35,410 bases of DNA from Pseudomonadota bacterium (GCA_008501635.1 QQUJ01000014.1:1-35410), one strand, 5' to 3'. Shown: positions 1 through 35,410, counted from the first letter of the stretch. The notes: generated from the letters alone by a model not told the origin. Made by a program: numbers and translations.

Positions 1-223
1 ATGCCTTGTTTGTACTGAGTGCATTGACCAATCTGTACCTGGCGCGGCGACGATTGCGATGCCCGACATAGGATTGGTGCGCCTGATAAACCGCAACGGC
101 GCACAAAACGGCTAGAAAACGGCCCATGTTGAGCCGAATACTGCCTGCAAACGCTCCTTATGATGAAAAACACAAACATATTGAATCGGCCGTGCTGGTT
201 TGCATCACTTATTCAGACGTTCC
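1..223 (+). mobile_element. IS5-family element, 3' end (truncated by the window edge)
   Basis: These 223 bases recur as an exact reverse complement at 35188-35410. The element end reads GGAACGTCTGAATAAG on the minus strand, close to the IS5 terminal repeat as I remember it. The next bases outside are TTAA, which fits the YTAR target taste of the IS5 subgroup. The end of a transposase reading frame lies inside. Only the 3' end is present, so the rest lies beyond the window. The insertion cuts a PPOX-type gene that starts near 1704. Confidence 0.85.
3..71 (+). CDS. IS5-family transposase, C-terminal 22 residues (partial)
   Basis: The open frame entering at base 3 encodes ALTNLYLARRRLRCPT at its end and stops with TAG. 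The ALTNLYLARRRL pattern is typical of the C-terminus of IS5-family DDE transposases. The 5' part is outside the window. Bases 72-223 are the non-coding 3' end of the element. Confidence 0.75.
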   Translation, partial: ALFVLSALTNLYLARRRLRCPT

Positions 224-487
224 TTAATCAAGAAAACCATATGTCCGGCCCGATAATCTGAAGTGCGGCACGTCCGCACGGTTAAGGTTATCAATGGTTT
301 TGCTACCTTGATCCACCCCGAAACGAACACGCTTTTTGTCCGTCGCAGCATCCCAACTGAACGCATCAGTTGGATAGCCGACCTCACCTACTGTCATTAC
401 GATACCAAGTGCACCTGAATTCAAGCAATAGAACATATCGTCAGGTAATTCTGATGCGACCGGATGCAGGGTCGCGGTAATGATATT

Positions 488-1692
488 TGTAGTGGTCGCG
501 ACCCGATCTGACAGTTAACGGTTCCGACGAAGCGCCGGTTGTCAGATCAGTTCAAATTACTGACCTTCTCATCCCACAGCATCCGTCCATCACGTAACGT
601 CTGCATGGGTGTCCTACCGCAACACATTTTACCCTGATGCGTGCGTTCATTATTGTAGTGATCGACCCAAACGTCCAGATCGGCCTGCAACTTGTCGAGC
701 TCGCTATAGACTTTCTTCCGGAAGGCCACTTCGTAGAACTCTTCCTTGACTGTCCTGTGGAACCGCTCACAGATGCCGTTGGTCTGTGGGCTGTAGGCCT
801 TGGTCCGCGTATGATCGATGTCGTTGATCGCCAGATACAGTTGGTAATCATGCCGCTCAGGCCGGCCGCAAAACTCGGTGCCACGATCGGTCAGAATCCG
901 CAATAGATCGATACCTTCTGACTCCAGCAGCGGTAGTACACGATCATTGAGCAGATCGGCGGCCGTAATGGGCGTCTTGGTCGTGTACAGTTTGCAGGCC
1001 GCCACCTTGCTGTAGGTATCAACAAAGGTCTGCTGGTAGATCCGACCAATGCCCTTGATTGTCCCGACGTAATAGGTGTCCTGGGAGCCGAGATATCCCG
1101 GATGTTCGGCCTCGATCTCGCCGTGCGCCTCATTCAGCGTCTGTTGGCGCTCAAGCGCAATGACCTGGGCTTCTGTCAACACCAACCCCTCTTCGGCGAC
1201 CTTAGCCTCCAGAGCCCGCAATCGTAGCTTGCGACTTTGCAGCTGGTGTCGTAGCCAGATGCTGCGCACTCCGCTCGGCGATACGAATACGCCTTGCTTG
1301 CGCAGTTCGTTGCTCACTCGTACCTGCCCGTGGGCCGGATACTCCAGGGCAAAGTCCAACACAGCCTGCTCAACCTGCGGTTCAACCCGATTCTTTGGGT
1401 TTGGTTTACGGCGGGTCTTGTCCAGCAGCGCTTCCACGCCACCCTCATCCCTGGCTGATTTGTAACGATAAAACGTGTCTCGCGATACGCCCATCATTTG
1501 GCAGGCCTTGGACACGTTGCCCAGTTCTTGTGCCAAGTTCAACAATCCTACCTTGTTCCCAATGATTCTTTGTGTAGACTGATTCATGAGGGTTATCTCC
1601 TATGGTTCTGTATTGAAAGTTCGCACTTCCATCAGAACCGATAACCCTCACTTTTTTCAAGCCAGGTGTCAGATCAAGTCGCGACTAACTCA
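488..1692 (-). mobile_element. Intact IS481-family insertion sequence (1205 bp)
   Basis: Imperfect 26-bp terminal inverted repeats lie at 488-513 and 1667-1692 and agree at about 20 positions, including GTCGCGAC and GATCTGACA. A second, weaker inverted match lies just inside them, around GGTTCYGAYG. The element holds one full transposase gene and is bounded by a GATATT duplication. Terminal repeats, frame and duplication are all intact, so the insertion looks recent and the element may still be mobile. It sits near the start of a PPOX-type gene. Confidence 0.9.
547..1587 (-). CDS. IS481-family transposase
   Basis: This 346-residue protein is full length for the family. The N-terminal third carries helix-turn-helix segments (KACQMMGVSRDTFYRYKSAR near residue 28), followed by a charged linker. 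The catalytic RNase-H-like domain shows D170 in GSQDTYYVG, D234 in LTDRGTEF and E274 in NGICERFHR, with the family's AYSPQTNGICERFHRT block. It cuts and joins the ends of its own element. The ATG start at 1587 has AGGAGA upstream at proper spacing. It is the only complete transposase in the window. Confidence 0.95.
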   Translation of the reverse strand: MNQSTQRIIGNKVGLLNLAQELGNVSKACQMMGVSRDTFYRYKSARDEGGVEALLDKTRRKPNPKNRVEPQVEQAVLDFALEYPAHGQVRVSNELRKQGVFVSPSGVRSIWLRHQLQSRKLRLRALEAKVAEEGLVLTEAQVIALERQQTLNEAHGEIEAEHPGYLGSQDTYYVGTIKGIGRIYQQTFVDTYSKVAACKLYTTKTPITAADLLNDRVLPLLESEGIDLLRILTDRGTEFCGRPERHDYQLYLAINDIDHTRTKAYSPQTNGICERFHRTVKEEFYEVAFRKKVYSELDKLQADLDVWVDHYNNERTHQGKMCCGRTPMQTLRDGRMLWDEKVSNLN

Positions 1693-1743
1693 GATATTTA
1701 TCACGCCTCCGTCCTCTTTGCTGATGTTTATCTACCGTATCGG

Positions 1744-2199
1744 TCAACGCCAGTTGGCGAGAATCGATTGGATTACTTCATGGACCCAATAATCCCGCGA
1801 TGTCCCCCACTCCGGAGGAGGCTGATGCGGTAGTTGGCCGCGCCTGAACAGCGCAATGTCACCAGCATCATCGCCGGCGTTGGGAACACCGCCTACCGAA
1901 TGACTGCGAAATGCTGTAATCACCATGCGAGACTTTGTATCTGATCTCCCACGTTCGGAGTATATTCCCACCACACCATCCAACGAGATCTCCAGTCCGC
2001 TTTCTTCGCGTGCCTCTCTTACTACAGCCTGCGGAACGGATTCACCGATTTCCACATGTCCCGCGGGTGGTATCCAATATCCAGTCAATGGTGCTTTTGT
2101 CCTTTGTATCAGCACCAACTGATCGTCATGTTCAATCAATGCCAAAGCTACCGGTTCATTGTGTGATACAATCCTACGACCGGCGGCTTTGCAGACCAT
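1744..2199 (-). CDS. NUDIX hydrolase
   Basis: The protein carries a full NUDIX box, from GHVEIGES to REAREESGLEI, which binds the metal and cleaves nucleoside-diphosphate-linked substrates. The residues just before it (LVLIQRTKAPLTGYWIPPAG) also fit the family. I place the start at the ATG at 2199, giving about 151 residues, because the frame farther upstream, open to 2418, looks unlike any protein I know. No clear ribosome binding site marks either start, so the N-terminus is uncertain. It ends about 40 bases before the broken PPOX-type gene and follows the MDR gene after a gap of over 400 bases. The substrate cannot be told from sequence; ADP-ribose, NADH or a CoA derivative are common choices. 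Confidence 0.75.
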   Translation of the reverse strand: MVCKAAGRRIVSHNEPVALALIEHDDQLVLIQRTKAPLTGYWIPPAGHVEIGESVPQAVVREAREESGLEISLDGVVGIYSERGRSDTKSRMVITAFRSHSVGGVPNAGDDAGDIALFRRGQLPHQPPPEWGTSRDYWVHEVIQSILANWR

Positions 2200-2612
2200 C
2201 GGGGGTCGCTTGTTAAACGATGTAATATCACTGTAGTGCCAGCTAGCGCTAGTCGTGCGGTGATTTGATCCGTACATTTCGTTTCCAACGCTATCGGGTC
2301 GCCATCCAAAATGTCTGGGTTGTCCGTAAGGTACGATTGCCATGTGGAATATGTAACGAACACGCAGAGAATACGTTCGACAGCCTATAGCTCCCCGAAC
2401 GGTCAAGATTCTGTGCAAAAGTGCGGCTATTCATCAAGATAGCTCGCTTAACCGCGCCGCTGTAAAGCAATCATCGATTCCCGCTAACCGCTGTAGTTGA
2501 GGCAACTTATACACCCGGGTTTCACCGTCTGATCCTGAGGCTCTTGTCTATACGTAAAACACCGTAGAACTCCAATCTGATGTACGGTGACCGCCGTTGA
2601 CACCACAATGCG

Positions 2613-3581
2613 CTACACGACAACCACCATTTTACCAGTGGCCTTACGGTCAAGGATTCGGCGGATCATCCCGGGAGCCTCGTGAAGATTCCCAGCAGCG
2701 CTAACGTGTGGATGCAAGCGAGAATTCAATAGCCCCGTAAATAAATGTTGAGCCTCTGACTGCAACTTGTCGTTGTCGTTGCGGATATAGTGGCGAATTG
2801 AAAAGCCGAGCGCCGAGCGATTCTTGACTAATAGGCGGTTCGCTGCGAACTGCGGAATCATACCACCGGTGAAACCAACGATCAGGTAGCGTCCATTCCA
2901 AGCCAACGCACCGTTGGCTGCTTCAAACAGCGGGCCTGCCACAGGATCGAAGACTACGTCAATACCGTCAGGTGTGGTACGACGCAATGCCTCTTTGAGG
3001 TCTTCCCGATGGTAATTGATTAGCCACTCCGCACCCCTTTGGTCTGCGAGCGCAAGTTTCTCCGGGTTACTAGCTGCCGCCAGTACTCGTGCGCCTAGTG
3101 CATGACCGATGTCCACCGCTGCGAGACCTGTCCCACCAGCGGCGCCCAGCACCAACAACATCTCTCCCTGCTGCAGCCCGGCACGATGCCGAAGTGCTAA
3201 TCCGGAGGTTAAATATACCGAAAGACAAGCAGCGACAGTTACAGGGTCTAGGCCTTCGGGAAGCGCAAAGACCTCGTTCTCATTAGCGACCGCGTACTCA
3301 GCATGGCCACCATCCCATACCAGCGCGGCGACCCGGTCACCTTCGGCAAATCTAGAGCCCGGATGAGCTGCCACCACCCTACCGGTCAGTTCCGTGCCCG
3401 GTACAAATGGCACCGGGTGCTTGTTTTGATGTAAATCGCGAATCATCATCGAGTCGACATACGAGACGCCCGCAGCAATCACCTTGATAAGTACCTGTTC
3501 TTCCTTGGGCACCGGTATTTCCACATCCTCCACTTGCAATTGCTCTGGGTCACCATAACCTCTGCAAACTAGCGCTCTCAC
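2613..3581 (-). CDS. MDR-superfamily NADPH:quinone oxidoreductase-like protein
   Basis: The 322 residues match zinc-free medium-chain reductases such as quinone oxidoreductase and acryloyl/enoyl reductases. The N-terminal GroES-like domain contains PGTELTGRVVAAHPG and GDRVAAL. The dinucleotide fold shows LGAAGGTGLAAVDIG near residue 145, and FDPVAGPLFEAA follows. The cysteine/histidine set of zinc alcohol dehydrogenases is absent. The start is GTG at 3581 with GGAG about ten bases upstream. It follows the CoA-ligase-like gene by 55 bases on the same strand and probably belongs to its operon, where it could reduce an enoyl- or enone-type intermediate. That role is inferred from position. Confidence 0.85.
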   Translation of the reverse strand: MRALVCRGYGDPEQLQVEDVEIPVPKEEQVLIKVIAAGVSYVDSMMIRDLHQNKHPVPFVPGTELTGRVVAAHPGSRFAEGDRVAALVWDGGHAEYAVANENEVFALPEGLDPVTVAACLSVYLTSGLALRHRAGLQQGEMLLVLGAAGGTGLAAVDIGHALGARVLAAASNPEKLALADQRGAEWLINYHREDLKEALRRTTPDGIDVVFDPVAGPLFEAANGALAWNGRYLIVGFTGGMIPQFAANRLLVKNRSALGFSIRHYIRNDNDKLQSEAQHLFTGLLNSRLHPHVSAAGNLHEAPGMIRRILDRKATGKMVVVV

Positions 3582-3636
3582 CGATACTTACTCCGTCACA
3601 TGCTTTGTAGTCGTTGATAACCACTCGGTCATTAGA

Positions 3637-4977
3637 CTATGGCTGCGTTTTCCTGAGGTCGACGACGTAGCGGTTTTTTGTCCGTCTTGCGACATCCTCG
3701 GCAGTCGCCAATCCACCAAATGGAACCGCGGTTACAGCCGCGCTGAAACCGACTCGCTCCTTGATGCGTTGCGCTACTCGCACTGCTAAATCATTCACTG
3801 TGTCATTCTGGTCAGGGGCACATTCTATTTGGACTTCGAGACGATCTCGTCCATTCTTGCAGTCAACCACGATGCGGAACTCCGGCCCAATCTCTGGGAA
3901 TTGCCGCAGAGTCGCTTCTATCGCCGTCGGATAGACCGCGGCGCCTTGGATCTTCAGCATGTCATCGATACGACCGCGAATTGGGCTTAATCGTCGAAAG
4001 GGATGTCCGCACGCACAGGCCTCAGGCCAAATCGATGCTATATCGCCAATCATGTACCGGATCACCGGTGCAGCCTCCTTAAACAGTGAGGTCACTACGA
4101 CTGCGCCCTCCTCACCGTCAGGTAGTGGGTCAAGCGTTTCAGGATCGACAACTTCGAACAGGTACGCATCCTCGTTGAAGTGCATACCATGCTGATACTC
4201 GCACTCCCAAGCCGGGGCGCCAGTCTCTACACTGCCATAGTTGTTGAAAGATTTCACACCCCACGCATTTTCGATTTGCCGACGTGTCTCCTCGACCAGC
4301 GGTTCACCCGTGTGGTACATGACCCGGAATGAGAAATCCCGCTTCAAGTCAAATCCCCGCTCTCGTGCTTCGGTCGCCAAGTGCAATGCGTACCCACCGG
4401 TGGCGCCAAGTACAGTACTGCCCCATTCACGGGCAATCTCGAGCTGCCGCATCGATTGAGTCATCGCACCGCTGCCCGCGGGGATAGCCAACGCACCGAG
4501 CTTCATGGCGCCCTCCATCGACGTAAACCCCGGTATAAACAATGCCAAGGCGAAGGCGACCTGAACACGGTCGGCGGAGGTGACACCTTGCGCGGCTAGT
4601 CTCCGCGCCCATAGATTAGTAATGTTCTCCCAGTCTGCACGGGTATGCAGTACTGGTTTTGGCTTTCCAGAGCTGCCTGAACTCGCCTGTAGACGAACTG
4701 CCGGAAAATCTCCCTGAAAACTGCCGAATGGTGGATGCGCGATGAGGTCCGCCTCGAGATCCTGCTTGCGTATGATGGGTAGGCGGCGCAAGTCATCGAG
4801 ACCAGTCACGCAATCTGGGTTTACACCGGCTTGCGTCCAAAGCCGACGATAAAATGGTATATGCAACCATGCCCGCGCAACCAGCCGTGGAAGCGCAACG
4901 TTTTGGATATGCTCTATCGCGGCACGGTTTGGATACGCCACTCGGCTATCGATTGGTAGGACTTCATGAGTCGTCAT
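3637..4977 (-). CDS. Phenylacetate-CoA-ligase-family adenylate-forming enzyme
   Basis: This 446-residue protein has the size and motifs of PaaK-like ligases, which activate aromatic or other carboxylic acids with ATP and CoA. The phosphate loop SSGSSGKPK lies at residues 99-107, the adenylate-binding NNYGSVETGAPAWECE follows, and RGRIDDMLKIQGAAVYP near the C-terminal hinge carries the IQGAAVYP block of the family. A CACGHPF segment fits the cysteine-containing loop seen in this family. The ATG at 4977 has GGAG about twelve bases upstream. It sits between the TRAP permease and the MDR gene, so it likely activates the imported acid or its product. The acid is not identified. Confidence 0.85.
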   Translation of the reverse strand: MTTHEVLPIDSRVAYPNRAAIEHIQNVALPRLVARAWLHIPFYRRLWTQAGVNPDCVTGLDDLRRLPIIRKQDLEADLIAHPPFGSFQGDFPAVRLQASSGSSGKPKPVLHTRADWENITNLWARRLAAQGVTSADRVQVAFALALFIPGFTSMEGAMKLGALAIPAGSGAMTQSMRQLEIAREWGSTVLGATGGYALHLATEARERGFDLKRDFSFRVMYHTGEPLVEETRRQIENAWGVKSFNNYGSVETGAPAWECEYQHGMHFNEDAYLFEVVDPETLDPLPDGEEGAVVVTSLFKEAAPVIRYMIGDIASIWPEACACGHPFRRLSPIRGRIDDMLKIQGAAVYPTAIEATLRQFPEIGPEFRIVVDCKNGRDRLEVQIECAPDQNDTVNDLAVRVAQRIKERVGFSAAVTAVPFGGLATAEDVARRTKNRYVVDLRKTQP

Positions 4978-5179
4978 CGCCGTGATTCACTCCATCTCGC
5001 TATCAAATGTCAATAGTTGTTGGAATTCCGCCGCAGCGGTTTAGCTGTAGAACCGGATTGCTAGCTCAATTGTTTATCAAAAATGCGAATCGCAGACAGC
5101 ATCAATACCTCTTCTCAAATCTCCTATTAGCGCGATACAGGTAGCGGCAAGCGTCGGTCCCATGTACATGCCCGAGCGC

Positions 5180-7114
5180 TCATACACAACTCGCTGCTTG
5201 CTCGGAACGGATGCGCCTGACAATTTGGGCTCCCCCTATCAACAGCCAACCTAATACCGCCACCGACCATGACGACACACCGATCCACAACATTGCTAAA
5301 CCAACCGCAATCGAACTCAATCTATAAAACAATCCTAAGGGCCGTACACAGTATCCTACCAACCCAATCGTCAATAAGTACACTCCGGCAACCGCTCCCA
5401 CCAGGGTGTTAGCAATTGCTTCCGGGCTACCTTGCAGCAAGAATCCCGGGTGATATACAAAGAGGAACGGTATTAGGTACGCGATTAACGCCAACCGCAT
5501 CGAAAAAAAAGCCGTACGCATTGGTGGCGCACGCGCCAGCGCCGCAGCGACGAATACCGAAATACAAACTGGCGGTGTTAGAAACGAGAGCGTGCCAAAA
5601 TAGAAAACGAACATATGTGCTGCTAGTTCGGTTACTCCCCCTTGGACAAGCGCTGGGCCGATTAAGATCACCAGAATAATATACGTTGCCGTAACAGGTA
5701 CGCCCATGCCAAGGACGATACTACCGAGAGCGGCCAGTAGAAGAAGTAACCAAAGCTCATTCCCAGCTATAGCAACGATCTTCTGCGACAAATTACTGCC
5801 GAGTCCCGTGATACCCAGGCAGCCCATAACCAACCCGGCTATTGCACAGACGATGACAATATAGACCACGCCTTCTCCTGCCTTCACTAATACCTTAACG
5901 TGTGTTTTAAAAGATCGGCGCATCGTTGGAATAATTATGCTAACGGCTAGCGTAGTTAATATGGCATAGAATGCTGAGTTCTCGGGACTTTGGAATTGCA
6001 CGAACAGTGCGTAGATCAGTACAGCGAAGGGCAGAATAATTGGGATGACCACCTTCAATGCAGGTTTCAACAGAGGAATTTCTGCAGCATGCATAGAAGT
6101 TATTCCATGCTTTGCTGCCTCCAGGTCGACCTGGAAGTAAACACACATGTAGAACAGCAGCGCGGGCACTACGGCGGCAATAGCGACCTCTGAGTAAGGG
6201 ATAGCTAGAAACTCCGCGATAATGAACCCGGTCGCGGCCATAATTGGTGGCAACACAAGACCACCGGTAGATGACACCGCCTCAATCGCCGCGGCTTTGT
6301 ATCCCGGGTAGCCGCTCTGCTTCATCATGGGAATGGTAACCATTCCGGTAGTCGCAACGTTTGCAGATGCACTGCCCGACATTGAACCGAATATCGCGCT
6401 GGCAATGACACTCACTTTGGCTGGGCCACCGCGCCGCCGACCCATGATCGCAAACGCAAAATCTGATACTGCCTTGCCACCTCCCACGCCAAACAGAATC
6501 TGCCCGAAGAGCATAAATATCGTGACGATAGTTGCTGCAACGTATAGAGGAATACCATGGATCGCTCCCTGCCCCATGTAGTTGTACAGCATTAGGCGGT
6601 CAAAACGGATACGGCGGACTTCGAACAGTCCATCCAGATGATGGCCAAGCAACGCATAAGACAACGCCGCCACGCCTACTATTACCATTGTCCATCCCGC
6701 GCAGCGCCGAGTTGCCTCGAGTAATAGTGCAATTCCGACGGTGCTTACGATGACTTTGTCGATGGTCAGGAGGCCGATCTGTGGCAGCAGCTCGTGATAC
6801 CACAACGTAGTGTATCCACCACTAGCCAACACAAGCATGATCAGCAATAAGTCATACCAAGGAACTACCACAGTCTTGTCTTTATCCAGTCCATTTCGAT
6901 GCTTAAACGGCGGTATGAGTATAAAGACCAAAGTCATCGCCAAAGTCAGCAAATAGGCCAAGAATTGTTCCTTGTAGATGACTATACCTAGCTCAGGTAG
7001 CAGCTGCATGCTATAGACAATAGCTGATACCGGGAGCAGTGCAGCGATGAAAGATGCGGCTAATGCCCACATATCGCTGAGGTGTCGACGATATTCAATC
7101 ACAGCACTGTCCAA
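5180..7114 (-). CDS. TRAP transporter, fused 4TM/12TM permease
   Basis: About 640 residues of very hydrophobic sequence with many membrane segments match the fused small and large TRAP membrane subunits used with TAXI-type binding proteins. The large-subunit signature appears in AFAIMGRRRGGPAKVSVIAS, GSMSGSASANVATTGMVTIP and GGLVLPPIMAATGFIIAEF. It couples uptake of an organic acid to a sodium or proton gradient. The reading frame begins with TTG at 7114 without a clear ribosome binding site; an ATG at 7072 is a second choice. It follows its binding protein by 66 bases. The C-terminus has extra membrane segments beyond the 12-TM core. Confidence 0.92.
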   Translation of the reverse strand: MDSAVIEYRRHLSDMWALAASFIAALLPVSAIVYSMQLLPELGIVIYKEQFLAYLLTLAMTLVFILIPPFKHRNGLDKDKTVVVPWYDLLLIMLVLASGGYTTLWYHELLPQIGLLTIDKVIVSTVGIALLLEATRRCAGWTMVIVGVAALSYALLGHHLDGLFEVRRIRFDRLMLYNYMGQGAIHGIPLYVAATIVTIFMLFGQILFGVGGGKAVSDFAFAIMGRRRGGPAKVSVIASAIFGSMSGSASANVATTGMVTIPMMKQSGYPGYKAAAIEAVSSTGGLVLPPIMAATGFIIAEFLAIPYSEVAIAAVVPALLFYMCVYFQVDLEAAKHGITSMHAAEIPLLKPALKVVIPIILPFAVLIYALFVQFQSPENSAFYAILTTLAVSIIIPTMRRSFKTHVKVLVKAGEGVVYIVIVCAIAGLVMGCLGITGLGSNLSQKIVAIAGNELWLLLLLAALGSIVLGMGVPVTATYIILVILIGPALVQGGVTELAAHMFVFYFGTLSFLTPPVCISVFVAAALARAPPMRTAFFSMRLALIAYLIPFLFVYHPGFLLQGSPEAIANTLVGAVAGVYLLTIGLVGYCVRPLGLFYRLSSIAVGLAMLWIGVSSWSVAVLGWLLIGGAQIVRRIRSEQAASCV

Positions 7115-7180
7115 TCAAGGGGAGAGAGATGAAAGGCGCCCCACTAGCCGAAAATGTAATCTCTAAACGCAGATTTGGGC

Positions 7181-8188
7181 TTAGCGCCGCTGATTCGTGA
7201 GCATGGATTGGTGCTGCTTCATTTCAGCCGTCCAGACACCTTTCTCCCTATAGAAGTCTATGGCCGCGTGATGGTAAGGTATCACCGCCTGTGTACTGGC
7301 GAAGCGATCAGGTGTCCAGGTTGCTAATGGCCTAAAGATACTCTTCAGTTCGGAATGATGGTCCCAGATAGATTCCAAGAATTTTCGCACTGTGTTATCA
7401 GCGAGATCAGGACGTACCACGATGGTGATTGCATAGCTCAGAACGTCGATGCTCTTCTCCACACCGGGCAGGCCTTCTTGAACACGTATCGGTGACCACG
7501 ACTGTCCGAACTCCCTAGCCCGGGCTATCCCCTCTGGGGTTACATCGGCAGCCAGAATCCGCGCACCGCGGCTAGCATCCAATTCGCGGATAATGCCACT
7601 CCCGATCGATCCAACCGCAGCTACTGCTCGACCTTCCATTACCGCTCGAACACCTTCCGGATAACTTGAAACGGTGACCACCTCGACGTCGTCGGTGGTC
7701 AAACCGTGTGAGGCCAGCACAGCCGCTGATGTAACACTAGAGCTGGCAAACGCACCGTAGTTGGCGACCACGCGTTTGCCTTTGAGTTGAGAGACAGAGG
7801 TGATTCCGCTGTCCTTTGTTGTGACTAGCGAAAGCCGAATTGGCGATCCCAACATGAGAGTTCTCATACGAAACCCCTTCCCACTTGACGCATCGTCATA
7901 TGGTGGGCGGCCTGAGTGGGCAGCCAACGCGTCAATCGGATTAACGAGCCCGAAGTCGACTTCCTGAGTAGCCATCATCGGATAGAAAACACTGCCTCCC
8001 TGCGGTAGGATGTCGACCTTGAGATCGGAGTGTTTAGTGACCGTAGCGCCAATCGCAGTAGACATAGAGTAGAATAAGCTACCATGCGGATTGCCACCCA
8101 TAACCACTATTTCTGCTTGTGCAGAGAATCCGGTACACATCAAGAATGACAAAGCTATATGCCGTATGAATTTTTTTCCGGTTTTCAT
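7181..8188 (-). CDS. TAXI-family TRAP solute-binding protein
   Basis: The protein of about 335 residues starts with a clear signal peptide (KKFIRH, then a hydrophobic core, ending near FSAQA|E), so it is periplasmic. The mature part matches TAXI receptors: VMGGNPHGSLFYSMSTAIG near the N-terminus, DFGLVNPIDAL, and QLKGKRVVANYGAFASSSV. It captures the substrate for the TRAP permease encoded just downstream. I chose ATG 8188 over the frame's earlier start because GGGGGGA lies seven bases upstream and the signal peptide then begins correctly. Its position after the ubiD pair suggests the substrate is the acid that pair acts on, or a relative. This is inference. Confidence 0.92.
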   Translation of the reverse strand: MKTGKKFIRHIALSFLMCTGFSAQAEIVVMGGNPHGSLFYSMSTAIGATVTKHSDLKVDILPQGGSVFYPMMATQEVDFGLVNPIDALAAHSGRPPYDDASSGKGFRMRTLMLGSPIRLSLVTTKDSGITSVSQLKGKRVVANYGAFASSSVTSAAVLASHGLTTDDVEVVTVSSYPEGVRAVMEGRAVAAVGSIGSGIIRELDASRGARILAADVTPEGIARAREFGQSWSPIRVQEGLPGVEKSIDVLSYAITIVVRPDLADNTVRKFLESIWDHHSELKSIFRPLATWTPDRFASTQAVIPYHHAAIDFYREKGVWTAEMKQHQSMLTNQRR

Positions 8189-8272
8189 ACTCAATCCCCC
8201 CACCGTTACTGTTTGCCCGTGACGCTACCCCAACAAATCATCTGTTTAGATTTGTGCCTGCCGTTCAGTTTG

Positions 8273-8602
8273 TCATTTCGCGGTGTTCTCAGAGCGGCTT
8301 TCGCTCTTTCTTTCCAGCCGCGCCAGTGCCTTAAAAAAATCTGTGTAAGGCGCGCCCTCTATCAGGTCTGGCAGCACCTCAACGATTTCTATGCTGCATG
8401 GTTCGGGATCCTTTTCTCCAACCACGGAATAAATCCATAGAAGCGGCTCGCCAGAATGTGGCGGCCGAACCACCTTAGCTCGTACATTTAGTCCGCGATA
8501 TTTCTTGCGACCAGGTGTCAGGTCGCGCAGTGACAACACTACTTCATGGCCGCTGAGTAGATGTGCTGGATCGCGCACAAAGGTTTGGTAGGATTTTTCC
8601 AT
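8273..8602 (-). CDS. Small UbiD-associated protein (possible decarboxylase accessory subunit)
   Basis: This 109-residue soluble protein starts at ATG 8602 with AGGAG well placed upstream, 19 bases after the ubiD stop codon. I do not recognise it with certainty. Visible features are FVRDPAHLLSGHEVVLSLRD, then TPGRKKYRGLNVRAKVV, SIEIVEVLPDL and a charged C-terminus. It lacks the cysteines of VdcD-like zinc proteins, so it is not that small subunit. Its size and place recall the small gamma subunit of phenylphosphate carboxylase, another UbiD-family complex; this is a guess from context. A longer frame runs upstream to 8764 but lies inside ubiD and is not supported. Confidence 0.7.
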   Translation of the reverse strand: MEKSYQTFVRDPAHLLSGHEVVLSLRDLTPGRKKYRGLNVRAKVVRPPHSGEPLLWIYSVVGEKDPEPCSIEIVEVLPDLIEGAPYTDFFKALARLERKSESRSENTAK

Positions 8603-8621
8603 AACGAATCTCCTGTTTATA

Positions 8622-10046
8622 TCAAAGGCCGAGTTGATTCCAGCGGGCGTACACACGATCCTGGACTTCAGGGGAATACATTGCATCGAGCGTCGCCCGA
8701 ATCGGCGTAACACTGCTTGGCCATTCCGGTGGCCAGGTGACGTCGAAAGCCACGCTCGCGCCAAGCCGCGCAGCCCTCTCTTCTTGACTGTAAGCCGGTG
8801 TCAGAGCATTGGCACGACCCTCATATCGGTGGATGTGCGTACCACGATCTGGATGACACTTCGTCGAGAACGCATGCAATACCGCCGGGATGTTGAAAAC
8901 ATCTACGTCGTCATCAACAACGATAATCTTAGACATCAATGCCCTTCGCGCAGTCAAAACCTCGACAATCTTGCGTGCCACCTCAGCACCGCCCCGACGT
9001 ACGGAGACAATGGTTAAGTGAACACCGCCTTCTGGCGGCACGTAAACCTCGGCCACCGGGATACCATGTTTTTCGAGGCGTCTCTTGATTGCGATAGCCC
9101 CCGAGATCGAAGTCGTTGTGGCGCTGGAATCCATAAACCCAGTCGTGTCGAGTGTAAGAATCGGATTATGCCGATGTGTGATCGCCCTAACCCGTGCGCA
9201 CAGGGCATCGCCCATCTCGCCGCTGCGATACCCGGGGTACTCGCCATATGGCCCCTCTTGGGCAAGGTGGTTGGGTAGCACCTCCGCTTCGATGACGATC
9301 TCGGCGCTAGCTGGCACCATTAAATCAGAGGTCTCACACTTAACTAGTTCCACCGGCCGCTCGCCGAGCGCCCCGGCTAGTTCCGCTTCATCGCCGGCAA
9401 GACGGAATGTCGCTGCGGCAGCTAAATGACTCGGAATATCGGCTCCGATGACGATCGCGATCGGCATCGATTTTCCTTTGGGTACATAACCTTCTAGTAG
9501 CATCTTGCCCAAGTGGCTTGTCGGGCGCGGATAACCGGTCAGAATTGTTTCGTTATGAACCATAAATCGGTACATGCCCCAATTGACCCAACTGCTTTCG
9601 GCGTCCTTAGAGACCACCAAGTCCCACGTACCCAAGTAGCGTCCACCGTCGCCTTCGTGGACCATTGGTGTCGGCAGATCGAACAGGTCGATGGCATCGC
9701 CGGTGATCACCACCTCCTTACATGGGCCATCGTCCACCACAACAGGCGGAATGAGATTCTGTTCACGTTCAGCGTACGCGGCATAGAGATCTCGCACTGA
9801 CGTTTCAGGTGGAAGGCCAAGTGCTACAGCCATCCGCCGCCAGGTGGCAATCGGGTTAGTAGTGATCCGCCAGCCCGGAGCATAGTCCTTGACATTGTTA
9901 AACATGAACGCGGGACCGTTGCGTTCGCAACTGAGCCGGCCAAGTCCAGCAAGTTCTTGATCCCAGTCGATCAAGTCATTTACCGTAACGAGATCACCAG
10001 TTTTCTGGATTGCTTCCAGGAAGCCTCTCATATCTTGCGGTGCCAT
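8622..10046 (-). CDS. UbiD-family decarboxylase (prenylated-FMN dependent)
   Basis: The 474-residue protein has the length of UbiD and of vanillate/hydroxybenzoate decarboxylases. Motifs include LVTVNDLIDWDQELAGLGR at the start, VNWGMYRF near residue 155 in the cofactor and metal site, AQEGPYGEYPGY near 264 with the acidic active-site residues, and KIIVVDDDVDVFN later. UbiD enzymes remove or add a carboxyl group on aromatic or unsaturated acids with prenyl-FMN. No UbiX-type prenyltransferase gene is visible here, so the cofactor must come from elsewhere. I chose ATG 10046, with GTGGGGA upstream; the frame extends to 10127 but those starts lack a ribosome binding site. It is first in the left operon and is divergent from the IclR gene. 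Confidence 0.93.
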   Translation of the reverse strand: MAPQDMRGFLEAIQKTGDLVTVNDLIDWDQELAGLGRLSCERNGPAFMFNNVKDYAPGWRITTNPIATWRRMAVALGLPPETSVRDLYAAYAEREQNLIPPVVVDDGPCKEVVITGDAIDLFDLPTPMVHEGDGGRYLGTWDLVVSKDAESSWVNWGMYRFMVHNETILTGYPRPTSHLGKMLLEGYVPKGKSMPIAIVIGADIPSHLAAAATFRLAGDEAELAGALGERPVELVKCETSDLMVPASAEIVIEAEVLPNHLAQEGPYGEYPGYRSGEMGDALCARVRAITHRHNPILTLDTTGFMDSSATTTSISGAIAIKRRLEKHGIPVAEVYVPPEGGVHLTIVSVRRGGAEVARKIVEVLTARRALMSKIIVVDDDVDVFNIPAVLHAFSTKCHPDRGTHIHRYEGRANALTPAYSQEERAARLGASVAFDVTWPPEWPSSVTPIRATLDAMYSPEVQDRVYARWNQLGL

Positions 10047-10188
10047 CTTTTTCCCCACTTTCGACGGCGATATCTGGTAGATCGCCATGTTGAAAATATG
10101 TGCGTATTCCGTACATCCTAAGTGCACGTTTCAGCTGAGGATGACGATATTCAAAGCAATACTGTCCGTCAATAGCCATTCTATAAAT

Positions 10189-10203
10189 GTTCGCTATACG
10201 CAC
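10189..10203. promoter_or_regulatory. Candidate IclR/PcaR-type operator box 1
   Basis: The 15-mer GTTCGCTATACGCAC agrees at about 12 positions with the PcaR/PobR-group operator GTTCGATAATCGCAC, recalled from the Pseudomonas/Acinetobacter literature. It lies in the gap between ubiD and the IclR gene. No binding data exist for this site. Confidence 0.5.
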
Positions 10204-10264
10204 TCTTTTATTGGTTTGCACAGCCTATTTGGTTAACTATATGGGTTTCTACGAATGCACTTTC

Positions 10265-10279
10265 GTTCACATTGCGCAC
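10265..10279. promoter_or_regulatory. Candidate IclR/PcaR-type operator box 2
   Basis: GTTCACATTGCGCAC shares GTTC, the central T and CGCAC with box 1, and its start is 76 bases from that of box 1, about seven helical turns. It is weaker against the PcaR-type consensus (about 9 of 15) but repeats the outer halves exactly. The rest of the 364-base gap 10047-10410 holds AT-rich sequence and no gene. Confidence 0.45.
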
Positions 10280-10410
10280 ATTATATCGCGCTCTATTTCT
10301 TGGTGATTGGGTTGGGTATGGCCTACAGGCCAGCTGGATCCTCGATTTGGTTGTTCTAACCCCGCACAGCTTTCATACTGTCGCTATTCTGGATCGGAGA
10401 ATGGGGAGAG

Positions 10411-11163
10411 ATGAATAATCGCGATTACGTCGCTGCGCTAGAGAAGGGGCTCGCTGTAGTTGAAGCCTTCGATGCCGCCAGCATACGCTTGACCCTGAGC
10501 GCTGTGGCACGCAAGACGGGCTTGACACGTGCTGCGGCCCGCCGCTATCTGTTGACTCTGGTGACCCTTGGCTATGCCGAGACTGACGGTAAGCATTTTG
10601 AATTGACACCGCGAGTGCTACGCCTCGGTTACGCTTATCTCTCGGGGGCCACGCTGCCCCGCATTGCGCAACCTATCCTTGAGCAGATTGGCGAACAGAT
10701 CCACGATGTAGCTTCACTGGCACTGCTCGACGGACAAGACATCCTATTCCTCGCCCACTCCACCAATCGCCGCATCCTGTCTGCCGCCGCTAGCGTGGGT
10801 ACCCGCTTTCCCGCGTACTGTACCGCGATGGGCCGTGCACTACTTGCGTGTCAACAGGATGCTGAGATCGAGAAGTTTCTGCGCGAAGTCCGTCCTTTGA
10901 AACTCACGCCGAAGACCTGTATCGGAATTCGCGAACTCAGGGAGAAAGTGATGCAAGCGCGCAGCGATGGTTTTGCGATTAGCGACGGGGAACTAGAAGT
11001 TGGCATGCAGGCGATTGCTGTTCCAGTGAAGGGGGTACGTGGAACCGCTTACCTGGCGATCAGCGTCAGCATGCATACCGGGCGATTGACAGCCGACGAG
11101 CTGATCGAACTTGTACTACCACCGTTGCAGACCGGCGCCAACGTGCTCGCCACGATGCTCTAA
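10411..11163 (+). CDS. IclR-family transcriptional regulator (PcaR/PobR-like)
   Basis: The 250-residue protein has an N-terminal winged helix (LSAVARKTGLTRAAARRYLL, about residues 29-48) and a C-terminal effector domain (LPRIAQPILEQIGEQ, CTAMGRALLA, SDGELEVGMQAIAVPVKG). The opening NNRDYVAALEKGLAVVEAFD fits the branch that controls protocatechuate and 4-hydroxybenzoate pathways. AATGGGGAGAG lies just before the ATG. It is divergent from the ubiD operon, and two candidate boxes lie between them, so it probably controls that operon in response to an aromatic or related acid. The effector is unknown. Confidence 0.92.
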   Translation: MNNRDYVAALEKGLAVVEAFDAASIRLTLSAVARKTGLTRAAARRYLLTLVTLGYAETDGKHFELTPRVLRLGYAYLSGATLPRIAQPILEQIGEQIHDVASLALLDGQDILFLAHSTNRRILSAAASVGTRFPAYCTAMGRALLACQQDAEIEKFLREVRPLKLTPKTCIGIRELREKVMQARSDGFAISDGELEVGMQAIAVPVKGVRGTAYLAISVSMHTGRLTADELIELVLPPLQTGANVLATML

Positions 11164-11210
11164 CTGCCGGTCTGTTATTTATGGGGACACTCTAACCTGT
11201 TCGTTTGACT

Positions 11211-12277
11211 AATGAGTCCTGTATAGATGAACGACACTTTTTCCTGTCCCGCTGGTTAAAGGAAGTGATGTGAAGATCGTGGTGGTGTGGAGCATGAAAC
11301 GAAAAAAGGAAATTCTACAACGGCGACGCTTGCATGCGGCGCGACTGCTGGAGCAAGGTGTCGCCAAGTCCGAAGTGGCACGGCGCATTCAGGTCCCCCG
11401 TCAGCAGGTGCCGTGCTGAGCCAAACGCATCAGCGACGAGGGCAAACCATCTTCAAAGCCGCTCCCTTGGGGCATCCCTTACAGCTCGACGAAACCGCCT
11501 GTGGTGAACCGGTGCAGTTCCTCAAGCAAGGTGCGTTGACTGAGGGGTTCTCGAGCGAATTGTGAACGCTACCACGCGTTCGAGCGTTGATCGCCAAACA
11601 CTGCAACGTGCAACACAGCGAAGCCTACTGCCGTGGCTACTCCGGGGAGCGGGTTTCAACTGTCAGCGCCCGACCGAAAAAGCCCTCCAGCACAACGAGC
11701 AGGCGATACGGTAGTGGAAGACCAAGCATCGGGCTGCATTGAAAAACCCCCAAAATACGGCAAAACCATCGTCTTCATCGACGAATCGGACTTGAGCCAG
11801 TGGCCCACGCGCGCGCGGGCAGACGCCCGTGCTCCATAGTACAGCTACTCCTAGTACCAGTTCTCCGCCATAGCCGGTGTGACTTTCTGACAGTTTTACT
11901 TTCGGCCGTACGCGAGCGCGATCGAGGCGCTTCAGTTGGTGGGGTTTCTTAACGCACTGAGTCACCAGATCGCCAGGCCACTGCAGATCATCTGGGACCG
12001 TTTCAAGATTGGCAAGGTGGCGGCACGCCAGTTCTTCGAGCGTGAGGACGCCTACATACAGCTTGAGTGTCGGGCCAGCCTATGCACCGGAGCTCAACCC
12101 AGTCGAGTACATTAGGGGCGACCTGAAGAACTCCGAAGCCACCAATCTTTGCGCACGCCAATTTCATCAGGTCAGTGATTTTGTCCGGAGCCGACTGCGC
12201 TCCATGAAGCACCGCCTGGCACTGGTGCCTGCCTCCTTGACACAGGCTTAATTGCCATTATGACATTGGGACTCATT
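11211..12277 (+). mobile_element. Degenerate IS630-family element
   Basis: A decayed transposase is framed by a 9-bp inverted match, AATGAGTCC at 11211-11219 and GGACTCATT at 12269-12277. The left match begins at a TA, the target of this family, while the right side has lost a clean TA. The limits are therefore likely but not certain. The element is inactive. Confidence 0.6.
11294..12251 (+). pseudogene. IS630-family transposase, frameshifted and stopped
   Basis: The frame opens with an HTH-like N-terminus (RRRLHAARLLEQGVAKSEVA) and hits TGA at 11417 where a tryptophan is expected before AKRISDEG. Later pieces appear in other frames: IVFIDESDLSQWP, which contains the first catalytic aspartate, QFYFRPYASAIEALQLVGFL after another shift, and LSVGPAYAPELNPVEYIRGDLK near 12075 with the DDE-motif glutamate region. 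Several stops and shifts separate them, so no active enzyme is made. Confidence 0.85.
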
Positions 12278-12314
12278 TATACAAAATTTCTATAAGAATA
12301 ATTCAGGCCATCAA

Positions 12315-12540
12315 TCCAAACCCAAGAGGAGGTTTGCCGATGAAGGTTTCGAGCGCTATCACACACCAACCCGCTGCGGGGGGCTCTATGAGATAGACCG
12401 CACCATTCTTTGGGCGGTACTTTTTTGTTTGATCGCTCCAGTCTACCCATAGGGCAAGAGGGCAAGCCAACCGCCGATGAGTCTGGCACGGACACTGCCA
12501 TTTTTAACCGTCAATTGTCGCTACGATCTCGGATCCTTCC
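12315..12540 (+). pseudogene. IS5-family transposase N-terminal remnant
   Basis: Reading around an internal TAG gives RFADEGFERYHTPTR, then ILWAVLFCLIAPVYP and, after the stop, GKRASQPPMSLARTLPF. This order matches the N-terminal part of IS5-type transposases (FADEGFE..., ...LIEPVYPK...). The catalytic part is missing. It is not necessarily the same IS as at the window ends, since those show only 3' ends. Confidence 0.65.
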
Positions 12541-12604
12541 CTTGCGTTGTTCTCTAGCAACGTCGGCATCACGATCTCCTATGGAATAATGGTAGTACCT
12601 TTCA

Positions 12605-12633
12605 TTGACATTTTTTATTAGCCCTCCTAGCAT
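12605..12633 (+). promoter_or_regulatory. Candidate sigma-70 promoter for the acyl-CoA dehydrogenase pair
   Basis: TTGACA at 12605-12610 is a perfect -35 hexamer. Seventeen bases later TAGCAT at 12628-12633 fits a -10 element at four of six positions. The start of transcription would be near 12640, about 55 bases before the ATG at 12695. Confidence 0.5.
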
Positions 12634-12694
12634 GTGGCAAAAATATAGAGGTAACCAGAAATCCCGTGTCAAACATTAGCTAGGAATCGGACGT

Positions 12695-13834
12695 ATGAAG
12701 CTGCAACCAGAGCAGATCGCCTTTCGGGAAACTGTACGTCGCATGGTTGAGACCGAGATCGCACCTATCGCTGTCGAACTGGATGAGACCGATCGCTTTC
12801 CAGAGGAACTGGTGCCAATTTTCGGCGATATGGGGTTGCTGCAACTTTGGGTGCCCGAAACATATGGCGGACCCGGCGGAGACCTGACGATGCTCTGTCT
12901 TGCACGTGAAGAGATCGCGAAGGTCTCCTTCGCATGTTCAATGATGGCGGGACAGAACTCAATGGGGATTATCCTTCCGCTGCTGCATTGTGGTACTGAG
13001 GAACAACGCCAGCGGTTTCTTCCCCTGGTAGCCAAGGGCCGCACCATCACCGCGGTCGCCATCACCGAGCCATCTGCCGGATCCGATGTTGCCTCCATGC
13101 AGACACGGGCGGTGAAAGATGGTTCGACCTATGTCCTCAATGGGCAGAAGTGCTTTATTAGCTTCGGTAGCGAGGCACACTACGTGATGGTCTTCGCCCG
13201 CACGAGTGAGGGCAAAAGCGTTGACGGCATCAGCGCGTTCCTTGTGGACACTACCTTGCCCGGCTTCAAGGTCGGCCGGAACGAGCGAAAGATGGGTATG
13301 GGCGGAATACCCAACGTGGAACTGTTCTTTGAAGATATGAGGGTTCCAGAAGCAAACCGAATTGGCGAGGAAGGTCAGGGATTCAAGACTGTAATGCGAA
13401 TTCTCAACCTCAATCGCCCCACCATTGGCGCCGCTGCTGTTGGGTTGGCCCAGGGTGCAACAAACGCTGCGATCGCTTACGCCAGAGAACGCAAGCAATT
13501 CGGGCGTCCTATCGCAGATTTCCAGGGCTTGCAATGGATCATTGCCGACATGGCGACCCAGGTTGAAGCCGCTCGCGCTTTGGTCTACGAATGCGCCCAT
13601 CGGGTCGATGCCGGTGATATCGACGGTATAGCTGGTTTAGCTTCGATGGCCAAATGCTTTGCTAGCGACACCGCTATGAAAGTAACCATCGACGCGGTCC
13701 AAGTCTTTGGTGGTGCAGGATATATGAAGGACTACGCGGTTGAGCGCATGATGCGAGATGCCAAGGTTGCCCAGATATTTGAGGGCACAAACCAGATTCA
13801 ACGCTCAATCATCGCCCGGCATCTGCTGAGATAA
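12695..13834 (+). CDS. Acyl-CoA dehydrogenase
   Basis: The 379-residue protein has normal family length and all usual blocks: AITEPSAGSDVASMQTRA (FAD and substrate contacts), GMGGIPNVELFFEDMRVP, YARERKQFGRPIADFQGLQ and QVFGGAGYMKDYAVERMMRD. E363 in IFEGTNQIQR is at the usual position of the catalytic base. It oxidises an acyl-CoA to its 2-enoyl form and passes electrons to ETF. A CaiB/BaiF CoA-transferase starts 32 bases later on the same strand, so the pair probably activates and desaturates one acid. The chain type cannot be told from the sequence. Confidence 0.95.
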   Translation: MKLQPEQIAFRETVRRMVETEIAPIAVELDETDRFPEELVPIFGDMGLLQLWVPETYGGPGGDLTMLCLAREEIAKVSFACSMMAGQNSMGIILPLLHCGTEEQRQRFLPLVAKGRTITAVAITEPSAGSDVASMQTRAVKDGSTYVLNGQKCFISFGSEAHYVMVFARTSEGKSVDGISAFLVDTTLPGFKVGRNERKMGMGGIPNVELFFEDMRVPEANRIGEEGQGFKTVMRILNLNRPTIGAAAVGLAQGATNAAIAYARERKQFGRPIADFQGLQWIIADMATQVEAARALVYECAHRVDAGDIDGIAGLASMAKCFASDTAMKVTIDAVQVFGGAGYMKDYAVERMMRDAKVAQIFEGTNQIQRSIIARHLLR

Positions 13835-13866
13835 CTAGATAGATAAGCCGGATTGGAGATACCCTC

Positions 13867-15066
13867 ATGACTTGTTCACAACGTAGGTTGATTGCCGGCA
13901 CCCGTCCACTAGCCAACATCAAGGTTTTGGATTTCAGCTTCATGATGGCCGGTCCCTATTGCACGCGGATACTGGCCGACCTAGGTGCAACAGTTATCAA
14001 GGTTGAAACTCCCACCGGGGACTACGTCCGGAGTCGCCCACCGCTCCGCGACGGTTGGAGTTCGTACTACGGACATCTCAACGTCGGTAAACAAAGCATC
14101 ATCCTGGATCTCAAGAAAACACAAGCTGTCGAGATTGCAAAGCGCTTAGCAGCTGCCTGCGATATTGTAGTAGAGAACTTCCGACCTGGCGTTATGAAGC
14201 GCCTCGGGATTGACTTCGACGTCCTCTCTGCCATCAATCCTGAGTTGATCTACTGCGCAATCTCTGGCTTCGGCCAGTCGGGGCCGGCGGCAAATCGTCC
14301 CGCGTATGCACCCATCGTACACGCCGCCAGCGGCTACGACATGGCTAATCTGAGCTATCAGGACGACACACAGAGGCCGACCAAGACAGCTATTTTCATC
14401 GCGGACATCATGGCTGGCATTCAGGCCACGGTTGCTATCGAGGCGGCATTACTGGCACGTGAGCGAACACGCAGCGGGCAGTTTATTGACGTCACCCTGG
14501 TGGAGTCCATGTTCAACCTACAGGTCTATGAGTTCCAGGAAGCACAGTGTCCGACCGACGCACGCCGCCCATTGTATCAACCCCTGCGCACCTCCGATGG
14601 ATACGTAATTGTCGCACCGGTGACTCAGAATAATTTTGTGCAAATGGCTGCCTGTATTGGCCATCCTGAATGGTGCGTAGACCCACGTTTCACCACCGCC
14701 ACCTCGCGTGGACGAAACTGGGATTTGCTGATGTCCCTCGTCGAAACGTGGACGCGTCAGCGCTCTGGCAACGAATGCGAACACTTGCTTACGGCTGCAG
14801 GAGTCCCCTGTTCACGCTATTTGACCATCGGCGAAGCGATGCAAGATCCGCATTACGACCACCGCGGCAGTTTTGCCATGATCGAAGACCCGGCAGGCAG
14901 CTATAAGATTCCCAAGCTTCCGTTCCAAATGTCTGCTGTAGATATTGCACCTCGCTCCTATGTCGCCGACCATGGTGCCGATACCGAAATGGTATTGAAA
15001 TCGCTTCTCGACCTGTCCGACGACGAGATTGCTGCACTCACAGATAGCGGTGTATTCGGATCTTGA
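13867..15066 (+). CDS. CaiB/BaiF (class III) CoA-transferase
   Basis: The 399 residues span the whole family fold, from LANIKVLDFSFMMAGPYCTR through GATVIKVETPTGDYVRS and VVENFRPGVMKRLGIDF. D180 in FIADIMAGIQ is the expected catalytic aspartate that forms the acyl anhydride intermediate. RSGQFIDVTLVESMF follows as usual. It moves CoA between two organic acids. GGAGATACCCTC precedes the ATG, and the acyl-CoA dehydrogenase gene lies directly upstream. It is clearly different from the second CaiB protein at 29826. Donor and acceptor are unknown. Confidence 0.93.
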   Translation: MTCSQRRLIAGTRPLANIKVLDFSFMMAGPYCTRILADLGATVIKVETPTGDYVRSRPPLRDGWSSYYGHLNVGKQSIILDLKKTQAVEIAKRLAAACDIVVENFRPGVMKRLGIDFDVLSAINPELIYCAISGFGQSGPAANRPAYAPIVHAASGYDMANLSYQDDTQRPTKTAIFIADIMAGIQATVAIEAALLARERTRSGQFIDVTLVESMFNLQVYEFQEAQCPTDARRPLYQPLRTSDGYVIVAPVTQNNFVQMAACIGHPEWCVDPRFTTATSRGRNWDLLMSLVETWTRQRSGNECEHLLTAAGVPCSRYLTIGEAMQDPHYDHRGSFAMIEDPAGSYKIPKLPFQMSAVDIAPRSYVADHGADTEMVLKSLLDLSDDEIAALTDSGVFGS

Positions 15067-15389
15067 TATCTGTTCTCGCCGGTTACACTTTCGATAGTCA
15101 TTAGCATATCCGTGCACCACACACTCCTTCTCTTGCCCCGGTCCAGCAGGGTTTTTTTGGTGCGCCTACCATGGGTGCACCCCTGAGATAATGCACCTTG
15201 CTGAAACCCTACAGGTGGTTAATCACATGGAAGGCATGCGGCCGGTGAATGTACCAGAGGTGTCATCCGTCCAACGATGCCACCTAGAGCTCGCCACTGT
15301 GTTCCGGCGCGTACCGGCTTCCGGCCTGGTCATGCTCATATTAGAGCAGGTCGACCTTCAGCCTCTGGTCCCGAAGCGACAACTCGCCG
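15067..15389. other. Gap without a recognisable gene
   Basis: Frames here are short and match nothing I know. A run of seven T at 15152-15158 follows a weak CCC/GGG stem and could be a poor terminator for the CaiB gene. Part of the sequence near 15300-15389 may be the worn 5' end of the McrB-like pseudogene. Confidence 0.4.
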
Positions 15390-16179
15390 GCTGAGGGCTG
15401 GTGCTGGCCACGGGTTCCGGGAAGGGCCAACCCACAAATCGCTCCTCAGCGCCCTCACGGCCGGGGACCACGGCCTCATCCCAATACCCGTTGCGACATC
15501 AACAGGCGAAAATGAAAGTGATCGCTTCTGGAAGCTGGTGCAGTTACACCCTTTCTACGCTTACGAGAATTTCATCCAGGGGATTCAGCCAGTTACTCAT
15601 TCTGCCGGGATGTTTGGACTATCCAATGGTAAAGGGCAGATTCATGCAGTTCTGCGACAAAGCTTGAGCCCGTGAAGCAACCCGCGTCCTTGTTGTTGAC
15701 GAGATCAACCGCGCAGAGCAGTAGCGGGTCTGCAGGGAGCTCATGTGCCTGTTCTAAGATCGCGATCGGACCAATACCCCTAAAGCCGCTGGCGACACGT
15801 TTTCTTTACCGGCCAATGTCCGCTTCATAGCGACTTCGAATACCGCGGATCGCTAGATCGCGCCTATGGACCATGCACTGCGCTGGAGATTTGTCTTCAT
15901 CAGCCTGAACCCCAACTACGATTTCCATCCCTCTTAAGACAAAAACACCAGATGCGACCTGCCCGGGTTGATCGCGATCCTGCAGTGTGTAAACCGCAAG
16001 ATCGGCGGCGGACACTACACCATTTGCGTGTCGGTGTTTCTGTGCAACGACCTGAGTACCCAGATTGAGGACATTTGGAACATGGAGTTTAAGTCCTGTC
16101 TGGACAGTACTTTTTCGACCAACTGGAGAAAGTTAACGACCTCCTCTGGGACACGGTCGCAGAGAATGTAGCGCCGTGA
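15390..16179 (+). pseudogene. McrB-like AAA+ restriction GTPase, heavily decayed
   Basis: Pieces in several frames line up in the order of McrB: LVQLHPFYAYENFIQGIQP, GRFMQFCDKA, then VLVVDEINRAEQ (Walker B), FSLPANVRFIATSNTADR (sensor 1 with the NTADR motif of McrB), MDHALRWRFVFISLNP, and a C-terminal QIEDIWNMEFKSCL and LEKVNDLLWDTVAENVAP. The Walker A region is barely visible. In-frame stops and shifts divide the pieces. The final frame ends with a GTGA overlap to the McrC-like start at 16176, which is the original operon join. McrBC enzymes cut DNA with modified cytosine. Confidence 0.75.
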
Positions 16180-16586
16180 TCTCGGTGACATCCCGTACTA
16201 TTGAACTTCGAGAGTATGCACGCACCGCGCTTGACATCAGTTGGTTGTCCTATGCCGCAGCAACGACACTCTGGCGTACCCATTCCACGTAGGTCGCCGT
16301 CGATTTTCCATCGCTGAAAGCGGACAACTAGTGGGTTATTACACATAGGGATGGGGTGGGTAAATCTCCTTGTCCCTTGACCTTCTGCTGAGGATCAACC
16401 TAAAGGTCGAGGTCGTAAACGTTTTTCAGATGCTTGAGCATGCATACCAGCTAAGATCGTTTCTGATAGTGAAGAGCCCCGCCGAGGCCGATAAGCTGCA
16501 GTAATTTTCGAGTACCTCTCTGTCATCCTTTCGCGCCGCGGCATCACACGTGCACACAAGGGCCTTTATCGTGCATATCACGCAAT
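16176..16586 (+). pseudogene. McrC-like nuclease subunit, truncated and decayed
   Basis: The frame begins with GTG and TSRTIELREYARTALDISWL, runs over TAG codons at VAVDFPSLKADN, and continues after shifts as LDLLLRINLKVEVVNVFQML followed by EHAYQLRSF. The last piece, VIFEYLSVILSRR then HKGLYRAYHA, fits the middle of McrC. The C-terminal nuclease part is missing; the sequence runs into a RepA-like remnant on the other strand. The exact end is uncertain by about 50 bases. Confidence 0.65.
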
Positions 16587-16980
16587 TCGTTCATGGCGCT
16601 GACGAATGCCATGGCATTCTGTGTAAAGTTCTCATCGCTTGCATCAAAATTGGTGCCATAGTGTCGATGATGACCAACACAATCGGAGCGGCAACGTCGT
16701 TCATAGTGCTACAAATACGCCCGCAGAGTTTGGCAAACGCAAGTTGATTGATCATTGGAACAGCTGTTGCCGTGATGTAACAAGGGAGATCAACGACGTT
16801 CACGTCCTGGTGCAGGCACCGGACCTCGATGCGACGAGCCAAGCCACCGCGCCCTTCACCAGCCACCCAAACCACAGCGCCTTGTCCAACCGATATGCCA
16901 AAGAACTCAACACCGGCCGCTGTGCAAAGTGCTAGTTCGAGAGTGAGAAATGATCTGCATGTGTTGCTTTGACCGAACAA
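16552..16980 (-). pseudogene. RepA-like AAA ATPase of a mobile element, remnant
   Basis: The minus frame from about 16980 shows a worn Walker A region (LFGQSNTCRSFLTLELALC, where GKS would be expected), then GVEFFGISVGQGAVVWVAGE, GRGGLARRIEV, and VLVIIDTMAP as Walker B. After a shift it reads DENFTQNAMAFVSAMNELRD. This order matches the RepA-like AAA ATPases found in plasmids, phages and integrative elements. Gly-Lys of Walker A is lost and stops follow near 16560, so it is dead. Bases 16981-17365 may contain its worn N-terminal part, but I see nothing certain there. Confidence 0.65.
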
Positions 16981-17365
16981 AATATCGATGGTGTCGGTTT
17001 GTATGTAACCCTCTGCTTACCATTCGACGCCCTATGCGTCTCTGATGACGTCAACAGCGTGAATCAGCACAAGCATGGCTACACGCGCTGGCAGACCGTT
17101 GGAGCACCCTATTCTAAAGATAGACCAGGTCACCCCGACCATTGTCCGCAGCGTTGAAGACGTGCCAGCGGACAGAATCTTGTGTGAAGGCTGGGTATTT
17201 GTTCGCAGAACTGAGAAATAGTGCGGAGATTTCGTGACATCACCAATACTTCCGTTAATGTGTCGCAACGCTCTTAGTGGCCGTGCTTGGGAGTATTTGT
17301 AACTGGCCGGGGTAGAGAGTACCTTGCTTGTAGGTTATTCTGCTGTATATTTAAACTTTTGCGTA

Positions 17366-17783
17366 TCAGTCAAATGAGTGCCGCTTCAAATAGTCGCGCA
17401 CTTCATCGTAGTAATTGCCCACCGTTGAAGCACTGATCCCGTATTCGCGGCCAATAGGCTTTCGCAGGGACTCGGATGGATAAACCGGTTGCCCTTCTGC
17501 GCCTCCACGACAGCACAATAACAAGGCCACGCTTTTGTTCGTTTATTCCGCTCGACAGTTTGGCGCCTTTTCCCCCGTGTGATTCCGAAGGCTTCGCTGT
17601 ACTCCCACGCAGCGCCCGATCGGTGAGGATTCAATCCCTTTTGAAGTTCTACTCGCATCCACTCGGGTGGTACACCGTATTGACCACAGGCCCAAATCGC
17701 TTCGAACAAAATAATTCAATCTCCGCGCGCGTATGCATCTCAAAATCACGCATCTCCTCTTCTGCACAATCCGACATGCTCAT
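17366..17783 (-). pseudogene. Small accessory gene next to the integrase, frameshifted
   Basis: The ATG at 17783 overlaps the integrase stop codon as ATGA. The frame shifts at a T-rich run and reads AIWACGQYGVPPEWMRVELQ, then WEYSEAFGITRGKRRQTVER, and shifts again to GREYGISASTVGNYYDEVRD before stopping at 17366. The last part has a helix-turn-helix look. I recall similar small proteins beside tyrosine integrases in genomic islands but cannot name a family. Two frameshifts make it a pseudogene. Confidence 0.55.
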
Positions 17784-18788
17784 TCGAAAACCTTCCGGTT
17801 CATCCGCTCGACCACGGATGCGGCATGGTTACGGCAATGTGGTTATACCGCTCCACCATCTGCACCGTCTTATGCCCCAGGATCGCTGTAATCTCAGCCA
17901 GCGTGGTACCATTTATCGCAAGATAGGACGTAGTACTATGCCGCAGGTCGTGGAACCGGAAGTTCTCTAGCTGGCGCGCTCTACAACATCTCGCCAAGGC
18001 TCTTTGAGGGATACCGGGCGCTGGTGATTTCGCCTAGGAAATACCAGGTCGCTCTCGATTAGTTACGCCTTGGCCAGTCGCGTCAGTTCCCACGCTGCGG
18101 GGCCGCAAAGATGCAGGACGCGACGATCGCGGTGGTGCAGCACAATCCGGCCGGACTTGAGGTCTACCTGTGGCCAGCGAAGATTGAGGATCTCGCCCTG
18201 CCGTGCGCCGGCGGACAGCGCCAACTGAACAATGGGATAGAAGGAGGGGTAGCGGCTCGAATTTCAGGCATCGAGTCGACGCTTTCGTTCTTCATCATCG
18301 AGGTAGCGAACACGCTCCTCGGATTCCTGTAGACGGCCAACTTCACGTGCCGCGTTATAGGGTATCCAGTGCCACTCTTGGCTGGCGAATTTCAGCGCGT
18401 GCCCGATTGCCTCAAGGTAGCGATCGGCCGTGGCTGTGCTACGCTATTTTCTGCTCTGGGTGTTGCTACGTGCAAACTCGTCACAACACCCATGAGCACC
18501 GCTGTAGCTACCCGAACCAGCGAGCAATCACCAATGCGATTCTTCCACCAGTTCAGCAGTGCGGCGACTGTATGGCGTGCGTCCTTGTTGTTCCGTTTGA
18601 GGGGTAGCAGTCTTCGGGGTATTTTTCGACCAGGTGTGTGACTGTGCACCGCAGGAACCCACTGCCCCGCCTCCAAGTTGAACTCTACGCGCTTCGCCCA
18701 TTTCTGAGCTTCGGTCTTTTTGGAAAACGCCTTCGTGTGCACCTTGTGCCCCTGCAGGCACATCCGCACGCGGTAGTTTTTTTGCCAT
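17780..18788 (-). pseudogene. Tyrosine recombinase (island integrase), decayed
   Basis: The ATG at 18788 opens a frame that shifts soon into MCLQGHKVHTKAFSKKTEAQ then KWAKRVEFNLEAGQW, an arm-binding N-terminus of phage-type integrases. Further pieces in other frames include ALKFASQEWHWIPYNAARE, LALSAGARQGEILNLRW with the first catalytic arginine, LENFRFHDLRHSTTSYLA with the HxLRH box, LGHKTVQMVERYNH with the tyrosine, and a normal end HAASVVERMNRKVFE. The gene starts 137 bases from the 3' end of tRNA-Leu and reads away from it, the normal layout of a tRNA-integrated island. Multiple frameshifts disable it. Confidence 0.85.
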
Positions 18789-18925
18789 CCCTGCCTATTC
18801 GAGCATCAATGATTGCTATGATCACTTCCTATGACCGTGTTTCCCACTGGACCAAATTGATCCAAACCTTCGCCACCAGGACTCCTCACTGCGGTCTAAA
18901 TAAAGCTAACTACTTGATTTTCTTA

Positions 18926-19010
18926 TGGTGCCCGGGGCCGGAGTCGAACCGGCACGGCAAAAGCCGGGGGATTTTAAGTCCCCTGCGTCTACCAGTTCCG
19001 CCACCCGGGC
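18926..19010 (-). tRNA. tRNA-Leu (anticodon UAA)
   Basis: The 85-base gene has a GCCCGGG/CCCGGGC acceptor stem, an encoded CCA end (18926-18928), the loop with TTAA giving anticodon UAA, a long variable arm (CGGCTTTTGCCG) typical of leucine tRNAs, and the T-loop GTTCGACTC. All stems pair. Its 3' end faces the decayed integrase and was probably the attachment site of the island. Confidence 0.95.
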
Positions 19011-19031
19011 GCTGGATCAGGCGCCATTGTA

Positions 19032-19056
19032 GCTTCAGCCTTGGTACGGCTGAAGC
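19032..19056. other. 9-bp hairpin between tRNA-Leu and the tRNA-Cys remnant
   Basis: GCTTCAGCC and GGCTGAAGC form a perfect 9-bp stem with a 7-base loop. It has no T-run, so it is more likely an RNA-processing hairpin of the tRNA transcript than a terminator. Confidence 0.5.
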
Positions 19057-19069
19057 ACGGCGGGGAAAA

Positions 19070-19122
19070 TGGAGGCTGGGGTCGGAATTGAATCGGCGTC
19101 CGCGACTTTGCAGTACACCGCC
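19070..19122 (-). pseudogene. tRNA-Cys (GCA) remnant, 3' half
   Basis: The minus strand shows the 3' half of a cysteine tRNA: an anticodon-like ACTGCAAA, a T-arm segment with TTCAATTC, and an acceptor strand CCCAGCC followed by TCCA. The matching 5' acceptor GGCTGGG is not in place. A piece resembling the D-arm region, GGGTGGCAGGGTGGTT, lies about 90 bases farther upstream near 19210-19240. The gene therefore looks split or decayed. The order Cys then Leu is that of the E. coli glyW-cysT-leuZ cluster. Confidence 0.55.
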
Positions 19123-19430
19123 CAATTTATGAATCAATGAGTTAATCGACTAACGACCGCTTCATCACCCAACTTAATCAAGTTACCTTACAAATTTGTG
19201 ATGAGCACCTATTGTAAACGACCAACCACCCTGCCACCCGAAATTCTTGATGCTACACGCATCTGGCCGCGTAGTATAAATAGCCAAAGTCCCTATTGCC
19301 ACAGCGCGATTAACCCTTAACTGGCTCGATACACCCTAACAACCACCCGTCTTTCAATGGCAAATCCTTGATACTCTTCAAAACGGCAGATTGAACAAAA
19401 GTGACTGCGAATCTGTTTGTCGTACTCGAA
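19123..19430. other. Gap upstream of the tRNA genes
   Basis: No protein-coding frame is credible. It holds the likely tRNA promoter and a possible displaced 5' piece of tRNA-Cys near 19210-19240. A tRNA-Gly, expected first in this type of cluster, is not visible. Confidence 0.5.
19273..19302 (-). promoter_or_regulatory. Candidate promoter of the tRNA genes
   Basis: On the minus strand GTGGCA (19297-19302) and TATACT (19273-19278) are 18 bases apart. They are followed by ACGCGGCC, a GC-rich discriminator typical of stable-RNA promoters under stringent control. Confidence 0.4.
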
Positions 19431-20361
19431 ATAGGTAATTCCCCCATTTGTTGCAGCGCCCAGAAGTGGAGCCTGGGCCGCTCATGGTTATGCGTCCAGA
19501 GCCGGCAAGTGGCAAATTCCTGCGCCGTCTCTATGGACTCGTACAGGTACTGCTCCAGCCAGTCATAACGGACGGCGCAGTTGTATCGCTCCGCGCAAAC
19601 GTTCTGCTGCGGCTTGCCAGGCTGGATGTATCCAGCCGAATACGGCGTCGCTCGGCCCAGGCCGTCAGTGCCGCGCCGATGTACTCCGGCCCGTTGTCAC
19701 AGCGGATAGTGACAGGCTTTCCGCACCACTCGATGATCTGCTCCAGTGTGCGAATAACCCGTTCGGCTGGCAGCGAGAAGTCAACCTCAATGCCAAGCCC
19801 CTTTCGGTCGAAGTCGTCAATCATGTTGAACAGCCAAAAGGCCCGCCCATCCTCTAAACGATCATGCATGAAATCCATCGACCAGACTTCGTTGATAGCT
19901 CCCGGCACAGCCAATGGCTCGGGCTTCTCCCGCACTAGACGCTTCTTGTACTTGATGCGCAGGTTCAGCTCCAGCGCCCGGTAGATCCGGTACGCCGGCT
20001 TGTGGCTCCAGACGAACCCCTTGACGTTACGCAGCTACAGAAAGCAAAGGCCGAATCCCCAGTTGCGCTGATTGTGCGTCAGTCGTATCAGCCAGTCCGC
20101 AATTGCAGCATTTCCATCCGACAGCTTGGGCTGATACCGATAGCAGGTCTCGCTGACTACGAACGCTTGGCAGGCCAGCCGAATGCTCACCCCTTTCTGT
20201 GCCACAGCTCGGGGGATCGGTGTGCGGGGTTCGGCCTGCTTCAGGATGGCCATGATCTGCCTGTCTGTGTAGCGGGACTTCTTCATGTAGAACCTCCGCG
20301 AGGTACATTACGAGAAAATTCCACTTTTGAGGACCGCTACATTTGGGGGTGGATTACCTAT
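19431..20361 (-). mobile_element. IS3-family element, internally deleted
   Basis: ATAGGTAAT followed by a C-run and ATTTG at 19431-19450 is repeated inverted as CAAAT...GGGGGTGGATTACCTAT up to 20361, giving likely terminal repeats. The interior holds a short, damaged orfA/orfB pair. At about 930 bases it is shorter than the usual 1.2-1.3 kb. No target duplication is visible. Confidence 0.65.
19449..20288 (-). pseudogene. IS3-family transposase orfA/orfB remnant
   Basis: The start KKSRYTDRQIMAILKQAEPR is an orfA N-terminus, but after about 30 residues it jumps to an orfB-like segment (VSIRLACQAFVVSETCYRYQ), so most of orfA is deleted. A stop near 20036 follows GFGLCFL. The integrase core continues as [20 protein letters not shown], with D in the SMDFMHD block, and [19 protein letters not shown] with the second D. 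A frameshift follows before [20 protein letters not shown], which holds the catalytic glutamate. It is inactive. Confidence 0.85.
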
Positions 20362-20442
20362 CGTCTTGGCAATACAGCAGAATCTATCATAGCTGTGCAC
20401 AGCCTGACGGTTCCGTGAAGGCTGCTCTACCACTGTTCTGGA

Positions 20443-21330
20443 TCAGGAGTAGTGTAATGCTTGCTTCGTGCCAGCAATTATCTGTGCTGCATTCAATGTA
20501 TTTTGTAGCAAACAAGCTATTGTCATAGGTCCCACACCACCCGGTACCGGAGTGATGGCGCCAGCCACACGAACTGCGCTATCGAAGTCGACGTCACCGA
20601 CGAGTCTGCCTCTGCCGTTTTGCTCTTCGATCCGATTGATGCCGACATCGATCACCACCGCACCGGGTTTAATCCACTCGCCCTGGACATATTTTGGCCG
20701 CCCCACCGCAGCGATCACGATATCCGCACGGCTGCATTCATCTGCCAGCTCCAACGTTCTGGAATGAGCAATTGTTACAGTACAGTTAGCCTGCACCAGA
20801 AGTGTGGCCATCGGCTTACCGACGATATTTGACCGTCCGATAACCAGCGCCTTTTTTCCATCCAATTCGGGTAAATGTTCGCGCAACAACATCAAACAAC
20901 CCATAGGTGTACAGGGCACGTGCGCGGTGCCCCCGGTAACCAGTCGACCCGCATTGATCACGTGGAATCCGTCCACATCCTTGACAGGATCAATGGTGTC
21001 GATGATCGCTTCTGGATCGATATGCGACGGTAGCGGGAGTTGCACGAGTATGCCGTGAACATCGGAGCGTCGATTCAGTTGCTCAATCTGGCTGATCAGC
21101 TCGCTCTGGGATGTATGTTGCGGAAGCCGGTAATCGAAAGATTGCATACCCGCTTCCGTAGTCTGGAGTACCTTGTTGCGGACATAAATCTCACTCGCTG
21201 GATTGTCTCCCACTAGAATGACAGCCAGTCCAGGCTTGCCTCTTGTTATTTGGGTGAACCTAGAAACATCGCCTGCAATACTTTTTCGCAGCCGTTCTGC
21301 GTATGCCTTTCCATCGATAATTGTGGTCAT
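20443..21330 (-). CDS. folD: Bifunctional methylene-THF dehydrogenase / methenyl-THF cyclohydrolase
   Basis: This 295-residue cytosolic enzyme converts 5,10-methylene-THF to 10-formyl-THF with NADP(H). Visible family marks are YVRNK with the catalytic lysine (Y49, K53), [45 protein letters not shown] for the cofactor, and [12 protein letters not shown]. The gene is last in the methyl-transfer cluster and starts about ten bases after the amidohydrolase stop. It takes the methylene group delivered by the MTHFR gene upstream to the formyl level. No formyl-THF hydrolase (PurU) or ligase follows here. It may be a second folD besides a housekeeping copy. Confidence 0.96.
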
Positions 21331-21340
21331 AGTTTATATC

Positions 21341-22486
21341 TCATCCATGACGAACGACCGTCTGCATTTTCCATAAATTCTCGCTTTTCACGAACGGATC
21401 GCCCGATAACACAATCATGTCCGCCCGGGCGCCTTTTTTTATATCCGATGAAGCGGTACCCCAGAGTTGCCTCGGGCGTGACGTGGATGCGCACAAGGCA
21501 TCTTTCATCGACACACCACAATCCAAAAAATGAAAAATCTCGTTGATCAGGCTTTTACCATGAGTTACCCCGGTACTACCGGCATCCGAGCCAGCGATCA
21601 GATTCACACCTATATCTGCGGCGAGTGCGACGTGCTCGGAATGAGAGTCAAGAATTCTCCGCAGTTTGGTCACGGTATCCGCGCTCCACCCCGCCGCTTC
21701 CGGAAATTCCCACTGATAATGAACCGGCGAAAAGGTCGGGACCCAAGCGGTACCTTGATCACTCATCCTTTTTAGAAGTTCACGTGTCATGAAAAAACCA
21801 TGCTCGATTGAGTCCACGCCGGCTGCAAGTGCGATACTGATGCCTTCGGCTCCACTGCAATGCGCAAATGTTTTGATATCCACTTCATGCGCGCACCTTA
21901 CAAGAAATGCAAGATCATCCAGATCGAACTGTGGATCTCCTTTGACTGATCCTGTTTCGAAATCAATTATGCCGGTTTGGATAATTTTAAGATCGTCGCA
22001 GGTTTCTGCTAGTTCGTTCACAGCGATCCGAATGTCCTCGCGCGTGGTGACTTCGCGTGCCATGAACGATCCATACCGTTTCGGGCGTCGCAATGCGATG
22101 CCAGCGGATCGCACGTCCAGGCATTTGCTATTCTCGCGAACGGCGTGGTTGATTCCATAGCGATCACCTGCATCCCGCACCAGCGTGACACCGCATTCTA
22201 AATTTCGTATTAGGTTCTCGTGCGCAACTTCCAGCATCTGTTCGAAATTCGATTCCAGATACCGAGAGCGTTTCTCATAGTCCAGTTCTCCACCATCCAA
22301 GAACAGGTGGCAATGCCCTTCGACCAGGCCTGGCATGATGAATTCACAAAGTTGTACATCGTCGGTTACCCGATGTTCTCCAGGGATCAAATCTTCAATG
22401 CAGTCATCTTCGATGACAAGTGTGACCGGCTCTGCATTATGATAGTGTTGACCATCGAACCAACTCTTTGCGATAAGTGTCTTCAT
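21341..22486 (-). CDS. Metal-dependent amidohydrolase (imidazolonepropionase-like)
   Basis: The 381 residues have the full amidohydrolase metal site: H58 and H60 in EGHCHLF, a lysine at 167 in DDLKII that could be carboxylated, H209 in TFAHCSG, H229 in SIEHGFF and D301 in AGSDAGSTG. The end, KGARADMIVLSGDPF, is typical of the superfamily. Such enzymes cleave C-N or C-O bonds in cyclic or linear substrates. Its ATG overlaps the stop of the methyltransferase gene as ATGA, so translation is probably coupled. This ties it to the methyl pathway, perhaps releasing or trimming the methylated substrate. The substrate is unknown. Confidence 0.88.
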   Translation of the reverse strand: MKTLIAKSWFDGQHYHNAEPVTLVIEDDCIEDLIPGEHRVTDDVQLCEFIMPGLVEGHCHLFLDGGELDYEKRSRYLESNFEQMLEVAHENLIRNLECGVTLVRDAGDRYGINHAVRENSKCLDVRSAGIALRRPKRYGSFMAREVTTREDIRIAVNELAETCDDLKIIQTGIIDFETGSVKGDPQFDLDDLAFLVRCAHEVDIKTFAHCSGAEGISIALAAGVDSIEHGFFMTRELLKRMSDQGTAWVPTFSPVHYQWEFPEAAGWSADTVTKLRRILDSHSEHVALAADIGVNLIAGSDAGSTGVTHGKSLINEIFHFLDCGVSMKDALCASTSRPRQLWGTASSDIKKGARADMIVLSGDPFVKSENLWKMQTVVRHG

Positions 22487-23370
22487 GCCGTTTTGTCATA
22501 GAGCTTCATAACGGTCATCAGTGCATCATGATCACGCAGTTTGATAATTTCACGAAATGTCCTCAGCACAAAATTATCATCTGTTAAGAGCTCATACTGA
22601 CGCCACGGTGTACCCAAAACGGTGTCAAATCCTGCGGGCATCGCCAACGTCAAAAAGGCACATTCTAACTGATGCTTTAAATCTGATCCGTCTACGGCTT
22701 TCGCGGGAAGATACTGCGGCAGATTGGACAGACCACCCATGATATGTACGCCATCAAGATCGGCGTCGTTATTGATCAACTGAATCCCATCAAGTGCCAT
22801 CTTCAGCAATCCTTCTGCGTCGGCAGCAAGAGTAATGATTGAAATATCGACAAAAAAGTCATCATTCATCATGTCTGGATTTTCTGATTTCAAAATACTA
22901 ATCATATCGCGGGCCGACGTGTGAACTTCCTCTCCCGTCTTGCATGCTACTAAGTGCCCGTCGGCAAACCTCTCTGATGACATTATTACCACCTTACAAG
23001 GGCGGATCTTTAGCGTTTCCTTCAACTCCCAACGAGATGCCGCAATTGAGTTGATGATTGGTTTTTGTCCTTTCGCCTTAGCGGGATCATAGGCCTTCAG
23101 TGCACCCTCAAGAACACTTGGATCGGGACAATCAATAGAGAGAGGCAAATCCACAACGGCTTGTATTTTCTGTATAAGTTCGATCAGAAACCCTGGACTA
23201 TCCAAAGCCTTCGTACCCGCATTTACATTTAGATAACTAGCGCCTGCCTCCGCCTGTCTAATTGCCAGCTTCTGAATTTCCTCGAAGTCTTCCTGCTCAA
23301 AAAAAGCTTGGGTCGATCGAAAGCCTGGATTGATTCTCTCACCAATAATAGTTAGCCCTGGGATGGACAT
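22483..23370 (-). CDS. Pterin-binding corrinoid:tetrahydrofolate methyltransferase (AcsE/MeTr-like)
   Basis: The 295-residue protein has the dihydropteroate-synthase-like barrel of MeTr proteins: GLTIIGERINPGFRST, AGASYLNVNAGTKALDSPG, LPLSIDCPDPSVLEGALKAY, IINSIAASRWELKE and later GVHIMGGLSNLPQYLPAK. It should move a methyl group between the corrinoid protein (28826-29605) and tetrahydrofolate, the MT2 step. TACAGGAGAG precedes ATG 23370. The gene overlaps the MTHFR gene upstream by 19 bases and the amidohydrolase downstream by 4 bases. The methyl direction (to THF) is inferred from the FolD and MTHFR neighbours. Confidence 0.9.
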   Translation of the reverse strand: MSIPGLTIIGERINPGFRSTQAFFEQEDFEEIQKLAIRQAEAGASYLNVNAGTKALDSPGFLIELIQKIQAVVDLPLSIDCPDPSVLEGALKAYDPAKAKGQKPIINSIAASRWELKETLKIRPCKVVIMSSERFADGHLVACKTGEEVHTSARDMISILKSENPDMMNDDFFVDISIITLAADAEGLLKMALDGIQLINNDADLDGVHIMGGLSNLPQYLPAKAVDGSDLKHQLECAFLTLAMPAGFDTVLGTPWRQYELLTDDNFVLRTFREIIKLRDHDALMTVMKLYDKTA

Positions 23371-24794
23371 GTAAACTCTCCTGTAGAGACGAGCGTGGAT
23401 GGACGTCCGGTCAGTACGCCGGATGCATGGACGATCTCCTGGATGAGATGTTCTCTCTTGGGAGCCATCAGGTGGATACCTGATATACCCTCGATTTCAT
23501 GGATTTCTTGAATCGTTTCTATGCATATCTTGATCCCTTCCTTTTTTGAATCTTGTGCCTTTTCAAGACGTGCAATAATTTCGTCAGGTATGTAAACACC
23601 GGGGACGTTGGCGCGCATCCAGCGAGCCGTGCGTGGTGAAACGAGCGGACCGACACCAACAAGTATGAAGCATCGGTTATGCAGCCCTTCTTCTCGGATG
23701 CACTCCATGTAACGCTTGAGTACTTCGATGTCGTAACAATACTGGGTCTGTACAAACTGGGCACCAGCTTCTATTTTTTTGGCTAGCCGCATCGGGCGTA
23801 AATCGAAGGGGGGTACAAAAGGATTGTCGACAGCGCCAAGAAAAATTTTTGGAGGGGTTGCTAGCTCTCTGCCCGACCGATATACACCATCATCACGCAT
23901 CCGCCGTGCTGTATCGAGCAGGGACACGGCATCAAGATCAAATACGGGTTTAGCTCCCGGGTCATCCCCGTTTTCGATGCCATCACCTGTTAGGCACAAA
24001 AGATTACGTATACCCAAGGCGGATGCTGATAAAAGATCACCTTGAATTGCGATGCGATTTCTGTCACGACAGGTCATCTGCATCACTGGCTCCCACCCCG
24101 CTTTTTCCAGCAACAGCGAGACGCCCATACTCGACATATGACAATGCGCACCAGGGGCATCCGTGACATTTAGCGCATCGATACAACCCTCGTAGTATTG
24201 CACGTGGTTAAGTACCGCATCGGGATCTGCTGAATCAGGGGGGGCACACTCTGAAGTGACGACAAAGAGTCCCTCGCGCAACAACTTCTCCAACCGACTA
24301 ACGGCACTTGATGTTGATGTATGTGGAGCATTTGTAAGTAACGGTTCAGGCCAGGGCTCTTGTCTCACAACTCGCAACCAACTCGATTTGCCGATGTAGT
24401 TATTTTCAACAGGCGGATTCGGGTCTTTCGGTATCACACCTAACCGCGTGCGTTGGGCTCCGCGCCAGGCTTCCATCCAAACACAAGGCATGTCCGTCTT
24501 GACCTCACAGTTGCCATCAGGACGAACGCCCCCGCACGGGCCATTGCGCATACTCTTTGGGCAGTTCATTGGACAGGCCATACCGGTTACCGAGAGCAGG
24601 CATGCCCCACACATTCTACAGTCGAAAAGAAGCCCCTTGACTGTGCGCTCGACGGCCGCTACGGGTTTCTCCACTCGATCGTATCCGATTACCCGTACGA
24701 CCGGTCGCACGATATGCAAGACAGCATCAAAGAGCCGATAGAGTGATTCCATCAGACCTGCATGCCGTACTACCCAGCGCCTCAACACGTACAA
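23352..24794 (-). CDS. MetV-MetF type fusion: zinc/iron-sulfur domain plus methylene-THF reductase
   Basis: Two domains lie in one 480-residue chain. Residues about 55-110 hold eight cysteines in DCRMCGACLLSVTGMACPMN, CPKSMRNGPCGGVRPDGNCE and PCVW, the MTHFR C-terminal-type domain known as MetV in acetogens. Residues about 165-470 form a MetF barrel (VVTSECAPPDSADPDAVLNH, NVTDAPGAHCHMSSMG, NLLCLTGDG, QTQYCYDIEVLKRYM). Here it probably oxidises methyl-THF to methylene-THF and passes electrons to an unidentified partner. Start is TTG 24794 with GAGGA five to six bases upstream; a GTG at 24788 is also possible. The upstream gap to the RACo gene is 104 bases. Confidence 0.9.
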   Translation of the reverse strand: MYVLRRWVVRHAGLMESLYRLFDAVLHIVRPVVRVIGYDRVEKPVAAVERTVKGLLFDCRMCGACLLSVTGMACPMNCPKSMRNGPCGGVRPDGNCEVKTDMPCVWMEAWRGAQRTRLGVIPKDPNPPVENNYIGKSSWLRVVRQEPWPEPLLTNAPHTSTSSAVSRLEKLLREGLFVVTSECAPPDSADPDAVLNHVQYYEGCIDALNVTDAPGAHCHMSSMGVSLLLEKAGWEPVMQMTCRDRNRIAIQGDLLSASALGIRNLLCLTGDGIENGDDPGAKPVFDLDAVSLLDTARRMRDDGVYRSGRELATPPKIFLGAVDNPFVPPFDLRPMRLAKKIEAGAQFVQTQYCYDIEVLKRYMECIREEGLHNRCFILVGVGPLVSPRTARWMRANVPGVYIPDEIIARLEKAQDSKKEGIKICIETIQEIHEIEGISGIHLMAPKREHLIQEIVHASGVLTGRPSTLVSTGEFTCPSQG

Positions 24795-24898
24795 TTACAT
24801 CCTCGCTCTCACAATGAGACCAGCAGGCATAATTATTTCTATACACCTAAGTGCTATCGGCGTAGAAATTGTTCTCTCGCCATAGTGACTAGTTGCCG

Positions 24899-26749
24899 TC
24901 ATATGTCCAGTGCGTCGACGAATATATCCTGGTAGTCCGGTTGTTCCGTCAGCGAAATGTGCTTGACTCGATGTGTAAGCTCCAAAGCACGTGAACGGGC
25001 TGATTCAGAAACGAGAACCATCTCCGCTCCCGCTAGTGCGGCGTTACCAACGTAGCGAATGCGTCCACAGGGGAGGGATGGAAGCATGCGTATACGCAAC
25101 GCACTCTCGAGGTTGATGTAATTACCGAATCCACCACACAGCAATATTTCATCGATTTCGTCATTCTTTACATTCATCACGCGCTGCAGCATCGTGATCG
25201 CAGAGTAGATCGCCCCTTTGGCGAGCTGCAACTGGCGAATATCGCTCTGCGTGAGGATTACAGCCTCATTTCTGCCAGACTGCTCTGCGTGTACGAGAAC
25301 GAAGGCATCGTCCTCCGTGTTATCCAGAAATCTGTTTCTGAGCCCGGCCGGCAAGGTGCTTCGGTTCGACTGCATTAGCCGCCCATGCGGTTCGATCAGA
25401 TCGGCATCGAGCATACTGGCAACCGCATCAATGAGTCCGGAGCCGCAAATTCCAATTGCCGGTGTATTTCCGATGACCTCGCATCGAACGTCATTACCGA
25501 TCTCCACGCCTTCGATCGCACCAAGCGCAGCGCGCATACCGTGTCGAATCTGTCCACCTTCAAACGCCGGCCCCGCAGGAGCTGAACACGCAACAAGTTC
25601 ACCCCCAGTCGCCATGATTACTTCGGTGTTTGTCCCTATGTCCACTAGTAGACGTGTTCCATCGCCTCCATCAATTCTAGTAGCGAGTAGTGCTCCGACA
25701 GCGTCGGAACCGACGAATCCGGCTATCAGAGGCAATAAATAGATGCAAGCCTGGGGCGCGGCCTTGAGAGGTAGTTCACGCGCCGAAAGCAGGAGCTCGT
25801 TGCGCACCACTGGTGCATACGGCGCGAACCCCAACTGAGACACATTGATCCCGAGTAAAATATGATGCATGCAAGGATTGGCGACGATTGTGATCTTATA
25901 GATATTCTGAGGTGCAATGTCCGCGTTTCTACACGCCTCGATAATAAAATCATTGAGCGTCTGAAGAACCCGCGTCTTGAGCGTCGCAAGGTTCTTTTCG
26001 GTGGACTGTACGAACGCGATCCTCGACATGAGGTCGCCGCCATAGATGGCCTGCGGGTTGACATTCGCTACCGAAGCAAGTCGCTTCCCGGACGCCAGAT
26101 CCAGCAGAGTGCCGACGATGGTCGTCGTGCCGACATCAAAGGCCATGCCGTATCTCCAGGCTCTGGTGTCACCTGGCTCGATAGCGATCACCGATCCGTT
26201 AAACGTGGTTAATGTCACCTGTCCTTTCTGCTGGCGTATTGCTGACGGAAGCTCACGAAGCACTGCGAGACTGAGATCGTTCGAGACTTTGGCCGGTAAC
26301 TCTGCAAGAACCCTCTCGGAGTCGGAGACGGGCTCATCGATACCTTTCAGCGAAGTGGCAGTTGAGAAATGTTGCTCAATTCCCGAGTTGACATGTGTCG
26401 GGCTGTCAGCTTCAGGGTCTAACTCACTAATGAAGATCTGGTGACCCACTTCGCTCGCGGGCGGCGCTACCAATACTGAGCACGCGGCAATTACTTTCGT
26501 CTGGCAGGCGAGGCGGAATTGCTCGCTAACCTCTTCTTGGCCAAGTTGCGTGTAGTCCTGATCCGTCGCTGGCGGCACATCACCTTTGAGAATCTTTACT
26601 CGACAACTACGACACCGTCCGCGGCCGCCGCAGGTTGTAACCACCTCGACACCTACGTTACGCGCAACGTCGAGCAAAGTCTGCCCGTCCCTTGAGACAT
26701 TGGTGTGTGTCGTAGTGATTTTGTTTTGAGATTCGAATGTGACGCGCAA
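24899..26749 (-). CDS. Reductive activator of corrinoid proteins (RACo/RamA-like, DUF4445 type)
   Basis: The 616-residue protein has an N-terminal 2Fe-2S domain with C40, C46 and C49 in TTCGGRGRCRSC and C82 in RLACQTKV. An actin-like ATPase domain follows (AFDVGTTTIVGTLLDLASG, LLVDIGTNTEVIM, GICGSGLIDAVASML, ILLCGGFGNYINLESALRI). Such proteins use ATP to reduce cob(II)alamin that forms by accidental oxidation back to cob(I)alamin. It would serve the corrinoid protein of this cluster. The start is TTG 26749 with AAGGA nine bases upstream; an ATG near 26754 is in another frame. A gap of 257 bases separates it from the gene upstream. Confidence 0.93.
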   Translation of the reverse strand: MRVTFESQNKITTTHTNVSRDGQTLLDVARNVGVEVVTTCGGRGRCRSCRVKILKGDVPPATDQDYTQLGQEEVSEQFRLACQTKVIAACSVLVAPPASEVGHQIFISELDPEADSPTHVNSGIEQHFSTATSLKGIDEPVSDSERVLAELPAKVSNDLSLAVLRELPSAIRQQKGQVTLTTFNGSVIAIEPGDTRAWRYGMAFDVGTTTIVGTLLDLASGKRLASVANVNPQAIYGGDLMSRIAFVQSTEKNLATLKTRVLQTLNDFIIEACRNADIAPQNIYKITIVANPCMHHILLGINVSQLGFAPYAPVVRNELLLSARELPLKAAPQACIYLLPLIAGFVGSDAVGALLATRIDGGDGTRLLVDIGTNTEVIMATGGELVACSAPAGPAFEGGQIRHGMRAALGAIEGVEIGNDVRCEVIGNTPAIGICGSGLIDAVASMLDADLIEPHGRLMQSNRSTLPAGLRNRFLDNTEDDAFVLVHAEQSGRNEAVILTQSDIRQLQLAKGAIYSAITMLQRVMNVKNDEIDEILLCGGFGNYINLESALRIRMLPSLPCGRIRYVGNAALAGAEMVLVSESARSRALELTHRVKHISLTEQPDYQDIFVDALDI

Positions 26750-27006
26750 GGCATGGATCCTTAATATTTGCTACGCCTCTTTGCGGCTGGTCATACACCG
26801 TATCCAAAGATTGCGGCGTACGATTTTCTCTCACATCGCACAGAAAACGTTTTGAATAGTCTTAAAGTCTTTTGAGTCTTCCGGTCACACTCCGGTAGGA
26901 GTTCTCTGACCGACTGCCGGTGCCTACGGTCAACACCGATAGATTGAGACTACCGTCCCCTCTTAACTCCGTGTCTCATAGGTGTGCGTGTTCCTGCACG
27001 CAGGTC

Positions 27007-27714
27007 TCACCTGGATATTTGCATCAATCCGAACAGTCCCGAGCGGGACATCTTGGGCGTCATCAGGAAACTGTCCGAAAGGCGTACCGGGAGTGCCGCA
27101 GTTCCAAATAATCCGAACAGGTCGCGTTGACCAGAAAGAGGCCAAGTTCCGTAACCAGGCGCAAGACGCCGTGTCAGAGTGTAACCCTGAACCCTGATGC
27201 GCTCTCTAATCCAAGTCGTGAAACTTTTAGTCGTCCCCTCTAAACTCATCCAACCGGCAGTTTCAAAAAAGAGCGCCTCAACCATCTCACCGCGCGACCT
27301 CAGCCGGTCGGTCTCTTCGTCGAACTGAGGCCCCATCGTCAAAAGCACTGGCAGCAGCGCGACACTGCTCGACAACACCTTTTCGGCTTCAGCACCCGGC
27401 GAAATGAGGATTTGTTCATCGTTCACTTTACATTCACCAATACGAGGCAGGGGCACCATTCGATACTGAAGAGCAGGGGCAGCCAGCGCGCGTGCTCGCG
27501 CCGCCATTCGCTCTGCTGCCTCGACAACGGCACGGGGTGCACGATTGGGTCCTTTGTATCCCTGAATACGAAGCATCGTAACCGGCTGCGGGTATACTGA
27601 CGCTGCCTCAAAGTCACCACCCCGAAATTCCAGTAGCGGTAACCTAGTCGCTAGATCTGAGTTCACAACTCCTAATCCAACTACCTTCAAGCCCCATTCA
27701 CCGCAAATTGGCAC
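27007..27714 (-). CDS. Free-standing MetH activation-domain-like protein
   Basis: The 235-residue protein ends with TRRLAPGYGTWPLSGQRDLF (PGYGTWPL at 186-193) and LPVRLSDSFLMTPKMSRSGL, matching the AdoMet-binding activation domain of cobalamin-dependent methionine synthase (RxxPGY motif). The middle, VALLPVLLTMGPQFDEETDR and MVEALFFETAGWMSLEG, also fits proteins of that type found with corrinoid methyltransferases. It starts at GTG 27714, with AGGA five bases upstream and 18 bases after the UroD-type stop codon. It may reactivate the corrinoid with AdoMet or help load it. With RACo next door the cluster has two candidate repair systems. Confidence 0.75.
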   Translation of the reverse strand: MPICGEWGLKVVGLGVVNSDLATRLPLLEFRGGDFEAASVYPQPVTMLRIQGYKGPNRAPRAVVEAAERMAARARALAAPALQYRMVPLPRIGECKVNDEQILISPGAEAEKVLSSSVALLPVLLTMGPQFDEETDRLRSRGEMVEALFFETAGWMSLEGTTKSFTTWIRERIRVQGYTLTRRLAPGYGTWPLSGQRDLFGLFGTAALPVRLSDSFLMTPKMSRSGLFGLMQISR

Positions 27715-27732
27715 ATCCTGTTCAGCCCTAAA

Positions 27733-28779
27733 TCACCCCAATTCGGGGTAGATACCCACTTCCTTGATAGTGTCCGTCAAAATACGCACGTGCTGGGGTG
27801 GAGTGTCGCGCGCTACGGCACAATCAGCGCCAAAAATATAGCCCCCGCCCGGAGCCGCATCCCTAATGCACGCTATAGCCTCATTACGAACTTCCTCGGG
27901 GGTGCCTTGATAAAGCGTCGCTACGGCTTTCACATTTCCCTGCGGTACAATTCGGTCACCATACTTTTTCTTAAATTCGCCTATCTCGACACGATCAACA
28001 TGTAGAATATCGGCATTCTCACAGCAGAGATCGAAACGATCATCCCAGCGTCCGCAGGTGTGGAAATTGATCGCTTTGGCACCTGCTTTCTTGATATCTC
28101 CGAAAAAACGTTTGGTGTATGGATGAGCGAATTCCTTAAAATGATCGAGCGAAATGCAATCCATATTCGCCACCGGATTCGACGTGCAGACTATGTCGGC
28201 ACCCGCTTCGACAAGCGCCTTACCATAGGCTGTGCAATTCTCGGTTGTGATCTCGAGTAGATCCTTGACGAAAGACGGATTATCGATCATATCCATGTAG
28301 AGTTCGGTGTTTCCCCGGATCAGACAAGCAGTGCGAAACGGAGGTGATGCCCAAGCGATCACAGGCATATCCGGTCCTACTGCCTTTTTGAGCTTTGCTA
28401 CGACGTCCAACAGGTAAGGCATACGGCCATCCTTCCATGGATCGACTGTTTTGAGCTTGTTGAGATCATCAGGCGACTGAACGCAGGGTTCTTCAATCCA
28501 GGGGGGATCGTCTTCCGGAATCACCATCTTAGCCCCAAGCGCCTCGTCGACAGCGGGAGTGCACCAAATGTCCCAAGCGGCATCGAGCTCGAAGTCCTCT
28601 ATGACCTTCAGCTGAGACTGCACGTAAAGATCCGGATCTCGATAGGCTTCTTCGAATTTGGCGCCATAGTACTTCAATCCGAACTCACGCGATTGGAGTA
28701 CCAACGGTACCCGGTCAGGAAGCTCACGGCGTAATACCGCCATGATGCGTTCCATTGAGGTCATATCATTCTTTCTCAT
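27733..28779 (-). CDS. UroD/MtaA/CmuA-family corrinoid methyltransferase
   Basis: The 348-residue barrel belongs to the uroporphyrinogen-decarboxylase-like methyltransferases. The zinc site is present as H240 and C242 in FHTCGRWDD and C320 in GGGYIFGADCAV, which activates thiol or other methyl acceptors and donors in MtaA- and CmuA-like proteins. ERIMAVLRRELPDRVP at the N-terminus is typical. It lies 46 bases after the corrinoid-protein gene and has GGGAGAAATCCAC before its ATG. It should carry the methyl group from the unknown substrate to the corrinoid protein (MT1 step). It is not heme-pathway HemE, whose conserved N-terminal blocks are missing. Confidence 0.88.
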   Translation of the reverse strand: MRKNDMTSMERIMAVLRRELPDRVPLVLQSREFGLKYYGAKFEEAYRDPDLYVQSQLKVIEDFELDAAWDIWCTPAVDEALGAKMVIPEDDPPWIEEPCVQSPDDLNKLKTVDPWKDGRMPYLLDVVAKLKKAVGPDMPVIAWASPPFRTACLIRGNTELYMDMIDNPSFVKDLLEITTENCTAYGKALVEAGADIVCTSNPVANMDCISLDHFKEFAHPYTKRFFGDIKKAGAKAINFHTCGRWDDRFDLCCENADILHVDRVEIGEFKKKYGDRIVPQGNVKAVATLYQGTPEEVRNEAIACIRDAAPGGGYIFGADCAVARDTPPQHVRILTDTIKEVGIYPELG

Positions 28780-28825
28780 GTGGATTTCTCCCAGATTGCA
28801 AGTGAAGCCGTCAATAGGGCGGCGA

Positions 28826-29605
28826 CTACACAGTTGCCGAATGCGTCGCGGCCTTTGGCTTCAACGTACCACCATGGACAAATTCTCCATCCCAGGAAGG
28901 GCTCAACAGCGTCTTACCAACATCCACCGCGCTCATCGCTTCAGGTGCCCACCCATCGGAACCGATTTCCTGCGCGAACTTTGCGGTTACCGGAGCGCCT
29001 CCACAAATCACTTTGACTTTGTCTCGAAGGCCTGCTTCCCGCAGCGCCTCGATCGTAGTCTTGTGCATCATCATGGTCGTACTGAGCAGCGCGGACATCC
29101 CCACGATATCCGCATTTACAGCCACGACTTTCTCGATGAACATTTCGGGTGTTACGTTAACACCCAAGTCATGTACCTCGAATCCCGCGCCCTCGAACAT
29201 CGTGGCCACTATTCCCTTGCCGATGTCGTGAAGATCGCCCTTCACGGTCCCGAGCACGATAGTGCCTCGCGGCTTTGAGCTGCCTGGTGAAATGAGCGGT
29301 TTCAAAACGGCGAATCCTGCATTCATGGCGCGTGCAGTAACCAAAACTTCGGGGATGAAAGCGGTCCCGCGCTTGAATCGCTCGCCGACCACGGCAAGTC
29401 CCGCCTGAAGGCCATTCACTAGAATCGCAAGTGGCTCTAAGCCTGAATCAAGGGCCCGCTGCGTAGCATCTGGGACGTTATTGACATCACCGTGTTCGAC
29501 CAGATCGGAAAGTGCTTTCAGGGCCTCGATTTGTTCACTCGTTCCCGAAACCTCCACGCGGTCGCCTGTGACCGGATCGATAATTTGCATCGTGCGTTCT
29601 GTCAT
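28826..29605 (-). CDS. Corrinoid (B12-binding) methyl-carrier protein
   Basis: The 259-residue protein has the helical cap (LVNGLQAGLAVVGERFKRG, FIPEVLVTARAMNAG) and the Rossmann B12 domain with the base-off/His-on signature D124-L-H126-D-I-G129, then MSALLSTTM and ICGGAPV. H126 should be the lower cobalt ligand. It shuttles methyl groups between the UroD-type methyltransferase and MeTr. Its N-terminus and C-terminal tail (after residue 235) are longer than in MtaC/MtvC-like carriers of about 210 residues. GAGGAGG at good spacing before the ATG predicts strong translation, and the gene comes first in the methyl-transfer set. Confidence 0.95.
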   Translation of the reverse strand: MTERTMQIIDPVTGDRVEVSGTSEQIEALKALSDLVEHGDVNNVPDATQRALDSGLEPLAILVNGLQAGLAVVGERFKRGTAFIPEVLVTARAMNAGFAVLKPLISPGSSKPRGTIVLGTVKGDLHDIGKGIVATMFEGAGFEVHDLGVNVTPEMFIEKVVAVNADIVGMSALLSTTMMMHKTTIEALREAGLRDKVKVICGGAPVTAKFAQEIGSDGWAPEAMSAVDVGKTLLSPSWDGEFVHGGTLKPKAATHSATV

Positions 29606-29662
29606 CGGAAATCCTCCTCACCCTACATGTTGTCTCGTATATACAGAGAGTCTACTTTGGTG

Positions 29663-29678
29663 TAGCGCATCAGCGCTA
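29663..29678. promoter_or_regulatory. Palindrome upstream of the corrinoid-protein gene
   Basis: TAGCGC-ATCA-GCGCTA is a perfect 6-bp inverted repeat around a 4-base centre, about 58 bases before the corrinoid start in a 220-base gap. It could be an operator or an RNA hairpin. No T-run follows, so it is not a typical terminator. Confidence 0.4.
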
Positions 29679-29825
29679 ATGATACTAATTGAACCTGTAA
29701 CATCGAATATATTGATATCCGCATTCACTTTTGAGGTTGGTCACACCCACCACCCTTCCTGCGGGTACAGAGCAAACCTCGCGTAAAATCCCTACAAAAA
29801 GCATGCAGAGACCGGTGATGATCGT

Positions 29826-31022
29826 TTACGGTATCGACCCACTGACAGGTCGATCTATCGAGTCGCCGACCCATTCCTGCCACACCTCTTCCGTGTGTGC
29901 GCCAAGCTCCGGTGGAGGCAAAAAGATCTTAAATTTGTAGTCGGAAAGAGTAATTGGATAGGCAGTCGTACGGGTTTGAACACCATTGGGAAGGGTCAAC
30001 GGTAGTACTAAACCCAACGCTTGTACCTGAGGGTCGTCGACAACCTCTGGATAGCTGTTAATTGGCGCGCAAGGGATCCCTCGGCCGTCCATTTCCTCCA
30101 ACCATTCCGCTGCCGTCCGCACAACAAACAGAGGTTGTAGAATTTCCAGCAGCGCTGTCTGGTTATGGGCACGAAGCTGTTGTGTGAGAAAACGAGGATC
30201 TTCCGCAAGATCCGGTCTTGCGACCGCCTCGCAAACCGAGCGCCAAAGTTTGTCGTTGCCTGCCGCAATAACGAAATAGTCATCGCTGGCCTTGTATGCC
30301 TGGTAAGGAGCATTGCGCGGATGCGCAGAACCAAGTCTGCGTGGAGCATTTCCGGTTCCGAAATACTCGCTTGTCTGCAACGTCGAAACGCCAATAAGGC
30401 TGGCCATGAGTGAGCAGTCAATATACCCACCTTTACCCGTTTCCCGACGCCGCGTAAGGGCAGCCATGATCGTATACGCCGAATAGAGTCCGGCACAATA
30501 GTCACCGACTGGCACTCCACATTTTACCGGTGCCCCTCCTTCTTCACCGGTCACGCTCATGAGACCACTAATGGCTTGAATAGTGACGTCGAACGCGCCC
30601 TTCGAAGCATATGGCCCCGTCTGTCCGTACCCTGAAATGGAACAGTAGACAAGTCCCGGATTCTCTTTGCTTAATTCTTCATAGCCCAGCCCTAGCCGGG
30701 TAAGCACTCCTGCGCGGAAGTTTTCGATCAGCACATCAGCGTGAGAACACAGGCGGCGTAGGCGGGCTATATCGTCTGAATCCTTGAGATCAGCGGTAAT
30801 GCTGCGCTTATTCCGGTTTAATGAGGCAAAATTTTCGCTGAACACTTGTTTGCCTTTGCCGGTCAGGGGCGGCCAGTTACGCATGCCATCGCCACCGTCT
30901 GGCCGTTCTACCTTCACAACGTCTGCACCTAAATCAGCAAGTAGAGATCCGGTAAACGGACCAGCGGCGATCTGCCCCAATTCAAGTACCTTCAAACCTT
31001 CTAGTGGTGAACGATCCGACAT
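29826..31022 (-). CDS. CaiB/BaiF (class III) CoA-transferase, second copy type
   Basis: The 398 residues are full length, beginning LEGLKVLELGQIAAGPFTGS with DLGADVVKVERPDGGD and ENFRAGVLTRLGLGYEEL. D174 in GVPVGDYCAGLY is the expected catalytic aspartate. It differs clearly from the protein at 13867-15066, so the two probably serve different acids. GAGGG lies nine bases before the ATG. The gene sits between the Rieske oxygenase and the corrinoid genes on the same strand, which suggests that the methylated substrate or its product is handled as a CoA thioester. That link is inferred. Confidence 0.93.
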   Translation of the reverse strand: MSDRSPLEGLKVLELGQIAAGPFTGSLLADLGADVVKVERPDGGDGMRNWPPLTGKGKQVFSENFASLNRNKRSITADLKDSDDIARLRRLCSHADVLIENFRAGVLTRLGLGYEELSKENPGLVYCSISGYGQTGPYASKGAFDVTIQAISGLMSVTGEEGGAPVKCGVPVGDYCAGLYSAYTIMAALTRRRETGKGGYIDCSLMASLIGVSTLQTSEYFGTGNAPRRLGSAHPRNAPYQAYKASDDYFVIAAGNDKLWRSVCEAVARPDLAEDPRFLTQQLRAHNQTALLEILQPLFVVRTAAEWLEEMDGRGIPCAPINSYPEVVDDPQVQALGLVLPLTLPNGVQTRTTAYPITLSDYKFKIFLPPPELGAHTEEVWQEWVGDSIDRPVSGSIP

Positions 31023-31129
31023 GTTGTGTAGCCCTCACTGCTGTCTGTTGGTCAATTGCCAATCCATAAACTACAACGCCACGAGTTCATCAATAGTTTA
31101 GGCTGAGTCCTAATACGGATTTTGCCATC

Positions 31130-32230
31130 TCAGCTTGCCTCCTGAGCGGCGCCTTCTCTCTGTTTCGCGGCGTACTGAATCTCCTCACGTCGCATTTGGC
31201 CGATTACTTGGCGCGCACGTTGAACAGCCTTGTCCGATTGCAAAAACAACTCAGAATAACCATCATCTGGATATTCGAGCATCTTCTGTTGCCGCTCTAG
31301 AGCCCAGCGGTCTTGATTTACGACATCAGGAAACATTTCAGCAATGCGATCGACCGTCGACTTGTCCGGATCTCCTAGCGACATGTGCTCCGCTGGGGAG
31401 CTAACGCACCAGCGCCACACATTGCGATTATCATCGATCGGGGTGTGACTGTGGTACAGCACATAGCCTCGATCAATGCCGGTATCGAGTTTACCCGTCG
31501 GAGCCACACGAAGCTCTACTCGCGTCAAGCCGGGACTCAGCATGCAATGCGTATGTTCGCGATCAACCACGTCGTAATGGAACCAGTCAACGAAGTAAGG
31601 TGGTTGTTGGTAGTGTGTCGCCCGACGGAGCGTCTTAACATAGCGATACCCCTCAATTTCTCCCTCCTCCAGCTCAATAGGTAGAAGACTGTTTGCATAG
31701 TCGCCAATATTGCCGTCATGAAGCGGATAGAAATGAGTAATATCCAGTAGATTCTCAATTACCAAAAGGTAGTTTGCCGGAATGTGCATTGGTCCAGAAT
31801 CCACCGAACTCCACGCAGGATCGCTGATTTCTGGTGTTCGGGGTGGCCGGAAACTGGAAGACCTTGCGGGGTTGCCTGTCCAAATCCAAACCAACCCATC
31901 CTGCTCTATAGCAGGAATTGGTTTGAGCCGAGCTTGCTCAGGAATTTTGCTATCTGGTTGGGCGGGAATTTTCACACACCGACCTTCGTCGTTATAACAT
32001 AAACCGTGGTACGCGCACTCCAGCAAACCGTTGTCAAGAAGCTTGCTCTCCGACAGTGGAAATCTCTTGTGGCAGCAGCGGTCATCGAAAGCAACAACTT
32101 CACCCTTTGTGGTGCGCCAGATTACTATCGGCCTTCCGGCTACCTGCTGGCCGACAAGTGCACCGGTTTGGAATTCACGGGAAAGTCCGGCGACATACCA
32201 ACAGTCCTTAAGGTAGTTGTAAGATTGCAT
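31130..32230 (-). CDS. Rieske non-heme iron oxygenase, VanA-like (O-demethylase type)
   Basis: The 366-residue protein begins YNYLKDCWYVAGLSREF, like the WYVA starts of vanillate demethylase oxygenases. The Rieske cluster ligands are C52-x-H54 and C72-x2-H75 (CAYHGLCY). The iron site is D163-x2-H166-x4-H171 in NLLDITHFYPLH. Such enzymes oxidatively remove methyl groups or hydroxylate aromatic and other compounds, with formaldehyde as the C1 product in demethylation. I chose ATG 32230 because AAAGGAG precedes it and the family start follows; the frame extends to 32278. Its reductase partner lies just upstream. The substrate is not established. Confidence 0.92.
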   Translation of the reverse strand: MQSYNYLKDCWYVAGLSREFQTGALVGQQVAGRPIVIWRTTKGEVVAFDDRCCHKRFPLSESKLLDNGLLECAYHGLCYNDEGRCVKIPAQPDSKIPEQARLKPIPAIEQDGLVWIWTGNPARSSSFRPPRTPEISDPAWSSVDSGPMHIPANYLLVIENLLDITHFYPLHDGNIGDYANSLLPIELEEGEIEGYRYVKTLRRATHYQQPPYFVDWFHYDVVDREHTHCMLSPGLTRVELRVAPTGKLDTGIDRGYVLYHSHTPIDDNRNVWRWCVSSPAEHMSLGDPDKSTVDRIAEMFPDVVNQDRWALERQQKMLEYPDDGYSELFLQSDKAVQRARQVIGQMRREEIQYAAKQREGAAQEAS

Positions 32231-32314
32231 AGGTCGATCTCCTTTCAATCGGGATCTTTTGTTTCCCTCATACCCCATAAATCACGGCTAAATTTTTCTT
32301 GACGCAGAATCGAG

Positions 32315-33298
32315 CTAAAGATCTAGCACCAATTCAAGGCTTTTCGATCGGGCGCAACAAACGAGGACAAAATCTTTTCGATCATCCTCACTCAATACCG
32401 AATCACGATGTTCGGGTTGCCCCTCTACGTAACGGGTGAGACAGGTTCCGCAATAACCTTGCTCACACGATGTCTCTATAAAGACATCGTGCTCGCGCAG
32501 CACTTCGACTATAGACTTGTTTGGTGGAATCTCGAGCTCAAGCTTGCTGCGAACGAGTCGGACCTTGAACGCGCGGTTACCCTTCGCATCGGTCGAAACA
32601 GGCGCAGAAAAGTGCTCGAAGTGAACCGTTCCTTTAGGCCAGTGTGCTGCTGCGGCGGCGGCGGCCTCCATAAATCCTGGCGGACCACAATAGTACAAGT
32701 GAGTGTCGGCTTTCGTATCCTTCAGAGTCGCAGCCAAGTCCAGCCCCCGAAGCGGATTACCACTGTCGTAATGCAGTTTTGCCTTGCCGGCACGCACCAA
32801 AGGCGCCAGTCGATCCAGAAAAGGCGTTCTGCTACTGCTTCGCGTGCAAAAGTGCAGTAGAAACTCTTCACCACGGTCTTCTAGCTCCTCAACCATCGCC
32901 ATCATGGGAGTAATGCCGATGCCGCCTGCGATCAGAAGGTGTCGACGGGCCGCAGAAGCGAGGGGGAAGAAGTTACGCGGCGTGCTGACACGAATGAGAT
33001 CACCCACCCGGAGGTTATCGTGCATTGCGCGAGACCCGCCATGGCCTGTCGCTTCCCGCTGAACGGCGATAACATAGCGATGGCGTTCGTTGGGATTGTT
33101 GCAGAGAGAATACTGCCGCACCAAACCTGCATCTACGTGCACATCTATGTGGGCACCAGCAGTGAATCTGGGAAGCTCTTCATTGCCTGGGTGCCTGAAT
33201 TCAAAGCTGGCAATACCCTCCGCTTCCAGCACGATAGCATTAAGCTGTAGCTGTAAAGTATCGGATAATGATTCATTCGGGAGCACTTCTTGACTCAA
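32315..33298 (-). CDS. VanB-like oxygenase reductase (FMN, NAD, 2Fe-2S)
   Basis: This protein of about 327 residues has the phthalate-dioxygenase-reductase order: FMN-binding barrel (RQYSLCNNPNERHRYVIAVQ, with the RQYSL motif), NAD domain (LLIAGGIGITPMMAM, YYCGPPGFM) and a C-terminal plant-type 2Fe-2S domain (SCEQGYCGTCLTRYVEG, then C in VLVCCAR). It passes electrons from NADH to the Rieske oxygenase encoded 84 bases downstream. The best start is TTG 33298, with AGGAG nine bases upstream; the frame extends to another TTG at 33316. It is the first gene of the long minus-strand run. Confidence 0.92.
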   Translation of the reverse strand: MSQEVLPNESLSDTLQLQLNAIVLEAEGIASFEFRHPGNEELPRFTAGAHIDVHVDAGLVRQYSLCNNPNERHRYVIAVQREATGHGGSRAMHDNLRVGDLIRVSTPRNFFPLASAARRHLLIAGGIGITPMMAMVEELEDRGEEFLLHFCTRSSSRTPFLDRLAPLVRAGKAKLHYDSGNPLRGLDLAATLKDTKADTHLYYCGPPGFMEAAAAAAAHWPKGTVHFEHFSAPVSTDAKGNRAFKVRLVRSKLELEIPPNKSIVEVLREHDVFIETSCEQGYCGTCLTRYVEGQPEHRDSVLSEDDRKDFVLVCCARSKSLELVLDL

Positions 33299-34285
33299 TG
33301 ACCCTGCTCCTAACAATTACGTTTACACTCTAGCCCCACTCCCTCTCACCGCGTTTAGCTGCGCTTAGTTCTTGTAGAATCAATTAATTGGGGCTCAGAT
33401 CGGCGTTCTCCGCCTTGTGTTTAAGGTGAGTGTAGTATCGTGTTCCCGTCACCTGTTGCTAGCACTATAGGGCTACAGCTATATTTAGAAAAACGATATT
33501 TATTGATCCTCTAGAATTCGAAAACTTGATTCTTAGATGGGCATCGTTTAAAACCTGTGCTCAATCTGTAACTGTCGTAACTACCTCATTGGCGATAGGT
33601 TAGGAGCGTTCATGCGACGAATCTGCGGACGATTTCCGGTGTGCGCACTTGGGAGGATAATTTTCCGCAACCGTCGCGTCTTCTCCCCAGCAGTGACGCT
33701 ATTTTGCCACTCGTTGTATCTCGCACTACATCCTTGGGCGAGTTCTACTCGCGAAATCTCTCATGTTATTTCAGCGGATACCCTTGCCAGTAATTTCGCT
33801 AGTCGAGCCATCAAACAGCCATGAGAATCGATGACAAGGAAGTTTGGAATTGGCGCTGATACTGAGTGACCAGAAGAACCTATGGAGATCACGCTATAGA
33901 ATTTCATCTACAACAACTTCGATCAGCTGACGCCAATTCCTCAGTTTACTGAAATGAGGCATGGTCCTACTGAGTTGGCCGGCAAATAGTGCGTAATTTT
34001 TCAGGCAGCATAACGAACATGTTTTTCGGGAAACAGGTTTTGGATTATGTGTGGTTGCTTCAATCTGCGGTGCAGATGGTTACGCACTGCCGAAATCATT
34101 TCGGCCTTGTCACGCGTACGGCGCTTGGTACTCGTACCAAGCCATTATGCAGGACACGCTATTAAAAGCAGTGATAAGCAATGCAGCGGTACCGTTCCGC
34201 GAACCTCTCGCTCGCACCGCGGTGACAGATTTGGTCAAGCGGCAATGTGGTACCGAATTCCGTCGGCCAATTGAGGCTTAAATAT
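33299..34285. other. Gap of about 1 kb between the divergent reductase and LysR genes
   Basis: No intact gene is recognised. A frame at 33612-33824 (+) starts with basic residues and a hydrophobic stretch and could be the signal-peptide end of a lost outer-membrane or secreted protein. Frames at 34047-34281 (+) are open but match nothing I know. The region must hold the promoters of both flanking genes, but I see no convincing pair of hexamers. It is likely worn-down coding sequence. Confidence 0.4.
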
Positions 34286-35173
34286 ATGAACATTAAGCAG
34301 CTTGAAACGTTTTACTGGATCGAACGACTTGGGAGTTTCAGTGCAGCGGCCGAGAGGGTTTTCACAACTCAGTCCACGGTTTCAATGCGCATACAGGAGC
34401 TAGAGCAATCTCTAGGAGCGAAACTATTCGATCGATCAGGACGAACAGTGCGCCTGACACCGAAGGGAAAAGAGATTGTGCCTTATGTCCAGCAGCTTAT
34501 CGAGCTGGTCGCTGAGATGCAGCAACGATTTACCTCATCGGACGCATTGAGCGGATTCATACGGTTGGGTGTTGTGGAGGCCGTAGCGACAACATGGTTG
34601 CCCCGTTTCATCCGTATGCTCCAGGAGCGCTACCCGCGCGTAACGCTGGAACTTGAGGTGGCCCTCTCACTAGAGCTGACCGAAAAATTGCACAATGGTA
34701 CGCTCGATGTGATTTTCAGTTTGGGTCAATCCCCCGGACCTAATTATGCTTCAGAATCACTGGGTTCGCTGCAGATCGAATGGATGGCAAGCTCTTCTCT
34801 TGGCATCGCGGAGAACGACGTCGGGCCTGCCCTTTTTGAATATTGGCCCTTCATCACGCTCAATCGCAACTCATACCATAGTGCCAATATCCAGGCTTGG
34901 ATGACAGAGAACAAGGTACGCTGTGGTCGGACCATCGTGTGCAACTCGATGAGCGGCGTCGCTATTCTGGTCAATGCTGGCTTGGGATTCACGCTGCTAC
35001 CCACGTTCTGCTATCGACAGGACATCGATGCGGGCCATCTAAAGGTATTCGGTACTCCAGAGGGAATGCAACCGGTGGAGGTCTTCGCCATTTACCCTAT
35101 GGACGAATACCGGCCTATCGCGCGGCTGATAACCGAGATTGCCGTGGAGGTAAGCGACTTCACCATTCTGTAA
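34286..35173 (+). CDS. LysR-family transcriptional regulator
   Basis: The 295-residue protein has the family N-terminal helix-turn-helix (SFSAAAERVFTTQSTVSMRI, about residues 16-35, then QELEQSLGAKLFDRSGRTVR) and a C-terminal effector domain (GFIRLGVVEAVATTWLPRFI, GVAILVNAGLGFTLLP). The ATG at 34286 has GAGG ten bases before it; the open frame starts upstream at 34247, but the family begins with this methionine. It is divergent from the reductase/Rieske genes, though a 1-kb gap lies between, so it is a candidate regulator of the demethylation cluster. It ends 14 bases before the IS5 end. Confidence 0.92.
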   Translation: MNIKQLETFYWIERLGSFSAAAERVFTTQSTVSMRIQELEQSLGAKLFDRSGRTVRLTPKGKEIVPYVQQLIELVAEMQQRFTSSDALSGFIRLGVVEAVATTWLPRFIRMLQERYPRVTLELEVALSLELTEKLHNGTLDVIFSLGQSPGPNYASESLGSLQIEWMASSSLGIAENDVGPALFEYWPFITLNRNSYHSANIQAWMTENKVRCGRTIVCNSMSGVAILVNAGLGFTLLPTFCYRQDIDAGHLKVFGTPEGMQPVEVFAIYPMDEYRPIARLITEIAVEVSDFTIL

Positions 35174-35187
35174 CTTCCGTGATTTAG

Positions 35188-35410
35188 GGAACGTCTGAAT
35201 AAGTGATGCAAACCAGCACGGCCGATTCAATATGTTTGTGTTTTTCATCATAAGGAGCGTTTGCAGGCAGTATTCGGCTCAACATGGGCCGTTTTCTAGC
35301 CGTTTTGTGCGCCGTTGCGGTTTATCAGGCGCACCAATCCTATGTCGGGCATCGCAATCGTCGCCGCGCCAGGTACAGATTGGTCAATGCACTCAGTACA
35401 AACAAGGCAT
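35188..35410 (-). mobile_element. IS5-family element, 3' end (second copy, truncated by the window edge)
   Basis: This is the exact reverse complement of 1-223. The outside bases are TTAG, again a YTAR-type target, but different from the TTAA at the left copy. Two separate insertions are therefore present. The window ends inside the element at the same internal base as at the left, which points to an assembly stop at a repeated sequence. Confidence 0.85.
35340..35408 (-). CDS. IS5-family transposase, C-terminal 22 residues (partial, second copy)
   Basis: Same C-terminal residues as at 3-71 (ALTNLYLARRRLRCPT before the stop). The rest lies outside the window. Confidence 0.75.
   Translation of the reverse strand, partial: ALFVLSALTNLYLARRRLRCPT

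Follow-up and report, generated by a model that had tools for sequence, protein, structure and literature searches.

Oxygenase-based and corrinoid-based demethylation are usually viewed as alternatives of aerobes and anaerobes, and a gene run that holds both raises the question of whether the two serve one pathway. Such a run was found in a stretch of 35,410 nucleotides from a Pseudomonadota bacterium (QQUJ01000014.1), referred to here in its full length as the window, which is the whole of contig C14 of a 3.93-Mb genome (G000) that is 98 % complete and without close relatives in the collection used. The explanation to which the gene content points, with a probability only a little short of even, is a single catabolic locus in which methyl removal would proceed by two chemistries, both acting on one methylated acid or on a substrate and its product. 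Each kind of enzyme is already known, and text searches of the open literature found no paper describing a joined Rieske and corrinoid demethylation cluster, relative to which literature the joined locus is new. Its occurrence on two branches would demonstrate the use of oxygenase and corrinoid demethylation together in one bacterial pathway. Its genes provide a lead both to a methylated carboxylate and to an MtaA-like methyltransferase, not yet characterised, from outside the strict anaerobes.

Organization of the gene run

The run occupies positions 20443-33298 on the minus strand and leads from a VanB-type reductase, a Rieske oxygenase and a class III CoA-transferase through a complete corrinoid demethylation pathway down to FolD (Table 1). 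The sequence-only reading of this DNA had described a Rieske pair and a CoA-transferase leading into corrinoid methyltransferase genes on one strand, and this is borne out by the open reading frames and the Pfam domains. All three genes of the Rieske unit (29826-33298) are open and intact at the positions given, and the run is longer than first described, continuing on the minus strand to 20443. The Rieske open reading frame was listed as 31130-32278, with its true start read at 32230, behind the sequence aaaggag, and the reductase starts with TTG at 33298 behind an aggag box.

The gaps within the Rieske unit are 84 and 107 bp, the gap between the unit and the corrinoid protein gene is 220 bp (29606-29825), and a further 257 bp precede the RACo gene. 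A scan for promoters and terminators predicted fewer sites in the real sequence than in shuffled controls and left the 220-bp gap empty, so that it speaks neither for nor against a single transcript. No inverted repeats were found between the LysR and reductase genes at the settings used.

Table 1 Features of the gene run and of the divergent regulator gene, with positions counted from the first nucleotide of the window
Feature	Position	Strand	Domains and remarks
LysR-type regulator	34247..35173	+	Divergent from the run; Pfam HTH_1, LysR_substrate
VanB-type flavin/2Fe-2S reductase	32315..33298	-	FAD_binding_6, NAD_binding_1, Fer2; TTG start
Rieske non-heme iron oxygenase, dicamba/guaiacol O-demethylase-like	31130..32230	-	Pfam Rieske and VanA_C
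Class III CoA-transferase, SUGCT-like	29826..31022	-	Pfam CoA_transf_3 (E 8e-124)
Corrinoid (methyl carrier) protein with N-terminal extension	28826..29605	-	B12-binding, B12-binding_2
UroD-superfamily (MtaA/CmuA-like) methyltransferase, putative substrate:corrinoid	27733..28779	-	URO-D (E 2e-68)
Protein with weak similarity to the activation domain of B12-dependent methionine synthase	27007..27714	-	Met_synt_B12 (E 7.6e-4, below cut-off)
RACo-type reductive activator of corrinoid protein	24899..26749	-	RACo_C_ter, Raco_middle, Fer2
Methylene-THF reductase (MTHFR) fused to DUF5981	23352..24794	-	Pfam MTHFR (E 2e-36), DUF5981
Pterin-binding methyltransferase, putative methyl-corrinoid:THF	22483..23370	-	Pterin_bind; PRK07535 (E 8e-34)
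Amidohydrolase, gene overlaps that of the pterin methyltransferase	21341..22486	-	Amidohydro_1
FolD, methylene-THF dehydrogenase/cyclohydrolase	20443..21330	-	THF_DHG_CYH; PRK14188 (446 bits, cut-off 396)

Just past the FolD end of the run lie a tRNA-Leu gene (18926-19010) and an open reading frame resembling a fragment of an IS3-type transposase (19531-19935), and an rve-type transposase is encoded at 547-1587. The tRNA gene and the transposase traces may be signs of an island or of rearrangement in this region.

The Rieske unit, its relatives and the type of substrate

The domains of the reductase, FAD_binding_6, NAD_binding_1 and a C-terminal Fer2, follow the order of VanB. The oxygenase has both the Rieske 2Fe-2S motif and the 2-His-1-Asp iron site, and the C-x-H...C-x2-H pattern, the segment DITHFYPLH and the Asp aligned with D294 of DdmC are invariant or nearly so in its clade. 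The VanA_C domain was detected at E 4e-22, and the tree of Rieske proteins included no characterised VanA sequence. A sequence search against solved structures placed DdmC first (E 1e-28), followed by SxtT, SxtDIOX and 7qwt, and the AlphaFold model (pLDDT 90.8) likewise had its best fold match in DdmC (Z 36.4, 2.2 Å over 337 residues), with the guaiacol O-demethylase 7qwt at Z 33.9, SxtT at 30.3 and NdmA at 29.7. Ranks 1 to 8 of the fold comparison were taken by DdmC entries and 7qwt, the hydroxylase SxtT coming next. DdmC and 7qwt resemble the window protein in fold, in the Rieske ligands and in the DxxHxxxxH and Asp iron ligands at identities of 25 % and 21 %, respectively, whereas the window protein belongs to a clade of its own with a conserved CoA-transferase and LysR-type regulator. 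The Rieske protein did not fall in with enzymes of an unrelated substrate, the outcome that the sequence-only reading had named as refuting, and the proposed demethylase function is backed both by DdmC and 7qwt and by the linkage of frmA to related loci.

A scan of the collection yielded 23 loci related to the window Rieske gene, and a plasmid collection held close relatives in Paraburkholderia, Cupriavidus, Caballeronia and Bradyrhizobium. The LysR-reductase-Rieske-CaiB cassette is conserved in alpha- and betaproteobacteria: LysR and reductase genes adjoin the Rieske gene in most related loci and a CoA-transferase gene does so in many, with LysR proteins 40-61 % identical in at least 14 related loci and reductase orthologs 50-63 % identical. 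The formaldehyde dehydrogenase gene, frmA, lies near the cassette in four related loci (L003, L016, L035 and L036). A gene for S-(hydroxymethyl)glutathione dehydrogenase is found downstream of the Rieske gene in the Paraburkholderia plasmid locus, after genes for a transporter, a CoA-transferase and a crotonase, and tblastn with the Paraburkholderia frmA returned 71-87 % identical copies in L003, L016 and L036. As the viewed part of each genome was some 20 kb out of several Mb, frmA is estimated to occur near the cassette by chance in well under one locus of the set, and its linkage supports the release of formaldehyde as the predicted outcome of the Rieske step. An frmA homolog with 61 % identity lies on another contig of the window genome, and the genome that carries the second joined locus (G066, see below) keeps frmA too.

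The CoA-transferase had been read from sequence as CaiB, of which the class III assignment (CoA_transf_3) stands but the carnitine type does not. The match to the SUGCT structure 9br7 has E 3e-91 against 2e-25 for carnitine-type CaiB, and the profile scores are 114 bits for CaiB (cut-off 413) and 357 for SUGCT, so that L-carnitine CoA-transferase was rejected in favour of the far better matching succinate-hydroxymethylglutarate type. In several related cassettes a crotonase gene is also present, along with a transporter of the TRAP, branched-chain-type ABC or AtoE kind, and this make-up, together with the SUGCT-like CoA-transferase, suggests a small carboxylic acid as the substrate. No further C1 enzymes came up among ten flanking genes of other loci that were scanned with Pfam.

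The crotonase recurs after the CoA-transferase in L013 (10612-11415) and L008 (12413-13165), where, by eye, MPGL stands in place of QPE; because the second catalytic Glu of enoyl-CoA hydratase is thus missing, these proteins may be hydrolases or decarboxylases. An arginase-family gene in L004 (4733-5800), two genes before the Rieske gene, is a possible hint of a nitrogen-containing substrate at that locus.

The corrinoid module and the proposed pathway

Genes for the substrate methyltransferase (URO-D), the B12-binding protein, the Pterin_bind protein and RACo all lie within the one run, and judged by their domains the corrinoid genes make up a complete predicted route from methyl through THF to formyl-THF in a Cmu-like layout. 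The nearest PDB structure to the UroD protein is MtaA (4ay7, E 7e-26), with the HxC and the later Cys of the zinc site kept, and the match to CdmB is far weaker (E 4e-10); its predicted structure was poor (pLDDT 58) and was left out of the analysis. The best PDB match of the pterin methyltransferase is 4o0q (E 6e-15), and PRK07535 is a methyl-THF:corrinoid methyltransferase family. Because this separate pterin methyltransferase is present, we infer that the UroD protein takes a methyl group from the substrate and does not give it to a thiol. The MtaA-like zinc site raises the thought of a thioether (S-methyl) substrate, for which no direct support was found. The amidohydrolase matches structures of the imidazolonepropionase/amidohydrolase kind (E 3e-25), the activation-like protein has 33-39 % identical homologs in the corrinoid modules of L013, L027 and L033, and a protein 59 % identical to the MTHFR-DUF5981 protein is encoded by a corrinoid cluster elsewhere in G066.

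The Cmu chloromethane pathway of aerobic methylotrophs comprises CmuA, CmuB, MetF and FolD and, like the window, brings together a UroD-type methyltransferase, a corrinoid protein, a pterin-binding methyltransferase, MTHFR and FolD. CmuA fuses the UroD and corrinoid domains, which are separate open reading frames in the window, and the window UroD protein is only 24 % identical to a CmuA on a plasmid record; unlike Cmu, the window run is joined to a Rieske cassette and includes a RACo activator. The soluble coenzyme M methyltransferases MtaA/MtbA and Mlp share the HxC...C zinc site with the window UroD protein, for which 4ay7 is the best structure, but the window has its own pterin methyltransferase, and for this reason its acceptor is probably THF rather than CoM. 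Type 1 Mlp clusters have been reported in obligate anaerobes only, and the examined clusters were without a pterin methyltransferase (PMC10418091). MtvB, OdmB, MtoB and CdmB, which are UroD-type O-demethylases and a dehalogenase, share with the window their superfamily and a three-part organization (methyltransferase I, corrinoid protein, methyltransferase II).

A distant UroD protein (about 28 % identical) recurs with a corrinoid protein and RACo in four Rieske-bearing genomes (L027, L028, L030 and L033). The activation-like protein is present in three of these four modules, and the second zinc Cys is missing from the three distant UroD copies that were aligned.

In the proposed pathway, a small methylated carboxylic acid would induce the locus via the LysR-type regulator, and the Rieske pair would use O2 and NADH to split off one methyl group as formaldehyde. 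The CoA-transferase would place CoA on the acid, whose skeleton could then enter steps resembling beta-oxidation, and the UroD protein would charge Co(I) with another methyl group, donated either by this substrate or by its product. From there the pterin methyltransferase would hand it to THF for oxidation to formyl-THF by MTHFR and FolD, and both routes could rejoin at methylene-THF and formate. A more specific and more tentative version, somewhat on the unlikely side, is a dedicated pathway, assembled twice and under one LysR, that would strip two methyl groups from one molecule, one released as formaldehyde with O2 and the other passed to THF via cobalamin.

Recurrence of the pairing and alternative explanations

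A second joined locus, L013, is carried by a Hyphomicrobiaceae MAG (G066; contig JAHDXT010000049), in which a corrinoid operon is divergent beside genes for LysR, reductase, Rieske protein and CoA-transferase, and the LysR gene separates the two modules, with 94 bp from it to where the corrinoid operon begins. Identities to the window are 72-73 % for the UroD protein, 64-66 % for the corrinoid protein, 55 % for RACo and 33 % for the activation-like protein. The N-terminal extension of the corrinoid protein is common to both loci, other corrinoid proteins being 45-48 % identical, and the L013 pterin methyltransferase gave no match to that of the window at the threshold used and belongs to the same NCBIfam family. 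The window groups with L003 in the Rieske tree and L013 with L016 and L037, both clades being supported, and placing the window and L013 in one clade was rejected by the AU test (p = 3e-5; p 0.012 for the CoA-transferase). The UroD ortholog was found in no further genome in four surveys with partly overlapping samples of 385, 397, 369 and 398 genomes, and in one of 20 Rieske-bearing genomes.

Since a one-time origin of the pairing is rejected on the Rieske tree and the UroD ortholog is absent elsewhere in the surveys, the link between the two modules is probably functional. The pairing rests on two loci, L013 coming from a metagenome assembly and the window likewise by appearance, and the idea that the modules belong together gains support from the recurrence on a separate Rieske branch and from the LysR gene between the modules. 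In about 20 related loci the Rieske gene occurs and the viewed stretch shows no corrinoid module, which means that the Rieske step can do without one. Genome G066 holds several corrinoid systems, and the probability that some corrinoid module adjoins the cassette there by chance was estimated at about 2-3 %, and less for this ortholog. Several further corrinoid proteins are encoded on its contigs C6, C15, C27, C37 and C70 (L046-L057 and L063), and the C15 cluster joins a corrinoid protein, a distant UroD protein, RACo and the DUF5981-MTHFR (59 %) to a TRAP transporter.

Four other explanations were weighed. The sequence-only reading had offered a switch with oxygen supply. In this case one and the same methyl group would be removed by the Rieske pair at plentiful O2 and by the corrinoid module at scarce O2. 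The occurrence of two methyl-removal chemistries in one locus is consistent with this, as is the fact that some relatives have frmA by the cassette and others a corrinoid module, but G000 and G066 both keep frmA as well, no oxygen-sensing regulator is among the annotated genes, and the sole neighbouring regulator is one LysR. Nor does a corrinoid route imply anoxic use, since Cmu-type demethylation operates in aerobic methylotrophs (PMC13222342). The switch is weakened and not favoured on these grounds and keeps a small share of the probability.

A share of the same size falls to the modules being mere neighbours that act on different substrates, adjacent through the clustering of C1 genes. 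The 220-bp gap, the many Rieske cassettes that stand alone against only two linked loci, and the possibility of rearrangement raised by the transposase remnants and tRNA-Leu gene would suit this explanation; against it, orthologous UroD and corrinoid genes recur in another arrangement with another Rieske branch, and the UroD ortholog is otherwise missing from the four surveys.

It is less probable still that the Rieske step is preparatory, a hydroxylation or dealkylation whose product alone would be used by the corrinoid methyltransferase. The hydroxylase SxtT is among the close folds, and the oxygenase and CoA-transferase genes come ahead of the corrinoid genes, but the two best folds are O-demethylases, and the linkage of frmA in relatives indicates formaldehyde release.

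A split methionine synthase of the kind described in marine bacteria (PMC12478193), passing methyl groups from methyl-THF through the corrinoid protein to homocysteine and so in the direction opposite to demethylation, is resembled by the MTHFR, pterin methyltransferase, corrinoid and activation-like proteins, and the MtaA-type thiol/zinc site of the UroD protein would also suit it. It was rejected as highly improbable because G000 has a complete MetH elsewhere (1766 bits, contig C23), and the rarity of the UroD ortholog and the Rieske linkage would go unexplained. Besides this MetH, the window carrier is the only corrinoid carrier protein found in G000 by the MetH profile. The single catabolic locus with two methyl-removing chemistries is the reading preferred here.

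Two further groups of catabolic genes lie in the window. A second run on the minus strand (2613-10127) encodes a UbiD-family decarboxylase, a TRAP permease, an NMT1-like binding protein, an AMP-binding enzyme and a zinc alcohol dehydrogenase, and possibly serves the use of an aromatic acid. An acyl-CoA dehydrogenase and a second class III CoA-transferase (32 % identical to the first) are encoded on the plus strand (12695-15066), after an IclR regulator (10411-11163).
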